64,000 nt of DNA from the NCBI RefSeq assembly GCF_017301735.1, contig NZ_CP071090.1, positions 10,220,001-10,284,000 of the forward strand, read 5' to 3'. Position 1 is the stretch's first letter. Every line of letters begins with the position of its first letter. The notes below the pieces were generated by a model, which saw only the letters and a program-made list of their open reading frames with translations, was not told the origin of the DNA and did no database searches. A program made the translations under genes and the position numbers. The stretch is from Pyxidicoccus parkwaysis (GTDB lineage: Bacteria > Myxococcota > Myxococcia > Myxococcales > Myxococcaceae). Shown here piece after piece: positions 1 through 64,000 of this stretch.

Positions 1-221
1 CACGTTGTAGCTCGCGCTGCCGTTCAACTGCGGCAGGAAGCCGGCGCGCGTCTGGTCCACGCGAGCCTGCGCCGCCTCCGTGCCGGCCCGCGCCGAGCGG
101 AGCTGCGGCTGCTGCTCGCGCGCCGTGGCCTCCGCCTGCTCCAGCGTGAGCACCCTCGGGGCTTCCGCCGCGAGCGCACCCGCACACCACCCCAGCACCA
201 CCACCATGGCCAACGTCCGCA

Positions 222-222
<1 letters not shown>
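1..222 (-). CDS. TolC-family outer-membrane efflux protein (N-terminal part, cut by window edge)
   Basis: Only the first 74 codons lie in the window. The translation opens with a short hydrophobic signal peptide (MRTLAMVVVLGWCAGALA) followed by LTLEQAEATAREQQPQL and a helix ending QTRAGFLPQLNGSASY. This is the standard start of TolC-like outer-membrane factors: LTLEEA motif, helix, then the xxPQLxxSASY turn into the first strand. The ATG overlaps the stop of the upstream permease (TGATG), so it is translationally coupled as the last gene of a MacA-MacB-TolC operon. It would form the outer-membrane channel of that exporter. Family is clear; substrate is unknown. Confidence 0.85.
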
Positions 223-1450
<1,228 letters not shown>

Positions 1451-1454
<4 letters not shown>

Positions 1455-2200
1455 GGCAGCGCCTCCTCTTCCTCGGGCAGCGGCACCGCGGCCTGCGGCA
1501 CCTGCCGCCGGTCCGCGACGATGCGGCCATCGCGTACCACCACCACGCGGCCGGCATACGCGGCGATGTCCGGCTCGTGCGTCACCACCACCAGTGTGAG
1601 TCCCTCGCGTTGCAGCTCCTGGAACAGCGCCATCACCTCCACGCTGGTGCGCGAGTCCAGGTTGCCGGTGGGCTCGTCCGCGAGGATGAGGCGCGGCCGG
1701 CCCACCAGCGCACGGGCGATGGCCACGCGCTGCTGCTGTCCGCCGGAGAGCTGCTTCGGATGGTGCTCCAGCCGCTCGCCCAGCCCCACGCGCTCCAGCG
1801 AGGCCTTCGCGCGCAGGCGCCGCTCGCGCGCGGGCACGCCTGCGTACAACAGCGGCAGCTCCACGTTCTCCAACGCGGTGGTGCGCGCCAGCAGGTTGAA
1901 GCTCTGGAAGACGAAGCCCAGCGTGCGGTTGCGCACGCGCGCCAATCCGTCTCTGTCGAGCCGCGCCACGTTGCGCCCTTCGAGGAGGTACTCACCCGTG
2001 GTGGGCTTGTCGAGGCACCCGAGGATGTTCATCAGCGTGGACTTGCCGGAGCCGCTCGTCCCCATGATGGCGACGAGCTCGCCCGGCTGGACGGAGAGGT
2101 CCACTCCGCGCAGGGCGCGCACCTCCACGTCTCCCGTCCGATAGATTTTGCTCACCCCGCGCAGCTCCACGAGCGGCGGGGCCTCACGTACCGCATCCAT
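1451..2200 (-). CDS. MacB/LolD-type ABC transporter ATP-binding protein
   Basis: 249 residues starting MDAVREAPPLVELRGVSKIYRTGDVEVRAL. The nucleotide-binding domain is complete: Walker A GTSGSGKST, Q-loop FVFQSFNLL, signature LSGGQQQRVAIARAL, Walker B LILADEPTGNLDS and the switch histidine in VVVTHEPDIA. The ADEPTGNLDS form and the short length place it in the LolD/MacB-N/FtsE group. I chose this ATG over longer upstream reading because the family motif VELRGVSKIY follows within 20 residues. It overlaps the permease by four bases and energises it. Confidence 0.92.
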
Positions 2201-2325
2201 GTCCCTCTTCTCCTCGCCGCCCTGAGCCACTTCTGAATCTCCGTGCACCTCGGAGCGACTCGGGCGAAGACGCCGCGCCGGTGTTTCGTCTCGCGTGCCG
2301 GCGCCTCGCGGTGGACCGGAGCGCC

Positions 2326-3645
2326 CTAGAAGGGCCCCCGTCCCGGAGGCCGCATGCCGCCGGGCCGCGCGCCCATGCCACCCGGCGCCGCTGTTGCCGC
2401 TGCCCCCGTGCTCGTCGCGGCCTGCCCGGTGACGATGGTGTCGCCCGCGTGCAAGTCGCCTTCGACCAACTCCGTGAAGCTGCCGTCCGTCAGTCCCGTC
2501 CGCACGCGCGCGGGCACGGGGCTCAGCGCTTGCGGCCGCAGCACGTACAGCACGCGACTGCCATCCTCGGCGCGCTCCGGAGCCGCGCCCTCCGGCGGAG
2601 CACCCTCGGTGGCCGCGGGCCGGAAGCGCAGCGCCGCGTTGGGCACCGCGAGCACGTTGTCCTTCTTCGCTGTGACGATGGTGACGTTGGCCGTCATGCC
2701 CGGCTTGAGCTTCAGCTCCGTGTTGGCCACGTCGATGACGGCGTCGTACGTGACGACGTTCTGCGTCGTCGTCGCCGCGTTGCGAATCTGCCGGATGGTG
2801 CCGGTGAAGTGCTCCCCGGGCCACGCGTCCACGGTGAACGTGGCCGTCATGCCCGCCTGGAGCCGGCCCACGTCCGCCTCGGCCACACTGGTGTGGACCT
2901 GCATCTTCCGCAGGTCCTCGGCAATCGTGAACAGCTTCGGCGCCTGGAGCGACGCGGCCACCGTCTGGCCCACGTCCACGTCGCGCGAGATGACCACGCC
3001 GTCGGTGGGCGAGACGATGGTGGCGTTGCGCAGGTTGACGTCGGCCTCGGACAGCGCGGCCTGGGCCTGCGCGAGCTGCCCCTCCATGGCCGCCACTTCC
3101 GCGCGAGCCGTCTCGGCGGTGGCCTCCGCCGTCTCCAAATCAGCCTGCGAGATGAACTGCTGCTGGCGCAGCGTGCGAGAGCGCTCGGCCTGCTTGCGCG
3201 AGTTCTCCGCGGACACGCGGGCCTTGGTGACGCTGGCGCGCGCCGCCACCAGGTTCGCCTTCGCGCGCTCCACCGCCGCGTTGAGGAGCTGCGGGTCCAG
3301 CCGCGCGATGACCTGGCCCTTCTTCACCTCGGAGTTGAAGTCGGCCAGCAACTCCTGGATGCGGCCGGACACCTGGCTGCCGACCTCCACCGTCACCAGC
3401 GCGGACAGGGTGCCGGTGGCCGTCACCTTCGTGGTGATGCGCCGGGGCTCCACCTTCGCCGTCTGGAACGCGGCCGCGGGGTCCACCGGACGGCTCCGGG
3501 CGCGCCAGAAGCCCATCGCGCCCACCACCGCCACGGCCAACAGCGCCCAGCCCCACCAGGGCATGCGGCGCTTCCTCTCCTCCACCTCGGGGACCGCGGG
3601 AGCAGGAACTTCGAGGCTCCGCGGCGCTTCGCTCACGACCTTCAT
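2326..3645 (-). CDS. macA: MacA-like periplasmic adaptor (membrane fusion protein)
   Basis: 439 residues: a cytoplasmic tail, one membrane anchor (WWGWALLAVAVVGAMGFW, about 30-47), a lipoyl/barrel half-motif (VTATGTLSALVTVEVGSQVSGRI), a long coiled-coil hairpin (about 100-210), the second half-motif (IVSPTDGVVISRDVDVGQTVAASL) and beta-barrel plus membrane-proximal domains. This order is typical of HlyD/MacA adaptors. The C-terminus is a Gly/Pro/Met-rich tail (GGMGARPGGMRPPGRGPF) of unknown role. It lies 125 bp upstream of its ATPase and bridges inner-membrane MacB to the TolC channel. Confidence 0.9.
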   Translation of the reverse strand: MKVVSEAPRSLEVPAPAVPEVEERKRRMPWWGWALLAVAVVGAMGFWRARSRPVDPAAAFQTAKVEPRRITTKVTATGTLSALVTVEVGSQVSGRIQELLADFNSEVKKGQVIARLDPQLLNAAVERAKANLVAARASVTKARVSAENSRKQAERSRTLRQQQFISQADLETAEATAETARAEVAAMEGQLAQAQAALSEADVNLRNATIVSPTDGVVISRDVDVGQTVAASLQAPKLFTIAEDLRKMQVHTSVAEADVGRLQAGMTATFTVDAWPGEHFTGTIRQIRNAATTTQNVVTYDAVIDVANTELKLKPGMTANVTIVTAKKDNVLAVPNAALRFRPAATEGAPPEGAAPERAEDGSRVLYVLRPQALSPVPARVRTGLTDGSFTELVEGDLHAGDTIVTGQAATSTGAAATAAPGGMGARPGGMRPPGRGPF

Positions 3646-3685
3646 GCCCCCAGATGTACGGGGCGCTTCATTTCATTGAATGACG

Positions 3686-3790
3686 ACCGGATTACGGCCC
3701 GTGTCACCCGAGGGACGAAGCGTGCTCCACCCACCCGCCGCTGGAACAGCGGGAGGGAGTTGCAACCGGATTACACCCGGTGTCACGCGT
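3686..3790. repeat. Two-copy direct repeat upstream of macA
   Basis: A roughly 24-bp element (ACCGGATTAC, a variable CRCCC, then GTGTCAC and CG) occurs at about 3686-3710 and again at 3765-3790, 79 bp apart. The second copy overlaps the end of the sensor-kinase gene. It contains the partly palindromic core ACACC-C-GGTGT. Position, between the two-component genes and macA, suggests a regulator-binding site or internal promoter; that is inference. Confidence 0.4.
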
Positions 3791-5219
3791 GGACCGAGGC
3801 CGAGACTGACTCCGCCTGCCCGCCCGTTGGAGCAGCAGGAAGAGTGATGCGGGCGGTGGTCCCCTCGCCCGGCCGGCTCTCCAGTGTGAGCGTCCCCCCG
3901 TGCGCATCCACGATTCGCCGCGCCAGCGTGAGGCCCAATCCCACGCCGCCCGTCTTCCGCGCGCGGCTGCGGTCCGTGCGGAAGAACGGCGTGCCCACGC
4001 GAGGCAGGTCCGCCGCTTCGATGCCGATGCCCTGGTCCACCACCTCGAACTGGAGCCCTTGTCCGGTGGCGCGCGCATGCAGGTGCACGGTGGTGCGCGG
4101 CTCGGAGTACTTGCCCGCGTTGTCGAGCAGGTTGTCCAGCACGCGGCGCAGCAGCACCGGGTCCGCATCCAGCGCGGGCAGGTGCTCGTCCACGCTCACC
4201 ACCAGCGTGTGCGTGGGGCGGGACGTGCGGAAGCGGCCCGCGGCCTTGTCCACCAGGGCGCGCGCATCCACGCGCTCGTTGCGCAGCGGCGGCGCGCCAG
4301 CAGTGGAGCCCTCGCTGGACAGGTCCAGCTTCGCGGCGGTGAGCACGTCATCCACCAGTCGCTCCAGCTCGGACAGGTCCTCCGTGATGTCGGTGAGCAT
4401 CTCGCGCGCGGTGTCGGCGTCACCCTCGGCGGCGAGGTCCAGCGCCACGCGGATGCGGGACAGCGGCGTGCGCAGCTCGTGCGACACGTTGGCCAGCAGC
4501 TCCTTCTGCGAGCGCAACAGGTGGGTGATGCGGCCGGCCATCTCGTCGAAGGCCTCGGCCACCTCGCCCAATTCGTCGCGGCGACGGAAGCCGGTGCGCG
4601 TGTCCAGCTTCCCCGCGCCGAAGTCGCGCGCCACCTGCGCCAACCGTTGCAGCGGCCCCGCCAGCGTGCGAGCGAAGACCAGCGACGTAATCGCCGTGCA
4701 CACCAGCACCGCGGCGACGATGAACGTGGTGTTCTCCGCGGGCGGTCCGGGAGGACGCATGGAGATGGAGACATACCCTTCCACCGGCCCCTGCTCGGGG
4801 ATGGGCAGCGTGAGCACGGGAAAGGGCCCCGGCGGTGGAGCACCGGGACGCGGCCCGGGCCCCTGCCCGGGGGCGGGCCAGGTGAGACTCGCGACCTTAT
4901 CGGGGTTCAGCGGCGGCGTGGGCTGGGACATGTTGGTGGCAATGAGCCGCCCGGACGCGTCGCGCACCGTCACCTCGGCGTCGAGAAACCTCGCTGCGCG
5001 GTCCAGCGACTCCTGGAGCGCCTCCGGGTCGTTGCGCAGCTGCGCCCACTCGCTGACGTTGTACTGCACGTTCCGGACGAAGCCGTGCTTGAAGGGCCGC
5101 TCCAACACGAGGGAGCGCGCGAGGTACAGCACCCCGCTGACGAGCACGAGCTGCGTGAGGCCCACCAGGTAGATGCGCAGCAGCAGCCGGCCGGGACGCC
5201 GGAAGGAGTATCCGCTCAA
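3783..5219 (-). CDS. Sensor histidine kinase, CpxA-like architecture
   Basis: 478 residues if it starts at the TTG that overlaps the regulator's stop codon (TTGA), which gives an N-terminus SGYSFRRPGRLLLRIY leading straight into the first membrane segment. A proline-rich periplasmic loop (about 40-155), second membrane segment (NTTFIVAAVLVCTAITSLVFA), HAMP, then HisKA with phosphoacceptor His247 in NVSHELRTPLSRIR. The ATPase domain has N-box NLLDNAGKYSEP and G-box GGVGLGLTLARRIV. It is coupled to the response-regulator gene and lies just upstream of the macA export operon and divergent to a Spy-like gene, so it likely senses envelope stress. The start codon is the least certain part. Confidence 0.88.
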   Translation of the reverse strand: MSGYSFRRPGRLLLRIYLVGLTQLVLVSGVLYLARSLVLERPFKHGFVRNVQYNVSEWAQLRNDPEALQESLDRAARFLDAEVTVRDASGRLIATNMSQPTPPLNPDKVASLTWPAPGQGPGPRPGAPPPGPFPVLTLPIPEQGPVEGYVSISMRPPGPPAENTTFIVAAVLVCTAITSLVFARTLAGPLQRLAQVARDFGAGKLDTRTGFRRRDELGEVAEAFDEMAGRITHLLRSQKELLANVSHELRTPLSRIRVALDLAAEGDADTAREMLTDITEDLSELERLVDDVLTAAKLDLSSEGSTAGAPPLRNERVDARALVDKAAGRFRTSRPTHTLVVSVDEHLPALDADPVLLRRVLDNLLDNAGKYSEPRTTVHLHARATGQGLQFEVVDQGIGIEAADLPRVGTPFFRTDRSRARKTGGVGLGLTLARRIVDAHGGTLTLESRPGEGTTARITLPAAPTGGQAESVSASVHA

Positions 5220-5986
5220 GTCTCTTCCCCGGTGGCGAGCATGTAGCCTGCTCCGCGTACCGTCTTCAGCAGCGTGGGGTTGCGCGGGTCCGCCTCCAGC
5301 TTCTGCCGCAGCCGGAAGATGTGCACGTCCACCGAGCGGTCGAACACCTCGTCCGCGCTGCCCTTCACCAAATCGAGCAGCTGCTCGCGGCTGAGCACGC
5401 GGCCGGCGCGCTCGGCGAGCACGCGCAGGAGGCCGAACTCGTACGTGGTGAGGTGCAGCACCTTGCCGTCCAGCGTGGCCTTGAGGCTGCGCGGGTCCAG
5501 CGTGAGGCGGCCCGCGTGCACGGGCTGCGTGGCGGGACCGGCCTTGCCCCGGGCGCGCCGCACCTGGGCGCGGATGCGGGCGAGCAGCTCGCGCGACGAG
5601 TAGGGCTTGGGAAGGTAGTCGTCCGCGCCCGTCTCCAGGCCGAGCACGCGGTCGGCCTCCTCGCCTCGCGCCGTCACCATGATGATGGGCACGTCGGTGC
5701 GGCCGCGAAGCTCGCGGCACACCTCCAGGCCGTCGCGGCCGGGGAGCATGAGGTCCAGCAGCACGACGTCGAACGTGTGACGGCTCGTCTCCGTGAGCGC
5801 GTCGGTGCCGGAGTGGGCCACGGTGACGATGACACCGTGCTCCTGGAGGTAACGACTGGTGAGGCGAGCCAGCCGCTCGTCATCCTCGACGAGCAGGACC
5901 TGGACGGTGCCCTCTTCCGGGGCCGGATGCGTGGGCTGCTCCATGAACTGAATCTCCCGCATTGCGCTCTCCGGCAAGGGTAACAA
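5216..5986 (-). CDS. OmpR/CpxR-family response regulator
   Basis: 256 residues. The receiver domain contains acidic pair D35-D36 (VLLVEDDERLA), phosphoacceptor D78 (VVLLDLMLPG), the conserved MVTARGEE and K127 (YLPKPYSSREL). A winged-helix C-terminal domain ends with LTTYEFGLLRVLAERAGRVLSREQLLD, the RSVDVHIFRLRQKLE recognition region and VRGAGYML. It is the first gene of the run to the kinase and probably to the MacAB-TolC genes. Alternative internal starts (M9 or M15) are equally compatible with the receiver-domain boundary. Confidence 0.92.
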   Translation of the reverse strand: MLPLPESAMREIQFMEQPTHPAPEEGTVQVLLVEDDERLARLTSRYLQEHGVIVTVAHSGTDALTETSRHTFDVVLLDLMLPGRDGLEVCRELRGRTDVPIIMVTARGEEADRVLGLETGADDYLPKPYSSRELLARIRAQVRRARGKAGPATQPVHAGRLTLDPRSLKATLDGKVLHLTTYEFGLLRVLAERAGRVLSREQLLDLVKGSADEVFDRSVDVHIFRLRQKLEADPRNPTLLKTVRGAGYMLATGEET

Positions 5987-6278
5987 TGAAAGGTGTGGTC
6001 CGGAGGCCTTGGAGGGGTGTCTGGTCTCGTCTTGAAGGCGAGTCGGAAGACTTTACCGCCGGGCCACGCGTTCAACCTCTCACCGGCCCTTTTCCGCAAC
6101 ACTTCGAAGCGATGACGAAATGTTACGGGGCCGGGGGTGGCCGCCGACACATGCCGTAATGAGGGGTTCATCTCCAGGACATGGGGCGGGTCCAGATTGC
6201 ACGGTGAAGGGCCAGGGACCTGCCGGGCAGGCGCTGGACGGCAGGGTGGCCCTGGCCCATGAGCAACTGGAGGAAGTC

Positions 6279-6815
6279 ATGGCCTGTTGGAAGAAGCTGC
6301 CGCTGGTGATGGTGATGGCGTTCCCGCTGCTGGCGTGTGCGCAGGATGCGCAGGCGCAGCGTGGCTCGGGAGGCGGGGAGATGATGCGCCGGCGCCCGCC
6401 GTCCTCGCTGCAGGTGCTGCTGGAGAATCGGGAGACGCTCGCCCTCACGCCGGAGCAGGTGGGGAAGGTGACGGAGCTGCAGGCGGCGCTGGAGACGAAG
6501 AATGCGCCGCTCATCGAGAAGCTGGAGGCGCTGCGGCCGCCGCGCCCGCCGCCGCCGGGAGATGGCAGCCGCGCGGGCAACGGCCCCCCGGGAGGCGCGC
6601 CGCCGGACGCGGCGGAGATGGAGGCGCGCAGGCAGCAGGTGGAGCCGCTGTTCCAGGAGGTGCGCGCCAATGACGATGCCGCGTACGCGCAGGCGGAGGC
6701 GGTGCTGAGCGACGCGCAGAAGACGAAGGCGCGCGCGCTCATCTCGCAGGTGCGCGAGCAGGAGCGCAGCCGGCGCGAGGCGATGCACCAGCGGATGCGG
6801 GGCGGCGGTCAGTGA
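6279..6815 (+). CDS. Spy/LTxxQ-like predicted lipoprotein
   Basis: 178 residues from an ATG preceded by a good ribosome site (GGAGG, 5 nt spacing). The signal peptide MACWKKLPLVMVMAFPLLAC ends in a lipobox (LLAC). The mature part is helical, with an LTPEQVGKVTELQ motif like the LTxxQ repeats of CpxP/Spy periplasmic chaperones and heavy-metal sensor proteins, a Pro/Gly linker, then a charged coiled coil rich in Arg and Gln. It is divergent from the OmpR-type regulator, which suggests regulation by, and possibly feedback on, the adjacent sensor kinase. Family assignment rests on the motif and size only. Confidence 0.7.
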   Translation: MACWKKLPLVMVMAFPLLACAQDAQAQRGSGGGEMMRRRPPSSLQVLLENRETLALTPEQVGKVTELQAALETKNAPLIEKLEALRPPRPPPPGDGSRAGNGPPGGAPPDAAEMEARRQQVEPLFQEVRANDDAAYAQAEAVLSDAQKTKARALISQVREQERSRREAMHQRMRGGGQ

Positions 6816-6872
6816 ACCCCTGGCCCTTGCTGTGGTTTCTCGCGCTGCCTCCCGAGGCGGCGCGGAAATCCC

Positions 6873-6904
6873 GGCGCGCGGTGGACCCCACGCCACCGCG
6901 CGCC
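6873..6904. terminator. Perfect 12-bp stem hairpin downstream of the Spy-like gene
   Basis: GGCGCGCGGTGG at 6873-6884 pairs perfectly with CCACCGCGCGCC at 6893-6904 across an 8-nt loop. It lies between convergent genes ending at 6815 and 7024. There is no U-tract, so terminator function is inferred from position and stem strength. Confidence 0.55.
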
Positions 6905-6980
6905 CGGGGCCGGGAGCGTGTCACGAGCTCACGGGCCCGTATTCCGGTGGCGCGAGTCGCCAAGGCGAAGAGCAGCCGCT

Positions 6981-7018
6981 GAGCGCCGCGTACCCGGGCA
7001 CGGCCAGCCCGGGCGCTC
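6981..7018. terminator. Nested GC hairpin downstream of the SDR gene
   Basis: Outer arms GAGCGCC (6981-6987) and GGCGCTC (7012-7018) with inner arms CCCGGGC (6993-6999) and GCCCGGG (7007-7013); the inner and outer 3' arms overlap by two bases, so the two stems are alternatives or extend one another. It sits immediately downstream of the minus-strand SDR. Confidence 0.45.
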
Positions 7019-7023
7019 ACGCG

Positions 7024-7740
7024 TCACACGAGCCTGTGCCCGCCGTCCACGTGCAGCGTCTCTCCGGTGGTGAAGCCGTTCCCCATGAGGAAGAGGACGG
7101 CACTGCCGATGTCAGCGGGAACTCCCACCCGCCCGACGGGGAGCCGGCGCGCGTGCTGCTCGAGGCGCTCCTGCTTCGCGGCCCCCGCGATGACATCCCA
7201 CATCGGCGTGTCAATCCATCCAGGGGAGATGACGTTGACGCGCACCGGTGCCAGCTCCAGCGCCAGCGAGCGCGCGAGCGCCACCAGTGCGCCATTCACC
7301 GAGGCGATGACGGCCCCGCCCGGGCCGGGCCTGTCCGCGGCGACGCCGCCGGTGAAGGTGAGCGAGCCCGGGCCCTCGAAGCGCGCATGCTTCGCGACGT
7401 TGAACGCTGCCATGAGCTTCGAGTCGAGGGTGCGACGCGCCTGCGCCAAATCGAACTGGCGGATGGGCGCGTAGTACGCATGTACCGCGGTGACGACGAC
7501 GTGGTTCACGGGAGGCCGGGACTGGAAGAGCTCGCGCACCTGGGCCTCCTCGGTGACGTCGGCGGTGAAGGTGCGAACGCGCTGCCCGTTGCCGAGCCGG
7601 GACGCCGCGGCCTCGAGCTTCTCGGGAGCCCGGCCCACGAGCGTCACGGAGGCCCCAGCCTCCAGGGCCGCGCTGGCCACTCCGAGTCCGATGCCCGACG
7701 AACCACCGATGACGACGACATGCTGGTCTTGAAGGTTCAT
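7024..7740 (-). CDS. Atypical short-chain dehydrogenase/reductase
   Basis: 238 residues. The Rossmann start VVVIGGSSGIGLGVA gives the TGxxxGIG-type dinucleotide site, and the C-terminus has the SDR landmarks VRVNVISPGWIDTP, GRVGVPADIGSAVLFLMGNGFTTGETLHVDGG. The region that should hold the catalytic YxxxK instead reads AVIASVNGALVALARSLALELAP, with no Tyr or Lys in register. This resembles an SDR subgroup that binds cofactor but lacks the classical active site; whether it is a redox enzyme is uncertain. The start MNLQDQHVV is chosen because it places the nucleotide site at the usual distance. Divergent from the LysR gene. Confidence 0.85.
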   Translation of the reverse strand: MNLQDQHVVVIGGSSGIGLGVASAALEAGASVTLVGRAPEKLEAAASRLGNGQRVRTFTADVTEEAQVRELFQSRPPVNHVVVTAVHAYYAPIRQFDLAQARRTLDSKLMAAFNVAKHARFEGPGSLTFTGGVAADRPGPGGAVIASVNGALVALARSLALELAPVRVNVISPGWIDTPMWDVIAGAAKQERLEQHARRLPVGRVGVPADIGSAVLFLMGNGFTTGETLHVDGGHRLV

Positions 7741-7772
7741 GTCCCAGAAGTAGCGATTCAGGGCGTCGCGGG

Positions 7773-7805
7773 CCATGGGATGCCGTGGCAAGCTCCATCC
7801 CATGG
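7773..7805. promoter_or_regulatory. Perfect 10-bp inverted repeat between SDR and LysR genes
   Basis: CCATGGGATG (7773-7782) is the exact reverse complement of CATCCCATGG (7796-7805) with a 13-nt spacer. It lies between the divergent SDR and LysR genes and its right arm covers the proposed LysR start codon. Likely the LysR operator. Confidence 0.5.
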
Positions 7806-8689
7806 ATGGAATGATGCCCCTGGAGGACCTGCGGCTCTTCGCGGCGGTGGCGAGGCACCTGAGCTTCGTGGAGGCGGCGAAGCGGCTCGGAGTGCCCACC
7901 AGCACGCTGAGCCGCAGGGTGGCGCATCTGGAGGAGGCCCTGGGCGCCCGCCTGCTGCAACGCACGTCACGGAAGGTAGGCCTCACGATTGAGGGAGAGC
8001 GACTGCTGGAGCGCGCCGGTCCGTTGCTGGACGAACTGGCCTCAGTGCTGGACCGGACGGTGGACCGCGAGGAGGAGCCAGCGGGGAGGCTGCGCGTGAC
8101 GGCGCCGGTGCTGACGGGGAGCCAGCGGATTGCGCCCGCGCTGTTCGCCTTCGCCGCGAAGCATCCGCGCATCAATGTGGAGCTCACGCTGACCAACGCG
8201 GTGGTATCGCTGGTCGAGGAGGGCTACGACCTGGCCTTCCGGATGGGGCCCATTCTGGACGCGGAGCTGGTGGCGAGGCGCATCTGGAGCATGCCCTTCG
8301 CCATCGCCGCGTCGCCGCGCTACGTGCGCGAGGTGCTCCACGGCCGGACGCGATTGGACAGGGACACGCTCGCCTCCGTGCCCGCGGTGATGAGCCGTGC
8401 CGGAGGGACGTGGCACCTGCGCCGCAAGGACGGCTCGCTCGATGAGCTGCGCCCCAACGAGCGGCACACGGTGAATGACCCGAGGGTGGCGATTGCCGCC
8501 GCGGTGGAGGGACTGGGCGTGGTCTGCGCGCCGACGGACGCATTGAAGCCGCACGGCGACAAGCTGGTGCAGCTCACGGTGGTGGGGCGCACCGTGGAGC
8601 CGCGAGAGCTTTTCGCCGTGTATCCGTCACGGCGGCTGCTGCCCCGCCGCGTGCGCCTCGCGCTCGACTGGGTGAAGGAGCACGGCTGA
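7802..8689 (+). CDS. LysR-family transcriptional regulator
   Basis: About 295 residues. The N-terminal winged helix reads PLEDLRLFAAVARHLSFVEAAKRLGVPTSTLSRRVAHLEEALGARLLQRTSRKVGLT, a textbook LysR DNA-binding domain; the rest matches the two-lobed substrate-binding domain (GRLRVTAPVLTGSQRIAPALFAF, LVEEGYDLAFRMGP). It is divergent from the SDR gene, the usual arrangement for a LysR regulator and its target. The start is ambiguous: ATG 7802 is used, but ATG 7811 (MMPLED) would free the inverted repeat from the coding region. Confidence 0.93.
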   Translation: MDGMMPLEDLRLFAAVARHLSFVEAAKRLGVPTSTLSRRVAHLEEALGARLLQRTSRKVGLTIEGERLLERAGPLLDELASVLDRTVDREEEPAGRLRVTAPVLTGSQRIAPALFAFAAKHPRINVELTLTNAVVSLVEEGYDLAFRMGPILDAELVARRIWSMPFAIAASPRYVREVLHGRTRLDRDTLASVPAVMSRAGGTWHLRRKDGSLDELRPNERHTVNDPRVAIAAAVEGLGVVCAPTDALKPHGDKLVQLTVVGRTVEPRELFAVYPSRRLLPRRVRLALDWVKEHG

Positions 8690-8744
8690 TAGTTGATGCA
8701 CGGCACGTGCGCCACGCGCCCTGGCCATGAAGCTCAACGCATGC

Positions 8745-10262
8745 TCACGGCGCCCCATGTGCCGCACTGAGCGCGCGCCGATCCACCTTGCCGGGTGACG
8801 TGCGAGGCAGCGCATCGATGAAGCGCACGGACTTCGGCGTCTTGTACCGGGCGAGCCGTCCCTCGCAGAACGCGATGAGCGCCTCCGCCGTGGGCGCGGT
8901 CCCCGGACGCACGACCACGAGCGCGCGAGGAGTCTCTCCCCACTTCGCATCCGGCACGCCAATCACGGCGACCTCCGCCACATCCGGATGCCCGGCGAGG
9001 ACGCTCTCCACCTCGGAGGGATAGATGTTCTCCCCGCCGGAGATGATGAGGTCCTTGCTCCGCCCGACGATGCGGAAGCACCCATCCGCGTCCCGGCTCG
9101 CGAGGTCGCCCGTGTGCAGCCAACCATCGACGATGGTGCGCGCGGTGTCCTCGGGACGGCGCCAGTACCCGGCGCACAGGTGCGGCCCGCGCAGGAGCAA
9201 CTCGCCCACGTCTCCAGGCTGCTGCTCACCGTCGATGCGCGCTTCGATTTGGAACAGGGGCACGCCCACAGCGCCCGGCTTGCGGCGCACGTCCTCCGGC
9301 GGCAGCCAGAAGTTGTTGGGCCCCGCCTCGGTGAGCCCATAGCCCGTCTTGAAGTCCACGCCCCGAGCGAAGAACCGCTCGAACACCGGCCCCGGGCACG
9401 GAGCCCCGCCACTGATGAGCAGCTTGAGCCGGGACAGGTCCACCGACTCGAAGCGCGCGTGGCGCTGCATCTCGATGAACATGGTGGGCACGCCGAACAC
9501 GAGGTTCACCGCGCCCCGGTGCACCAGGTCGAACACCCCCTCCACGTCGAAGCTGCGGCACACCACCGACGCGCCGCCCACGAAGACGAGCGGCGTGGTG
9601 AAGACACTCAAGCCTCCGGCATGGAACAGCGGCGCGTTGAGCAGCGCCACGTCACTCGAGGTCAGCCCCCAGCTCACCACGGTGTTCACCGCGTTCGCGG
9701 TGATGGAGCCATGCGTGAGCACCGCGGCCTTGGGCACTCCGGTGCTGCCGCCCGTGTAGCAGAGCACCCACGGCGCATCGGCCTCCAGCTCCAGCCGGGG
9801 CAGCGGCGTGGACGGAGCATGCTCCCGCTCGGAGAACGCGCGCTCGCTGGGTCCCGGAGGCGCGAGGCACACCCAGTGCCGCACGAAGGACGCACGCGCG
9901 CGCACGGTGTCCACCGGGGCGCGGAACTCCGAGCCGAACACGACGACGGAGGGCTCCGCGTCCGCGAGGAGCGCGCTCAACTCCGCCGGACTGAGGCGCC
10001 AGTTGAGCGGCTGGAGGATGGCGCCCAGCTTCGCGCACGCGAAGACGAGGTCGAGGAACTCGACACAGTTGTACGCGAGCACGGCGACGCGGTCGCCCCG
10101 CTGCACGCCGAGCACATGATGCAGGAAGGAAGCGGTGCGAGACGCGGCGGCATCCCACTGCCGGAAGGAGATGCGCCGCTCACCGTTGTTGGCGTCGATG
10201 AGGGCGGTGCGGTCGGGGTCGAGCGCGGCGCGGCGGGCCAGCCAGTCATGGACGATGGGCAT
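8745..10262 (-). CDS. AMP-dependent acyl-CoA synthetase/ligase
   Basis: 505 residues starting MPIVHDWLARRAALDPDRTALI. All core motifs of the adenylating superfamily are present: P-loop CYTGGSTGVPKAAVLTHG, A5-like GYGLTEAGPNNFW, hinge GWLHTGDLASRDADG, GRSKDLIISGGENIYPSEVE and the C-terminal catalytic lysine context LPRTSPGKVDRRAL. It should activate a carboxylic acid (fatty or aromatic) as acyl-AMP then acyl-CoA; chain length cannot be read. It converges on the LysR gene and stands alone. Upstream lies a tandem-repeat tract rather than a clear promoter. Confidence 0.9.
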   Translation of the reverse strand: MPIVHDWLARRAALDPDRTALIDANNGERRISFRQWDAAASRTASFLHHVLGVQRGDRVAVLAYNCVEFLDLVFACAKLGAILQPLNWRLSPAELSALLADAEPSVVVFGSEFRAPVDTVRARASFVRHWVCLAPPGPSERAFSEREHAPSTPLPRLELEADAPWVLCYTGGSTGVPKAAVLTHGSITANAVNTVVSWGLTSSDVALLNAPLFHAGGLSVFTTPLVFVGGASVVCRSFDVEGVFDLVHRGAVNLVFGVPTMFIEMQRHARFESVDLSRLKLLISGGAPCPGPVFERFFARGVDFKTGYGLTEAGPNNFWLPPEDVRRKPGAVGVPLFQIEARIDGEQQPGDVGELLLRGPHLCAGYWRRPEDTARTIVDGWLHTGDLASRDADGCFRIVGRSKDLIISGGENIYPSEVESVLAGHPDVAEVAVIGVPDAKWGETPRALVVVRPGTAPTAEALIAFCEGRLARYKTPKSVRFIDALPRTSPGKVDRRALSAAHGAP

Positions 10263-10315
10263 GGCCCCGTACGCTAGCCGACCCGAAGGGCCGAGTGCCC
10301 GGCCCAATCAACTGA

Positions 10316-10518
10316 GGCCGGGCACACCCGCGACGAGGTGGCGGGGAAGCGCCCGACTCATTCACGAGGGGCCGGGCACACCCGCGACGAGGTGGCGGCG
10401 AAGCGCCCGGCCCACTCACGTAGGGCCGGCCCCCCGTTACAGGATGACGGCGAGGCACCCGGCCCACTCACGCAGGGCCGGGCACACCCGTGACGAGATG
10501 ACGGCGAGGCGCCCGGCC
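10316..10518. repeat. Four-copy 53-54 bp tandem repeat with hairpin units
   Basis: Copies begin near 10316, 10370, 10423 and 10476. Each runs GGCCGGGCACACCCG, CGACGAGGTGGCGG, GAAGCGCCCGGCCC, then ACTCACG. The third copy is diverged and the fourth truncated after the second arm. The unit is self-complementary (GGGCCGGGC near its start, GCCCGGCCC near its end), and consecutive units can pair across the ACTCACG spacer. A weaker fragment (CCGAGTGCCCGGCCC) precedes copy 1. It fills most of the 294-bp gap between two minus-strand genes. Confidence 0.75.
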
Positions 10519-10556
10519 TTCAACCCTGGCGAGCCGCCGATGGAGCCGCAGCCCAT

Positions 10557-12161
10557 TCAGAGCTCCGGGAAGATGAGCAGACCCCGCGACGTGTCAACGA
10601 CGTAGACGTAGCCATCACCGGGCACGCGCATGCCGATGGCGCCGTCATAGAAGAGGTTGCCGCGAATCCGGTCGGTCTCCCGCCAGGTCTGGTAGTAGCC
10701 AATCTCCTTCGGGTGCTTGGGCTTGGACACGTCCAGCACGCGTACGCCGTGCTGGTAGTGCGAGACGTACAGCCGGTCCCCCCGCAGGTCCATGTTGTGG
10801 ATGGAGACGCCCGGCGTGAGGCGGTACTCGCCAATCAGCTCCACGTTCGCCGGGTCGGTGATGTCGAGCACGCGCAGGTGGGCGCCCCAGTCCTCACCGC
10901 CCTCGAAGGCGATGACGCGGCCATCGAAGATGCCCACGCGGTTCGTGTGGCTCGAAGCATGGGGGTACGTGTACTGCCCGAGCTTCACCACGTTGAGCGG
11001 GTCGCTCACGTCGAGGATGAGCAGACCCGCGCGCCAGTGGTTGACGTAGAGCCGGTCGCCCTGCGCGGTGGCGTCGTGGGGGAAGGTGGCGACGGTGGGG
11101 TCGACGCTCGGGTCCTGGTGGCGGTTGAGCAGCACGGGCTGCTTCGCGTTCGTCACGTCGAAGATGAGCGTCTGCGGCGTGGGCGCGGCGGACATCGAGT
11201 AGAGCCGGTTGCCGTCCACGTAGAGCGTGTGCGCGTTGAGGAAGCCATTGCCGGGCAGCGCGCGGAGGAAGGCGGGCTCGGCCGGGTTGGAGATGTCGAA
11301 CACGAGGACGCCGCGCACGCCGCTGGCGACGTAGAGCGCATCGTCCTTGGCCCACACGCCGTTCCAGTAGCTGTCGCCCGGGAAGAAGATGGACTTCACG
11401 AGCCGGGGCGCCGTGCGGTCGCTCAAGTCAAACACATACAGGCCACCGGGCCCCGCGAGCGGGTCCTCGAGCGCAACCACGTACGCGTAGCCGTGGGTGA
11501 CGAAGACATCCGCGGCGATGCCTCGAGGCACGGTGCCCTCGCCGACGAGCGACAGGCCGGAGGAGTCGCCCTCGCTGGGAGGCCGGGAGACCTTCTCCGC
11601 CTCGAAGGTAGCCTGGTACGACGGCCGGCCCGCGAGGCAGCTCACGTAGCACCCCGTCACGCGCTTCGGCCCGCGCGTCTTGCAGCCCACGAAGGACGAG
11701 CGGTACGTGCGCCCGTCCCGCAGTGTCCCGTAGTTGGTGAGGAAGAACGACCCCGAGCCCACGTGCGCCTCGCGCATCGCGTACCCCTCGTAGAAGACGC
11801 GCCCATCCGCCTGGAAGCGGAGGGCCGAGATGGCCTGGTCGTTGTCGTTCTGCAGGATGTTGTCGCCGACGACGTGGAGGGTGAAGGGCCCCTGCGCGTC
11901 CAGTTCGTCCAGGCTCTCGGCGTCACAGGCGGACAGGTCGAAGGACTCCGGAGTGCCGCACTCGGCGGTGGAGCTGCCGTCGGTGATGAGCCTGCACGCG
12001 GCCAGCCGCTCCGGAGCCCAATCTCCGTCGTCCTTCTTCTTGAGCTCCTGCGTGGGGGAAGAATCCGTCGCGGGAGCTTCCACCGGCGCGGAACCACAGC
12101 CCACCAGCGATGCAGCCAATGCCAGCCACGGTGCCCAGGCACCTCGAAACACTGTCTTCAT
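10557..12161 (-). CDS. LVIVD-repeat beta-propeller lipoprotein
   Basis: 534 residues with a lipoprotein signal (MKTVFRGAWAPWLALAASLVGC, lipobox LVGC). The C-terminal two thirds hold at least six copies of an LVIVD-type repeat, for example GLYVFDLSDRTAPRLV, GVLVFDISNPAEPAFL, GLLILDVSDPLNVVKLG, LRVLDITDPANVELIG and VRVLDVSKPKHPKEIG, which build a surface beta-propeller. The N-terminal third is Cys-containing and unassigned. Probably anchored in the outer membrane or exported; binding partner unknown. Its ribosome site is inside a hairpin (separate entry). Confidence 0.88.
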   Translation of the reverse strand: MKTVFRGAWAPWLALAASLVGCGSAPVEAPATDSSPTQELKKKDDGDWAPERLAACRLITDGSSTAECGTPESFDLSACDAESLDELDAQGPFTLHVVGDNILQNDNDQAISALRFQADGRVFYEGYAMREAHVGSGSFFLTNYGTLRDGRTYRSSFVGCKTRGPKRVTGCYVSCLAGRPSYQATFEAEKVSRPPSEGDSSGLSLVGEGTVPRGIAADVFVTHGYAYVVALEDPLAGPGGLYVFDLSDRTAPRLVKSIFFPGDSYWNGVWAKDDALYVASGVRGVLVFDISNPAEPAFLRALPGNGFLNAHTLYVDGNRLYSMSAAPTPQTLIFDVTNAKQPVLLNRHQDPSVDPTVATFPHDATAQGDRLYVNHWRAGLLILDVSDPLNVVKLGQYTYPHASSHTNRVGIFDGRVIAFEGGEDWGAHLRVLDITDPANVELIGEYRLTPGVSIHNMDLRGDRLYVSHYQHGVRVLDVSKPKHPKEIGYYQTWRETDRIRGNLFYDGAIGMRVPGDGYVYVVDTSRGLLIFPEL

Positions 12162-12166
12162 GCGGT

Positions 12167-12201
12167 CCTCTTCAGTTGCTTTTTGACGGCCCCTGAAGAG
12201 G
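12167..12201 (-). promoter_or_regulatory. 5'-leader hairpin masking the ribosome site of the LVIVD gene
   Basis: In the minus-strand transcript CCTCTTCAG (12201-12193) pairs perfectly with CTGAAGAGG (12175-12167) across a 17-nt loop, five nucleotides before the ATG at 12161. The GAGG Shine-Dalgarno lies in the 3' arm, so folding would hide it. This suggests translational control; the function is inferred. Confidence 0.55.
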
Positions 12202-12327
12202 AACGTGAACGCTCGGCCGGCCGAAACATATCGGGAAGTGACTGGATTCGTTGCGCGCAGGAGGCAGTACAGCGTGGAATCGCACCGTCAGCAGCGACGG
12301 CGCGGAGCGGCATCGAGGAGCCAGCAC

Positions 12328-13710
12328 ATGCGAAATGCGGCGCGGAAATTCATCGCGGGTGTGACGGGAATGCTGCTCACGATGTTCCCGCTCCTGGGCA
12401 CGGAGGCCTCCGCCGCGCCGCGCCAGAAGCCACCACGCCCCGCCTCCCTGGAGCAGGAGCTGCTGAGCGCGGTGAGGCAGTCCGGCTTCGACGAGGTGCT
12501 CGACTTCCAACACAACGGCGGGCGCATCGCCCACCCGCCGAACGTGGACGTGGCGCTCCTCGAGCTGGACGCGGACGGGCGTCCCGTCGCGGCGGCCAAC
12601 GTGCTGCTGTCGCGCGACTATCCGAAGGGCGTGACGGTGCCCATCGACCCGAAGACGTGGGGCACGACGGCGGTGCGCTACACGCGCTGGGATTTGGAGC
12701 GGTGGGACGGACAGAAGGACTGGGCCGGAGCCACGGCCGAGGACGACCTGGTGCCGGGACGAGAGAAGGCGCGGCTGCGCTTCATGGCGCCCTACCCCGC
12801 GTCGCTGTTCAAGCTGCTGATTGCCTTTCGGGTGATGAGGCTGGTGGACCGGGGCGTGCTGACGCTGGCGCAGCCGTGGCACTTCATGCGGGAAGCGGTG
12901 GACAGGGGCGAACGTCCGGTGTGGCGGTGGATGGAGCCGATGGTGACGGAGTCGGACAACGGCTCCACCGAGGCGCTGGCGAAGCTGCTGCACGAGAAGG
13001 GCGGAATGGAGGGGCTGAACGCGGAGCTGGCGGAGCTCGGGCTGGGGACGTTGCAGGTGAATGGGACGTCACCGGTGACGGGGCGAAGCTGGAACCCGGG
13101 CAGCATCCACATGACGGCGCTGGACACGGCGAGGTTGCTACTGCTCATCGAGGGCGGGCCGGGAGTGCTGTGGCGCACGCCGTCCGGGCGCGAGGTGACG
13201 GCGGCGGAGCTGTCACAAGCGGCGCGGGTGTACCTGCAATCGCTGTTGGCGGACCAGGCGCTGCATGAAGCGCTGTCGTCGACGGTGTTGTGCGGAGACC
13301 CGAAGGCGGAGCCGGGCATTCCCGCCGCGGTGCCGAGGCGCTGGGTGGACCCGAAGGACGGCACGGTGACGGCGGCGGACACGGCGTTCGGAAGGGACAC
13401 GCGGCCGTGCAACGCGGCGGCGGAGGTGACGTTCCTGCACAAGACGGGGCTGACGGAGAACTACGGGAGCGACGGCGGAATCGTGCGCTCCATGCCGTGG
13501 GCATCACGCCGTCACTACATCGTCGTGTTCCTCTCCAACCTCGGCTACCGCTACTACGACCCGTCGGTGGCGAGCGCCGCGGACCCGTCGAAGGGTGAGG
13601 ACGGCTTCCCCTACGTGAGCACGAAAATCAGCTACACCCAGCGCATCCCCGCACTGGGCCGCCGCATCGACACACTGATGAAGGCCCGCCAGCGTGAGAA
13701 GCACGAGTGA
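12328..13710 (+). CDS. Class A beta-lactamase-fold serine hydrolase, exported
   Basis: 460 residues from an ATG preceded by GAGGAG and followed by a signal peptide (MRNAARKFIAGVTGMLLTMFPLLGTEASA). Three motifs of penicillin-recognising enzymes occur in order: S159-L-F-K162 in YPASLFKLL, S209-D-N211 in TESDNGST, and K372-T-G374 in LHKTGLTENYG. The usual class A omega-loop glutamate (ExxLN) is not evident. It is longer than typical class A enzymes (about 290 residues), with an extra N-terminal region of about 120 residues. It could be a beta-lactamase, a D,D-peptidase-like or an esterase-type enzyme. An upstream in-frame start at 12205 is possible but would bury the signal peptide. Confidence 0.82.
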   Translation: MRNAARKFIAGVTGMLLTMFPLLGTEASAAPRQKPPRPASLEQELLSAVRQSGFDEVLDFQHNGGRIAHPPNVDVALLELDADGRPVAAANVLLSRDYPKGVTVPIDPKTWGTTAVRYTRWDLERWDGQKDWAGATAEDDLVPGREKARLRFMAPYPASLFKLLIAFRVMRLVDRGVLTLAQPWHFMREAVDRGERPVWRWMEPMVTESDNGSTEALAKLLHEKGGMEGLNAELAELGLGTLQVNGTSPVTGRSWNPGSIHMTALDTARLLLLIEGGPGVLWRTPSGREVTAAELSQAARVYLQSLLADQALHEALSSTVLCGDPKAEPGIPAAVPRRWVDPKDGTVTAADTAFGRDTRPCNAAAEVTFLHKTGLTENYGSDGGIVRSMPWASRRHYIVVFLSNLGYRYYDPSVASAADPSKGEDGFPYVSTKISYTQRIPALGRRIDTLMKARQREKHE

Positions 13711-13717
13711 CACGCCC

Positions 13718-14755
13718 TCAAGGCACCAGCACCAGCTTCCCCACCGTCGTCCCCGACTCCAGCGCCTTGTGCGCCTCCGCCACCGCGTCCAGCGGGAAGC
13801 GCGTCACCTGCGGTGACACCAGCTTCCCCTCCTCCACCCAGCCCAACAGCCGCGCCATGGACTCCTCCAGAATCCCGCGCTGCTCGAACAGATAGGACAG
13901 GTTGAACGCGAGCACGCTCATGTTGTCGTTCGTCAACGTGAGCGGGTCGAACCTCGGCGTGCGCAGCCAGTCCCACGCCAGCTTCGCGTAGTTCGGCCTC
14001 CCGCCCGTGCGCGGCAACATCGAGTGGAAGCCGTAGATGACCAGCTTCCCCGGCGACGCCAGGTGCTTGTAGCTGTCACGCAGCGTGGACGGCCCGTTCG
14101 CATCCAGCACCACGTCATATCCACGAGGCGACGCCCGCTCCGCCGCCGCCCACAAGTCCTCGCGGCTCTTGTCGATGACCACGTCCGCCCCCAGCGCCCG
14201 CGCCGCCTCCACCTTGTGAGGCCCGCCCACCACGCCCACCATCCGGCACCCCGCAATCCTCCCCAACTGCAGCAGCGCGCTCCCCACCCCACCCGCCGCC
14301 GAGTGCACCAACACCGTCGACCCCGCCCTCGGGTGCGCCAGCTCGAACAACGCGTAGTACGCCGTGAGGAACACCGCCGGAAACCCCGCCGCCTGCTCCA
14401 TCGTCAACCGCGACGGCAACGCGAACACCTGATGACGCGGCACGGCGACGTGCGTCGAATATCCGCCGAACCGTGTGACGCCGAAGACACGCGTCCCCAC
14501 CGCCAGGTCCGTGACTCCGGCATCCACCGAAACCACCGTTCCTGAGAATTCGAAACCCGGAGTAATCGGCCAGCCGACGAATTCTTTCGCCGAGGCGTAC
14601 AGCCCCATGCGGATGACGCAGTCCGCATAGTTCACGCCAATGGCCTCGGTGGCCACCACGACCTCCCCGGGTCCAGGTGAAACCTGATTCAGGTTTCGCA
14701 GGTGGAGCTGTTCGTACCCACCCGCCTTCTCAATCACGACCTTGCGTGCGCGCAT
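13718..14755 (-). CDS. Medium-chain reductase, VAT-1/quinone oxidoreductase-like
   Basis: 345 residues starting MRARKVVIEKAGGYEQL. GroES-like domain (GVNYADCVIRMGLYA, PGFEFSGTVVSVDAGV, FGVTRFGGYSTHVAVP) then a Rossmann domain (VLVHSAAGGVGSALLQLGRIAGCRMVGVVG). No structural or catalytic zinc ligands are seen, as expected for the zinc-independent quinone oxidoreductase branch. The segment NYAKLAWDWLRTPRFDPL followed by NMSVLAFNLSYLFEQ matches the VAT-1-like subgroup. It should be an NADPH-dependent reductase of an unknown enone or quinone. Convergent with the beta-lactamase-fold gene (7 bp apart) and divergent from the lipase. Confidence 0.88.
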   Translation of the reverse strand: MRARKVVIEKAGGYEQLHLRNLNQVSPGPGEVVVATEAIGVNYADCVIRMGLYASAKEFVGWPITPGFEFSGTVVSVDAGVTDLAVGTRVFGVTRFGGYSTHVAVPRHQVFALPSRLTMEQAAGFPAVFLTAYYALFELAHPRAGSTVLVHSAAGGVGSALLQLGRIAGCRMVGVVGGPHKVEAARALGADVVIDKSREDLWAAAERASPRGYDVVLDANGPSTLRDSYKHLASPGKLVIYGFHSMLPRTGGRPNYAKLAWDWLRTPRFDPLTLTNDNMSVLAFNLSYLFEQRGILEESMARLLGWVEEGKLVSPQVTRFPLDAVAEAHKALESGTTVGKLVLVP

Positions 14756-14823
14756 GCACACGTGAGTATCACGCGACGCAACGCGACAACGTGTTTCACG
14801 GCCATTCGGCTGACGACGTGTGC

Positions 14824-14847
14824 ATGAACAGTCATTAGACTGTTCAT
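14824..14847. promoter_or_regulatory. Perfect 24-bp inverted repeat (10-bp arms)
   Basis: ATGAACAGTC (14824-14833) and GACTGTTCAT (14838-14847) are exact reverse complements around ATTA. The site lies about midway between the start codons of the divergent reductase (14755) and lipase (14906) genes and is AT-richer than its surroundings. It has the form of a dimeric repressor or activator operator. Confidence 0.6.
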
Positions 14848-14905
14848 CGCGCTCGAGGACGTTTCGTTCCGCGCGCACTTCCAAAACACATCGAAGGAGA
14901 AGTCC

Positions 14906-15940
14906 ATGCGTCTGCGGCATTCGCTCTATCTCGCGGGCACGCTGCTGCTCGGTTCCATCACCGGCTGCGGCGAGGGCGTCGAGCCCGAGTCCTCCCCCGA
15001 GACTCCCTCGGTCGAAGCGCCCGCGGGCGAGCAACTCGGCACCGCGGAGTCCGCGGCGTCCACCACCGGCATCACCTCGCACTTCCGCACCTGGCTCTCC
15101 GCCAACGGCTACGACAGCTACGACTTCGCGCGCGCGGACCTGTCCGGCGGCAGCTACGGCGGCAAGGCCAGCAGCACGGACACCGTGGTGAACCAGCCCG
15201 TCATCTTCATCCACGGCAACTCGGACAAGGCCATTGGCACGGGCACCGCGGGCCAGACGGGATGGACGGCCTCCGTCGATTACTTCCTGTCCAAGGGCTA
15301 CAAGACGAGCGAGCTGTACGCCACGACGTGGGGCCCGGCCAGCGCGACGATGTCCGCGTACCAGTACCACTCGAAGGCGAACGTGATGAAGGTGCGCAAG
15401 TTCATCGAGGCGGTGCTCAAGTACACCGGCGCCTCCAAGGTGGACATCGTCACCCACTCCATGGGCGTGACGCTCACGCGCAAGGCCATCCTCGGCGGCA
15501 CCGCCAATGACTCGGCGGATGGCGGCGACTACAACGTGGGCTCGCCGCTCACGGGCTCGGTGGACACCTTCGTCGGCATCGCCGGCGCCAACCTGGGCCT
15601 CACGTCCTGCTACCAGACGGGCCCCACCACGCCCACCTGCGGCTCCACCAACGGCCTGTACCCGGGCTACCTGTACTTCGGCTTCGTGACGGGCCGCTCG
15701 GCGTACCTCAACAACCTCATGTCCACGAGCGGCTACGAGGGCACGTACCGCTACACCATCTACTCCACGGCGGACGAAGTCATCGGCTACGGAGGCATCG
15801 TCTACGGTGACTACACCTCCCGCATCCCCGGCCAGACGGGCGAGAAGGTGTACTCGGCGTACCCGTACGGGCACTTCAACTCGAAGGACCTGACGGCGGA
15901 CGTGCAGTACAACATGGTGCGCAACCACACCATCCCGTAG
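14906..15940 (+). CDS. Secreted lipase/esterase lipoprotein (Lipase_2-like alpha/beta hydrolase)
   Basis: 344 residues, ATG preceded by GAAGGAGAAG. The signal peptide ends in a lipobox (LLGSITGC). Oxyanion segment VVNQPVIFIHGNSDKA and nucleophile elbow VDIVTHSMGVTLTRKAI identify an alpha/beta hydrolase of the Lipase_2/EstB type; a C-terminal His (YPYGHFNSKDLT) is the likely third catalytic residue and an Asp in the segment STADEVIGYG the acid. It is probably outer-membrane anchored or exported. Convergent on the next gene, from which it is separated by palindromes. Confidence 0.85.
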   Translation: MRLRHSLYLAGTLLLGSITGCGEGVEPESSPETPSVEAPAGEQLGTAESAASTTGITSHFRTWLSANGYDSYDFARADLSGGSYGGKASSTDTVVNQPVIFIHGNSDKAIGTGTAGQTGWTASVDYFLSKGYKTSELYATTWGPASATMSAYQYHSKANVMKVRKFIEAVLKYTGASKVDIVTHSMGVTLTRKAILGGTANDSADGGDYNVGSPLTGSVDTFVGIAGANLGLTSCYQTGPTTPTCGSTNGLYPGYLYFGFVTGRSAYLNNLMSTSGYEGTYRYTIYSTADEVIGYGGIVYGDYTSRIPGQTGEKVYSAYPYGHFNSKDLTADVQYNMVRNHTIP

Positions 15941-15957
15941 CCCCCTGAGCGGGCCGC

Positions 15958-16004
15958 GCCGACATGTCGGAACCCGAAGCGACTGTGGGTACCGACACGT
16001 CGGC
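15958..16004. terminator. Paired palindromes between convergent lipase and hydrolase genes
   Basis: CCGACATGTCGG (15959-15970) is a perfect 12-bp palindrome and CCGACACGTCGG (15992-16003) a near copy. The two also pair with each other as one 13-bp stem with a single mismatch (G-U in the minus-strand RNA) and a 21-nt loop. It lies in the 168-bp gap between converging genes, so a bidirectional terminator is likely; a protein-binding pair of sites is possible. Confidence 0.45.
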
Positions 16005-16108
16005 CGGCGACGCGAAGTCCCGAGAGCGGCGTGCCCCGGAGCAACCTCGCGGAACGAGGCTGCACGCGCGACGCGAAGCTGGGCTCACGGCTTCAATGAC
16101 TCACGGCT

Positions 16109-17293
16109 TCACGGATGCGGAGCATTCGCGGGAGCCGGCTCACCCTCCTTGCTCGGCGTGGGCGGAGGCAACGACTGCGGCGCCGGCGTTCCAGACGGGG
16201 CGACTCCCGGCTTCGGAGCCTTCTCCTTCGGCGGCGTGCCCTCGGGCACAACCACCTGCCCCTGCTCCACGGCACGAACGAAGGACAGCGCCGCCTCGTT
16301 GAAGCGCTCGGGGCAGTCGAGCTGCAGCGTGTGGCCGCAGCCCTTCAGCGGCACCAGCTTCGCGCCGGGGATGCGCGAGGCACCGTACTCCATGATGTCG
16401 CGCGTCTCGCCGCCATGGAGGAACGGGTTGGGGATGAGCCGGTCATCCGTGCCGTAGACGATGAGCGTGGGCACGGTGATGTGGTGCAGGTTGTCGCGCA
16501 CGAAGTCGTTGTGCGCCAGGCCCTTCACCGTGCGGACGTTGGCGTAGGCGTACGCGTCGAACTCGGGCGACCTCGACACGCGCACTCGCTCCTCAATCAG
16601 CCACTCCAGCCCGGGCCGCCAGTGCATGAAGTTGCCCTGACGCACGCTGCCCCAGATGGCGTACTCCGGCGCGGCCTTGATGAACTCCGTGCTCATCACC
16701 CGCTCGAACCAGGCCTTCTCCTTCCAGGAGAACTTCTCGAAGCCGGCGGGTGACACCAGCACCAGCGCGCTCAGCGCATCCGGGTAGCGGATGGCGTAGG
16801 ACAGCGACGTCTGCCCGCCCATGGAGTGGCCGGCCAGAATCGGCTTGTCCACCTGCAGCGTGTCCACCAACTCGCGCACCACGTCGGCCATGGCCTCCAT
16901 GGTGTACGGGAAGGTGCCCGGCTTGTCGGACTTGCCATAGCCCGGCAGGTCCACCGCGATGACGCGGAAGCCCTGCTGGTGGAAGGCGTCCAGCTGCGAG
17001 CGCCAGAACTTCAGGTACGAGCCGAGGCCGTGGATGAAGACCACCGTCTTCGCGTCCGGCGACGCGGCGGGCATGTCCACGTAGGCCACCTCGGGGACGG
17101 TGGGCATGCCGTACTGCGCGGCGGTGCGAGGCACCGGCAGCCGCTTCACGGGCCAGGGCTCTTTCGTACCCTCGGAGGAGTAGTCGAAGTCCTGGAAGGA
17201 GAGGGCGGACTCGGTCGCGTACGAGCGCACGCAGCCGGAGGAGGACAGCCCCGCCGCGAGGAGCAGGGCGGTGAAGGCGCGGGAGGAGCTCAT
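16109..17293 (-). CDS. Alpha/beta-hydrolase lipoprotein
   Basis: 394 residues starting MSSSRAFTALLLAAGLSSSGC with a lipobox (SSGC). Alpha/beta-hydrolase motifs: oxyanion TVVFIHGLGSYLKFW, VIAVDLPGYGKSDKP, nucleophile elbow ILAGHSMGGQTSLSYA, acid in VYGTDDRLIP and catalytic His in KGCGHTLQLD. A Pro/Lys-rich tail of about 45 residues follows the fold. The ATG is 2 bp after the stop of the outer-membrane protein gene, so they are co-expressed. Likely a surface or periplasmic esterase/lipase acting with that barrel; substrate unknown. Confidence 0.88.
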   Translation of the reverse strand: MSSSRAFTALLLAAGLSSSGCVRSYATESALSFQDFDYSSEGTKEPWPVKRLPVPRTAAQYGMPTVPEVAYVDMPAASPDAKTVVFIHGLGSYLKFWRSQLDAFHQQGFRVIAVDLPGYGKSDKPGTFPYTMEAMADVVRELVDTLQVDKPILAGHSMGGQTSLSYAIRYPDALSALVLVSPAGFEKFSWKEKAWFERVMSTEFIKAAPEYAIWGSVRQGNFMHWRPGLEWLIEERVRVSRSPEFDAYAYANVRTVKGLAHNDFVRDNLHHITVPTLIVYGTDDRLIPNPFLHGGETRDIMEYGASRIPGAKLVPLKGCGHTLQLDCPERFNEAALSFVRAVEQGQVVVPEGTPPKEKAPKPGVAPSGTPAPQSLPPPTPSKEGEPAPANAPHP

Positions 17294-17295
17294 GG

Positions 17296-18954
17296 TCAGA
17301 ACGCGTACCAGGTGAAGGTGGTGAAGGCCGCCCACGGGTCGCTCGTCACGGTGGGAGCGCCGTCGTAGAAGCTGCCGCGGAAGAGGTAGCCGGTGTGCAG
17401 GCCCACCGTCATGAGGTAGCGGATGGTGTAGCGCAGCTCCGCGTTCACCTCGGCGCCGATGAAGCGCCCGCGCGGCACGTCCGGATTCCACCGCGTCGGC
17501 GAGGCGCCCGCGTTGGCGATGCCCGTGCCCAGCTTGAGGTTGAGCTTGTTGGGGATGATGTCCCACGCCGCCGTGGCCATGCCGGCGCGCAGACCGAAGC
17601 CCTGGTTGGAGATGTCCGACACCGCGCCCGCGTAGTTGTTCACCGTGCTGGTGAAGGGGAACAGCAGCAGCATCTTGTGGTTGAACCACACCGCGCCGGG
17701 GATGCCGTACTGGTTCATCGTGAAGGCGCCGGTGTAGTGGTCATCCTGCACGTTGTTGTCGCCGGTGGTGAACATGCCCTCCAGCGTCACCACGTCCGCG
17801 GGCCCGCGGCCCCACTGGTACATCAGCTCCGCGTTGGCGGAGAGGCCGGAGATGCTGAGCTTGTCCAGCACCGACGTGTCCGGGGCGGCGCTCTTGTACT
17901 CGCCGCCGTTGTAGATGACGAAGCCGGACGCACCGAGCCGGCCGTTGCGGAAGTCGATGTTGTGATTGAAGTGCGCGCCCACCCAGAACACCTCGCCGGT
18001 GGGACGCTCAATCGGGAAGCGCGCGGTGCCCACGAAGCCGGGGAGGCCGGTGGAGGACGGGCCGCTCTTCACCAGGCCCTCGTACGCGTACGCATCGCCC
18101 TTGGTGTTGTCGTTGAGGTACCAGAACGACAGACCCACGTTGGTGTTGGGGCGGACGGGGTAGACGTAGTCCGCCATGGCCAGCCAGATGTACTTCAGCC
18201 GCGGGTCGTTCTTCTCCGCGCGGTCCGACTGCGCGCTGCCCAGCGGCAGCAGCGTCAGGCGCGCCTGGCCCTTGAGGTAGTTGCTGAAGACGGACAGGCC
18301 GGTGGCGTCACTGCCGAGGAAGGCCAGCTTGTAGCCGGTGCGGATGATGTCCGACAGCGGCGTGCGCGTCGGGTCCAGCGGGGTGTCGTAGACGGGCTGC
18401 GTGCCGACGAGCAGCGTGAGCTGCGCGGGAATGCGCGTGGGGTAGATGGCGACGTTGACGTTCTTCGTCTGGATGTTGACCTGGTCGGCGTTGAAGCCGC
18501 CGCCCTCGTTCTGGCCCAGCGCGTTGGCCGCGCGGCCCCACATGAAGTCGATTTCGAACTGCGCGCGGAACGACGCCAGCCCGTCCACGAAGTAGGGGCT
18601 GTATTCGATGACGGGAATCCAGCGCTGCTCGACGAAGTACGCCGTGCGTCCCGGAGTCACGCTCACCGCGCTGCCCGAGGGCGAGCCGATGGGGCCCAGC
18701 GCCACACCGCGCAGGCCGGCCGGGTCACCCACCTGGTTCGTCAGCGACAGGCGCGTAAAGAAGTAGTTGATGAGCGTGAACTCGCGAGGCTTCGCATCCT
18801 CCTCACGGTCCTTCTCCTCGAGCCAGTCGCCGTAATAGAGGCCGGGAACCGGCGTGCTCTGCGCGGCCGCCGGCAGTGCCAATCCCGCGAGGCCCAGCGC
18901 CAGCGCCACCGCGCAGCGCCGCATCGCGCGTGCTTCAAGCCACCTTCCCGTCAT
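17296..18954 (-). CDS. Predicted outer-membrane beta-barrel protein
   Basis: 552 residues from an ATG preceded by GAGGTGG (MTGRWLEARAMRRC); a shorter start at 18924 is possible. Signal peptide ALALGLAGLALPAAAQS. The mature protein shows alternating hydrophobic/polar strands, is rich in Tyr, Phe, Asn and Gly, and ends in WAAFTTFTWYAF, a C-terminal aromatic strand typical of barrels inserted by BamA. No family was recognised. It lies between a lipoprotein gene and a lipoprotein hydrolase on the same strand, and downstream of ketosynthase-like and acyl-CoA ligase genes; a role as a lipid or hydrophobic-compound channel is inference. Confidence 0.72.
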   Translation of the reverse strand: MTGRWLEARAMRRCAVALALGLAGLALPAAAQSTPVPGLYYGDWLEEKDREEDAKPREFTLINYFFTRLSLTNQVGDPAGLRGVALGPIGSPSGSAVSVTPGRTAYFVEQRWIPVIEYSPYFVDGLASFRAQFEIDFMWGRAANALGQNEGGGFNADQVNIQTKNVNVAIYPTRIPAQLTLLVGTQPVYDTPLDPTRTPLSDIIRTGYKLAFLGSDATGLSVFSNYLKGQARLTLLPLGSAQSDRAEKNDPRLKYIWLAMADYVYPVRPNTNVGLSFWYLNDNTKGDAYAYEGLVKSGPSSTGLPGFVGTARFPIERPTGEVFWVGAHFNHNIDFRNGRLGASGFVIYNGGEYKSAAPDTSVLDKLSISGLSANAELMYQWGRGPADVVTLEGMFTTGDNNVQDDHYTGAFTMNQYGIPGAVWFNHKMLLLFPFTSTVNNYAGAVSDISNQGFGLRAGMATAAWDIIPNKLNLKLGTGIANAGASPTRWNPDVPRGRFIGAEVNAELRYTIRYLMTVGLHTGYLFRGSFYDGAPTVTSDPWAAFTTFTWYAF

Positions 18955-19135
18955 ATCCACCTCGGCCCCGAGCGAGGGGCGCCCCGGGCTCACCGGGCTC
19001 AGATGTCGTCGTTCGTGTTGCGGATGCGTGCCTCAAGGCCCATCACGCCTCGCCAGGAGGAGGGGACGGGCGACGAGGCTGTTGCCGTGCTCCGTGCTTC
19101 GACAGCCACCGGGAAGTCCCGGCCCGTCTCCGGAA

Positions 19136-19156
19136 GGAGGGAGGAGCACGCCCTCC
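19136..19156 (-). terminator. Weak hairpin downstream of the lipoprotein gene
   Basis: GGAGGG (19136-19141) pairs with CCCTCC (19151-19156); flanking CCGG bases could extend the stem. It lies 24 bp downstream of the minus-strand lipoprotein gene, in the 225-bp gap before the barrel gene. It may act as an attenuator inside the operon rather than its end. Confidence 0.35.
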
Positions 19157-19179
19157 CCCCGGAAGCGGGAGTGCGGCGA

Positions 19180-19809
19180 CTACTGGATGACGTACGCCTG
19201 CACCGCCTTGCCGGCGAACGGCTTGCCGTTCAGGGTAATCGTCCCGTCGGCGCCGACAGCGCCCGTGGCGCAGCGAGCGCCGGAGGACTGGCCCTTGAAG
19301 AAGATTTCCAGCTTCAGCTGCTTGTGGTCCGCCGAGAAGCCGCCGCGGCCTTCCTGCACGAGGCCGCCCGGGTAGTTGAACGTCACGTCGAAGCAGCTGC
19401 CGTCGGCCGCGATGTTCTCCATGACGACGGAGGTGGAGTTGAAGGCCAGCGGGTTCTTCGCCAGGTCGTGGTTGCAGGTGCCGCCCGGCTGGCCCACGCC
19501 CGGCGAGTTCTCGATGGTGCCCGGGATGCTGTTCACCGAGAAGGTGCCGGCGGCCACCGTCATGGTGACGCTCTTGTAGCACTGCGTGGCGTTACCGTAG
19601 TCGATGTCCTCGTCATAGCCGTTCGGGTGGCTGGGGATGTTGGTCCCGCTCATCACCAGCGTCTTGCCGTCGAGGAAGGCGAGGATGTTGGCCTGGGTGT
19701 CCAGCTTGGGGGTGGTGTCGGGCGGGTCGATGACTTCCTTGTCGTCACCACAGCCCACCACGAGGCCCAGCGTGCACAGCATCACCGCGGACAGCAGCTT
19801 CTTCTTCAT
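19180..19809 (-). CDS. Predicted lipoprotein of unknown function
   Basis: 209 residues with a clear lipoprotein signal (MKKKLLSAVMLCTLGLVVGC, lipobox VVGC) followed by a short acidic/Pro linker (GDDKEVIDPPDTTP). The mature domain has five Cys residues after the lipid Cys (in NATQCYKSV, GGTCNHDLA, GSCFDVTFN and ARCATGAVG) and a strand-rich pattern, suggesting a disulphide-stabilised beta domain. The ATG has GGAGC eight bases upstream. No family recognised. Codirectional with the acyl-CoA ligase (100 bp upstream) and the barrel gene, so it is taken as part of the same locus. Confidence 0.75.
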   Translation of the reverse strand: MKKKLLSAVMLCTLGLVVGCGDDKEVIDPPDTTPKLDTQANILAFLDGKTLVMSGTNIPSHPNGYDEDIDYGNATQCYKSVTMTVAAGTFSVNSIPGTIENSPGVGQPGGTCNHDLAKNPLAFNSTSVVMENIAADGSCFDVTFNYPGGLVQEGRGGFSADHKQLKLEIFFKGQSSGARCATGAVGADGTITLNGKPFAGKAVQAYVIQ

Positions 19810-19826
19810 GGGGTTGCTCCTGTTTG

Positions 19827-19845
19827 CCCGGCGGGACTCGCCGGG
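19827..19845 (-). terminator. Intercistronic hairpin before the lipoprotein gene
   Basis: CCCGGCG (19827-19833) and CGCCGGG (19839-19845) form a 7-bp stem with a 5-nt loop, just upstream of the ribosome site of the lipoprotein gene at 19809. Could be a partial terminator after the acyl-CoA ligase or an mRNA-stabilising element. Confidence 0.4.
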
Positions 19846-19909
19846 ATGACACGACAGTTGGCGGGTGAGGGCCGACAGCGCGGGGCCCTCGCGGGAATTC
19901 ACGGCTGCT

Positions 19910-21463
19910 TCAGCGGCCTTCGCGGTCCGCGGCGATGGCTGCGTCGCGCAGCTCGCGCTTGAGAATCTTCCCCGCCGCGGAAATCGGCAGGCGCTCCACC
20001 ACGTCCACCCGCTTGGGCACCTTGAAGCGCGCCACGCGGCCGCGCAGGTGCTCCAGCAGCGCCTCGGAAGAGGCCTGCTCTCCCGGCTTCAGCACCACGA
20101 AGGCCCGGCCAACCTCGCCCCACTTCGCGTCGGGCACGCCCACCACCGCGCACTGGTGCACGGCGGGGTGCTCGTAGAGGGCGCCCTCCAGCTCCAGCGG
20201 GTACACGTTCTCTCCGCCGGAGATGAACATGTCCTTCTTGCGGCCGGCGATGAAGAAGAAGCCGTCCTCGTCCTTGCGCGCGAGGTCTCCGGTGTGCAGC
20301 CAGCCGTCCGCGTCGATGGCCTCGCGCGTGGCGGCCTCGTCCTCGAAGTAGCCCGAGCACATGGACGGGCCCTTGAGCAGCAGCTCGCCCACCTCGCCCA
20401 CCGGTACCTCGCGGCCGTCGTCGTCGACGAGCTTCGCGGCGATGAAGTAGTTGGGCCGGCCGATGGAGCCCGCCTTGGACACGGCGAACTCGGGGCCCAT
20501 GCTGAAGAGGCCGGGGCCGAACTCCGTCATGCCGAAGCCCTGCTTGAAGGGCACCGGGTGCACGGCCTGCCACGCCTGGATGAGGGGCACCGGCAGCGCC
20601 GCGCCGCCGCTCGTCATGAAGCGCACGCTGGAGAAGCTGGTGGACTTGAAGCGCGGCGACTCCTGGAGCTGCTGGTACTGAGTGGGCACCGCGAAGAAGA
20701 GCGTCACCTTCTCGCGGGGAATCAGGTCCAGCAGCGCCTCCGGGTCCCACCGGCGCATGATGACGACGGTGCCGCCCACGGTGAGCAGCGGCACCGTGTA
20801 CACGAGCAGTCCGCCCGTGTGGAACATGGGCGTGTGCGTCACCGTGACGTCGCCGGGGAGCACCTCGTGCACCAGCGTGTTGAGCGTGTTCCACGCCACC
20901 ATGCGGTAGCTGATGCGCGCGCCCTTCGAGCGGCCCGTGGTGCCGCCGGTGAAGAGCAGGCAGAGGATGTCCTCCTCCGCCACGGCGTCGTTCTTCACGG
21001 GAGCCGCGGGCACGTGAGAAAGCGCCGTCGCGTACGCATCCGCGCCGGGCAGTCCCTGCGGCTCCAGCGCCACGAGGCGTAGGGAGTCGCCGATGCGCTC
21101 GCGCACCTGGGCCACGCCGTCGCGGAAGTCGTCACCGAAGAGGAGCACGCGCGGGCGGATGTCGCGGACCAGGTCCGTCAGCTCGGCGGCGTGCAGGCGC
21201 CAGTTGTAGGGGACGAAAATGGCGCCAATCTTCCCGCAGGCGAACAGCGCGTCGAGGTACTCCACGCCGTTGTGGGCCACGAGCCCCACGCGGTCTCCGC
21301 GCTTCACGCCGGCGACGTCGCGCAGCCAGCCGCCCAGGGCCTCGGCGCGTGCGTTGAGGGCGCGGTAGGTGAAGCGGCCCGCGTCACCCTTCGCCGTGTC
21401 CACCACGGCCACGTGCTCCGGCCAGTAGAGGGCGCCCCGGCCCATCCAGTCTCCGATGAACAT
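19910..21463 (-). CDS. AMP-dependent acyl-CoA synthetase/ligase
   Basis: 517 residues starting MFIGDWMGRGALYWPEHVAVV, with a GGGGAGGGGAC ribosome site. Complete adenylation motifs: LLFTGGTTGRSKGARISYR, GFGMTEFGPG, GWLHTGDLARKDEDG, GRKKDMFISGGENVYPLELE and the terminal lysine context LPISAAGKILKREL. It is about 45 percent alike by eye to the ligase at 8745-10262 but in a different context: 26 bp downstream of the FabH-like gene and under a TetR gene. Presumably supplies or consumes an acyl thioester for that partner. Confidence 0.9.
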   Translation of the reverse strand: MFIGDWMGRGALYWPEHVAVVDTAKGDAGRFTYRALNARAEALGGWLRDVAGVKRGDRVGLVAHNGVEYLDALFACGKIGAIFVPYNWRLHAAELTDLVRDIRPRVLLFGDDFRDGVAQVRERIGDSLRLVALEPQGLPGADAYATALSHVPAAPVKNDAVAEEDILCLLFTGGTTGRSKGARISYRMVAWNTLNTLVHEVLPGDVTVTHTPMFHTGGLLVYTVPLLTVGGTVVIMRRWDPEALLDLIPREKVTLFFAVPTQYQQLQESPRFKSTSFSSVRFMTSGGAALPVPLIQAWQAVHPVPFKQGFGMTEFGPGLFSMGPEFAVSKAGSIGRPNYFIAAKLVDDDGREVPVGEVGELLLKGPSMCSGYFEDEAATREAIDADGWLHTGDLARKDEDGFFFIAGRKKDMFISGGENVYPLELEGALYEHPAVHQCAVVGVPDAKWGEVGRAFVVLKPGEQASSEALLEHLRGRVARFKVPKRVDVVERLPISAAGKILKRELRDAAIAADREGR

Positions 21464-21489
21464 GCGCGTCCCCTCCCCTGTCATGTCTC

Positions 21490-22485
21490 TCAGGCAGTCC
21501 AGCGATAGAGGGCGGAGGCCATGGCGAGGCCGCCGCCGCTGGCACAGAAGGCCACCAAATCCCCACGCCGCACCTTGCCCTGCACCACCGCGTCGTCGAG
21601 CGTCATCGGGATGCAGGCCGAGCCCGTGTAGCCCCACTTGTCCATCGTGTAGTGGGCCTTCTCCATGGGCTGGTTGAGCGCCTTCATGGTGGCCTCAATC
21701 GTGCGCAGGTTGAGCTGGGTGAAGACGAAGAGCTTCACGTCATCCAGCGTCTGGTTCTGCCGCTTGAGGAGCTGGTCCAGCAGCATGGGCCAGCGCTCGG
21801 TGTTGAAGGTCGCGGGGAACTTGCGGACGAACTGCACCGCGGGCTTGCCGTTGGTGAGCTGGAGGGACTCGGCGGTGGCGGGGCGGCTGGTGCCGCCGGT
21901 GTAGATGCCGAGCGCGTCGTGGTACTCGCCGTTGGCCAGCAGCTTCGCGCCCATGAAGCCGGGCTTCTCGCCCGCGCCCAGCACCACCGCGCCCGCGCCG
22001 TCCGCGAACAGGGTGCAGGTCTTCTTGTCCTTCCAGTTCACATAGCGCGTCATGCCGTACGCGCCGACCACGAGGATGCGGCGGTAGCTGTCATCCGCGG
22101 CGATGGTCTTCGAGCCCACGTCGAGCGCCGTCACCCACCCGGCGCACGCGCAGTTGAGGTCATACGTGCCGGCGTTGGGCGCGCCCAGCTTGGCCTGCAC
22201 CACGGACGAGGTGGCCGGGCTGAGGTAGTCCGGCGTGTCGGTGGCGACGATGATGAGGTCCAGCTCCTCCGGCTTCGTGCCGGAGCGCTCCAGCGCCTGG
22301 CGGGCCGCGGCGACGCACAGGTCGCTCGTGGCCTGGTCGTCCGCCATGACGTGGCGCTCCTTGATGCCCACGTTCTGTTGCAGCCACTCGTCCACCTTCT
22401 CGCCGAGGATGTTCTCGATGTCGGCGTTGGTGAGGACCTTCTCGGGGACGTAGCGGCCGGTGGACAGAATCTGGGCGTATCGCAT
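21490..22485 (-). CDS. FabH-like ketosynthase III with altered active site
   Basis: 331 residues, normal length for KASIII. Thiolase-fold landmarks are intact: ILSTGRYVPEKVLTN at the start, the nucleophile Cys114 in NCACAGW, FADGAGAVVLG, and the C-terminal GDLVAFCASGGGLAMASALYRW. The FabH triad is not: the HQANxR box reads TQLNLR (Thr256 for His) and the YGNTS box reads WGYTGS (Tyr286 for Asn). Family membership is clear, decarboxylative condensation is not. It could be an acyltransferase, a hydrolase or a diverged condensing enzyme. It lies between a TetR regulator (12 bp) and an acyl-CoA ligase (26 bp), so all three are one transcript. Confidence 0.85.
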   Translation of the reverse strand: MRYAQILSTGRYVPEKVLTNADIENILGEKVDEWLQQNVGIKERHVMADDQATSDLCVAAARQALERSGTKPEELDLIIVATDTPDYLSPATSSVVQAKLGAPNAGTYDLNCACAGWVTALDVGSKTIAADDSYRRILVVGAYGMTRYVNWKDKKTCTLFADGAGAVVLGAGEKPGFMGAKLLANGEYHDALGIYTGGTSRPATAESLQLTNGKPAVQFVRKFPATFNTERWPMLLDQLLKRQNQTLDDVKLFVFTQLNLRTIEATMKALNQPMEKAHYTMDKWGYTGSACIPMTLDDAVVQGKVRRGDLVAFCASGGGLAMASALYRWTA

Positions 22486-22497
22486 GGCGGGTGTTCT

Positions 22498-23211
22498 TCA
22501 GCTCCGGGCGCCGCGCGCGGGACGGCGCGTGGGGCGCAGGGTGTTCTTCTTCGGTTTCTTCGAGGCGGCGGCCGCCTTCAGCGTGTTGCGCGCGGCGGGA
22601 GGACGGGTGTCGATGCCGTGCTGGATGAGGCCCATGGCGGTGTCGAGCACGCGCTCCAGGCCCGGGTCCTCCTCCCACAGCACCCAGCGCATGCCGAGGA
22701 AGTCGCCGATGCCCATGAGGCAGTAGGCGAGCGCCTCCGGGTCCATGCGGCGCACCTCGCCCTCCTCCATGGCGCGGGTGAGGCCGCTGACGTAGCCCTT
22801 GGCGAAGCGGTCGTAGTAGCGGCGGTAGCAGGCGGCGTCGACGAACTCGGCCTGGCGCACCACGCGGTAGAGGTTGGGGTGCTGGCGGACGAACTCGAAG
22901 AAGGTGCGCAGGCCCTCGCGCTCGACTTCCACGCGGCTGTCGCAGGAGGAGGTGGACTCGGCGATGAGGCGGCGCAGGCGCGTGCCGAGCTCGTCCACCA
23001 CTTCGACGAAGATGGACTGCTTGTCCGGGAAGTAGACGTAGAAGGTGCCCAGCGCGACGCCGCCCTTGCGGGTGATGTCTGCGATGGAGGCACGCTCATA
23101 ACCCTTCTCTCCGAAGACCGACTCCGCGGCCTTCAGCAGCTTCGCGCGGGTCCGTTGCCCCCTGGGCGTCACGGGCCCGGCGCGGTCTGGAGAAGTTGAA
23201 GGGCGATTCAT
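22498..23211 (-). CDS. TetR-family transcriptional regulator
   Basis: 237 residues. The N-terminal helix-turn-helix region RTRAKLLKAAESVFGEKGYERASIADITRKGGVALGTFYVYFPDKQSIFVEVV is a canonical TetR domain. The all-helical ligand domain contains aromatic and Cys residues (RQAEFVDAACYRRYYDRF) as in fatty-acid-responsive members. A basic Lys/Arg/Ala-rich tail (about 30 residues) is unusual for TetR proteins. First gene of the ketosynthase-ligase run, so it probably autoregulates that operon and senses an acyl compound; the ligand is inference. Confidence 0.92.
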   Translation of the reverse strand: MNRPSTSPDRAGPVTPRGQRTRAKLLKAAESVFGEKGYERASIADITRKGGVALGTFYVYFPDKQSIFVEVVDELGTRLRRLIAESTSSCDSRVEVEREGLRTFFEFVRQHPNLYRVVRQAEFVDAACYRRYYDRFAKGYVSGLTRAMEEGEVRRMDPEALAYCLMGIGDFLGMRWVLWEEDPGLERVLDTAMGLIQHGIDTRPPAARNTLKAAAASKKPKKNTLRPTRRPARGARS

Positions 23212-23251
23212 GTTTCACCTAGCGGTAACACCCGGTTGATGGGCTTGTCAA
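23212..23251 (-). promoter_or_regulatory. Candidate promoter and operator of the TetR operon
   Basis: On the minus strand TTGACA (23251-23246) is followed after 17 nt by TTACCG (23228-23223), a good -35 with a weak -10. Overlapping the -10 is an imperfect inverted repeat, GTTACC-GCTA-GGTGAAAC, immediately before the ATG, a suitable position for TetR autorepression. Confidence 0.4.
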
Positions 23252-23327
23252 AGCGCGGGACATGGCTCCGCGCGTCATGGAGAAGGCCGACGCGGAGCGT
23301 CACCTGTCCCCCCATTGGAATTGAGAC

Positions 23328-23969
23328 TCAGCCTACCGCGAATGCGGCGGCGGCGTGCTCTCGCAGGGGTGCGAAGGATTGGAGCGCGTCTGGCCTCCAG
23401 GCGCCGAGCGCCCGGGGCAGGCGCTTGAGGCGCTCACGCTCGGTGCGCTCCTTCGTCGCGCGCAGGGTGACGTCGAGGGCGGACTCCAGGGCGCGCTGGG
23501 GCGGAAGGCGCGGGGCGCGCGCGAGGGCCTCGGGGGTGAGCGCGAGGAGCCACTGCTCCTGGGCGTAGGCGGCGTGACGGAGGAAGGCCTGCTGCCGCAC
23601 GGGGAGGAGGCCGGGCACCTCGGTGGCGAGGGAGCCCGGCGCCGCGCGGATGAAGCGCGTGTCCGCGAGCAGGCGCGCTCCCGTGACGCGCGCGATGTGC
23701 ATGGGCGGTGGCCCCTGGGTGAGGAAGCGCGGGTCCACGGGTCCGTCCTGACAGCACACGAGCGCATCGGCGAGGGTGGGAAAGGACCACAGGACGGGGC
23801 CGCCGGACTTGCGGTGTTCCTCGGCGAGGCGGAGGCCGCGCACCTCGTGGACGGAGAGTCTTCCCGCGCGCTCCAGCTCGCGCCGCAGCTCCGCCAGGGC
23901 GGGAGCCTGGAGGCCCGTCACCGCCGTGGACGGGAGGGCTTCGGGGAGCAGCAGGAAGTGTTCCTCCAT
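23328..23969 (-). CDS. Hypothetical protein
   Basis: 213 residues from ATG 23969 (MEEHFLLLPEALPSTAVTG). Soluble, no signal peptide or membrane segment, Arg/Ala/Leu-rich with helical C-terminal part (ALESALDVTLRATKERTERERLKRLPRALG) and an internal segment LWSFPTLADALVCCQDGPVDPRFLTQGP. No family recognised. It sits between a TetR operon and a degraded sitA-like fragment; an immunity-type or other accessory role is possible but unsupported. The reading frame stays open upstream to 24224, where it overlaps the sitA-like fragment on the other strand; that extension is not thought to be coding. Confidence 0.6.
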   Translation of the reverse strand: MEEHFLLLPEALPSTAVTGLQAPALAELRRELERAGRLSVHEVRGLRLAEEHRKSGGPVLWSFPTLADALVCCQDGPVDPRFLTQGPPPMHIARVTGARLLADTRFIRAAPGSLATEVPGLLPVRQQAFLRHAAYAQEQWLLALTPEALARAPRLPPQRALESALDVTLRATKERTERERLKRLPRALGAWRPDALQSFAPLREHAAAAFAVG

Positions 23970-24085
23970 GGGGTCATGCTGCGGGTTGGGGAGCCCGGCA
24001 CGCCAGCGTCGCGGCGAGGTTGTCCGTGGATGATCGGCGCGGAGAGTGAAGCGCGGTTTCGTGCCAGGAACTGGTGCCGAGGACC

Positions 24086-24200
24086 TCGTGCAGCGCGGTG
24101 CCGCGCGGCTCGTGGGAGCCGAAGAGGACCACGAGGTGGGACCGGGTGCGGCACGGTATGGGCCGGGCGCATTCTCGCCGTTCACGCTCTTCGGCCGAGC
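24086..24200 (+). pseudogene. Fragment of a SitA-like toxin gene (5' end)
   Basis: Reads CSAVPRG then, after a frame change, EEDHEVGPGAARYGPGAFSPFT. The intact SitA-like protein at 29407 has ACSGTPRVARV then EDDREVGPGAARYGLSVFTPR at the same place. The DNA of the GPGAARYG stretch is nearly identical (24138-24160 versus 29515-29537). No start, signal peptide or downstream domain survives. Confidence 0.5.
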
Positions 24201-24304
24201 CAGTCTGGCGAGCCACGCTCCCACTCCAGGCCGAAGCCGGTACGCCCTGGCTTCTCTCCGAAACCGTTCCTGTGATAGTGCGTTCGGTTAATCAACCCAT
24301 CAGG

Positions 24305-24505
24305 TTAATACGCTTGATGAACCGGACGAAACCACCGCTCCCCCGTAGTGCCGTCCACCACGGTGGCGGCGTCACAGTGGACCTTGGGTAGCGCGGCGAC
24401 CATCCACCGCTTCCCCACAGCGCCGTCTACCCAGGCGTAGTCGCCACAACGCTCCCGGGTAGCGCGACCGCCACGGGAGAGCATCCACGCATCTATCGAG
24501 GGCAC
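24305..24505 (-). repeat. Two degenerate copies of a ~68-bp repeat
   Basis: On the minus strand the frame 24505-24305 reads two related units, RCGDYAWVDGAVGKRWM and HCDAATVVDGTTGERWF, in a 66-residue frame. The DNA units match at about two thirds of positions (both end in GGGTAGCGCG on the plus strand). It may be the remnant of a repeat-containing gene; no intact gene is claimed. Confidence 0.4.
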
Positions 24506-24507
24506 AG

Positions 24508-25689
24508 ATGACAGACACGCGGAAGGCGGGCAGGCGCAGTGCGCTCGGCAAGGGAGTGGAGCAGTTGAGCCGGGACCTGTCGCAATCGGGCTTCTCGGCG
24601 GGCGCCGTGGAGCTCCGCTTCGTGCGGCTCCTGGAGGAGCGCGGCAACGGCGAGCAGGTGTTGCTGTTCGAGCGAAGCCTGCGCCACGGGCTCTCCGGCC
24701 CCGTCGTCGTCAAGCGGCTCCGGAACCCCGAGTCCTTCCCGAAGCGGGAACGCCTGAGGGAAGAAGTGTCGCTGGCGTTCCGCCTCCACCATCCCGCGAT
24801 TGCCCAGGTCCATCACTTCCGCGTCATCGACGGAGCTCCGCACGTCATCATGGAGCATGTGGACGGACCGTCACTCGATGCACTCATCACGGTGGCGGTG
24901 ATGCGGAACCATCCCCTGCCTCGAGCGTTCGCGCTGTACGTCGCCGCCGAGGTCGCGGACGCACTTCACCACGCGCACACGCTCTCGGACCCGGGTGAGG
25001 GTGGCAGGCCCCTGGGCATCATCCACCGTGACGTGAGCCCCCGGAACATCCGGGTAGAGCGCAGGACGGGTCAGGTGAAGCTGACGGACTTCGGGGCGGC
25101 GTACTCGAAGCGGGTGGGCCGCGAGGAAACACCTGAGCGGCTCCTGAAGGGAGACCTCATGTATGCGTCCCCCGAGTACCTGCTCGGCGCTCCCATGGAT
25201 GCGCGCTCGGACCTGTTCTCCCTCGGGCTCGTGTTGCTGGAGGCACTGACGAACCGGCACCTCTTCGGCTTCTGGCTCGGACAGGAAGACCCACCTGCGG
25301 AGACTGCCGTGCCGCACGCGCGAGCAGACGAAGCGCCCGACGTGCCTCTCGAACAGATGCTGTCCCTGATGAAGCGCTACACGCAGGAAGACGTGGAGCG
25401 CGCCGCAGCGACGCTTCCGGAGGGGCTGCAAGCCCTGGTGCGCCGGGCCCTCCAGCGAGAGCCGTCGCTGAGACATGCCTCGGCTGAAGAGTTGGGAAGC
25501 GAGCTGCGGGCTCAGCTCCATGCGCTCCGGCCCGGCTATGGGCGCAGGGAGGCCGCCGACGACATGGCCCGCGTCATCTCCGACGCCAGCGCCATGCGGG
25601 ACGTTGGCGAGCCCCTGGAGGGCGCGCTCTATCCCGCGGGCCTGGATGAGCACGAGCTGATGCCGGGCACAGCGACGAAGCCCCGGTAG
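24508..25689 (+). CDS. Serine/threonine protein kinase
   Basis: 393 residues. Kinase motifs: catalytic lysine in VVVKRLRNPE, HRDVSPRNIRVE (HRD loop with N), DFGAAY and MYASPEYLLGAPMDARSDLFSLGLVLLE. The glycine loop is degenerate (LLEERGNGEQVLLFE), as in several myxobacterial kinases. After the domain (about 45-310) there is a short soluble tail with no membrane segment. Cytoplasmic. It is convergent with the XRE gene (9 bp apart). Substrate unknown; association with the toxin locus is by position only. Confidence 0.88.
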   Translation: MTDTRKAGRRSALGKGVEQLSRDLSQSGFSAGAVELRFVRLLEERGNGEQVLLFERSLRHGLSGPVVVKRLRNPESFPKRERLREEVSLAFRLHHPAIAQVHHFRVIDGAPHVIMEHVDGPSLDALITVAVMRNHPLPRAFALYVAAEVADALHHAHTLSDPGEGGRPLGIIHRDVSPRNIRVERRTGQVKLTDFGAAYSKRVGREETPERLLKGDLMYASPEYLLGAPMDARSDLFSLGLVLLEALTNRHLFGFWLGQEDPPAETAVPHARADEAPDVPLEQMLSLMKRYTQEDVERAAATLPEGLQALVRRALQREPSLRHASAEELGSELRAQLHALRPGYGRREAADDMARVISDASAMRDVGEPLEGALYPAGLDEHELMPGTATKPR

Positions 25690-25698
25690 CGGTCTGCT

Positions 25699-26055
25699 TC
25701 AGCGAAGGAGAACCTTCGCCATGTGGATGAGCGCCTCGCGCTGGGGCTCATCCAGCTTGCGTGCCAGTGCCATCAGGTGGTGCAGCGACGGCGCGGAATC
25801 CTCGGCGGACTTGTCACCGCCCCTGCCCCGGCTCGTCGAGGGGCCGAACCCGAGCAAGACCTCAGGTGAGGTCTTGAGCGTTTCGCAGAGCCGGACCAGC
25901 GTCGGGACGCTGGGGAGCATCCGCCCGCGCTCGAGCCGGTTGTAGACGATGGGAGAGAGGTCCATCAGCTCGGCCACTTCGACCTGCGTGAGTCCCAGTC
26001 GCTCCCTGGCGGCGCGCGCGGCCTTTCCAATGACTGCTGCCAGCTTCTCGTTCAT
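25699..26055 (-). CDS. XRE-family HTH regulator
   Basis: 118 residues starting MNEKLAAVIGKAARAARERLGLTQVEVAELMDLSPIVYNRLERGRMLPSVPTLVRLCETL, a complete Cro/C1-type helix-turn-helix (residues about 8-65). The C-terminal part (about 75-118) is a small helical region, LHHLMALARKLDEPQREALIHMAKVLL. Divergent from the membrane kinase gene (84 bp), so it may repress that operon. Such small XRE proteins are frequent next to myxobacterial kinases. Confidence 0.88.
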   Translation of the reverse strand: MNEKLAAVIGKAARAARERLGLTQVEVAELMDLSPIVYNRLERGRMLPSVPTLVRLCETLKTSPEVLLGFGPSTSRGRGGDKSAEDSAPSLHHLMALARKLDEPQREALIHMAKVLLR

Positions 26056-26139
26056 GGGCGGGAAGGCGGAGCTGGAGGTGCCTCCGCCGCATCGGCAATG
26101 TACCACCGGGTTGACTCCATGGCATAACCTGTAAGGTCA

Positions 26140-28170
26140 ATGCCCGGAGAGCCTCCCGGCAACTTCATGCACCCGCGCGACAGAGTCCAGTCCCTGGAGC
26201 CAGCAACCGGCGACGACGTGGGCGGGTACGTCTTGAAGGCGCTGCTCGGGCAGGGCGGCTTCGGCACGGTGTACCTCGCGGAGCGGGGCGGGCAGCGCTA
26301 CGCACTGAAGCTGCTGCCCCTGGCGGGCCTGCGCGACTGGGGCGAGCGCGAGCTGCTCATGCTGGCGAGGGTGAAGCACCCCAACGTCGTGCGGCTGCTG
26401 GGCTACTGGCATTGGCCGGACCAGGCGCCCTGCTTCCTCGTCGTCATCATGGAGTACGTGGAGGGACGCCGGCTCGACGTCTGGGCGGAGACGGAGAACC
26501 CCACCGCGCATGCGGTGCTGCTTCGAATCCTCGGCGTGGCGCGAGCGCTGCGGGCCCTGCATGAGGGGAAGGCGCTTCACCGGGACGTGAAGGAAGCGAA
26601 CATCCTCGTGCGCGAGGCGGACGGCGAGGCGGTGCTCGTGGACCTGGGCGTGGGGACTCACGAGGACACCTCCCGTGTCACGGGTGGCTCGCTGCCTCCG
26701 GGCACGCGCGCGTACCTGAGCCCGGAAGCGTGGCGCTTCCACCGGGAGCACGGGAAGGCCCCCGACGCGCACTACCGCTCCACGCCCGCTGACGACGTCT
26801 ACGCGCTGGGGGTGGTGCTGTATTGGCTGCTGACAGGCACGAAGCCCTTTCACATGGTGGAGGGGAACGACGGCTCGATGGTTCGCTCCGGGCCGCTCGT
26901 GAGCGCCCGTGCTCGCAACGGCCGTGTGCCCGAGGAGCTCAGCACGCTTTGCATGCGGCTCCTGGAGGAAGGCCCGGAGCAGCGGCCGGGCGCTGCGTCC
27001 CTGGTGGCGCAGGTGGAGGAACTGCTGACACGGGACCTACCGGAATGGCACGCGCCCCTGTGCGATTTCCATGACGCGCACAACGTCACCACCCGTCCCG
27101 GTCCGGACGCGGACGAGGAAGTGGTCTGGCTCAACGAGGTTCGCGAGGACTTCCGGCCGCGAAGAGGGAGGCGCTGGCCACGGCCCGTGGAGCATGAATC
27201 CACGACACCTGCTCCGGAGGCGGTGCCCGCGCAGCTCATGGAAGCTCAGGCCTCCGCGTCAGGCATGCCCGATTCAGTGGCTGAGGCGTCTCTTCCGGCG
27301 AGCACCGTTTCCGGCAGGCCCGATTCGGTGGCGGAGGAGCCTCTTCCAGCGAGCACCGTTGGTCTGGAGCCGCGCGATTCAGATTCGCACCGCGCGACAT
27401 GGCGTACCGCCGCGTTGGGGGTGTTGCTCGCGGTGTCGTGCGCGGCCTTGCTCTCCGCGCACCTCGGTGGATGGTGGATGCATTCTTTCGCGGATGAGGA
27501 AGGAGAGCCGGCCCCCGGCTGGAAAGTGGCGCCACCTGTGCCGCCGCCGGAAAGTAGTGGAGCCGCAGTTCCGCACGGCGCGGTCTCTACCCCTGCGGCC
27601 ATCGCTCTCCCGACGATGCCCTCCGAGGAACCGGCTCCCGTGAAGACGCAGAACCCCGCTGGCGATGCCCAGCAACCCACGTCGCCCGTCAGAGGACGCG
27701 GAAGCGCGGGCAAGACGCTCCAGGCAGCAGCGGCGGCCTGCGCGTTGCTCGGCTGCACGGGAGCCCAGGTCCGTGAGCGTCCGTCCCCCGAGCCGTGTCC
27801 ACCCGGCGCGGCGGAGACCATGAAGCAGCTCGGCATCAACGTGGGCGACAAGATGGGGTGGAGCTTCGGCGGTTCGGGGAACCGGGTCCTCACCGTGCGA
27901 GAGGGATGGACCTCGGTCGAAATCGTCGGAGCGGACTTCGGGGACATCCCGAATGGCTCCATCGCCTCAGGGAGGCTCATCCTCGGAGACCGCGTCTACG
28001 GCAGGATGACCCAGGTGCGGTTCAGGGACACGGGCCGGACCGTGCCCGTCTGCATGGAGTTGTTGGATGGGGGCAGCGAACGAGGACTTGAGCTCGAACC
28101 TGGCAGCGCCCCCACCAATCTCCGCGTCTTCTCCGTGGGCTACATCCGTGCGGTGCGCAGCTTCGAATAA
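26140..28170 (+). CDS. Membrane-anchored serine/threonine protein kinase with extracytoplasmic C-terminal domain
   Basis: 676 residues (a start at 26167, MHPRDRV, is also possible). Kinase domain about 25-300: GQGGFGTVYLA, ALKLL, HRDVKEANILV (D149), DLGVGT in place of DFG, and TRAYLSPEAW. A linker carries two 17-residue repeats (PDSVAE, then LPASTV; DNA period 51 bp, near 27268 and 27319). One membrane segment (TAALGVLLAVSCAALLSAHLGG, about 422-443) puts the C-terminal domain outside. That domain begins with a lipobox-like AACALLGCTGAQ, although no start codon precedes it, and contains VREGWTSVEIVGADF and SGRLILGDRVYGRMTQVRF. It is followed by the DUF2381 and SitA-like genes. Confidence 0.88.
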   Translation: MPGEPPGNFMHPRDRVQSLEPATGDDVGGYVLKALLGQGGFGTVYLAERGGQRYALKLLPLAGLRDWGERELLMLARVKHPNVVRLLGYWHWPDQAPCFLVVIMEYVEGRRLDVWAETENPTAHAVLLRILGVARALRALHEGKALHRDVKEANILVREADGEAVLVDLGVGTHEDTSRVTGGSLPPGTRAYLSPEAWRFHREHGKAPDAHYRSTPADDVYALGVVLYWLLTGTKPFHMVEGNDGSMVRSGPLVSARARNGRVPEELSTLCMRLLEEGPEQRPGAASLVAQVEELLTRDLPEWHAPLCDFHDAHNVTTRPGPDADEEVVWLNEVREDFRPRRGRRWPRPVEHESTTPAPEAVPAQLMEAQASASGMPDSVAEASLPASTVSGRPDSVAEEPLPASTVGLEPRDSDSHRATWRTAALGVLLAVSCAALLSAHLGGWWMHSFADEEGEPAPGWKVAPPVPPPESSGAAVPHGAVSTPAAIALPTMPSEEPAPVKTQNPAGDAQQPTSPVRGRGSAGKTLQAAAAACALLGCTGAQVRERPSPEPCPPGAAETMKQLGINVGDKMGWSFGGSGNRVLTVREGWTSVEIVGADFGDIPNGSIASGRLILGDRVYGRMTQVRFRDTGRTVPVCMELLDGGSERGLELEPGSAPTNLRVFSVGYIRAVRSFE

Positions 28171-28203
28171 AGCCCCATTCACGCAAGCCGCAAGCGCGAG
28201 GCT

Positions 28204-28217
28204 CCATGCCGGCATGG
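28204..28217. promoter_or_regulatory. 14-bp perfect palindrome upstream of DUF2381 gene
   Basis: CCATGCCGGCATGG at 28204-28217 is a perfect palindrome in the 102-bp gap between the kinase and DUF2381 genes, 55 bp before the latter. Candidate operator or small terminator. Confidence 0.35.
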
Positions 28218-28272
28218 TAGAGGCGACGTAGCAGGTATTCCCCCCGCGCCCCATGCTCCAAGGTCCTGCTCC

Positions 28273-29193
28273 ATGTCCGCCTCGTCCCTTGCCATGCTGC
28301 TGCCGGTCCTGCTGACCGGCTCTGCCTCCACGGAACCTGGGTCCATGCAGTGTCAGGCGGGCGTTCAGCACGTGGAGCTTCTCGCGACAGCTTCGGAGGC
28401 GCCCACAGGTGTCTGCATCAGCCCGGGCCAGACCACCCTCATCAATTTCGACGGGGCGCTCGTCCCGGCATCCCTGGCGCTCGACGGCGAGGACCGCTTC
28501 GCACAGGCAGAACCCGGGCCGAGCAGCCTCAAGCTGGTGCCCTCCGAAAAGCTGGCGGCGGGAGAGCGGCTGAGGCTGACGGTGCGCTTCCAGGACGCCG
28601 CCGCCCCGACGAGTGCGGCCCTCCTACTCGTCGTCCATCCCGTCCAGGCCACGCCGCTGGTAGACGTGCACCGGCAGACCCGCACCGTGGAGTCCTTCCG
28701 ACAGGAGCTGGGAGCACGGGACGAGCAACTCCGCCAGCTCCAGCAGGAAAACGCGCGGCTCCGCGCCGAGTCCACCGGCCCCAAGGGACTCGCGGGGCTT
28801 CACGCGCTGGGGCTCCTCAACGAAAAGGCATTCGGGGCCAGTACAGACTGGAAGAGCGCGAGGGCCGCACCGTCGAGCGCCCTGGTACTGGACGGAGCCG
28901 TTGCAAGCTTCCGCGCTGGCGGTCGTGTGGCCGTGAAGCTGTTCTTGAGGAATCCTCCAAACGCGGCGCCGTGGACGGCCCAGGGTGCGAAGATGGTGCT
29001 GGAGGACAGAAAGGGCGTGGAGCTCCAGGTGCTGGAAGTCTGGCCCAGGGAGCCCATTCCTCCTGGCCGCACACTCATGATGCTCGTGGAAGCGGAAGCC
29101 GGGGACGTGAGTGCCCAAGGTCCCTTTACCCTCCGGTTGTGGGAAGCCGAGGGCGGCAGGACGGCCATCATCCAGGGCGTGATGTTGCCGTAG
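28273..29193 (+). CDS. DUF2381 family protein (myxobacterial paralogous family)
   Basis: 306 residues with a signal peptide (MSASSLAMLLPVLLTGSAS). Then a strand-rich domain with the recognisable pattern CISPGQTTLINFDGAL, LVPSEKLAAGERLRLTVRF and ALLLVVHP, a coiled coil (FRQELGARDEQLRQLQQENARLRAE, about 140-165) and a C-terminal beta domain (RAGGRVAVKLFLRNPPNAAPWTA to GPFTLRLWEAEGGR). This pattern is the one I know from the Myxococcus paralogous family TIGR02268/DUF2381, whose members are often encoded next to Ser/Thr kinases. Function not established; in this position it could assist the SitA-like lipoprotein. Confidence 0.8.
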   Translation: MSASSLAMLLPVLLTGSASTEPGSMQCQAGVQHVELLATASEAPTGVCISPGQTTLINFDGALVPASLALDGEDRFAQAEPGPSSLKLVPSEKLAAGERLRLTVRFQDAAAPTSAALLLVVHPVQATPLVDVHRQTRTVESFRQELGARDEQLRQLQQENARLRAESTGPKGLAGLHALGLLNEKAFGASTDWKSARAAPSSALVLDGAVASFRAGGRVAVKLFLRNPPNAAPWTAQGAKMVLEDRKGVELQVLEVWPREPIPPGRTLMMLVEAEAGDVSAQGPFTLRLWEAEGGRTAIIQGVMLP

Positions 29194-29406
29194 ACATCAG
29201 CACCGGAATCGACTGCTGCCGGGTCGTGCCATTGCTGTCGCCCCTGGCGCCGCCAATGACTTCACGCCAGGACCCGCGCAAGCACGTCGAAGCAGCCAAC
29301 AACAGCCCTCGCACATCCCGAGCGGAAGCTACGGACGAGCGCTGCGAGCCATTCTTGTCGGAGTAGCGTTGCGCTCTCTTCCTCTTCTCTGGGCCAAGGG
29401 TCGTCC

Positions 29407-30888
29407 ATGACGCTCCGTCTCCGCCAGGCAGGCGCCGTCCTGCTGGTGTTGCTGACTGCTTGCAGTGGAACTCCGCGTGTCGCGCGCGTCACCATGGAAG
29501 ATGACCGCGAAGTGGGGCCGGGTGCGGCGCGGTACGGGCTGAGCGTCTTCACTCCGCGCACCGTGCCGAGCGAGCCGGTGGAGGTGGACGAGGACGACTT
29601 CACGGAGGCAGTGGCGAAACTGGCGCGCGAAGCGCGGCCCGTGGCGCGGCCTCAGGAAGAGGCACGGCGACTGTTCGCGGAAACGCGCGAGGCAGTGGCA
29701 CGGCAGAACGGTGAGCGCGTCTTGCGGCTCGCGCCAATTGAAGTGAGTGCGAAGGCATCCCAGGCCGAAGCGGAGCTGACGCGAGAGTACCTGCGCTGGT
29801 GCGAGCGGACGCAGGGCGGCGGTGACTGCCTCAGACTGTTGGTGGATGGGCCTACCGTGCGTGGTGAGGACCGGTATGCGCTGGCGCTGGCGATTTCGCT
29901 GGGCTCGGTGCTGGAGGAGACGACGGAGGCGCTGAAGGGGATGGTGCAGCCGTCCGCCGTGCTGTCGATGTTGGTTTGGACAGCCGCCCTATACCTCACG
30001 CTGTGGGCACTACCTGACCCGCTGTCTAAAGGCCTCGCGGCAGTGATAACCGTGTCGCTGCTGGCGTGGCTGGGCGTGGACACGGTGTGGAGTCTGATGC
30101 GCGGCTGGGTGCGGCTGGTGGAGGACTCGGACCGGGCGACGACGTTCGATGAACTGAGCGATGCGGGAGAGAAATTCGGCCGGGTGATGGGCGAGAACAC
30201 CGCGCGCGTGCTGGTGATGGTGGCGACGGCAGTGCTTGCGGGCTCGGTGCCGAAGCTGGCGAAGAAGCTGCCTGCGTTGCCCGGCTTCCAGCAGGCAGCC
30301 GTGCAGGCCGAGGCGCAGGGAGGAATCCGGCTCGCGGAGGTCGCCGAGGTGGAGACGGTGGCCGCCTCGTCCGAGGGCAACTTCTCCGTGATGATGAAGA
30401 GCCCGGGGAGTGGAGCGAGCGCGGCGGCTGCGGAGTCCGAGGCCGCGGTTACCACCGTCATCCGGCACCAGGGCGGAAACCGGCAGGTCGTCACCAACGG
30501 CCAGCGCTGGCACGTGCCTGCGAACAAGCCGCTGAAGGACATCCCGGCAACGGACCCGATGGGAGACCAACTCCAAGCGGCGGCAACCCGCATCGCCGAA
30601 GAATGGAGCCCTCACATGCTGAGGGCGCAAGAGCGCGAAGCCATCAGGCAGGCCACCGCACGGGGCGACCACTGGCTGGCACGACTCCTGGAGCGACAGG
30701 CTCGGGGTCGCTTCGTGGAGAACGAATTGAATCTGCAGTTCCGGGGTCTGAAGTGGAGCAGGACCGGAGTCGATGCGATTGACCCGGTAACGGGCTACAG
30801 GTACGAAATTCTCTCGGGCACGGTCTCGAACCTTGCGCTTCACGGTCAGCGCATGGCGGAGGTCATCTTCCGCATGATCACATTCTGA
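29407..30888 (+). CDS. SitA-like polymorphic toxin lipoprotein
   Basis: 493 residues. Lipoprotein signal MTLRLRQAGAVLLVLLTAC (lipid Cys19). The middle (about 60-310) follows the layout I know for SitA5/SitA6-type proteins: LAREARPVARPQEEARRLF, YLRWCERTQGGGDCLRLL, GPTVRGEDRYALALAISLGSV, hydrophobic stretches ALYLTLWALPDPLSKG and LLAWLGVDTVWSLMRGW, then ATTFDELSDAGEKFGRVMGENTARVLVM. The last 135 residues differ in character and should be the toxin: ENELNLQFRGLKW and TGVDAIDPVTGYRYEIL suggest a nuclease-like acidic cluster, but the family is unproven. SitA proteins are transferred by outer-membrane exchange between kin and kill recipients lacking immunity. Followed after 22 bp by the immunity candidate. 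Confidence 0.82.
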   Translation: MTLRLRQAGAVLLVLLTACSGTPRVARVTMEDDREVGPGAARYGLSVFTPRTVPSEPVEVDEDDFTEAVAKLAREARPVARPQEEARRLFAETREAVARQNGERVLRLAPIEVSAKASQAEAELTREYLRWCERTQGGGDCLRLLVDGPTVRGEDRYALALAISLGSVLEETTEALKGMVQPSAVLSMLVWTAALYLTLWALPDPLSKGLAAVITVSLLAWLGVDTVWSLMRGWVRLVEDSDRATTFDELSDAGEKFGRVMGENTARVLVMVATAVLAGSVPKLAKKLPALPGFQQAAVQAEAQGGIRLAEVAEVETVAASSEGNFSVMMKSPGSGASAAAAESEAAVTTVIRHQGGNRQVVTNGQRWHVPANKPLKDIPATDPMGDQLQAAATRIAEEWSPHMLRAQEREAIRQATARGDHWLARLLERQARGRFVENELNLQFRGLKWSRTGVDAIDPVTGYRYEILSGTVSNLALHGQRMAEVIFRMITF

Positions 30889-30910
30889 GTCGACCACCCA
30901 CCGGCAACCC

Positions 30911-31513
30911 ATGATTCAGTTCAGCGACCGGGAAATCACAGGCGAACGGCTGGAGCTCGATAGCAAGACCGAGCTCTATTACCTGGGGCATCACCTGACC
31001 CTGAGGAACTGCACCCTCATCCTGAAGGTGCCCGCACGAGCGCTGGTGGTCAGCAGGACACAACTCATCGACTGCACCATCGAGGCCAGGAAGGAGTTGA
31101 AGGGCTACCGCTGGCACGGTGCCATTCTGAAGGGCTGTCGATTCTCGGGAGCCTTCAGCGGCTGCGAGTTCGGCCGCTGGCCCTACACCCGCGAACCCGA
31201 ATTCGGCGGCATCGAGGACTGCGACTTCACGGATGCCCGGCTGGAGGCGTGCACCTTCGCGGGCTGCGATGCCCGCACCCTGAAGTTCCCATCCTGGCCC
31301 TGCTTCACCATCCTCGACCCAGTGGGCCGTAAGCACGAGCTCCTCTCCATTCAGTGGCCCGGCACCATGCGCATCACCGTTGAGTCGTTCGTCGAGTGCC
31401 CACCGGAGACTGCGGCCGTGACGTACTTCGCCCCTGCCGTGGCGAAGCGCACCGGAACCACTCCGGAAGCCATCCGCGCCGTCCTCGACACCCTCCCCGG
31501 TGTCATCCTCTGA
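30911..31513 (+). CDS. Putative SitI-type immunity protein, pentapeptide-like, copy 1
   Basis: 200 residues starting MIQFSDREITGERLELDSKTELYYLGHHLTL. The centre has a loose pentapeptide-repeat-like beta-helix (LRNCTLIL, LIDCTIEA, LKGCRFSG, FSGCEFG, IEDCDFTDARLEACTFAGCDART). The C-terminus ends AAVTYFAPAVAKRTGTTPEAIRAVLDTLPGVIL. No signal peptide, so cytoplasmic, as expected for immunity against an imported toxin. It starts 22 bp after the toxin stop, the position of sitI genes. Immunity function is inferred from position. Confidence 0.75.
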   Translation: MIQFSDREITGERLELDSKTELYYLGHHLTLRNCTLILKVPARALVVSRTQLIDCTIEARKELKGYRWHGAILKGCRFSGAFSGCEFGRWPYTREPEFGGIEDCDFTDARLEACTFAGCDARTLKFPSWPCFTILDPVGRKHELLSIQWPGTMRITVESFVECPPETAAVTYFAPAVAKRTGTTPEAIRAVLDTLPGVIL

Positions 31514-31668
31514 CGTCACACCCGCACTCGAGGACCCTCTTTACCGTTCCGCTTTGGTGAGGAGACGTAGACCGTGCCGGTACGTATGGCGCATATGGGA
31601 GACAGGGGCTCACTCATCATCCTCACCCCAGGATGCTCACCTTCCAAGCCCACCAAGCGCGGAACCTC

Positions 31669-32271
31669 GTGATTCAATTCAGCGACACGACCATCGAAGA
31701 CGAGCGTCTGAAGCTGGATAGCAATGAGCATCTCTACTACCTGGGTCACCATCTGACCTTGAGACGATGTCATCTCATCATCAAGGTCCCCAGACGGGCG
31801 TTGGTGATTTTCCGGACGCAGCTCATCGACTGCACCATCGACGTCAAGAAGGAGCTCAAGGGCTTCCGCTGGGAGGGCGTCATCCTGAAGGGATGTCAGT
31901 TCAGCGGCGCGATGACCGGCAATGACTTTGGCCGTTGGCCCTACGCTGAACAACCTGAGCTTGGCAGCATCGAGGACTGCGACTTCACCAATGCACGCCT
32001 GGATGCATGCCGCTTCATCAACTGCGACCTCAGTCGCGTGAAGCTCCCTTCCTGGCCTTGCTTCAGCATTCTTTCCCCAGCAGGCCGCAAGAATGAGCTC
32101 CTCGCCCACCAGTGGCCCGGCACCATGCACATCACCGTGGATGCGTTCACGGAGGGCCCAGCGGAGACCGCCGCCGTGACCTACTTCGCCCCCGCCGTTG
32201 CGAAGCGCAACGACACCACCCCGGAAGCCATCCGCGCCGTCCTCGACACCCTCCCCGGTGTCATCCTCTGA
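31669..32271 (+). CDS. Putative immunity protein, copy 2 (tandem paralogue)
   Basis: 200 residues if it begins at GTG 31669 (VIQFSDTTIEDERLKLDS), which reproduces the start and exact length of copy 1; an in-frame ATG at 31633 would add 12 residues not found in copy 1. It is clearly homologous over the whole length (LYYLGHHLTLRRCHLIIKVPRRALV versus LYYLGHHLTLRNCTLILKVPARALV) and the last 33 residues and 3' flank are nearly identical in DNA. It arose by duplication of the immunity gene; it may protect against a different toxin allele or be an orphan immunity gene. Confidence 0.78.
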   Translation: MIQFSDTTIEDERLKLDSNEHLYYLGHHLTLRRCHLIIKVPRRALVIFRTQLIDCTIDVKKELKGFRWEGVILKGCQFSGAMTGNDFGRWPYAEQPELGSIEDCDFTNARLDACRFINCDLSRVKLPSWPCFSILSPAGRKNELLAHQWPGTMHITVDAFTEGPAETAAVTYFAPAVAKRNDTTPEAIRAVLDTLPGVIL

Positions 32272-32334
32272 CGCCGCACCCGTACTCCAGGAACCTCGAC
32301 TCCGCACGGGCCTGAGTGCTTCGATGTGCCCCCC

Positions 32335-33273
32335 ATGAAGCGCCTGTCCCTGCTGCCGTCCCTGCTCCTCACCGCGCTGCTCGGTGTGGGCTGCGCCTCC
32401 ACGCCCGCGCCAAGGCCGTACGTCCCCGTCGACACCGGGCACGCCTTCCTCTGGGAGGTGAAGGACGGCCACGGCCGCGGCGGCACCGCCTACCTCGTCG
32501 GCTCCATCCACATGGGCAAGACGGGCGAGCTCGCCCTCCCCCCTTCCATGGAGGCCGCCTTCGCGAAGTCCGACGCCCTCGTCGTCGAGGTCGACGTCGA
32601 CAAGGTCGACCCCACCGCCATGCAGAAGCTCGCGCTGGAGCTCGGCCGCCTGCCCGACGGGCAGCGCCTCTCGCAGCGCCTGGACCCCGTCACCATGCGG
32701 CTGCTCGGCAACGCCGCCCAGCGCATGGGCCTGCCCCTCTCCAACCTGGAGCCCCTGCGCCCCTGGCTCGTGGGCATGGTCCTCAGCGTCACCGAGCTGC
32801 AGCAGGCCGGCTACCAGCAGGGCGAAGGCATCGACCGCGCCTTCCTCGCCCGCGCCCATGACGCCGGAAAGAGCATCGTCGAGCTGGAGACCGCCGAGGG
32901 CCAGCTCCGCATGCTCGCCGGCACGCCGGACTCGCTCCAGGACCTCATGCTCCGCGACCAGCTCCGCCGTGACACCAACGCGGGCGCCGCCCTGGACCAG
33001 GTCATCTCCGCCTGGAAGGCCGGTGACGCGGACGGCCTCGCCTCACTCGTGCTCGAAGGCGCAGACGACGCCACGTACCGCCCCGTCTACGAGCGCATCT
33101 ACTTCGAGCGCAACACGCAGATGGCCACCCGCGTGGACGCCCTGCTCGCCGAGCCCCGCACCCACTTCATCGTCGTGGGCGCCGGCCACGTCGTCGGCCC
33201 GAAGGGCCTCGTCGCCCTCCTCCAGCAGCAGGGCCACACCGTGCGCCAGCTGAGCCGCGACGCCGCCGAGTAG
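32335..33273 (+). CDS. TraB/GumN family lipoprotein
   Basis: 312 residues; ATG at 32335 gives a lipoprotein signal (MKRLSLLPSLLLTALLGVGC, lipobox GVGC). The TraB/GumN (PF01963) pattern is clear: AYLVGSIHMGKTGELALPPSMEAAFAKSDALVVEVD (GxxH motif), SVTELQQAGYQQGEGIDRAFLARA, KSIVELETAEGQ and a second metal-motif-like FIVVGAGHVVGPKGLVALLQQQG. Family members are thought to be Tiki-like metalloproteases. It follows the immunity genes by 63 bp but is a common housekeeping-type gene; functional linkage is doubtful. Confidence 0.88.
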   Translation: MKRLSLLPSLLLTALLGVGCASTPAPRPYVPVDTGHAFLWEVKDGHGRGGTAYLVGSIHMGKTGELALPPSMEAAFAKSDALVVEVDVDKVDPTAMQKLALELGRLPDGQRLSQRLDPVTMRLLGNAAQRMGLPLSNLEPLRPWLVGMVLSVTELQQAGYQQGEGIDRAFLARAHDAGKSIVELETAEGQLRMLAGTPDSLQDLMLRDQLRRDTNAGAALDQVISAWKAGDADGLASLVLEGADDATYRPVYERIYFERNTQMATRVDALLAEPRTHFIVVGAGHVVGPKGLVALLQQQGHTVRQLSRDAAE

Positions 33274-33495
33274 CGCCCGCCTCCCCGCTCACCGTCCACT
33301 CGCGCACACCGCACGGCGGCGACTTCGCCCCGTGGGGCAGTGCAGGGTCCACGGTGGTGCATTCACTTCCCACGTCCCTCTCGGAAACCCGCCCGGGCCG
33401 CGCCTCCGTGACGCGCCCGGAACGGCACCGTCCGTGCAATCGCACCGGACGACGCGGGAAATCCGCAACGAAGGCAGAAACCTCCAGTTGCATCC

Positions 33496-33550
33496 TTGGA
33501 CCATCAAATTTAAATTAACTGCCGAAGTCGCGAACCGCTTATAAAAATAA
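33496..33550 (+). promoter_or_regulatory. AT-rich promoter region of the Lrp-type gene
   Basis: A marked AT-rich island in GC-rich DNA: AAATTTAAATTAA around 33506-33518 and TATAAAAATAA at 33540-33550. TATAAA (33540-33545) is a plausible -10 only 20 bp upstream of the ATG at 33565; TTAACT at 33515-33520 would be a -35 with a 19-bp spacer. The palindromic A/T tract is the type of site Lrp/AsnC proteins bind, so autoregulation is likely. Confidence 0.45.
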
Positions 33551-33564
33551 GGCCACTCCGAAGC

Positions 33565-34044
33565 ATGCACCTTGACGAGCTCGACATCCGCATCATCGAC
33601 CTGCTGCAGCGCGACGGCCGCGCGACGCAGCTGGAGCTGTCGCGCTCGGTGGGGCTGTCGCAGCCGGCGGTGGCCGAGCGCATCCGCAAGCTGGAGGAGC
33701 GCGGCGTCATCACCGGCTACTCGGCGCGGGTGGACGCGGCGAAGCTGGGCAAGGACATCACCGCCTTCATCGGCGTGAGCATCGAGCACCCGAAGTACTT
33801 CGAGAACTTCGCCAAGAAGGTGCTCGCGCTACCCGACGTCCTCGAGTGCCACCGCGTGGCGGGCCAGGACTCGTACATCCTCAAGGTCAAGACGGCGAAC
33901 ACGAAGACGCTCGACTCGCTCCTCGTGGAGACGCTGCGCACCATCGCAGGCGTCACCCGTACGCAGACCACCATCGTCTTGTCGTCCATCAAAGAGGACA
34001 CGCATGTCCGCGTGCCTCCCGAGCAGCAGCACAAAGGAGAGTAA
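33565..34044 (+). CDS. Lrp/AsnC-family transcriptional regulator
   Basis: 159 residues. Winged helix MHLDELDIRIIDLLQRDGRATQLELSRSVGLSQPAVAERIRKLEERGVITGYSARVD, then an RAM (ligand/oligomerisation) domain with FIGVSIEHPKYFENFAKKVLALPDVLECHRVAGQDSYILKVKT and TRTQTTIVLSSIKE. Gene is 3 bp upstream of the aminotransferase, so they are co-transcribed, and it likely senses an amino acid that is the aminotransferase's substrate. A basic tail (HVRVPPEQQHKGE) follows the domain. Confidence 0.93.
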   Translation: MHLDELDIRIIDLLQRDGRATQLELSRSVGLSQPAVAERIRKLEERGVITGYSARVDAAKLGKDITAFIGVSIEHPKYFENFAKKVLALPDVLECHRVAGQDSYILKVKTANTKTLDSLLVETLRTIAGVTRTQTTIVLSSIKEDTHVRVPPEQQHKGE

Positions 34045-34047
34045 GCC

Positions 34048-35265
34048 ATGAGCGCGGACGCGATGAGCGCACCCCTTCCTCCTCCGCCCGTCTGGCGGCT
34101 GGCCCAGCGGATGGCTCGCACCAAGACGTCCGCGGTGCGTGAAATCCTCAAGGTCGCCGAGCGGCCCGACATCCTCTCCTTCGCGGGCGGCCTGCCGGCT
34201 CCGGAGCTCTTCCCGCTGGACGCCATCGCCGAGGCGCACGCCGAGGTGTTCGCCACCGAGGGCCGCGCCGCGCTCCAGTACAGCACCACCGAGGGCTTCG
34301 GCCCCCTGCGCGAGTGGATTTGCAGCCACCTCCAGAAGCGCGGTCGCGTGTGCAACACGGACCAGGTGCTCATCACCAGCGGCTCGCAGCAGGGCATCGA
34401 CCTGGTCGCCAAGGTGCTGCTGGACCCGGGTGACCTCGTCATGGTGGAGAGCCCCAGCTACCTGGCGGCCCTGCAGACGTTCGGCTCGTACGAGGCGCGC
34501 TTCGCCACCGTGGCCAGCGATGACCTCGGCATGCGCACCGATGACCTGGAGCGCATGCTGACCATGCACCGGCCCAAGCTGGTGTACGTCGTCGCCAACT
34601 TCCAGAACCCGAAGGGCACCACGCTGGCGCTGGAGCGTCGGCGCGAGCTGGTGCGCCTGGCCCAGAAGTACCGCTTCCTCATCCTCGAGGACGACCCGTA
34701 CGGCGAGCTGCGCTTCACCGGCGAGCACCTGCCGTCCATGGCCGCCTTCGACGACGAGGGCGTGGTGGTGTCGCTGGGCACCTTCTCCAAGACGCTCGCC
34801 CCGGGCCTGCGCATCGCCTGGGTGGCCGGCCCGAAGGACTTCGTGCGCAGCCTCACCATCGCCAAGCAGGCGACGGACCTGCACACCGCCACGCTGGGCC
34901 AGCGCGCGGTGGCGAAGCTGCTCACCCGCTTCGACTACTACGGCCACCTGGACGCCCTGCGCCCCATCTACGGCCAGCGCGCCAACGCCATGCTGGACGC
35001 GCTGAAGGTCCACATGCCCGCCGGCACGAAGTGGACCACCCCCGAGGGCGGCATGTTCCTCTGGGTGGAATTGCCCGCCGGCCTGAGCGGCGACGCGCTG
35101 CTGCCCAAGGCGATTGAACAGAAGGTTGCCTTCGTGCCCGGCAGCCCGTTCTTCGCCAACAACCCGCGCCCGGAGTTCATGCGCCTCAACTACTCCAACC
35201 GCCCGCCTGACCTGATTACCGAGGGCATGCGGCGGCTGGGCGGCGTGATTGCCGCGGCGATGTAG
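34048..35265 (+). CDS. PLP-dependent class I aminotransferase (LysN/2-aminoadipate type)
   Basis: 405 residues of fold-type I aminotransferase: DILSFAGGLPAPELFP at the start, GSQQGIDLVAKVLLDPGD, ESPSYLAALQTFGSYEAR, NFQNPKGTTLALERRREL, DDPYGELRF, the PLP lysine in LGTFSKTLAPGLRIAW and substrate Arg in RLNYSNRPP. The form FAGGLPxxxLFP and PxYxxALQ is typical of the LysN/ARO8-like group acting on 2-aminoadipate, branched-chain or aromatic amino acids. Paired with the Lrp-type regulator; the exact substrate cannot be read. Confidence 0.9.
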   Translation: MSADAMSAPLPPPPVWRLAQRMARTKTSAVREILKVAERPDILSFAGGLPAPELFPLDAIAEAHAEVFATEGRAALQYSTTEGFGPLREWICSHLQKRGRVCNTDQVLITSGSQQGIDLVAKVLLDPGDLVMVESPSYLAALQTFGSYEARFATVASDDLGMRTDDLERMLTMHRPKLVYVVANFQNPKGTTLALERRRELVRLAQKYRFLILEDDPYGELRFTGEHLPSMAAFDDEGVVVSLGTFSKTLAPGLRIAWVAGPKDFVRSLTIAKQATDLHTATLGQRAVAKLLTRFDYYGHLDALRPIYGQRANAMLDALKVHMPAGTKWTTPEGGMFLWVELPAGLSGDALLPKAIEQKVAFVPGSPFFANNPRPEFMRLNYSNRPPDLITEGMRRLGGVIAAAM

Positions 35266-35279
35266 GCCCACGGAGCACC

Positions 35280-35311
35280 GCGCCGCGCGCCCTTTGCGGG
35301 TGACGCGGCGC
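35280..35311 (+). terminator. Hairpin after the aminotransferase gene
   Basis: GCGCCGCG (35280-35287) pairs with CGCGGCGC (35304-35311), 14 bp after the stop codon and followed by CTGTTCCTT. A plausible intrinsic terminator with a short pyrimidine-rich tail. Confidence 0.5.
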
Positions 35312-35460
35312 CTGTTCCTTCACGGAAGTTGAAGCCCGATTCAGGTTTCAAGTCTCTCGCCGCTGGCCTGCGGGGCCCGGGTTGCGTAGCCTGCGCCGGC
35401 TTTGACGGTGGCGCGGTCCTTTTCCGGGCACCTCGCCACCCCACTCCCGGAGAGAGACAC

Positions 35461-36207
<747 letters not shown>

Positions 36208-36218
36208 GGCACGTCCTC

Positions 36219-36245
36219 GCGGGGCCTGCCGCGCGCGGGCCCCGC
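36219..36245. terminator. Bidirectional terminator hairpin
   Basis: GCGGGGCC (36219-36226) and GGCCCCGC (36238-36245) form a perfect 8-bp stem with an 11-nt loop, in the 54-bp gap between convergent SDR and transglycosylase genes. Confidence 0.5.
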
Positions 36246-36261
36246 ATCCGCCTCTGCTCGC

Positions 36262-39045
36262 TCACCTCGCGCTGACGTCGTCCACGCGGAGGTTGCGCAG
36301 GACGGCGGGCTCGTTGCCGTAGAGGAGCTTGTAGGCGCTGTAGCTGCCGAGCACATTCTTCACGTAGCCGCGTGTCTCCTCGAAGGCGATGTGCTCCACC
36401 CACTCGTCGAGCTCCGCCTGGGGCAGTGCGTGGCGCCAGCGCTCCACGGCTCCGGGGCCCGCGTTGTACGCCGCCACCGCGTAGGCGACGTTGCCGCCGA
36501 AGTGCTTGAGGAGCTGGCCGAGGTACGCCGCACCCAGACGCACGTTGTCCGTGGGCTGGAGCAGCGCGGCCTCGCCCACCGGGGGCAGCTTCAGCGAGTC
36601 CGCCACCTGCCGCGCGGTGGACGGCATGAGCTGCGCGAGGCCCAGGGCGCCGGTTGAAGAACGGGCGCGCGGGTTGAAGCGGCTCTCCTCGCGGATGAGT
36701 CCCTGGAGGAGGTCGGGGTCCACGCGCGAGGCACGGGCGTAGCGCTCGATGAGGGCGCGGTAGGCGCGGGGCCAGGTGGCTTCCCAGACAGGACGGGAGG
36801 AAGCGCTGAGCGGGCCGTGAATCTCCTGCTTCAGCGCCGAGCGCGCCACCTGCCGCGCGACCTTGCGGCGCCCGGTGCGCAGCACCGTCTGGTACAGCAG
36901 GCGCGAGGCGGCTTCCGGCAGGACGCGGGCGTCGATGGCGAGGAACTCGTCCACCGAGCCGGGCAGGCCCAGCCGCAGCAACTCCACGCCCGCCGCGAAG
37001 CGCGCATCGCGCAGGAGCGGACCGGGCGCGAGCGGCCAGATTTCCGCCGGCTCACCGAGCTCGCCCGGCTCAGGCGTGACGGTGGCCCTTGCAGCCGCGC
37101 CGGCACTGCTGGACGCGACGCGGGCTTCCCGGCCCGCCTCGACACCGGCTCCAGCGGGATTGATGACTCCCGTGGACAGCACGGGCTTGCCGGCCTCGGC
37201 GGCGGACCGGGTGAGCACTCCGATGGACCCACTGGAGTTGGTGGCCGCGACGATGGTTCCCGCGGACGCACCGGGCTGGCCGAGCTCAATCCTCGTGGGA
37301 GTGACACCTCCGGCAGAACCTCCGGCTCCCGAAGCGACACCGGGAAGCACACCGGCAACTCCAGGCAACGCACCGGCCCGGGTGAGCACTCCGGTGGCAC
37401 CGAGCGAACTGGCAGCAACAGCGTTGGACCGAGGCAGCGCACCCGCCCCTGCGACACTGCCCGCCCCCACGCTGGTTGCTTCCGCGACAGTCCCCGCGGT
37501 GCCGGAACCTCCCACGCCTTCGAGCGTCGGCCGCAGCCGCGCCACCCGCTCCGGCGCGAGCAGCGCCAGCCTCGAGCGCGCCAGCATTCCGTACCAGCCC
37601 GCGGGGCGCTCGATGGCGATGTGCTCATAACGGTCCATCGCCTCCGCCTTCGTCGCGTCTCCCTCCAGCATGCGCGCGTGCCAGTACCTCGCGCGCCAGA
37701 GCGCCTCGTCCGTGAGCGCGGCCTCGGGCAGCTTCTCCACCGCCGTCAGCGCGGCCAGCGCGGCCTCGGACTCCTGACGGCGCATGTGGAGCCAGAAGGC
37801 GCGGAACAGCGCCTCCGAGGCGAAGTTGCCAGACGGGTAGCGCCGCGCCGTCTCCTCGTACCGCGCCATCGCCGCGTCTGTGTCTCCCGTGCGCTGGAGG
37901 AACCACGCCGAGAAGAACAGCCCGTCGTCCGCATACCCGTGCTCCGGGTAGTCACGCGCGAGCGTCGCATACGTCTCGATGGCCGCCTTCGGGTCCACCA
38001 CCGACTGCGAGTAGCCCAGAACATACAGCGCCTGAGGCCGCTGCTCCGTCGAGGTGCACTGCTCCACCATCGGCGTGAGCACCTGGATGGCCCGCCGGTG
38101 CTGCCGCTCCTTGCGCAGCGCCCGGCCGTACGTGAGGTGCGCGCGGCAGGCCAGCTCGTCGGGAAGCTGCACATGCGGCAGCACTCCGTTCAGCAGCTCC
38201 ATGCCGGCGTAGTTACGGTGCAGCTCCACCAGCGCCTCGGCCCGGCGCACCCTCCACTTCAGGGGCAGCGGCAGTCCCTTCAGCCGCAGCGCGGCTCGCT
38301 GTGCCTCGCGCGACAGCGGGCTCGTGGCCCAGACCTCCAGCAGCGCGCGGTGCTCGGCGTTGTACTGGCCCTGGGCACGCGCCAAATCACAGATGGCGAG
38401 CAGCGCCTTCATCCGCAGCGCGTCCGGCCCGCGTGACTGGCGGCTGTCGATGAGCTCCTGCAGCGCCGCCAGCGCTCCGCCGATGTCACCCCGGCGCTGG
38501 AGCACCTTCGACAGACTGAAGCGCGCCTGCGGGTACAGCGGCGAGCCCGGGCTCACGTCCCGGTACTGCGCCACCGCCTGCTCCCACCGGCGCAGCGTCT
38601 CGTTGGCCTGCGCCGCCCGGAACAGGCAGTGGTCCCTCAGTGGAACGTAGTCGTTGGCCAGCGCCGCGAACTCATCCGCGGCGACGGCGAAGTCCCTGGC
38701 CAGCAGGGCGCTCTGCGCCTGGAGGAAGCGCACCGGCAGCGTCGGCTGCTCCTGCGCGAGCAGTGCCCGTGCGCGCTTGTACCGGCCCCGATTGAACTCC
38801 GCTCGGGCCTTCGCCAGCGTCCCTTCCTCGAAGTACGGCGCGAGCTGCTCCGGGCCGAAGGATGGCGTGGCGCCCTCCGCGCTGTCGGGCTGTGCTTTCG
38901 GTGAGTCGAGCAGCGCCTCCAGCTGCTCTTCCGAGAGGACCTCGCCCGGGGTCTCCTCCATGGCCTCCTGTGCCCACGTGGGGCCTGCGCCGAGCACGCT
39001 CGCGCATGCCAGGAACACCACCGCTCCCGTTCGAAGCCCGACCAT
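36262..39045 (-). CDS. Slt-type lytic murein transglycosylase with TPR-like N-terminus
   Basis: 927 residues starting MVGLRTGAVVFLACASVLGAGPTWAQE (signal peptide). Residues about 70-520 are superhelical TPR-like repeats (LAKARAEFNRGRYKRARALLA, AMARYEETARRYPSGNFASEALFRAFW). Residues about 525-670 are a low-complexity Ala/Gly/Val/Ser insert. The C-terminal SLT domain has the catalytic Glu in LLQGLIREESRFNPRARSSTGALGLAQLMPSTA and the AAYNAGPGAVERW motif, like Slt70/MltC. It cleaves peptidoglycan with 1,6-anhydro product formation in the periplasm. Much larger than E. coli Slt70 (about 645). Confidence 0.9.
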   Translation of the reverse strand: MVGLRTGAVVFLACASVLGAGPTWAQEAMEETPGEVLSEEQLEALLDSPKAQPDSAEGATPSFGPEQLAPYFEEGTLAKARAEFNRGRYKRARALLAQEQPTLPVRFLQAQSALLARDFAVAADEFAALANDYVPLRDHCLFRAAQANETLRRWEQAVAQYRDVSPGSPLYPQARFSLSKVLQRRGDIGGALAALQELIDSRQSRGPDALRMKALLAICDLARAQGQYNAEHRALLEVWATSPLSREAQRAALRLKGLPLPLKWRVRRAEALVELHRNYAGMELLNGVLPHVQLPDELACRAHLTYGRALRKERQHRRAIQVLTPMVEQCTSTEQRPQALYVLGYSQSVVDPKAAIETYATLARDYPEHGYADDGLFFSAWFLQRTGDTDAAMARYEETARRYPSGNFASEALFRAFWLHMRRQESEAALAALTAVEKLPEAALTDEALWRARYWHARMLEGDATKAEAMDRYEHIAIERPAGWYGMLARSRLALLAPERVARLRPTLEGVGGSGTAGTVAEATSVGAGSVAGAGALPRSNAVAASSLGATGVLTRAGALPGVAGVLPGVASGAGGSAGGVTPTRIELGQPGASAGTIVAATNSSGSIGVLTRSAAEAGKPVLSTGVINPAGAGVEAGREARVASSSAGAAARATVTPEPGELGEPAEIWPLAPGPLLRDARFAAGVELLRLGLPGSVDEFLAIDARVLPEAASRLLYQTVLRTGRRKVARQVARSALKQEIHGPLSASSRPVWEATWPRAYRALIERYARASRVDPDLLQGLIREESRFNPRARSSTGALGLAQLMPSTARQVADSLKLPPVGEAALLQPTDNVRLGAAYLGQLLKHFGGNVAYAVAAYNAGPGAVERWRHALPQAELDEWVEHIAFEETRGYVKNVLGSYSAYKLLYGNEPAVLRNLRVDDVSAR

Positions 39046-39424
39046 CGCAGCCCTCTTCTGAAAATCTGGGGCCCCAATGCATTGGCACGCTCGGTGCGAA
39101 CGGGACTGGGTCAGCTCGCGCCAGCCGCTCTCACGTCGTCCAGGCGATACCGGCGGACACGGCACCCCCTCCCGTTTGCAAAAAACCTGACGGCGCTCCG
39201 GCCGGCGCGTGGGAACGACTGCGCCCGGGTGGTGGCGGCAACCACCCGGCCTGTCCATGCCGGAGGGCCATTCCCCTTTCCGGAACCGGGCTCACGCCCG
39301 TCTTCCGTAACGCGAATGCAGGAGTACGCGGGTCGCGCCCAGGAGGCCGGCAACCCTCCGAGTGAAGGATTCGGGCGCTGTCCGTTCAACCCGCGCCGTC
39401 GAGCCGAGCAACAGGGGACACCAC
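39046..39424. other. 379-bp divergent intergenic region with palindromes
   Basis: Contains a perfect 12-bp palindrome CCAATGCATTGG (39074-39085), 29 bp upstream of the transglycosylase start and followed by GGGGCCCC in the minus-strand direction, and a 9-bp-arm hairpin CCGGGTGGT (39225-39233) / ACCACCCGG (39241-39249). TGGCACGCTCGGTGC from 39083 has the GG-N10-GC spacing of a sigma-54 promoter reading toward the S74 lipoprotein but matches the consensus only partly. No gene is supported. Confidence 0.4.
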
Positions 39425-40852
39425 ATGAAGGTCAGAACGCTGTTGGCCGCCTTGGGATGCATCGCCGTGAGCACGGGAGGATGTGGCTCCGAGGGTCCCC
39501 AGGGCGACCAGGGCCCGCAGGGGCCGAAGGGTGACCCCGGCCAGTCGTGGCAGGTGGGTGATGGCCTGAAGCTCGATGGGAACGTGCTCAGCGTCCGGTA
39601 TGGGAGCGAGACCACCGCCGCCGTGCAGGGCAGCGACCCACGGCTCAACGACGCGCGCGCGCCGCTGCCGGGCAGTGGCAGCTACATCCAGAATGGAAGC
39701 ACCGTGCAGGACGCCTCGTTCTCCGTCGGGGGGACGGGCACGGCGACCGGGCGGCTGACGACGAAGGCGGACCTGCGCGTCGAAGCGACGACGAGCGTCC
39801 AGGCGCCCACGCCCCTGCTGCGCGTCGAGAACACCGCGACCAGCCCCGCCTGGAACAACTTCCCGGTCTTCACCGTGGACTCGGCGGGTGGCCTGCTCTC
39901 GCGCGGCGAGCTGGGCTACGGGACCATCCCCATGACGGGCAAGGGACTCCGGCTCATGTGGTACCCGTACAAGGCCGCGTTTCGCGCCGGCAATGCGGAA
40001 ACGCAGTGGGACGATGCGAACGTGGGATTCAACTCGTGGGCGGGCGGCAACCTGACCACGGCCAGCGGGTTCGGCACCTTTGCCTTCGGAGACCAGTGCA
40101 CCGCGAGCGGCGTGGACGCGGTGTGCTTCGGTTCCAGCAACACCGCCAGCGGAACGGTGAGCCTCTCCACCGGAGCGTCCAACACCGCGAGCGGCTTCTC
40201 CTCCGTGGCGCTTGGCTACACCAACGTCGCCGGCGGTCAGGGCTCCGTGGCCATCGGGTATCGCGTCTCGGCGACCGGCGACTACACGATGGCGCTGGGG
40301 CACCGGGTGTCGACGGCCGGATTCGATGGCTCGTTCATCTGGGGCGACCAGTCGACCACCAACGTCGCGTCCAGCACCGCGAGCAACCAGTTCATGTTGC
40401 GCGCCTCGGGAGGCGTGCGACTGAGGACCAACTCCACGCTCACCACGGGGTGTGATTTGCCCGCCGGCTCGGGCGTGTTCTCGTGCACGTCGGACCGGAA
40501 CCAGAAGGAGGACTTCCAGCACATCGACGGTGAGGCCGTCCTCGCGAAGGTGGCCCGGATGCCCGTGCAGAGCTGGCGCTACAAGGAAGAGGGTCAGGAC
40601 GTGCGCCACCTCGGTCCCGTGGCGCAGGACTTCCGCGCGGCGTTCGGCCTGGGCACGGATGACAAGAGCATCGGCTTGCTCGACATCGACGGCGTCAACA
40701 TGGCCGCCATCCAGGCGCTGGAGCGGCGCACGCAGGAGCTCCGCGCGAAGACGGCCGAGGTGGATGCGCTGAAGGCCGAACTGGCCGAGCTGAAGCAGGG
40801 GCTGTCCCGGCTGGAGTCGGCCATCCAGGCGCAGCGCCCCGCGGCTCGGTGA
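39425..40852 (+). CDS. Collagen-like/YadA-head lipoprotein with S74 endosialidase-type chaperone domain
   Basis: 475 residues. Lipoprotein signal MKVRTLLAALGCIAVSTGGC; a short collagen-like Gly-X-Y tract (GPQGDQGPQGPKGDPG); a beta-rich stalk; YadA-head-type repeats (TASGVDAVCFGSSNTASG, TASGFSSVALGYTNVAGGQGSVAIGYRVSATGDYTMALG); then a C-terminal S74 chaperone domain beginning TSDRNQKEDFQ, with the Ser and the Lys five residues later that form the self-cleavage dyad, and a terminal trimeric coiled coil (LERRTQELRAKTAEVDALKAELAELKQGL). It should trimerise, fold with its own chaperone and be displayed from a lipid anchor, a fibre or adhesin-like protein. Confidence 0.82.
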   Translation: MKVRTLLAALGCIAVSTGGCGSEGPQGDQGPQGPKGDPGQSWQVGDGLKLDGNVLSVRYGSETTAAVQGSDPRLNDARAPLPGSGSYIQNGSTVQDASFSVGGTGTATGRLTTKADLRVEATTSVQAPTPLLRVENTATSPAWNNFPVFTVDSAGGLLSRGELGYGTIPMTGKGLRLMWYPYKAAFRAGNAETQWDDANVGFNSWAGGNLTTASGFGTFAFGDQCTASGVDAVCFGSSNTASGTVSLSTGASNTASGFSSVALGYTNVAGGQGSVAIGYRVSATGDYTMALGHRVSTAGFDGSFIWGDQSTTNVASSTASNQFMLRASGGVRLRTNSTLTTGCDLPAGSGVFSCTSDRNQKEDFQHIDGEAVLAKVARMPVQSWRYKEEGQDVRHLGPVAQDFRAAFGLGTDDKSIGLLDIDGVNMAAIQALERRTQELRAKTAEVDALKAELAELKQGLSRLESAIQAQRPAAR

Positions 40853-40855
40853 CGG

Positions 40856-41515
40856 TCACGCCGTCGCGGGCACGGCGAGCCGGCGCTTCGCCCACGCGGT
40901 GAGGCCCAGCGCACTCAACGCGGTGAGGGCCACCGTCACCCAGAGCCCCACCGCGCCGCCCGTGCCTCGCACCACGTCCGCCGCGCCGTGTCCCAGCACG
41001 AGGAAGAGCACGGTGGCCGGCAGGCTTCCCACCAGCGTGCCCGCGAGGAACGACGCGGGGCTCACGCGCGTGAGGCCCAGCACGTAGTTGAGCACGCCAT
41101 AGGGCGCCAGCGGTGAGAGGCGCAGCAGGCACACCGCGCCGAAGCCGCCGTCCTTCATGGCCTCGTCGAGGCGAGCGAGCCCCGGGAAGCGCTGCCGCAT
41201 GCGCTCGAAGAAGGGGCCTCGCGCGAAGCGGGCGAGCGAGAAGGCCGCGAGGTCCACACCGAGGCTGAGGAGCATCAACAGCGCGCCTCCGCCCCACGGC
41301 CCGTAGAGGGCGCCCGCCACGAGGGCGAAGGGCGTGGTGGGCAGCAGCAACAGCGTGGACACGCTGTACACGGCGCAGAAGAGCACCGTGCCCTTCAGGC
41401 CCGAGCCTCGCACCGTGTCGAGCGCGGGCACCGCGCCTTCCGCGAGCGGACGCAGCATGAGCAGCGTCGCCACCAGCCCGAGCACCATCAGCAGCACTGG
41501 CAGGTGGCGCTTCAT
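40856..41515 (-). CDS. TVP38/TMEM64-type (DedA-like) membrane protein
   Basis: 219 residues from ATG 41515 with GGAAGGAG ahead. Multi-spanning: MKRHLPVLLMVLGLVATLLMLRPL, LFCAVYSVSTLLLLPTTPFALVAGALYGPWGGG, MLLSLGVDLAAFSLARFARG, and GFGAVCLLRLSPLAPYGVLNYVLGLTRVSPASFLAGTLVGSLPATVLFLVLG, the SNARE-associated/VTT signature (RLSPxxPyxxxNYxxGLT). Such proteins are implicated in lipid scrambling or ion homeostasis. It follows the FemAB/GNAT-like gene on the same strand and converges (3 bp) on the S74 lipoprotein gene. Confidence 0.88.
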   Translation of the reverse strand: MKRHLPVLLMVLGLVATLLMLRPLAEGAVPALDTVRGSGLKGTVLFCAVYSVSTLLLLPTTPFALVAGALYGPWGGGALLMLLSLGVDLAAFSLARFARGPFFERMRQRFPGLARLDEAMKDGGFGAVCLLRLSPLAPYGVLNYVLGLTRVSPASFLAGTLVGSLPATVLFLVLGHGAADVVRGTGGAVGLWVTVALTALSALGLTAWAKRRLAVPATA

Positions 41516-41670
41516 TCGTGCTCCTTCCGGAGGCAATGCGCGAGGCGTGCTGCATGAGCAGCATCGCTACCTGCCCGAGCACTCGACAGCACCATTCCCT
41601 CCGCGCGCGGTGTGAATGGGGGCGCCATCAGCCAGAGCCTCCTTTCTGTCAGCGGCTGATGGCGCTTCAT
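41516..41670 (-). pseudogene. Degenerate duplicate of the 5' end of the TVP38-like gene
   Basis: From 41670 the minus strand reads AAGGAGCACGC-ATGAAGCGCCA, and the true gene start at 41515 reads GAAGGAGCACGA-ATGAAGCGCCA. Further in, GTGCTCGGGCAGGTAGCGAT and GCTGCTCATGC echo the corresponding stretch of the intact gene (GTGCTCGGGCTGGTGGCGAC, GCTGCTCATGC). The copy is out of frame and stops early. Its ATG overlaps the upstream gene's stop (ATGA), suggesting this was the original coupled start before duplication. Confidence 0.5.
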
Positions 41671-42899
41671 GCGTGCTCCTTGAAGGGATGGCGGGCGTGC
41701 CACTTCGGCTGCACCAGCGGGAGGAGGCTTCGGGCCAGCGGGTACAGCAGCGGCTCGCGGTGGCGGGTGAAGAGGTTGAGGCTCAGCGGCTCCGCGCCCA
41801 ACGCGCTCTTGCACTCCAGTGAAGTGCGCCCGAACTGGATGCGCTTCGCTCCTGTGACGATGCCGTACTCCACGTCGTCCAGCAGCAGGTTGAAGTACAG
41901 CGCGAGCCGCTCGTTGTGCGCGTAGTCGATGCCCAGGTAGTAGCTCTCCGACTCATCCCCCGCGCGCAGTCTCGAGTTGAAGGCGCGCAGCTCTCCACCC
42001 TCGAAGTAGCCGAGGAAGTTGAAGGACTCGCCCAGCGCTTCCTTCAAATGGACGAAGTAGGAACCCCGCACGCGCGAGGGACGCAGCCGCGAGCGCTGGT
42101 GCACGGCGCCGTACAGCGCCTCCACCTGCGGCGCGTAGCGTGCGATTTCTCCCGCGCTCAAGCTGCGGCGCTCCACCCCCTGGAGCTGCTTCCGCGAGCG
42201 GCGCGCATTGGCGCGGTACTTCGTGGTGAGGTCCGCGAGGTAATCGTCAAACGTGTGCCAGTGCGGGCGCACGTCGAGCACCATGGTCGGGTCCACCTGC
42301 ACGCGGTCCAGGCCCGCACGCTCCAGGGCTCGGGTAGCGTCGCGCTCCTCGGGCGCCAGGTCCTTCACCAGCACGAAGGTCAGGTTTCGCTCCCGCGCCT
42401 GGAGCGCATCCACCGCCTCCGCCAGCGCGGACCACGCGCGCTCCGCGTCCACCTCCGGCCGGTGCGCGAAGCCGTGCGGGCCGCACACGAAGAGGTTGCC
42501 GCACACGAGGACTCGCACGCGCATGCGCCCCAACGCGCGCTTGAGCTGGGCCCGGAAGAAGAAGGACGCGTCCATCGCCTGCTCGGACGGCATCCCCTCC
42601 GGCAGCAGGTTGGGGCCGAAGCCATCCATGCCGAAGTCCACGCACTGGAAGCTCGCGACGGCGACGGGGCGGCCGTGCTCGCGGAAGAGCGCGTAGAAGA
42701 ACGTCATCCGCTCGGGGCGGCTGCGCTCCAGGGCTCGCAGGTACTCGGGCTGGAGGAAGACGTGGCCCGGCTGCACCACCGCGCACCAGTCCGCGTCGGC
42801 GAGGGCTTCGGCGGTGGAGAACAACTCGAAGTGCAGACCGCTCGTGCCGGGGTGCCGCGCATACCGGGTGACTGGAGAGGACTTCCTCGCCGCTTGCAT
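41667..42899 (-). CDS. GNAT/FemAB-like N-acyltransferase
   Basis: 410 residues, cytoplasmic. Two GNAT-like halves as in the FemAB/BioF2-like (GNAT_acetyltransf_6) family: WCAVVQPGHVFLQPEYLRALERSRPERMTFFYAL, VRVLVCGNLFVCGPHGF, YLADLTTKYRANARRSRKQLQGVERRSLS, LGYFEGGELRAFNSRLRAGDESESYYLGIDYAHNERLALYFNLLLDDVEYGI and IQFGRTSLECKSALGAEP. The RSRK cluster and the late FGRTSLECKSALGA motif are typical of this group, seen in peptidoglycan or lipid modifying enzymes. Substrate unknown; codirectional with the TVP38-like gene. Confidence 0.8.
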   Translation of the reverse strand: MQAARKSSPVTRYARHPGTSGLHFELFSTAEALADADWCAVVQPGHVFLQPEYLRALERSRPERMTFFYALFREHGRPVAVASFQCVDFGMDGFGPNLLPEGMPSEQAMDASFFFRAQLKRALGRMRVRVLVCGNLFVCGPHGFAHRPEVDAERAWSALAEAVDALQARERNLTFVLVKDLAPEERDATRALERAGLDRVQVDPTMVLDVRPHWHTFDDYLADLTTKYRANARRSRKQLQGVERRSLSAGEIARYAPQVEALYGAVHQRSRLRPSRVRGSYFVHLKEALGESFNFLGYFEGGELRAFNSRLRAGDESESYYLGIDYAHNERLALYFNLLLDDVEYGIVTGAKRIQFGRTSLECKSALGAEPLSLNLFTRHREPLLYPLARSLLPLVQPKWHARHPFKEHA

Positions 42900-43038
42900 G
42901 GATGGGCTCCGTGAGAATTCGTCTGACGGGCGCCCTCCATCGCAACCTCCGTGCCTTCACACGCCAACGCGCCAGGTACGCGGTTTTGTTGAGACGGCCG
43001 GCCATGAGTAACTGTGCACGTGTGCAGCGGCTGGCACA

Positions 43039-45414
43039 GTGCGCGGTGACGGTGGCACTCGAGGTCTCCGGTTGTCAGCCGGGCCAGGCATGCCTCGTGG
43101 GTGCGCTGGAACCCGAGAACCGGAACGGAGGCCCGCAGCGACGGACACAGCGCAGCAGGAGCAGGTGGGTGGTCGGATGGTCTCGGTGGATGGCAGGCAA
43201 CTGCCGCTCACCGCCGTGGCACTGAAAGCGGAGGCGCAGGGGGGCATTTCCCGCGTCACGCTCACGCAGCACTTCGAGAACCCCTACGAGGAGCCGCTCC
43301 AGGTGAGCTACCAGGTGCCCCTGCCGGAAGACGGCGTGGTGGCCGGGTACGCGTTCCGCATCGGCGAGCACCGCATCGTGGGTGAGGTGGACAGGGTCCA
43401 GGCCGCGAACGAGCGCTTCACCCAGGCCCTCCTCTCCGGCAGGGCGGCGGCGCTGCTCACGCAGCAGCGGCCCCACCTCTTCACGCAGGAACTGGTCAAC
43501 GTGCCGCCAGGCCAGCACGTCACCGTGGAGCTGACCGTGGACCAGCGGCTGCGCTGGCTCTCCGAGGGACTGTGGGAATGGCGGTTCCCCACCGTCGTGG
43601 CTCCGCATTACTCGGGCACGAAGAAAGAGAGTCACATCCCCGTGAGCGTGGCCGGGAGTCCCACGGGCATCCGCGCCACGCTGGAGCTGTCCATCCGGGA
43701 TGTGCTCGCTGAAGGACGCAGGCCCGAAGCTCCCAGTCATCCGGTGCGCTTCGAGCGCGGCGTATCGAGGACGGTGGCCGTCCTGGACGAAGGCGTGCCG
43801 CTGGACCGTGACCTCGTGGTGCGTTGGCCCGTCGCGACTCCAGAGCCGGGCGTGCACCTGCACCGTGCTCGACTGAAGGGGCGACTGGAGGAGAGCGCGT
43901 ATGGGTTGCTCACGCTGGTACCACCCTCGGTGGAGACCGCTCGGCTTCCCAGGGACCTCGTCGTGCTCATGGACGTGAGCGGGTCCATGCGCGGCCCGCC
44001 GCTGGAGCATGCCCAGCGCGTCGTCGCATCGCTCATCGACACACTGGAGCCTCGGGACTCGCTGGAGCTGCTGGCGTTCAGCGATGCCCCGCACCGCTGG
44101 AAGGAGAAGCCCGTCTCCGCGGATGCCGCTGCTCGCCGTGAGGCCTTGGCGTGGGTGATGGGGCTGAGCGCAAGCGGCGGCACCGAGATGCGCACCGCCA
44201 TCCGCGAAGCCCTCCGTCCGCTGCGGCCTGCCAGTCAGCGTCAGGTGCTGCTCATCACCGATGGGCAGATTGGCTTCGAGAAGGAAGTCGTCCAGGAGCT
44301 CATCGAGCACCTACCCTCGGGAACGCGCCTGCACACGGTGGGCGTGGGCTCGGCGGTGAATCGCTCGCTCACCCATGCGGCGGCTCGCGCGGGCCGGGGC
44401 GCGGAGGTCCTCACCGGCCAGGGTGAAGACGTGGAGCGGTGCACCGCCCGGCTCATCGCCGCGACACGGGCGCCCGTGCTGGTGGATGTGACGGTGCAGG
44501 GAGACGCCGTCGAGGACACCGCGCCCGCCTCGGTGACAGACCTCATGGCCGGGGCTCCCGCGCTCCTGTCCCTGAAGCTCCGAGCGGACGGTGGACGGCT
44601 CCTCGTGAAGGGTGTCACTCCGAACGGTCCGTGGGAGCGGGTGCTCACCGTTCCGCCCACGAATACCGGAGAGGGAAGCCCCAGCCTCGCGACGCTGTAT
44701 GCGCGCGAGAAGGTGGAGGACCTCTCCATGCGACGTGCCGGTCGGGCACTGTCCCAGGAGCTGAATCAGCAGATGGAGCAGCTCGGCCTCGCGTACCAGA
44801 TTGCCACGCCGCTGACGGCCTGGGTCGCCGTGAGCGACGAGCCGACCGTGGCTCCCACTGCACCTACGCGGCACGCGACGGTGCCACAGGCACTCCCGCA
44901 TGGGATGTCCGCGAGCGGCCTGGAGCGAGGCTCCACTTTCGCCCCTCAGGGCGCCACGTTGATGTCACGCCCCCTCGTCATGATGAGACGGGCGACACCG
45001 ACTCCACCCGGGAACGCGGCATCACCTCGTCCTCCGCCATTCCTGGGACGGGCCCTCTCACCGCGAGGTCCCCGCCTCGAGCCCGAGGCCAATCGCAAGC
45101 GTGGCGCATCCCCGAGCGAGCCGGCGCCGGTGCCGCTGCGCGGGCGATGGCTGGCTTCCGCCGATGGGCTCGACGTCGTGGAGATTCAGTGCGACACGCA
45201 GCTCTGGGAGCCGGGCGTCCCCTTCCATGCACAGCTCGGCGACGGCACCCGCGTCACACTGAATGTGGATACAGCGAAGAGCACACGGAGGACCCGCGTC
45301 ACGCGGGGCATCTGGGTGCGGCTCTACTTCCAGGCGCTTCCGCGAGAGGTGGTCCGCCTGTGGTGGAGCTTCGACGGCGTGACGTACATCGTGCGCGTCC
45401 AGGGCCGTGGCTGA
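43039..45414 (+). CDS. VIT and vWA domain protein, signal peptide probably lost to frameshift
   Basis: Up to 791 residues from a GTG at 43039; the first secure residue is near MVSVDGRQLPLTAVAL (43177). VIT domain about 50-170 (HFENPYEEPLQVSYQVPLPEDGVVAGYAFRIG, EVDRVQAANERFTQAL), vWA domain with MIDAS start LMDVSGSMRGPPLEHAQ, threonine in SGGTEMRTA and TDGQIGF, then a Pro/Arg-rich linker and a C-terminal beta domain. Similar proteins carry an N-terminal signal. In another frame, ATG 43004 opens a signal peptide with lipobox (LEVSGC) ending at about GGP before 43140, so a one-base deletion probably separates the signal from the body. Confidence 0.8.
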   Translation: MRGDGGTRGLRLSAGPGMPRGCAGTREPERRPAATDTAQQEQVGGRMVSVDGRQLPLTAVALKAEAQGGISRVTLTQHFENPYEEPLQVSYQVPLPEDGVVAGYAFRIGEHRIVGEVDRVQAANERFTQALLSGRAAALLTQQRPHLFTQELVNVPPGQHVTVELTVDQRLRWLSEGLWEWRFPTVVAPHYSGTKKESHIPVSVAGSPTGIRATLELSIRDVLAEGRRPEAPSHPVRFERGVSRTVAVLDEGVPLDRDLVVRWPVATPEPGVHLHRARLKGRLEESAYGLLTLVPPSVETARLPRDLVVLMDVSGSMRGPPLEHAQRVVASLIDTLEPRDSLELLAFSDAPHRWKEKPVSADAAARREALAWVMGLSASGGTEMRTAIREALRPLRPASQRQVLLITDGQIGFEKEVVQELIEHLPSGTRLHTVGVGSAVNRSLTHAAARAGRGAEVLTGQGEDVERCTARLIAATRAPVLVDVTVQGDAVEDTAPASVTDLMAGAPALLSLKLRADGGRLLVKGVTPNGPWERVLTVPPTNTGEGSPSLATLYAREKVEDLSMRRAGRALSQELNQQMEQLGLAYQIATPLTAWVAVSDEPTVAPTAPTRHATVPQALPHGMSASGLERGSTFAPQGATLMSRPLVMMRRATPTPPGNAASPRPPPFLGRALSPRGPRLEPEANRKRGASPSEPAPVPLRGRWLASADGLDVVEIQCDTQLWEPGVPFHAQLGDGTRVTLNVDTAKSTRRTRVTRGIWVRLYFQALPREVVRLWWSFDGVTYIVRVQGRG

Positions 45415-45623
45415 CGGCGCCGGCCCGAGCGCCACACATTCGCGACGCGGAGGCCATGTGGACGAACGCTGATGGCCTCACTGGATGAGGGCATCATGCA
45501 ACCGGCGCTTCGTCTCCGACGTCCCAGTGCGTACGCGCGGTGGAGCTCCTGCCTCGCGGGTGGAGGTGCGTCCCGCTCGCGCCTCCGCTATGCCTGGGCC
45601 TTCTCTTCGAGAAGGAGCAGCCC

Positions 45624-46016
45624 GTGACGTCAGCGAAGCATCAGCCCATCGTCTCCGCGAACCTGCCCAAGCCCGCGGGCCCGTACTCGCCCGGCATGCA
45701 GCTCGGCCAGCTGCTCTTCATCTCCGGTCAGGGCGCGAAGGACCCGGCCACCGGCGCACAGGCCGAGGGAATCGAAGCGCAGACGGAGCAGGTGCTGCGC
45801 AACCTGGAGCGCATCCTCGTCGCGGGTGGCTCCAGCCTCCAGCACGTCCTGCGCTGCGGCGTCTTCCTCACGGACATGAAGGAATTCCAGCAGATGAACG
45901 CCGTCTACGAGCGCGTCTTCGCCGGGCACCGTCCCGCGCGCACCACCGTGCAGGTCTCCGCGCTCCCCGACGCGGGCCTGCGCGTGGAAATCGACTGCAT
46001 CGCCTACGTGCCCTGA
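45624..46016 (+). CDS. RidA/YjgF/YER057c-family protein
   Basis: 130 residues from GTG 45624 with a GAAGGAG ribosome site, the normal family length. Conserved pattern KPAGPYSPGMQLGQLLFISGQGAKDPATG, IEAQTEQVLRNLERILVAGGSSLQHVLRCGVFLTDM, MNAVYERVFAGHRPARTTVQVSALPDAGLRVEIDCIAY, including the RidA arginine (PARTTV) and the C-terminal Glu (VEIDCIA). Expected to hydrolyse reactive enamine/imine intermediates from PLP enzymes. Single gene. Confidence 0.92.
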   Translation: MTSAKHQPIVSANLPKPAGPYSPGMQLGQLLFISGQGAKDPATGAQAEGIEAQTEQVLRNLERILVAGGSSLQHVLRCGVFLTDMKEFQQMNAVYERVFAGHRPARTTVQVSALPDAGLRVEIDCIAYVP

Positions 46017-46045
46017 GCGACTGAGCGACGGCCCCCGGCCGCTCG

Positions 46046-46075
46046 GAGCAGCGCGTCGACCATCCGACGCTGCTC
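46046..46075 (+). terminator. Terminator hairpin after ridA-like gene
   Basis: GAGCAGCG ... GTCG (from 46046) pairs with CGACGCTGCTC (ending 46075) with a two-nucleotide bulge, 29 bp after the stop codon. No U-tract. Confidence 0.45.
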
Positions 46076-46198
46076 TGAGACCGACGGCCGTCTGGCCAGT
46101 TGGCAGGACAATCCCGAGTTTCTAAGTTATTCAGGAAGAAGCGGCCCTGACGTCGGTTCACCGTGGCGGGAACGACGGAACCGGGACCACTTCTCCGG

Positions 46199-46223
46199 GG
46201 GCAGCGCGCCCATAGCGCTGCCC
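46199..46223. terminator. Hairpin downstream of the minus-strand protease operon
   Basis: GGGCAGCGC (46199-46207) and GCGCTGCCC (46215-46223) form a perfect 9-bp stem with a 7-nt loop, 67 bp beyond the last gene of the minus-strand protease pair and in the gap facing the RidA gene. Confidence 0.5.
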
Positions 46224-46289
46224 GGGGCAGCCCTCCTCACGCTCGGAGGGAGGCCCAGACCAGGGGTGCACGGCGAGGGGCACCCACCG

Positions 46290-46721
46290 CTAGATGAGGT
46301 CGAGGGGCATCATCGTGCCCGCTTCGAACTCCGGCGCACGGCGAAGCTGGTCCAGCACGCGCGGCGCGCAGCGCAGGTGAAGCATGGGCATGGAGCCCGG
46401 CTCACTCACCGAGCGCACGGAGCCCAGGAGGTGCTTCTCCTCGAGCCATCGCATGAAGCTCTGGTGGAAGCGCTCGCTCTCGGCCAGGCCGGACTGGTGT
46501 ACCTCCGCGCGTGAGCGCGGGGGTGGCCGGGCCTGCATGCTCGCGCGCGCAGACGGCACGGGTGCCTCCTTCGGCATCACCGTGACGTCAATCCACTCGG
46601 GCTGCCCATGTGGGCCCGCTTGCGAGCTGCTCGCGGCGCCCGGCAGCGGACGCACGTTCGAGGACAACCGGGGCGCACCTTCCGCGTACCTGTCCCACGG
46701 TCCGCCATCTTTCCTGCTCAT
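46290..46721 (-). CDS. Small protein co-transcribed with the subtilase
   Basis: 143 residues from ATG 46721 with GGGGGAGGA upstream, 63 bp after the protease stop. No signal peptide. The N-terminal half is low complexity; the C-terminal half (FHQSFMRWLEEKHLLGSVRSVSEPGSMPMLHLRCAPRVLDQLRRAPEFEAGTMM) has the helix-strand-helix-strand pattern seen in I9-type subtilase propeptides. It may be a trans-acting inhibitor or folding partner. Hypothetical; function inferred. Confidence 0.6.
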   Translation of the reverse strand: MSRKDGGPWDRYAEGAPRLSSNVRPLPGAASSSQAGPHGQPEWIDVTVMPKEAPVPSARASMQARPPPRSRAEVHQSGLAESERFHQSFMRWLEEKHLLGSVRSVSEPGSMPMLHLRCAPRVLDQLRRAPEFEAGTMMPLDLI

Positions 46722-46784
46722 GGCCTCATCCTCCCCCGGGTCCGGCGCTCACATGGCGCCGACCCCGGTATCAACCCACCGCCG

Positions 46785-48215
46785 TCACCGGAATACAGCC
46801 AGGCCCTTGCCCGTCCGGTGTGTCGCCGAGCGGGGAAGCTTGACTGCATTGGCCAGGATCAAATCCCTCACCTCATGCGCCGTCAAGTCAGGGGCACGGC
46901 AACGGTACAGCGCTGCAATACCCGCTACATAAGGCGCGGCCATGCTCGTGCCACTCATTCGCTCGTAGAACGCCTGGTTGTTGCAGCGTCGCTCCGTCGA
47001 CGAATACACGTTCACCCCGTAACCCATGACATCGGGGACGGTGCGCCTACCCACCGTCCCGCTGGCGGAGAATGTGGCGACGTTGCGCTCGAAGTCGACT
47101 GCGCCGACGGCCAGAGACTCCGGAAAGGCGGCTGGATAACCAACCGTGTCGGGTCCACTGTTGCCTGCCGCGACAACAGGCAGGACGTTGGAGTCCAGCA
47201 GCCGACGAATCATGGTCTGCAGGGCCCGCAGGTTGAGGTTGTAGTCGGCCTCGGTGATTCCGGGCGGCGGGGCGAGCGGGAAGCCCAGCGACAGATTCAC
47301 GACGGCCGGGCGCGTGGAGTTTTCAGGGCGGCTGAACTGATGCAGCAGCCACTCCATGCCGGCGGCGACGCGGCCGAGGCTGGTGCGGATGGTTTCGGAC
47401 TCGATGACGGACGCGACGTAGAGGTCCACCTCCGGAGCGACGCCGTGGTGCACGCCCGCGGCGATGCCGCACACGTGCGTGCCGTGGCCGTCCGGGTCGA
47501 AGCCGCGGATGTCCCGGGCCGGGTTGTGCGGCGAGTTGGGGAAGAGCGACACGTAGCGGAACTGGATGACCTTGGCGGCGTGCTCGGGGTGGTCCGCGTC
47601 CACGCCGGTGTCGAGGATGCCGAGCATGACGCCCGCGCCGCGGATGCCCTGGGCATGCGCCAGCGGCACGCCGCACTCCTCGGGCCACTCGCGCTCGGCG
47701 AGCGAGGACATGCCGCGGTTGCGCGGCCCCGTCTGTCCCGCGGACACGGGGCCGGGGAAGGACAGGGGCACGACGTCGGGGATGAACTCGAACTCCTTCT
47801 CCAGGTCCGCGCGCGCGGCCTTCTCGGTGGACTCCTCGTAGAAGTGGGCCATGGTGGCGCCGATGAGCGGCATGAAGCGGTAGCTGCCGGCCTCCGCGCC
47901 CGTCTGCTCCGCCACGGGCGCGCCCGGCAGCGGCGCGGTGCTGGAGTCCGCGCCGCGCGTGGTGGGCCGCTTCGCCTTCGCGCCCGCCTTCGTGCCGCGC
48001 TTGCGCGGCTCCTGGCCGCTGACCTGCGGGCGCACGCCGGGCAGCGTGGCCGAGCGCAGGCCGAGAGAAGAGAGCGCGTCAGGCGCCTTGTTCGCCACCG
48101 CGAAGCGCAGCGCGGTGGTGCGCGGAAGCACGCGCTCGCCCTGCTCCGTGCCGCGAGGCCCCACGTGCGCCTGCGTCTCGATGGATTCCTTTGGAACCAA
48201 CAGGTAGGACTTCAT
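46785..48215 (-). CDS. S8 family serine peptidase (subtilisin-like)
   Basis: 476 residues from ATG 48215 (ribosome site AAGGAG). A long N-terminal region of about 175 residues, basic/low complexity then an I9-like stretch (SYRFMPLIGATMAHFYEESTEKAARADLEKEFEFIPDVVPLSFP), precedes the catalytic domain. Triad: Asp in MLGILDTGVDADHP, His in GHGTHVCGIAAG, Ser in MSGTSMAAPYVAGIAALY; oxyanion Asn in VVAAGNSGP. No signal peptide is visible, so it is cytoplasmic or exported by an unusual route. Followed by the small protein at 46290. Confidence 0.9.
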   Translation of the reverse strand: MKSYLLVPKESIETQAHVGPRGTEQGERVLPRTTALRFAVANKAPDALSSLGLRSATLPGVRPQVSGQEPRKRGTKAGAKAKRPTTRGADSSTAPLPGAPVAEQTGAEAGSYRFMPLIGATMAHFYEESTEKAARADLEKEFEFIPDVVPLSFPGPVSAGQTGPRNRGMSSLAEREWPEECGVPLAHAQGIRGAGVMLGILDTGVDADHPEHAAKVIQFRYVSLFPNSPHNPARDIRGFDPDGHGTHVCGIAAGVHHGVAPEVDLYVASVIESETIRTSLGRVAAGMEWLLHQFSRPENSTRPAVVNLSLGFPLAPPPGITEADYNLNLRALQTMIRRLLDSNVLPVVAAGNSGPDTVGYPAAFPESLAVGAVDFERNVATFSASGTVGRRTVPDVMGYGVNVYSSTERRCNNQAFYERMSGTSMAAPYVAGIAALYRCRAPDLTAHEVRDLILANAVKLPRSATHRTGKGLAVFR

Positions 48216-48814
48216 GGGTTGTGTACTCCTTGGACGACCTTGCAACACCCGCCGCGTGAGATGAGGGCAGCTGGCATCAGTTGAGCGCCCGTCGCGTGCG
48301 GAGCCTCTCGCGTGCGAGGGGGGCAATGGGGGCGCGCTCGTGGCAGCGCGCTCCCGGCAGAAGTGGCCCGCGTCCGTGGCGGCGCGACCACCGTGGTGGG
48401 TGAGGCCGACAGCCCCGCGGGGGCACACCCCGGCCTCGCGCGTGGCGGCGCGCCCGGTGTGTCGTGGCTGAGTCCCCGCTGCGTCATGCCTTCACTCCCT
48501 CCTTGGAAGGCCCCGGCCCACGGTGCGATTGGACAGGAGGGGCCTGACAAAAAACCAAGGATTTCCTGTAGTAGACGCGTGAGCCCCCCATCTTCGGTCC
48601 TGACGGGTCTTCCTGGAACGTCTGGAAGTGGGAGTGATTCCTTCCCGGGTACGAGAGGAGTGCCAGGGGGCACACAGGGGCTGTGTCGTCCAGCGGACCC
48701 GCTGAGTCAGCCGGGCGCGGAGCGGTCGGGAAAGTCCGCGTCATTACAATTGTTCGCCACCGTCCCCCCACCCGGATAAAGGGAGGGACGTTCGCCCGTC
48801 CTGGAGCCTCTGAC
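48216..48814. other. 599-bp divergent intergenic region, no gene seen
   Basis: Between the protease start (minus) and the lgt-like gene (plus). GC-rich, with a short AT-rich spot (ACAAAAAACCAAGGATTTCC near 48546-48565) and another at 48744-48755 (CATTACAATTG) that could hold promoters. A small IR ACACAG...CTGTGT lies near 48674-48688. The reading frames that cross it show no family features or ribosome sites. Confidence 0.4.
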
Positions 48815-49618
48815 GTGATTCCCTACTGGCATGCCCCCTCGATTCACCTGGGGCCCCTCACCATCGAGCCCTTCGGCATCTTCGTGGCGCTGGGCATCCT
48901 GCTGGCCGCTCGCTTGCTCGTCCGCAACGCGGAGCGCATGAAGCTGGACCCGAACCCGCTGGCCGACTACGCGATGTGGGGCGTCATCGGCGGCGTCATC
49001 GGCGGCCACCTGGTGCACCTGCTCTTCTACCACCCGGAGGAGCTCTCCAAGAGCCCGTTCCAGATACTGAAGGTGTGGGACGGGCTGTCGTCCTTCGGCG
49101 GCCTGCTGGGCGGCATCCTGGCGGCGGTGATTTTCTTCAAGATGCGCAAGCTGCGCTTCAACGACTACGCGGATGCCTTCGCGCTGGGCGTGGCGCCGGG
49201 CTGGGCGGTGGCGCGGCTGGGGTGCTTCGCGGTGCATGACCACCCGGGCGTGCACACGGACTTCTTCCTCGCGGTGGCGTTCAAGGACGGACCCCGGCAC
49301 GACCTGGGCCTGTACGACGCGATGGCCCTGTTCGTCATCAGCGGCATCCTGTACGCGGTGCGCGACTCGGAGAAGCTGAAGGGCCGGCTGCTGCCGCTGC
49401 TCGCGCTGCTGTACTCGTTCTGCCGGTTCTACTTCGACACGCTGCGGGCCACGGACCTGTCGTACGTGGACGCGCGGTACTTCAACCTGACGCCCGCGCA
49501 GTACGGCTGCATCGCGCTGGTGGGGTATGCGCTGTGGGGCCTGCTGCGCAAGCGCGCTCCCGGGACATCCGCGGTGCCTCCGGCGTCATCGGGGAAGACG
49601 GTGGGCGCGGCACGGTAG
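48815..49618 (+). CDS. lgt: Divergent prolipoprotein diacylglyceryl transferase (Lgt-like)
   Basis: 267 residues from GTG 48815 (VIPYWHAPSIHLGPLTIEPFGIFVALGILLAARLL). Seven membrane segments and Lgt landmarks: the opening IxLGPLxIxxFG, GGVIGGHLVHLLFYHPE, GLSSFGGLLGGILAAV, VAPGWAVARLGCFAVHD and LRATDLSYVDARYF. The Arg of the ARLGxF motif is kept but the Asn is Cys, and the SFHGG histidine position reads SSFGG. It should transfer diacylglycerol to lipobox cysteines; the substitutions question this for this copy. The window encodes many lipoproteins, and myxobacteria often carry more than one Lgt. Confidence 0.8.
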   Translation: MIPYWHAPSIHLGPLTIEPFGIFVALGILLAARLLVRNAERMKLDPNPLADYAMWGVIGGVIGGHLVHLLFYHPEELSKSPFQILKVWDGLSSFGGLLGGILAAVIFFKMRKLRFNDYADAFALGVAPGWAVARLGCFAVHDHPGVHTDFFLAVAFKDGPRHDLGLYDAMALFVISGILYAVRDSEKLKGRLLPLLALLYSFCRFYFDTLRATDLSYVDARYFNLTPAQYGCIALVGYALWGLLRKRAPGTSAVPPASSGKTVGAAR

Positions 49619-49628
49619 GTGCGCTGCG

Positions 49629-49714
49629 GCCGGGAGAGCGAGTGCGCTCCCGGCTCATCGCGGCAGGAAACATCGGCCCGGTGGCCCTGGCGAATCGTCA
49701 GGGCTTGCCGGGCC
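49629..49714. terminator. Two strong hairpins between lgt-like and sigma-factor genes
   Basis: GCCGGGAG (49629-49636) pairs with CTCCCGGC (49647-49654). A second structure has outer arms GGCCCGG (49675-49681) / CCGGGCC (49708-49714) and inner arms GCCCTG (49684-49689) / CAGGGC (49699-49704). Both lie in the gap between converging genes; the second is followed by a pyrimidine stretch (GTTTCC) on the plus strand. Confidence 0.55.
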
Positions 49715-49737
49715 GAGCCGTTTCCAGCGCGGGTGCT

Positions 49738-50712
49738 TCACGCGGGTGACGGCAGACGCACGCTCGTGAGCTTGCGGTCCGTGAGCACCGAGTGGATTTG
49801 AGCGATTCGCCCGTCCGCGTCCAGCTCCACCCGGAGCACCGCGCTCGGTGGGTACATCGGGTCCTTGCCTTCCGCGAACACCGTGACGAGTGCCGGCAGG
49901 CCGTTGAGCATCTGGACCTCGAATGCGACTGGCGGGCCTCGCAGCTCCATGAGCCGCTTCATGAAGGTGAGCACGCGCCGCGCGCCCACCACCGGCACCT
50001 GCGCCGCACGCACCTGGCCGTTGCCGTCCGTCAGCGCGCGCACGTCGGAGGCCAGCATCGCCTCCGCGGCGGCCACGTCTCCGGAGAGCAGCGCTCCGAG
50101 GAAGCCCTCCAGCGCGGCCCGCGTGCGCTCCTGCAGGGCTCGGGTGGGGACGCAGCGGGCGCGGTCATAGGCCTCCATCGCGGCGCGGGCGCGGTGGTGC
50201 ACCACCTTCACGTTGACCTCGCTCATGTTGAGCGCCTCGGCCACCTCGCGCACGGAGTAGTCGAACACGTCGCGCAGCAGCAGCACGGCGCGCTGCTTCG
50301 GCACGAGGGCTTCGAGCGCCAGGAGGAAGGCGTAGGAGACGCTCTCCAGCAGCTCGTAGCGTCCCTCCGTGGAGCCTCCTCCCGGGAGCCTGGCCTCCAC
50401 TCCGGGGGGCACGTCGGACTCCGGAGCGGTGGTGTCTCCTGTTTCGAGCGGAGAGGGCAGCCACGGGCCCACGTATGCCTCGCGACGACGGCGGCGCAGG
50501 TGGTCCCTCGCGAGGTTCACCGCCACGCGGGTCAACCAGGGGCGCAGGGATTCCTGATGCTTGGGGGGTGAGGCCAGGGCCCTGGCGTAGGTCTCCTGCA
50601 CCAGGTCATCCGCGTCCGCCGCCACACCCGTCATGCGGTAGCAGAGACCCCAGAGGAAGCGCTCGTGCTCGCGCGCTGCCTCCGCCACCGCGTCGTATCC
50701 CCGGCCTTCCAT
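49738..50712 (-). CDS. ECF41-like sigma factor with SnoaL-like C-terminal domain
   Basis: 324 residues. Sigma region 2 (HERFLWGLCYRMTGVAADADDLVQETYARALA), a WLPSPLE motif, and region 4 (LLALEALVPKQRAVLLLRDVFDYSVREVAEALNMSEVNVKVVHHRARAAM). The extra C-terminal domain (about 205-324; LEGFLGALLSGDVAAAEAMLASDVRALTDGNGQ) is the SnoaL-like fusion that defines ECF41/SigJ sigma factors, with DGNGQ at the usual DGGGK position. Those sigmas are controlled by that domain and sit beside an oxidoreductase or similar enzyme, here the FAD oxidoreductase just upstream. The start lies within 39-bp repeats. Confidence 0.9.
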   Translation of the reverse strand: MEGRGYDAVAEAAREHERFLWGLCYRMTGVAADADDLVQETYARALASPPKHQESLRPWLTRVAVNLARDHLRRRRREAYVGPWLPSPLETGDTTAPESDVPPGVEARLPGGGSTEGRYELLESVSYAFLLALEALVPKQRAVLLLRDVFDYSVREVAEALNMSEVNVKVVHHRARAAMEAYDRARCVPTRALQERTRAALEGFLGALLSGDVAAAEAMLASDVRALTDGNGQVRAAQVPVVGARRVLTFMKRLMELRGPPVAFEVQMLNGLPALVTVFAEGKDPMYPPSAVLRVELDADGRIAQIHSVLTDRKLTSVRLPSPA

Positions 50713-50815
50713 GTCTCAGGCCCCCACCACGCCGTGTCCACAGCCAGCCATGTCTCCAACTCCCCTCGTGCCGTGTCCCCAGCCAGCCATGTCTCAGGCC
50801 CCCACCGCTCGCCGT
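50710..50815 (-). repeat. 39-bp tandem repeats duplicating the oxidoreductase/sigma junction
   Basis: Units begin at 50710, 50749 and 50788 (period 39 bp). In the minus-strand sense units carry GACATGG followed by GGC-GGGGACACGGC-like sequence, the initiation region of the sigma-factor gene. Because 39 is a multiple of three the copies stay in frame. Confidence 0.75.
50716..50790 (-). CDS. Possible 24-residue leader peptide between oxidoreductase and sigma gene
   Basis: An ATG at 50790 (3 nt after the oxidoreductase stop) opens a Gly/His-rich 24-residue frame beginning MAGWGHG and ending GVVGA, which stops 3 nt before the sigma-factor ATG at 50712. Both junctions have the identical form TGA-GAC-ATG. 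It arose from the 39-bp repeats. Whether it is translated is unknown; no separate ribosome site is evident beyond the gene end. Confidence 0.3.
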   Translation of the reverse strand: MAGWGHGTRGVGDMAGCGHGVVGA

Positions 50816-52086
50816 GGCGCGGCCTGCCGCTGCATGAGGGTCCGTGCCACGGACTCGGCGCTGGCGAAGGCCGCATCCGCGAGCATGCCTTCGGGGCCCA
50901 CCCAGTCTCCCACTCGGAAGAGGCCGCTCACGTGTGGCACCCGGGCCGTGGGACGTGACGCCAGGCCTCCGGCCTTCGCGCTCGGCAGCAGGTGGGTCAC
51001 CGTCAGCGAGGGACGGAAGCGCTTCGCCACCACGTGCTCACGCCAGCCGGGCTGGAGGACATCCATCACGCCCTCGAGGTCGGCCTCGCGCGGGTCGGCA
51101 TCCGCGCCGGTCAGGTACTTCATCACGTGCACCATCGCGCCTCCCTCCGGCGCCAGCCGCGCCGACGCCGAGTGCACCGACGCGTACCATGGACCGTCCA
51201 CCCCGAGCGCGAACAGTGCCTCCGGGCGTGGCAGGGAGGACATGCCCAGCTCCAGCGTCGCGGCCTTCACCGGCACGGCGTCCGCGGCGTCCCTGGCCAG
51301 CACCGCGTCCCCGGGGACCAGGGATGCGACATCACCGGGGCTTCCGGCGAGGACCACCGCGTCCACCTCGCGCACCGTGCCGTCCGCGAGCTCGAGGCCG
51401 TGGACCTGGGCCGACTGGAGGACCACGGACTCCACTCGCGCGGACAGTTCCAGCTTCGCGCCTGCTTCCCTGGCGCGAGCCTCCAGCGCGTCCACCAGCG
51501 AGCTCCAGCCGCCGTCGAGGTACAGCACGTTCGCCGCGAGGGCCATCTGGAGTTGCGACACCGCGACCTCCGCGCTCAGCGAGTCGAGGTCCGCGCAGTA
51601 CGTCGACACCCGCGTCAGCGCGCCCACGAGCGCACGGGCGTCCTCGCGGGACAGGCGCGTGGCCAGCCACTCGCGCATCGAGACGCGCGAGAGGGGCTCC
51701 GTGTCGATGCGGGGCAGGCCCGCGAGCAGCCGCGCCAGTTCCAGCTTCCCGGCCAGCGTGAGCACGTCCGTGGTCATGAGTGACACGGCCCCTCGCGGCA
51801 GCGTGTGCAGCCGGCCGGCGCGCAGCGCGTAGGAACCCTCGCCCGGAATGCCGCCCTTCGGCTTCACGCCCAGGCTCCCCAGCACCCGCATTGCCGCCCC
51901 GCCCCGGTACAGCGCGTGGGGGCCCAGGTTGAAGCGGAACCCCTCCACGTCCGAGGTCTGCGCCCGGCCGCCGAGGTGTTTCGAGCGCTCGTACAGCGAC
52001 ACCTCGCAGCCGCCGCGTGCCAGCAGTGCCGCCGCCGTGAGTCCGCCCAGCCCTCCGCCCACCACCGCCACCCGGGTTGTCCGCAT
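50794..52086 (-). CDS. FAD-dependent oxidoreductase (phytoene desaturase-like)
   Basis: 430 residues. N-terminal FAD site VAVVGGGLGGLTAAALLARGGCEVSLYERSKHLGGRAQT (GxGxxG plus GGR), then RFNLGPHALYRGG, LDGGWSSLVDALEARAREAGAKL, and the C-terminal FAD loop LFRVGDWVGPEGMLADAAFASAESVA. This is the amine-oxidase/carotenoid desaturase superfamily (NAD(P)-binding_8). Substrate not identifiable. It is upstream of and probably co-transcribed with the ECF41-like sigma factor, the kind of enzyme those sigmas usually control. Confidence 0.88.
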   Translation of the reverse strand: MRTTRVAVVGGGLGGLTAAALLARGGCEVSLYERSKHLGGRAQTSDVEGFRFNLGPHALYRGGAAMRVLGSLGVKPKGGIPGEGSYALRAGRLHTLPRGAVSLMTTDVLTLAGKLELARLLAGLPRIDTEPLSRVSMREWLATRLSREDARALVGALTRVSTYCADLDSLSAEVAVSQLQMALAANVLYLDGGWSSLVDALEARAREAGAKLELSARVESVVLQSAQVHGLELADGTVREVDAVVLAGSPGDVASLVPGDAVLARDAADAVPVKAATLELGMSSLPRPEALFALGVDGPWYASVHSASARLAPEGGAMVHVMKYLTGADADPREADLEGVMDVLQPGWREHVVAKRFRPSLTVTHLLPSAKAGGLASRPTARVPHVSGLFRVGDWVGPEGMLADAAFASAESVARTLMQRQAAPRRAVGA

Positions 52087-52580
52087 GTCCGTCCTCCGTC
52101 TGTGCGCCCGGAAAATCCCGGGCATCCGACGGCTCCACGACGGAGGCGCGCGAAAGGTTACAGCGGCCTGGAAAAGGCCACCGTGAGCGGGGGCGGGGCC
52201 CGGGCGGCCGGCCGGTGGAAGGAACGTTCATTCCGGGCCCGGTTCGCCGCCGACCATGGTGGAAGGAACGTTCATTCCGGGCCCGGTTCGCCGCCGACCA
52301 CGGTGGAAGGAACGTTCGTTCCACAGGTGTTTCGGGCGCCACGGTCGCGCTCGCACACAGAAGCGGGGCACGCGTGTCACATCGAAACACTCCTGCGAGA
52401 ACGTTCCACCGACAGCGCGGGTCAATCACGCCTCACGCGAGGAACCCCGTCTGACATTGAATTTGCGAATTCCTGACAACCCGGAGAGTTGATTTGCGCC
52501 AGGCAATGTCAGAGGTAGGCGTATGATGCTGCTTACGCCGGCGGAATCTCCCGCCGGTCACGACATCAGAGACCTCACCC
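52087..52580. other. 494-bp divergent intergenic region holding the repeat array
   Basis: Lies between the oxidoreductase (minus) and the hydrolase lipoprotein (plus). It contains the 44-bp repeats and four GAACGTTC palindromes (separate entry) and, nearer the hydrolase, a less GC-rich stretch (CTGACATTGAATTTGCGAATTCCTGAC, about 52451-52477, given here as a position and not a motif) likely to hold its promoter. No gene supported. Confidence 0.45.
52214..52406. repeat. 44-bp tandem repeats with GAACGTTC palindromes
   Basis: Units start at 52214, 52258 and 52302 (the last partial); the first two are identical except near their last base. Each carries the perfect 8-bp palindrome GAACGTTC (52222-52229, 52266-52273, 52310-52317). 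A fourth isolated GAACGTTC lies at 52399-52406, 89 bp on, about two more periods. The spacing and divergent position suggest a multi-site operator. Confidence 0.7.
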
Positions 52581-53516
52581 ATGAGACAGCTCCTCGCCGC
52601 CCTGCTCGCACTTCCCCTCTTCGCCTGTGGCCCCGCGCCGGAGTCCGACTCCGCCGAGACGGCCGCCCAGGCGCAGGAGGTCCAGTCCCAGGAGACGCAG
52701 GAACTGTCCGCCGCCCGCAGGGAGCGCTCCGTCCAGCTGAGCACCGGTGTCACGCTGCGTTACGTGGAGCAGGGCTCCAGGAACGGCCCCGTGGTCGTGT
52801 TCCTCCACGGCTACACGGACTCGCACCACACCTGGGATTTGGACCTGCCCATCTTCCCGCGCAACTTTCATGTCTACGCGCTGGACCAGCGCGGTCATGG
52901 TGACTCGACCCGCCCGGCCTGTTGTTACACGCAGCAGGACTTCGCCGCGGACGTAGCCGCGTTCCTGGATGCCATGGGCGAGAGCAAGGCCGTCCTCGTC
53001 GGCCACTCCATGGGCAGCTTCATCGCGCAGCAGGTGGCGCTGGACTACCCGGACCGCGTGAAGGCCCTGGTGCTGGTCGGCTCGGCGCCCACGGTCGCGG
53101 GCAACGAGGTGGCGCTGGGTCTGAAGGAAATCGTCGACCAGCAGGTGGACACGGTGGACCCGGACTTCGTCCGCGAGTTCCAGACGAGCACCTTCACCCG
53201 TCACGTGCCGCAGCGGTACATCGACACGCTGGTGTCGGAGAGCCTGAAGGTCCCCGCCCGCGTGTGGCAGGCCGCGCTGAATGGGCTCATCGCGGAGGAC
53301 CACTCGGCGCGCCTGGGTGAGATTGACGTGCCCGTGCTCGTGGTGGGCGGCGACCAGGACGGCTTCTTCCCCGTCGAGCAGCAGCAGGCGCTGGTGGATG
53401 CGCTCCCCAACGCCACCTACGTCCTCTACCCGGACACCGGCCACGCGCCGCACGCGGAAGTGCCGCACGCGTTCGTGCGCGAGGTGCAGCGCTTCCTCAA
53501 GTCGGTGACGAAGTAA
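52581..53516 (+). CDS. Alpha/beta-hydrolase lipoprotein
   Basis: 311 residues. Lipoprotein signal MRQLLAALLALPLFAC, then an Asp/Glu/Gln-rich linker. Hydrolase motifs: VVVFLHGYTDSHHTWDLDLP, VYALDQRGHGDSTRP, nucleophile in VLVGHSMGSFIAQQVAL, acid in VVGGDQDGFFPV and His in YPDTGHAPHAEVPH. Haloalkane dehalogenase/epoxide hydrolase-like superfamily, exact substrate unknown. Own transcription unit behind the 44-bp repeat array; convergent with the EamA gene. Confidence 0.9.
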   Translation: MRQLLAALLALPLFACGPAPESDSAETAAQAQEVQSQETQELSAARRERSVQLSTGVTLRYVEQGSRNGPVVVFLHGYTDSHHTWDLDLPIFPRNFHVYALDQRGHGDSTRPACCYTQQDFAADVAAFLDAMGESKAVLVGHSMGSFIAQQVALDYPDRVKALVLVGSAPTVAGNEVALGLKEIVDQQVDTVDPDFVREFQTSTFTRHVPQRYIDTLVSESLKVPARVWQAALNGLIAEDHSARLGEIDVPVLVVGGDQDGFFPVEQQQALVDALPNATYVLYPDTGHAPHAEVPHAFVREVQRFLKSVTK

Positions 53517-53529
53517 CGCGGAGGACTCG

Positions 53530-53557
53530 CGGGCCCGGGGCACGTGCTCCGGGCCCG
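53530..53557. terminator. Strong bidirectional hairpin
   Basis: CGGGCCCGG (53530-53538) pairs perfectly with CCGGGCCCG (53549-53557) across a 10-nt loop containing GCACGTGC, in the 54-bp gap between convergent genes. Confidence 0.6.
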
Positions 53558-53570
53558 TATGCCCGGGCAG

Positions 53571-54479
53571 CTACGCAGGTCCGGTCGACTGCGTGCCTCC
53601 AGGCGGCCCCCTGGACGGGTCCGGCGCATCGGCGCGCGCGAGCATCACCGCGGCGGTGAGGATGAGCAGTCCGCCCACCACCTGCCGGGCGCTGAGTCTC
53701 TCGTCGAGGAACAGCGCGCCCAGCACCACCGCCGTCAGCGGCTCCATGGTGGAGACGAGGGACGTATTCACAGGGCCGATGCGCGCCATGCCCACGAAGA
53801 AGAGGAGCACCGCGGCCACGGTGGACACGAGGGCCAGCGCCACCACGGCGGCCCAGCCCGTGGCGGTGGTGGGAAAGGCCGGGCCCTGGATGAGCACCAC
53901 GAACCCCAGCGTGGCCCCCGCGGAGCCGAGAATCACGGTGCTGGAGACCAGGGGGCCCGCGTGGCCCGCCACGCGCGCGCTGATGACGACGTAGCCCGCG
54001 TACAGGAGCGCCGACAACAGGCCCAGCATCACGCCCAGCGGCTTCGCGCCGCCGGACTCCAGGTCCGCCGTCAGCGCGGTGCCGCCCAGCGCCAGCACCA
54101 CGGCGAGCCACTTCACGCGCCCCAGGTGCTCGCCGAAGACGACGCGCTGGAGCAGCGCCACCAGCGCGGGGAACGAATAGAGCAGCAGCGCCACCAGGCC
54201 CGCGGGCGCGTGCCGGAGGGCGGCGAAGTAGGCGCCGGCCTCGCTCACGTAGCCCACCGCGCCCAGCAGCATCAGGGCCAGCACCACCTTGAAGCCGGGG
54301 AGGCGCTGGCGGCGCACCACCATGACAGCGGCCAGCACCGTGCCGGCGATGGAGAAGCGCAGGAAGAGCAGCGATGCCACGTCCGCGCCCGACGCGTACG
54401 CGAGGCGCCCGAAGAGGCCGAGCGCGCCGAAGCACGCCCCGGACAGGGCCACGATGAGGAAGCCAGCGGTGCGGTTCAT
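53571..54479 (-). CDS. EamA/DMT-family transporter
   Basis: 302 residues from ATG 54479 (MNRTAGFLIVALSGACFGALGLFGRLA); ATG 54506 is an alternative. Ten hydrophobic segments in two EamA halves, with the typical ends VVFGEHLGRVKWLAVVLALGGTAL (half 1) and VSTMEPLTAVVLGALFLDERLSARQVVGGLLILTAAVML (half 2, EP-hinge motif). Drug/metabolite-type inner-membrane exporter, substrate unknown. Confidence 0.9.
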   Translation of the reverse strand: MNRTAGFLIVALSGACFGALGLFGRLAYASGADVASLLFLRFSIAGTVLAAVMVVRRQRLPGFKVVLALMLLGAVGYVSEAGAYFAALRHAPAGLVALLLYSFPALVALLQRVVFGEHLGRVKWLAVVLALGGTALTADLESGGAKPLGVMLGLLSALLYAGYVVISARVAGHAGPLVSSTVILGSAGATLGFVVLIQGPAFPTTATGWAAVVALALVSTVAAVLLFFVGMARIGPVNTSLVSTMEPLTAVVLGALFLDERLSARQVVGGLLILTAAVMLARADAPDPSRGPPGGTQSTGPA

Positions 54480-54545
54480 GACGGGAGCGGGCGCACCCTG
54501 CTTCAAGCGAGCGCCCGTGTCACGCGACTCCGCGTGCCGCCGGGC

Positions 54546-54827
54546 CTACCAGAAGTTCACCGACTTGAGGTCGAAGACGTCTGTGTAGCCACCAGCACGC
54601 AGCAACTGTACCGCCTGGGCGCTGCGGCCTCCGGCGGCGCAGTACACGACCACTCGCGTGCCGGGCGGGCCGACTTCCGAGAGGCGCCGGGGCAGCTCCT
54701 GCACGGGGATGTTGCGCGCGGGCTCGGGGTGTCCCTGCTGGAATTCCTGCGGGGTGCGCACATCCAGCAGCACCGCGCCTTCCGCGACGAGCTGCCGGGC
54801 CTTCTGGGAGAGTTCCTGGGGCGTCAT
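54546..54827 (-). CDS. Rhodanese-like domain protein
   Basis: 93 residues, a single rhodanese domain: LVAEGAVLLDVRTPQEFQQGHPEPARNIPV, catalytic Cys in VVVYCAAGGRSAQAVQLLRAGGYTDVFDLKS. The active loop CAAGGRS is normal for sulfurtransferases of the GlpE/PspE type. Cytoplasmic. It lies 66 bp from the EamA gene on the same strand and is divergent from the GreA-like gene. Confidence 0.92.
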   Translation of the reverse strand: MTPQELSQKARQLVAEGAVLLDVRTPQEFQQGHPEPARNIPVQELPRRLSEVGPPGTRVVVYCAAGGRSAQAVQLLRAGGYTDVFDLKSVNFW

Positions 54828-54915
54828 GGCTTCACATTCTACGGCCGTCCGCGCCCGACAGCGTCGGCCGAAAACTGGAGGTGTCCGCGGCCGACGCTAC
54901 AGTCATGTATCGACC

Positions 54916-55431
54916 ATGCGACTCGACAAGCATGCACTCCTGACCCAGCTCGCCGAGCGGCTCCAGCAGTCCGACCGCCTCGCCCACCGGGCCGAGGCCG
55001 AGGCCCGCGAGGCGGCCCGCAGCCTGGCCACGGAGTCCGAGAAGCGGGAGGACGGGCGCGCGGCGATTGAGTTCGGCAGCCTCGCCACCGGCCAGGCCAA
55101 TCGCGCGCGCCGGGTGCAGGAGGAGCTGAAGGCGCTCTCCACCTTCGGCCAGGCCGAGCTGCCGCGCTTCCCGCGCCAGGGGCCCGTGGGCCTGGGCGCC
55201 ATCGTCGACATGAGCACCGAGGACGAGGACGGCTTCGCCGAGCGCACCTTCTTCGTGCTCCCCGTGGGCGCGGGCACCGAGTTGACGGGCCCCGGCGGCG
55301 ACGGCTTCCTCTCCGTCATCACCCCCGCGTCGCCCGTGGGCCGCGCGCTCATGGGCCGCAAGGCCGGTGACGTGGTGGAGGTGACGCTGGCGGGCGAGGT
55401 ACGGGAATGGACGGTGCTCGAAGTCGCGTGA
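54916..55431 (+). CDS. GreA/GreB-like transcription factor with short coiled coil
   Basis: 171 residues. The N-terminal helical part (about 1-80) is a coiled coil rich in Glu, Arg and Ala (LAERLQQSDRLAHRAEAEAREAARSLATESEKRED), followed by the GreA C-terminal FKBP-like domain (VGLGAIVDM ... TFFVLPVGAGTEL ... SVITPASPVGRALMGRKAGDVVEVTLAG). The acidic tip normally needed for transcript cleavage is not obvious in the coiled coil. It is likely an RNA-polymerase secondary-channel factor of the Gre/Gfh/Rnk group rather than standard GreA. Confidence 0.85.
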   Translation: MRLDKHALLTQLAERLQQSDRLAHRAEAEAREAARSLATESEKREDGRAAIEFGSLATGQANRARRVQEELKALSTFGQAELPRFPRQGPVGLGAIVDMSTEDEDGFAERTFFVLPVGAGTELTGPGGDGFLSVITPASPVGRALMGRKAGDVVEVTLAGEVREWTVLEVA

Positions 55432-55532
55432 GTCCCGGGTGTGCCTCGCCGGGCGCGCCGGATGTCCTGCCCCGGACGTAAGCCCCCGGGGCAGTAGAAC
55501 CGCCTGCTTCCCTCGCGCGTGAATCCGGGAAG

Positions 55533-58013
55533 ATGTTTTCCTCCCTCTCTCCGCAATCCGAGGCGACAGCCCCGCGCCTGCCATTGACGTGGCCCGCCGC
55601 CCTGGTGGGCCTGCTGTTCGGCGTGCTGATGTCGTACGTGCCGTACGAGTTCCGGGTGGCATCCTTCCGGCCGCTGTACCCGTACGTGCGCGTGCTCGGG
55701 CTCACCTACCTGTCCGGAAGCATCTCCCTCATGGGTGCGCTGCTGTACCCGAACGCGCCGCGCTGGTTCGACCGGAGCGCGCGCTTCACGCTGGGCGCGG
55801 CGATGGCGCTGTACTGGTGGGTGCTGAATGTCCTGCCGGGCAGCTTCACCGGCATCGTCCTCTACCCGCTCCTCTTCGGCGGCATGGTGCTGGAGGCGTG
55901 GCCCGCCATGCGCCGACGGCCCGTGCTGCGCGCCTTCGTGTCCCTCACCGGCACGGCCTTCGGCGTGGCCATGCTCGCCACGCCCGAGCGCTTCCCGCTG
56001 TCCGTGTACGCGCACCTCGCGCCGCTGCGGCCGCTGGTGGGCGCGCTCTTCACGCTCGCGGGGCTGGGGCTGCTGCTTCCCTCGGGGCGGGTGCACGCGC
56101 GGCTGCCCAACCTCCTCATGGGCGTGCTGGCCGTGCCCTTCGCGCTGCTCGCGTATGCGCTGGGCCGGGGCGCGTCGTGGCTCGGGGCCAGCGTGTACGC
56201 GGTGCTCACGCTGGCGTGCGTGGCGCAGGCGCTGGAGTGGCGGCCTCGCGCTCCGCGCACCGTGGGGTGGAAGCTGCTGCGCGGGCTGGCCTTCGCGGGG
56301 CTGGTGCCGCTGCTGGCGCTGGGGGGGCTCGCGGCGTTCCTCGCGCAGCGCGCGATTGAGCAGCAGGTGCGCGACGACACGCAGCGCGCGGCGGCGGGCG
56401 AGGCGGACTTCCTGCACCGCTACCTCGAGGACTCGCGTGAGTCGCTGGACTTGATGCTGGAGTCGCCCGGCTTCCGCGCCGCCTTCGTCACCGGCGAGCG
56501 CGCCGCGCTGGAGCCGTACCTGCACAACCTCGCCGCGCAGGCGCGCTCCTTCGACGCGGCGCTCGCGGTGGATGCGTCCGGCCACGTGCTGGCGACGTCA
56601 CCGGGCGTGGAGGGCTGGCACCTGCCCGCCAGCGCCTTCCTCTCCGATGCGCTCGCGCACGGCGGCACCGAGGTGTCGCAGGCCTTCATCCGGCCTCCGA
56701 ACCGGCCGCTGGTGGCGGTGACGCGCCCCTTCGAGCACGACGGCGAATTGCGCGGCATGCTGGTGGGCCTGCTGTCGCTGGAGCGGCTGAGTGATGCCAC
56801 CACGCCCGCGTCCCGGCGCTTCCGGGTGCAGGTGCTGGACAGGCGCGGGCTCAAGGTGCTGCGCGACACGGCGCCCGGCGCGCCGCTGCTGGGCGAGGCG
56901 CACCTGCCGGACACGATTCACGAGGAGCTGCTGCGCCCCGGCAGCGGCGTCATGGAGGCATTCGACGTGGCGGACCGCCGCATCCTCGCCGCCGAGGCTC
57001 CGGTGGAGGACACCGAGTGGAGCGTGCTCGTCACGCAGGAGCTGGTGGTGGCCTACGCGGCGATTACGCGCATGAGCGCCGCGGTGGTGGGACTGGTGCT
57101 GCTGGGAGTGCTGCTGGCGCTGGGCCTGTCGCAGCTGGTGGCTCGCGATGTCATCCGCCGCCTCGATGACCTGCGCGAGGCCACGGCCGCGCTGGCCGCG
57201 GGCGATTTGGAGCGGCGCGTGGAGGAGGAGGAGGACGACGAGTTGGGCGAGCTGGCGCGCAGCTTCAACGAGATGGCCTCCCGCACCGGCGCCGCACAGG
57301 CGGAGTTGAAGGAAGCGGTGCGCGCGCGCGAGGAGTTCATCAGCGTGGCCAGCCATGAGCTGCGCACGCCGCTCACGCCGCTCAAGGGCTTCGCCGCGCT
57401 CACGCTCCAGTGGCTGGAGAAGAATGACGAGTTCCCGGAGCGCGAGCGGCTGCTCAAGGCGCTGCGCTCCATGGCGCGGCAGACGGAGCGGCTGGCGCGG
57501 CTGGTGGATGATTTGCTCGACACCGCGCGCATCCAGGGCGGCCGCTTCGAGCTGGAGCGGCAGCGCGTGGACCTGGTGCCGCTGCTGCACGAGGTGCTGG
57601 AGCGCTTCGAGGTGCGCGCGGAGAATGGCCTGTCCTTCGAGCTGCACACGCCCGGCCACACCGTGGAGGGCGACTGGGACGCGCCCCGGCTGGACCAGGT
57701 GCTCACCAACCTGGTGAGCAATGCGGTGCGCTACTCGCCACAGGGCGGCACGGTGCGCATGTCGCTGGAGGAGGAGGCGCAGAACATCCTGGTGCACGTG
57801 AAGGACGAGGGCATCGGCATTCCTCCGGAGAGCCTGCCCGGACTGTTCCGGCCGTTCGCTCGCGCGTCCAATGCGCAGGCGCGCCACTTCGGCGGGCTGG
57901 GGCTGGGGCTCTTCATCTGCCGCGAAATCGTGGAGCGGCACGGCGGCACCATCTGGGCGGAGAGCGCGGGCACCCAGCGCGGCAGCAGCTTCTACGTGCG
58001 GCTGCCTCGCTGA
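55533..58013 (+). CDS. Membrane-bound sensor histidine kinase
   Basis: 826 residues. Seven or eight hydrophobic segments in the first 280 residues (ALVGLLFGVLMSYVPY, LGLTYLSGSISLMGALLY, LGAAMALYWWVLNVL and others) form a 7TM-like input module, then an extracytoplasmic Cache-like domain (about 290-520), a last membrane segment (AAVVGLVLLGVLLALGLSQLV), HAMP (LDDLREATAALAAGDLERRVEEEEDDELGELARSFNEM), HisKA with His608 (SVASHELRTPLTPLKGF) and ATPase domain (NLVSNAVRYSPQGG, GGLGLGLFICREIV). No response regulator is encoded nearby. Confidence 0.9.
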   Translation: MFSSLSPQSEATAPRLPLTWPAALVGLLFGVLMSYVPYEFRVASFRPLYPYVRVLGLTYLSGSISLMGALLYPNAPRWFDRSARFTLGAAMALYWWVLNVLPGSFTGIVLYPLLFGGMVLEAWPAMRRRPVLRAFVSLTGTAFGVAMLATPERFPLSVYAHLAPLRPLVGALFTLAGLGLLLPSGRVHARLPNLLMGVLAVPFALLAYALGRGASWLGASVYAVLTLACVAQALEWRPRAPRTVGWKLLRGLAFAGLVPLLALGGLAAFLAQRAIEQQVRDDTQRAAAGEADFLHRYLEDSRESLDLMLESPGFRAAFVTGERAALEPYLHNLAAQARSFDAALAVDASGHVLATSPGVEGWHLPASAFLSDALAHGGTEVSQAFIRPPNRPLVAVTRPFEHDGELRGMLVGLLSLERLSDATTPASRRFRVQVLDRRGLKVLRDTAPGAPLLGEAHLPDTIHEELLRPGSGVMEAFDVADRRILAAEAPVEDTEWSVLVTQELVVAYAAITRMSAAVVGLVLLGVLLALGLSQLVARDVIRRLDDLREATAALAAGDLERRVEEEEDDELGELARSFNEMASRTGAAQAELKEAVRAREEFISVASHELRTPLTPLKGFAALTLQWLEKNDEFPERERLLKALRSMARQTERLARLVDDLLDTARIQGGRFELERQRVDLVPLLHEVLERFEVRAENGLSFELHTPGHTVEGDWDAPRLDQVLTNLVSNAVRYSPQGGTVRMSLEEEAQNILVHVKDEGIGIPPESLPGLFRPFARASNAQARHFGGLGLGLFICREIVERHGGTIWAESAGTQRGSSFYVRLPR

Positions 58014-58036
58014 CTCCGCGCACGCGGCGTGAGGCG

Positions 58037-59761
58037 CTACGAGGTGCCCGGAATGGACAGCCACTCCTCGGGGATGTCTCCGCGCGGCAGCTCCAGCACG
58101 AAGGTGGAGCCTTTGCCCGGCTCGCTCGTGGCCGACACCGTGCCGCCGAAGGCCTCGACAATCTGCCGGGTGATGTAGAGCCCCAGGCCCAGGCCGCCAT
58201 AGTGCCTGTCGCTCACCGCGCGCTCGAAGCGCTCGAAGATGCGCGGCAAATCCTGGGCGGAGATGCCGATGCCTCCGTCCTTCACGGAGAGCCGCGCGAG
58301 CCTTCCTTCCGCCTCCACGCGCACGTACACCGGCTGGCCGGCGCCGTACTTCAGCGCGTTGGACAAGAGGTTCGTCACCACCTGCTCCAGCCGCAGCCGG
58401 TCCCACCGCCCCACCACCGCCATGGGCGCGTGCAGCTCCAGCGAGCAGTTGAGCTGCGCGGCGGACGGAGCGAAGCGGTACATGATTTCCGCCGCCACGC
58501 TCGCCAGGTCCATCTCCTCCAGCTCCAGCTTCAGCCGGCCCGCCGTGATTCGCGACACGTCCAGCAGGTTGTCCACGAGGCTCGTCAGCCGGCGCACCTG
58601 GCGCTGCACCACCTCCAGCGTCTCCGAGACACGCTCGGCGGCAATCGGCTGGCCCCGGGCCGCCAGCAGCTCCACCTGCTTGTGCAGCAGCTGCACCTTG
58701 AGGTGCAGCGGCGTCAGCGGCGTCTTCAGCTCGTGGCTGGCGATGCCGAGGAACTCGTCGCGCAGGCGCACCGCCTCGCGCGCCTCACGCAGCAGCCGCG
58801 CGCTGTCCACGGAGAGCGCCGTGCGGCGGGCCAGCTCCTCCGCGAGCCGCTCCTCCTCCTCGGTGAAGTCCGGCGCCTCGTGCCCACGGAAGAGCAGCAG
58901 CGCGCCGATGACCCGCCCGCGCGCGACGAGCGGCACGCCGAGGTAGCACTGCAGCTCCAGCGCTCGCCGCAGCCGCTCCGCCTCCAGGTGCCCGTTGCCG
59001 GAAGCAGCGCCGTCCGGCTCACCCAACCGCCGCCGCTCCGTCTGGCCCGTGTCGAGCATCGACGGCAGGCTGCCCGGCACCAGCGCGTCGGCCGAGTACT
59101 GCCGCAGCAACTCCAGCAGCAGCACGTGCCGGTCCGGCTCCGCGTGCACCGCCGCCACCGGGCGCAGGGCTTCCGCGGGCGGACCCAGGTAGAGCACGCC
59201 CGCATCCGCCAGCGCGGGAACGAGCAGCCGCAGCAGGGGCTCCACCCGCCCCTCGGCATCCAGCGCGGCCCCGAGCAGCGCGCCGGCCTCCGCCAACAGC
59301 CGCGCCGCGCTCGCCGCGTCCATGCCCACCCGCGCTTCCTCGCGCGTGCGCAAAAGCGCCCCGGCCGCCACGCCATCCCTCACACCCAGTGGAATCACCG
59401 AGCCCCGGAGCAGCACCACCGAGCCATCCGGCCGGCGCAGACCCCAGCGGCCTTCCTTCAGCCACTCACCCGCCAAGGCGCGCGCCAGCGGTGACTCTTC
59501 CAGTGGCCGCGACGTATCATCGGCACGCACCCAGACACACCCGGGGAGCCAGCCATGCTCGATGCGTTCGGGACGGGCGAGCCGGAACTGCCTGCTCGCC
59601 TCACTATTGAAGGTGAGCACCTTCCCCTTCGAGTCCACCAGGACGAGCGCATCTCCTGTCTGCTCCACGAGCAGCCGAAGTACCGCGTCGTTCAGGAGGG
59701 CCTCAGCACCTTCCTCGGAGTCCTGTTGGAGCATCGAAAGCCAAGCGCTTCCAGAAGACAT
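58037..59761 (-). CDS. Soluble PAS-GAF sensor histidine kinase
   Basis: 574 residues from ATG 59761 (MSSGSAWLSMLQQDSEEG). No membrane segment. PAS domain (LLVEQTGDALVLVDSKGKVLTFNSEA), GAF domain (LLRLLVPALADAGVLYLGPP to LELQCYLGVPLVARGRVIGALLLFRG), HisKA His343 (LGIASHELKTPLTPLHLKV), ATPase domain (NLLSNALKYGAGQP, GGLGLGLYITRQIVEAFGG). Orphan, convergent with the membrane kinase (23 bp) and divergent from the hybrid kinase. Confidence 0.9.
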   Translation of the reverse strand: MSSGSAWLSMLQQDSEEGAEALLNDAVLRLLVEQTGDALVLVDSKGKVLTFNSEASRQFRLARPERIEHGWLPGCVWVRADDTSRPLEESPLARALAGEWLKEGRWGLRRPDGSVVLLRGSVIPLGVRDGVAAGALLRTREEARVGMDAASAARLLAEAGALLGAALDAEGRVEPLLRLLVPALADAGVLYLGPPAEALRPVAAVHAEPDRHVLLLELLRQYSADALVPGSLPSMLDTGQTERRRLGEPDGAASGNGHLEAERLRRALELQCYLGVPLVARGRVIGALLLFRGHEAPDFTEEEERLAEELARRTALSVDSARLLREAREAVRLRDEFLGIASHELKTPLTPLHLKVQLLHKQVELLAARGQPIAAERVSETLEVVQRQVRRLTSLVDNLLDVSRITAGRLKLELEEMDLASVAAEIMYRFAPSAAQLNCSLELHAPMAVVGRWDRLRLEQVVTNLLSNALKYGAGQPVYVRVEAEGRLARLSVKDGGIGISAQDLPRIFERFERAVSDRHYGGLGLGLYITRQIVEAFGGTVSATSEPGKGSTFVLELPRGDIPEEWLSIPGTS

Positions 59762-59984
59762 GAGGGACTTCCCGGCACACAGCCATGGTGACACCCTCGC
59801 CCATCCGCATGGAAGACGGGCGGGGTCCCCCGTGTCTCGCACAACAGCGGAGCCAACGCCGCCGAAATCCCGGGGTCATCCCGGCCCTCTTGCTTGCCCG
59901 GACAGAAAATCCAGAATGGTTATGAAATTGTGAAACGCCCGGACGCCCCCGCCCGGGCGGGCGTTCTCTTCCTCGAGTCTCATC

Positions 59985-62855
59985 ATGCAGACGCCGCACT
60001 CCCGGCCTGACTGGACCTCCAGCGAGCGCCGCTACCGACTGGTCATCGACAGCCTCAAGGAGGTGGTCTTCCAGACGGACACGCTCGGGGCCTGGACGTC
60101 CCTCAACCCCGCGTGGACGGAGCTGACCGGCTTCTCGGTGGATGAGGTTCTGGGGAAGCCCTTCCTGGAGTTCCTCCACCCGGAGGACCGGGCGCGGGCG
60201 CACGAGCTGCTCATCTCCCTGGTCGAGCGGAAGCTGGACTTCACGCGCACGGAGGTGCGCTACCTCACCCGCTCGGGCGGCGTCGTCTGGGTGGAGGTGT
60301 TCGGCCGGCTGATGGTGGAGGAGGACGGCACCGTCCTCGGCGTGTCGGGGACGCTCAACGACATCACCGAGCGGAAGACGGCGGACGACGCGCTGGCCCG
60401 GCGCGAGCGATACCTCACCGCGCTGGTGGAGATGCAGCAGCGCCTGCTGTCCACGTCCGAGGGGGGAGACCTCTACGGGCCGGCGCTCGCGCCGCTGGGC
60501 CAGGCCTCGGGCGCCAGCCGCGTGTACGTCTTCGAGATGCACCGCGGAGACGATGGGGCGCTGATGTGCAGCCAACGCGCGGAGTGGTGCGCACCGGGAG
60601 TGAAGCCGGAAATCGACAACCCGGACCTCCAGAACCTGCCCATGGACCCCATCCTCACGCGGTGGACGGACACGCTGTCGCGCGGGGACGTCATCGAGGG
60701 GCTGGTGGCCACCTTCCCCGAGGGCGAGCGCGCGCTCCTGGACCCGCAGGGCATCCTCTCCATCGTCGTGCTGCCCATGCGCGTGCAGGGCGTGCTCGCG
60801 GGCTTCATCGGCTTCGACAACGTGGTCGAGGCGCGCGCGTGGGACCGGCTGGAGGTGGACCTGTTGTCCGCCGCCGCGGGCGCCATCTCCGTGACGCTGG
60901 AGCGGCGCGAGTCCGAGCGTGCCCTGCGCGAGCGCGAGCGGCGCTTCCGGCAATTGGCGGAGAACGCGTCGGACGTGCTGTACCTCTACCGGCGCGAGCC
61001 GCCGCGCGGCTTCGCCTACGTGAGCCGCGTGTCGCACGCGAAGCTGGGCTACGGCCCGGTGGCGCACTACGAAGAGCCGGACCTCTGGTACCAGCGCGTG
61101 CACCCCGAGGACCGCGCGCTGCTGGAGCAGCTCCTGGAAGCGCCGCAGCCCTTCCAGGGCGCGCCGGTGGTGGTGCGCTTCCTCCACCCGGACGGGCGCA
61201 CGCTGTGGCTGGAGCACGTGGTGGCGCCGGTGACGGACGCCTCGGGCCGCGTGGTGGCGGTGGAGGGGCTCGCGCGCGACATCACCGAGCGGCGGCAGGC
61301 GGAGGAGGCCCTCAAGCTGTCCGAGGCCAGCTTCCGCGCGCTGCTGGAGGGCGTGCCGGACGCGGCGGCCATCGAACGTGACGGGCACATCGTCTATGCG
61401 AACGCGGCGCTCGTCTCCACGCTGGGCTTCGAGCGCGCGGACCAGCTCACGGGCCGGCGCTTCAGCGAGTTCGTCAAGGACATGCGCGGGCCGGAGGCGG
61501 TGCGGGCCGGCGCGCTCACCGGCGAGCGGCGGCTGGTGCGGCGCGACGGGCGCACGCGCGTGGCGGAGGTGGTGTCGCTGCCGCTGCGCTTCGACGGACA
61601 GCCGGCGGTGGTGTCCATCGCCCGCGACGTGACGGAGCAGCGGCAGCTGCAGGCGCGGCTGACGCTGGCGGACCGGCTGGCGTCGGTGGGCACGCTCGCG
61701 GCGGGCATCGCCCACGAAATCAACAACCCGCTGGCCTTCGTGCTCTCCAACCTGGGCTTCCTCGCGGAGGAGTTCCGCCACCACCTGCCCCCCGACGGCG
61801 ACGGCACGACGGCGCTCCGGGCGCGGATGAAGAGCGAGCCCGACGTGGCCGAGTGGCACGAGGTGCTCCACGAGGCCTGCGAGGGCGCCGAGCGCGTGCG
61901 GCAGATTGTCCGTCAGCTCAAGACGTTCTCCCGTCCGGACGAGGAGCGCGTGTCGCCGCTGGACATGCACTCGGTGCTGGAGTCGGTGGCGATGATGGCG
62001 GCGAACGAAATCCGCCACCGCGCGCAGCTCCGGCGCGACTACGGCGACATCCCCCCCGTCATGGCGAACGAGGGGAAGCTGAGCCAGGTGTTCCTCAACC
62101 TCGTCGTCAACGCGGCGCAGGCCATTCCCGAGGGCGCGGCGCACCGGCACGAAATCCGGCTCAGCACGCGGCGTGACGGGATTGGGCGCGTGGTGGTGGA
62201 GGTGCAGGACACCGGCGTGGGCATTCCGCGCGAGGTCATCGACCGCATCTTCGACCCGTTCTTCACCACGAAGCCGGTGGGCGTGGGCACGGGGCTGGGA
62301 CTGTCCATCTGTCACAGCATCATCAGCGGGCTGGGCGGCGACATCACCGTGGAGAGCGAGCTGGGCAAGGGCACCACCTTCCGCGTCATGCTGCCCACCA
62401 CGGAGCCCAAGCCGCGCGTGGTGCCGGTGGTGGCGGAGCCCAAGGCGCCCCGGGGCGCTCCGCGCGGCCGGGTGCTGGTGGTGGACGACGAGCCCGCGGT
62501 GGGCCGCGTGCTCCAGCGCATCCTCCGCGAGCACCAGGTGGAGGTGGCCAACAGCGGCCGGCAGGCCCTGGAGTTGCTGGAGCAGGGCCCGGAGCCGGAC
62601 GCCGTGCTGTGCGACGTGATGATGCCGGACCTCACCGGCCGCGACGTGTACGAGGCGGTGCGACGCGAGCACGCGGGGCTGGAGTGCCGCTTCATCTTCG
62701 TGTCGGGCGGCGCGTTCACCACCGGCGCGCGCGAGTTCCTCGCCAGCATCCCGAACCTGCTGCTGGAGAAGCCCTTCGACGAGGGCCGTGTGCGCAACGT
62801 GGTGGAGGAGCTGGTGCGGCAGCGCCAGCCGGCCCTGGTTCCGGGCGAGGCCTGA
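59985..62855 (+). CDS. Hybrid histidine kinase (PAS-GAF-PAS-PAS-HisKA-ATPase-REC)
   Basis: 956 residues, soluble. PAS 1 (RLVIDSLKEVVFQTDTLGAW), GAF (LLSTSEGGDLYGPALAPLGQASGASRVYVF to VVLPMRVQGVLAGFIGFDNVVEA), PAS 2 (FRQLAENASDVLYLYRREPP), PAS 3 (FRALLEGVPDAAAIERDGHIVYAN). HisKA His577 (GIAHEINNPLAFVLSNL, the NtrB-like HEINNPL type), ATPase N-box NLVVNAAQAIPEG and GTGLGLSICHSII. C-terminal receiver: VLVVDDEPAVGR, Asp877 in VLCDVMMPDLTG and Lys in LLEKPFDEG. Orphan hybrid kinase; its partner must be elsewhere. Confidence 0.92.
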   Translation: MQTPHSRPDWTSSERRYRLVIDSLKEVVFQTDTLGAWTSLNPAWTELTGFSVDEVLGKPFLEFLHPEDRARAHELLISLVERKLDFTRTEVRYLTRSGGVVWVEVFGRLMVEEDGTVLGVSGTLNDITERKTADDALARRERYLTALVEMQQRLLSTSEGGDLYGPALAPLGQASGASRVYVFEMHRGDDGALMCSQRAEWCAPGVKPEIDNPDLQNLPMDPILTRWTDTLSRGDVIEGLVATFPEGERALLDPQGILSIVVLPMRVQGVLAGFIGFDNVVEARAWDRLEVDLLSAAAGAISVTLERRESERALRERERRFRQLAENASDVLYLYRREPPRGFAYVSRVSHAKLGYGPVAHYEEPDLWYQRVHPEDRALLEQLLEAPQPFQGAPVVVRFLHPDGRTLWLEHVVAPVTDASGRVVAVEGLARDITERRQAEEALKLSEASFRALLEGVPDAAAIERDGHIVYANAALVSTLGFERADQLTGRRFSEFVKDMRGPEAVRAGALTGERRLVRRDGRTRVAEVVSLPLRFDGQPAVVSIARDVTEQRQLQARLTLADRLASVGTLAAGIAHEINNPLAFVLSNLGFLAEEFRHHLPPDGDGTTALRARMKSEPDVAEWHEVLHEACEGAERVRQIVRQLKTFSRPDEERVSPLDMHSVLESVAMMAANEIRHRAQLRRDYGDIPPVMANEGKLSQVFLNLVVNAAQAIPEGAAHRHEIRLSTRRDGIGRVVVEVQDTGVGIPREVIDRIFDPFFTTKPVGVGTGLGLSICHSIISGLGGDITVESELGKGTTFRVMLPTTEPKPRVVPVVAEPKAPRGAPRGRVLVVDDEPAVGRVLQRILREHQVEVANSGRQALELLEQGPEPDAVLCDVMMPDLTGRDVYEAVRREHAGLECRFIFVSGGAFTTGAREFLASIPNLLLEKPFDEGRVRNVVEELVRQRQPALVPGEA

Positions 62856-62871
62856 GCCGGGGCGGCAGGGG

Positions 62872-62912
62872 GCATCGGTCATCAGGAGGACCCTCCTCCC
62901 GCTGACCGATGC
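62872..62912 (+). terminator. Terminator hairpin after the hybrid kinase gene
   Basis: GCATCGGTCA (62872-62881) is the exact reverse complement of TGACCGATGC (62903-62912), with an inner GGAGG/CCTCC stem, 17 bp after the stop codon of the hybrid kinase. One of the cleanest hairpins in the window; no U-tract. Confidence 0.6.
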
Positions 62913-62976
62913 GCGGGACGGTGCGGGCGGGCGAACGTGGCCCTGCTCGCCTTCCTCCCCTACCCCGAGGCCCTGA

Positions 62977-64000
62977 ATGAACCGCACCCTGTTGCTGGTG
63001 TCCTTCGCTGGACTGCTCGCCCTCGGCGCGCTCTACCTGGGCATGCCGCCGCCTCCGCCCGTCACGGACACCAGCCACACCGTGGCGAAGCCGGACGAAC
63101 CCGCGGCCACGGTGACGCTGCCCCTCGTCACCTCCACGCCCACGGACGGCGCGCTCTCCCTCTCCGGCAAGCTGTCCGGCGCGTACGTGCAGGAAGGCAA
63201 CAGCGAGGTCTTCGCCTGGCTGGAGCTGAAGGCCCGCCCGCCCGAGTCCGGCCGCCGCGTCCCCGTCAACCTCGCGCTCGTCATCGACCGCTCCGGCTCC
63301 ATGTCCGGCCAGAAGCTGGCGGACGCGAAGCGCGCCGCGCTGGAGCTGGTCCGCCGCCTCACGCCCGAGGACCGGCTCGCCTTCGTCGACTACGGCACCG
63401 ATGTGCGGGCGCTGCCCAGCCGCCTCGTGACGCCGGAGGTGCAAGAGGAGCTGGTGCGAACCATCAGCGCCCTCCAGGACGACGGCTCCACCAACATGAG
63501 CGGCGGCCTCACCGAGGCGGCCCGCGCCCTGCGCCCCTACCTGAGCCAGTTCCGCGTCAGCCGCGCCATCCTCCTGAGCGACGGCCAGCCCACCACCGGC
63601 ATGGTGCGCCCGGAGGAGCTGTACACGCTGACGCGCTCCCTGCGCGATGAGGGCATCACCGTGAGTGCGCTCGGCGTGGGCGGCGACTTCCACGAGGTGC
63701 TGATGCGCGGCATGGCCGAGCAGGGCGGCGGCTTCTCCGGCTTCATCGACGACTCGGCGAAGCTGGCCGAAGTGTTCTCCCGCGAGCTGGACCAGGCCAC
63801 CAGCACCGTGGCCCGCCGCGTGGAGCTCGAGCTGCGGCTGCCCGCCGGAGTCCAGTCCGTGGAGGTCCTCGGCGTGCCGTCCACCCGGGAGGGACAGGTG
63901 GTGAAGGTGCCGCTGTATGACCTGGCCGGGGACCAGAGCGTGCGCCTGGTGGCGAAGCTGACGCTCACCGCGCCCGCGTCGGGTGTCGTGCAGGTGCTGG
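62977..64000 (+). CDS. vWA domain protein, N-terminal part (runs off the window)
   Basis: At least 341 residues. Signal peptide/anchor MNRTLLLVSFAGLLALGALYLGM, a Pro/Thr linker, then a vWA domain about 90-260 with MIDAS motif VNLALVIDRSGSMSGQKLADAKRAALELV, threonine in DDGSTNMSGGL and LLSDGQPTTG. The continuation (ATSTVARRVELELRLPAGVQ) is the start of the beta domain found after vWA in secreted vWA/VIT-type proteins. Related in design to the VIT-vWA gene at 43039. The 3' end is outside the window. Confidence 0.88.
   Translation, partial: MNRTLLLVSFAGLLALGALYLGMPPPPPVTDTSHTVAKPDEPAATVTLPLVTSTPTDGALSLSGKLSGAYVQEGNSEVFAWLELKARPPESGRRVPVNLALVIDRSGSMSGQKLADAKRAALELVRRLTPEDRLAFVDYGTDVRALPSRLVTPEVQEELVRTISALQDDGSTNMSGGLTEAARALRPYLSQFRVSRAILLSDGQPTTGMVRPEELYTLTRSLRDEGITVSALGVGGDFHEVLMRGMAEQGGGFSGFIDDSAKLAEVFSRELDQATSTVARRVELELRLPAGVQSVEVLGVPSTREGQVVKVPLYDLAGDQSVRLVAKLTLTAPASGVVQVL

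Follow-up and report, generated by a model that had tools for sequence, protein, structure and literature searches.

A conserved family of FabH-like proteins in the Myxococcota with Cys, Thr and Tyr in place of the Cys-His-Asn triad

The window analysed here, a stretch of 64,000 nucleotides of the Pyxidicoccus parkwaysis genome (NZ_CP071090.1, positions 10,220,001 to 10,284,000), encodes a KAS III-like protein in which the Cys-His-Asn triad of FabH and KAS III is absent and residues 114, 256 and 286 read Cys, Thr and Tyr (C-T-Y). Proteins of this kind form a conserved side-branch of the FabH-like enzymes, in which the cysteine is kept and both of its partner residues are replaced. That the gene product works as FabH does is very unlikely; its chemistry is probably different and directed at acids that enter the cell from its surroundings.

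A KAS III-like protein with a changed active site

The open reading frame at 21490-22485, on the minus strand, starts with ATG and encodes 331 amino acids. In an alignment with E. coli FabH (NC_000913), Cys112, His244 and Asn274, given as the catalytic residues of that enzyme in PMC4807248, fall on Cys114, Thr256 and Tyr286 of the window protein, and HMMER alignments to the PDB FabHs 4ryb, 2ebd, 8vd9 and 1ub7 agree on the placement of Thr256 and Tyr286. A preliminary description of this DNA had seen a KAS III that keeps Cys114 and carries Thr and Tyr for His and Asn, and both the residues and the E. coli alignment bear it out. The gene and the codons discussed below are as follows.

21490..22485, minus strand: KAS III-like protein, 331 amino acids, C-T-Y variant (ORF, Pfam, NCBIfam, alignment)
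22237..22239, minus strand: codon of Asp83, invariant in the family and aligned with the catalytic Glu of HMG-CoA synthase (alignment)
22144..22146, minus strand: codon of Cys114, the nucleophile, E. coli FabH Cys112 (alignment; position counted from the ATG at 22485)
21802..21804, minus strand: codon of Asn228, invariant in the family, Ala in FabH (alignment)
21718..21720, minus strand: codon of Thr256, E. coli FabH His244 (alignment)
21628..21630, minus strand: codon of Tyr286, E. coli FabH Asn274 (alignment)
21538..21540, minus strand: codon of Ser316, E. coli FabH Phe304, Thr in the relative L088 (alignment)

The same genome also encodes a FabH of the ordinary Cys-His-Asn type (L002/L080). 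A further KAS III paralogue in it (L003, G000:C1:11023294-11024238) appears to have Ser at the Asn position, in an uncertain alignment at 26% identity.

The window protein is predicted to take the KAS III (FabH) fold over its full length, in keeping with the earlier claim of an intact fold. An AlphaFold2 model built from a 19-row alignment has a pLDDT of 87.7 and a pTM of 0.89, with residues 197-202 below 50; its best Foldseek match is the FabH 4ryb (TM 0.91, 35% identity), and VIA-align gives a Z of 47.6 over 316-318 residues, again with FabHs as the best matches. Pfam recognizes ACP_syn_III and ACP_syn_III_C. Among the NCBIfam models, the protein scores above the cut-off of PRK09352 (beta-ketoacyl-ACP synthase 3; 289.6 against 249), as does the relative L076 (266.0), and this cut-off is missed by two deep members of the family, L087 (205.5) and L088 (214.8). 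It falls below that of the fabH model TIGR00747 (254.2 against 292.1), as do three distant members (189.6, 186.8 and 214.2). Three HMG-CoA synthase models place it far below their cut-offs (TIGR01835, 35.2 against 360.35; TIGR00748, 38.8 against 353.35; PRK04262, 70.6 against 244), and it is also below those of the thiolase model TIGR01930 (22.0 against 240.55) and of PRK09258 (97.5 against 285), which we take to be the model covering OleA.

Residue contrasts between 17 C-T-Y and 12 Cys-His-Asn rows, and then between 15 and 8 rows including deep members, pick out further positions that are specific to the C-T-Y proteins. Relative to E. coli FabH these are Asp83 (Thr81), Met145 (Leu142), Leu/Val258 (Ala246), Gly288 (Ser276) and Ser316 (Phe304), together with Asn228, which is Ala in FabH; the position held by Ser316 is presumably the Phe/Ile gate of FabH. 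The equivalents of R36 and R151 are other than Arg in the C-T-Y rows of the 15-versus-8 comparison, and that of R249 is still Arg (R261) in the clade around the window but lost in the four deep members L087, L088, L089 and L106 (P, D, T and G); we assume that these three positions belong to the CoA/ACP surface of E. coli FabH and that R249 is the ACP site. A ten-row family alignment contains no invariant His, His278 being present at 90% or more. The 'paired loss' of the preliminary description thus holds for His and Asn but understates the change, since Asp83, Met145, Asn228, Gly288 and Ser316 differ from the FabHs as well. Because these further positions are changed together with His and Asn, canonical malonyl decarboxylation by C-T-Y enzymes appears unlikely.

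Asp83, which the alignment places near Cys114, is aligned with the Glu of the VGTETG motif in an HMG-CoA synthase (MvaS)-like protein of the same genome (L108). According to the excerpted text of PMC6392133, Cys114 and Glu82 of archaeal HMG-CoA synthase are both needed for its Claisen-type condensation, and PhlA has neither equivalent. Taken with the loss of His and Asn, the alignment of Asp83 therefore suggests that the decarboxylation set has been lost and that an acid stands where HMG-CoA synthase has its base. The comparison proposed earlier, with FabH, OleA and CerJ-type enzymes, does place Thr and Tyr through its FabH member, but HMG-CoA synthase belongs in it too, because Asp83 aligns with its catalytic Glu.

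Distribution and conservation of the family

A search of 61 genomes with the window protein gave a match at E 1e-60 or better, either C-T-Y or FabH, in 51. A ten-row family profile (A3) was run on 195 Myxococcota genomes and matched 82 of them at an E of 1e-88 or below. In 75 of these 82 the top match has 497.5-600.9 bits, bar G163 (365 bits, ending at a contig edge); a contig-cut match in G110 lies within the group at 521.9 bits. Matches of the FabH type stay at or below 312 bits and are the sole kind in 7 of the 82. All 75 family members were read, and Cys114, Thr256, Gln257, Tyr286, Asp83, Met145, Asn228 and Gly288 are each present in 75/75; Ser316 is found in 73 of the 74 members covering the position, with Thr in L088, and L133 stops short of the site. 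Orthologues were expected to share Thr and Tyr, and in all 75 genomes having a family member they do; a return to His and Asn was looked for among the same members and none was found. The occurrence of C-T-Y in 75/75 genomes rules out a sequencing error or a quirk of one strain.

A scan of genome contigs with the window protein yielded 37 loci, partly from the same genomes as the 75. The 26 loci with an identity of at least 82% all read C/T/Y and show the same fixed residues, with Ser316 in 25 (L057 is cut), and none of the 11 at 38% or less is C/T/Y; in two of the latter, L068 and L069, the tblastn alignment is gapped at 256 and has Asn at 286. C/H/N was also read in each of seven relatives from outside the group (L077, L078, L099, L103, L104, L135 and L136), which are about 38-42% identical. 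The most distant members within the Myxococcota come from other families of the phylum (L087, 44%; L088, 41%; L089, partial, 49%). The range beyond the Myxococcota was covered by one contig scan, with the window protein as sole query, and by a tblastn search of plasmids with L087. The plasmid search matched 383 records, and among the 40 matches listed L106, on the Chloroflexota plasmid CP069395.1, is a C-T-Y member at 59% identity carrying all of the family-fixed residues including Asp83; the other 39 are at 33% identity or less. One record titled Comamonas sp. KCTC 72670 (L047, BNCN01000009.1) holds a 93% identical copy on a 427-kb contig with a Myxococcus-like gene order, and probably comes from a myxobacterial assembly with the wrong label.

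In a tree of 38 rows, 22 C-T-Y rows are split from the Cys-His-Asn FabHs by a branch with 100/100 support, and the C-T-Y state therefore needs one change on the tree. An earlier tree of 45 rows, which included the long-branch paralogues L003-L005 and L087b, gave this split only 55/45; the 38 rows are these 45 minus L003-L005, L087b, L066, L068 and L069. The preliminary description had argued against decay, and the window gene is indeed under purifying selection, with dN/dS of 0.14-0.26 against six orthologues. These six comparisons, the open frame and the fixation of the replaced residues rule out a pseudogene.

The operon and its neighbourhood

An acyl-CoA ligase in the same operon had been part of the earlier argument, and the ligase gene does lie on the same strand, 26 bp downstream of the KAS III stop. 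The neighbours of the KAS III gene, including sequence elements upstream of the regulator gene, are listed here.

14906..15940, plus strand: class-2 lipase or PhaZ7-like protein, on the strand opposite the operon and a conserved neighbour in some family members (Pfam Lipase_2, 203 bits)
16109..17299, minus strand: alpha/beta-hydrolase read as a lipoprotein (Pfam Abhydrolase_1, 117.5 bits); MXAN_0220 by gene order
17296..18993, minus strand: 565-residue protein read as an outer-membrane beta-barrel, no Pfam match; MXAN_0219 by gene order
19180..19902, minus strand: apparent lipoprotein that matches no Pfam or NCBIfam model, probable ATG near 19809 (conserved neighbour)
19910..21463, minus strand: acyl-CoA ligase of the AMP-binding type, with its ATG at 21463, 26 bp beyond the KAS III stop (Pfam, NCBIfam, junction)
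22498..23211, minus strand: TetR-family regulator, ending 12 bp before the KAS III start (Pfam TetR_N, 49.5 bits; conserved neighbour)
23246-23252: TTTGACA element upstream of tetR
23263-23277: second TGACGC half-site upstream of tetR
23288..23302, minus strand: candidate operator, imperfect inverted repeat TGACGC-N3-GCGTCG, upstream of tetR

Among NCBIfam models, the ligase scores highest with one for long-chain acyl-CoA ligases (450.9, short of the cut-off of 476). The setting among TetR and ligase genes is unlike that of E. coli fabH, which is flanked by plsX and fabD (NC_000913). The lipase on the opposite strand scores 103 bits with NF050060, below the cut-off of 450; this weak match to a PhaZ7-type extracellular PHA depolymerase is a possible hint at the substrate. 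Elsewhere in the window, the adjoining and related ORFs at 30911-31513 and 31633-32271 (200 and 212 amino acids) read as tandem paralogues.

Across the 26 C-T-Y loci of the contig scan, a TetR gene lies upstream in 23 (the sequences of L045, L051 and L054 end too near the gene) and the ligase downstream in 25 (L057 is cut inside the KAS gene), and the adjacency to TetR is very constant outside the deep members. The block of lipoprotein, barrel and alpha/beta-hydrolase is present in 16 of the 26, and within the stretch fetched it is absent from all eight named Corallococcus loci. When the barrel was searched for in six genomes, G000, G005 and G101 were positive, the G101 copy lying a long way from the KAS gene; G111 gave a 23-residue match only and G112 and G117 none, and an obligate role for this uptake block is ruled out by the barrel missing in some of these genomes. 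In L073, L075 and L095-L097 the KAS gene is not immediately followed by the ligase, and in L076 and L090 the 1.4 kb that come after the KAS gene showed no ligase.

Apparent MFS carriers are encoded downstream of the ligase or the KAS gene at seven of nine loci inspected (L044, L046, L091, L092, L095, L096 and L097). Those of L044, where the MFS start overlaps the ligase stop, and L095 match Pfam MFS_1, the other five being assigned by reading; below the NCBIfam cut-offs, sialate H+ symporters score best for these two and aromatic-acid symporters lower. The window genome has only weak matches to the carrier, of at most 58.5 bits. Among the deep members, L088 has the order KAS, alpha/beta hydrolase, ligase, and L089 the order KAS, sodium:solute symporter, ligase. 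The L106 locus (11176-17174), on a cold-seep Chloroflexota plasmid, encodes a FabG-like reductase, the C-T-Y KAS, a CoA-transferase, a thiolase, a DUF35 protein (zinc-ribbon/OB, ChsH2), an alpha/beta hydrolase and an ABC transporter; the myxobacterial operons examined showed neither a thiolase nor a DUF35 partner. A TetR gene was not seen at L088, L089 (just 9 bases upstream) or L106. At L087, no ligase homologue was found in 16 kb downstream or 2 kb upstream (L134), and a second, very divergent KAS III-like gene (756-1952, minus strand; motifs RCCSQ and YGHIGQ) divergently adjoins the C-T-Y gene; this gene, too, seems not to encode the Cys-His-Asn set. Except at L087, the neighbourhoods share a theme, in which transport or hydrolysis is combined with CoA activation of a carboxylic acid.

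Judging by conservation, the inverted repeat upstream of tetR may be an operator: TGACGC-N3-GCGT occurs in 19 and TTTGAC in all of 22 regions upstream of tetR. With one mismatch allowed, the window contains the pattern about as often as expected by chance (2 found, 2.44 expected), and it is on conservation that the candidate is put forward.

Counterparts in Myxococcus xanthus

The FabH-like MXAN_0215 and the acyl-CoA ligase MXAN_0216 of M. xanthus are reported as upregulated during predation in the excerpted text of PMC9548883. The same text, citing Curtis 2001 and Bode 2006a, states that disruption of MXAN_0215 leaves lipid composition unaffected, suggests a role in starter-unit specificity and iso-fatty acids, and counts MXAN_0220 among the hydrolytic enzymes located in OMVs. 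MXAN0219 appears as an outer-membrane beta-barrel in an LC-MS/MS listing in PMC3222651, and neighbouring MXAN locus tags turn up in PMC8570273, PMC3222651 and PMC9548883. Among the open-licence papers searched, a single one mentions MXAN_0215 itself. The order FabH-like protein, ligase, barrel, hydrolase is common to the window, to L105 and to the MXAN genes as reported, and because of this shared order and the kinds of gene involved we infer that MXAN_0215-0220 is the orthologous locus. If MXAN_0215 is an orthologue, the C-T-Y reading would explain why lipids are unchanged on its disruption.

Possible reactions

We tentatively propose, as a reading that is quite possible if short of probable, that the C-T-Y protein is a non-decarboxylating acyl-Cys enzyme acting on a CoA-activated imported carboxylate, with a C-C bond made or broken by means of Asp83 as acid/base. 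An exogenous carboxylate would be freed by a secreted esterase or lipase, imported through the beta-barrel (plus an MFS carrier in relatives) and turned into acyl-CoA by the ligase. The acyl group would then be loaded onto Cys114, with backbone amides as the oxyanion hole, and the hydroxyls of Thr256 and Tyr286, replacing His and Asn, would hold the carbonyl of a second thioester; Asp83 would act as the acid/base, like the Glu of HMG-CoA synthase, in a reaction of the Claisen/aldol or retro-Claisen type that proceeds without decarboxylation. Counted in favour of this proposal is a CoA-forming enzyme together with a hydrolase or transporter near three of the four deep members (L088, L089 and L106). 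Against it, HMG-CoA synthase also uses a catalytic His, which is absent here, the HMG-CoA synthase models score far below cut-off, and the ligase is missing at some loci. According to the excerpt of PMC4807248, the PqsC variant H269A is octanoylated at 76.6 per s, versus 86.9 per s, and loss of the His therefore need not stop acyl loading; Tyr-based C-C cleavage within the thiolase fold is described for Ltp2 and Sal in the available part of PMC12329534. The wider claim, that the C-T-Y proteins are a distinct class of the thiolase superfamily with a His-free Cys/Asp/Tyr set and non-decarboxylating C-C chemistry on acyl-CoA, by which myxobacteria assimilate acids derived from prey esters and which the family models file with FabH, we regard as rather unlikely.

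A second view, somewhat less probable, is that the protein is purely an acyltransferase which, like KS0 (a non-elongating ketosynthase domain) or ChlB3, passes an acyl group from ligase-made acyl-CoA via Cys114 to an ACP, thiol, hydroxyl or amine; in the myxobacterial clade it could serve as an acyl-CoA:ACP shunt for scavenged acids. The residues for malonyl decarboxylation are gone and the Cys is kept in 75/75, as an acyltransferase would have it, and the assumed ACP-site residue R249 is kept as R261 around the window but lost in the four deep members. Acyl loading in the related PqsC without need of its His (PMC4807248, in excerpt) and the existence of KAS III-fold acyltransferases (PMC9573744, in excerpt) agree with such a role; the invariant Asp83 and Tyr286, however, would be superfluous for thioester exchange, and an alignment lacking an invariant His provides no CerJ/ChlB3 triad. 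The genome also encodes a PlsB-like acyltransferase (401.3 bits, below the cut-off of 618.5); acyl-CoA may therefore be used directly, without conversion to acyl-ACP, which counts against the shunt and leaves the argument that a converter is needed a weak one. Our slight preference is for C-C chemistry over plain acyl transfer: a new base would not be required to exchange thioesters, and L106 is accompanied by a thiolase and a DUF35 protein.

Less likely than either are a supporting role and ordinary FabH activity. That the protein is non-catalytic, an acyl-CoA-binding protein or a partner subunit like PqsB, or PhlA in PhlACB, which might for instance feed the TetR switch, would suit the constant TetR adjacency outside the deep members, and the excerpted texts describe PhlA as a KAS III-fold subunit without the key residues (PMC6392133) and PqsB as without the triad (PMC4807248). 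We consider it improbable, as Cys114 is invariant, unlike in PhlA (Gly115), and the replaced positions are fixed to single residues with no sign of drift. It seems quite improbable that the protein is an ordinary FabH-type condensing enzyme that uses other starter units and tolerates its changes: the PRK09352 scores above cut-off and the FabHs as best PDB matches speak for it, but the protein retains none of His, Asn and the Phe/Ile gate, TIGR00747 is not reached, L087 and L088 fall below both models, a normal Cys-His-Asn FabH is present in the same genome, and disruption of MXAN_0215 is reported to bring no lipid change, as cited in PMC9548883.

If its departure from FabH function is confirmed, the protein would offer a His-free active site that evolved naturally in the best-studied fold of condensing enzymes, as well as a defined starting point for how predatory myxobacteria use prey-derived acids. 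The gene is present in 75 of the 195 Myxococcota genomes searched, where it is matched by a general FabH-type model.

Comparison with known systems

The window protein resembles FabH in its full-length predicted fold (TM 0.91 and 35% identity to 4ryb) and nucleophilic Cys, but differs in His244 to Thr, Asn274 to Tyr, Phe304 to Ser, Thr81 to Asp, Ser276 to Gly and Ala246 to Leu/Val, and in its TetR/ligase operon, where E. coli fabH lies among fab genes. OleA has the Cys-His-Asn set, from which the C-T-Y triad differs, and the PRK09258 score (97.5 against 285) is in line with this. The OleABCD olefin system, with KAS III, alpha/beta hydrolase and AMP-ligase genes as in L088, was considered and rejected on the differing triad and on the window ligase scoring best with the long-chain acyl-CoA ligase model (450.9, cut-off 476).

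KAS III folds with an altered triad are already known from PqsC, CerJ/ChlB3 and PhlA; in the open-licence literature on such enzymes we came across no description of a Cys-Thr-Tyr set that had gained an Asp. PqsC, of PqsBC, is likewise a KAS III with a partly replaced triad (Val for Asn) and a Cys acylated from acyl-CoA, but keeps its His and forms a heterodimer with PqsB, according to the excerpt of PMC4807248. CerJ and ChlB3 share the KAS III fold and the kept Cys, and no decarboxylative condensation is expected of either these or the C-T-Y proteins. Theirs is a Cys-His-Asp triad (PMC9573744, in excerpt), for which the C-T-Y family has no invariant His in the ten-row alignment, and a CerJ/ChlB3-type acyltransferase was rejected on this ground, with ChlB3 set apart by its description.

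Bacterial and archaeal HMG-CoA synthases have, by alignment, a Cys and an acidic residue at the positions of Cys114 and Asp83, and the L106 C-T-Y gene with its thiolase and DUF35 genes makes up the same trio as the archaeal thiolase/HMGCS complex. The C-T-Y proteins differ from these synthases in having no catalytic His, in Asp for Glu, in a sequence much nearer to FabH, and in scoring below cut-off with all three of the synthase models that gave a match. Ltp2 and Sal, also of the thiolase superfamily, belong to the SCP2-thiolase branch and not to KAS III, and Sal pairs with a DUF35 partner; in both, according to the available text of PMC12329534, a Tyr took over the catalysis of C-C cleavage, and it is by role that Tyr286 may be likened to Tyr344 of Ltp2.
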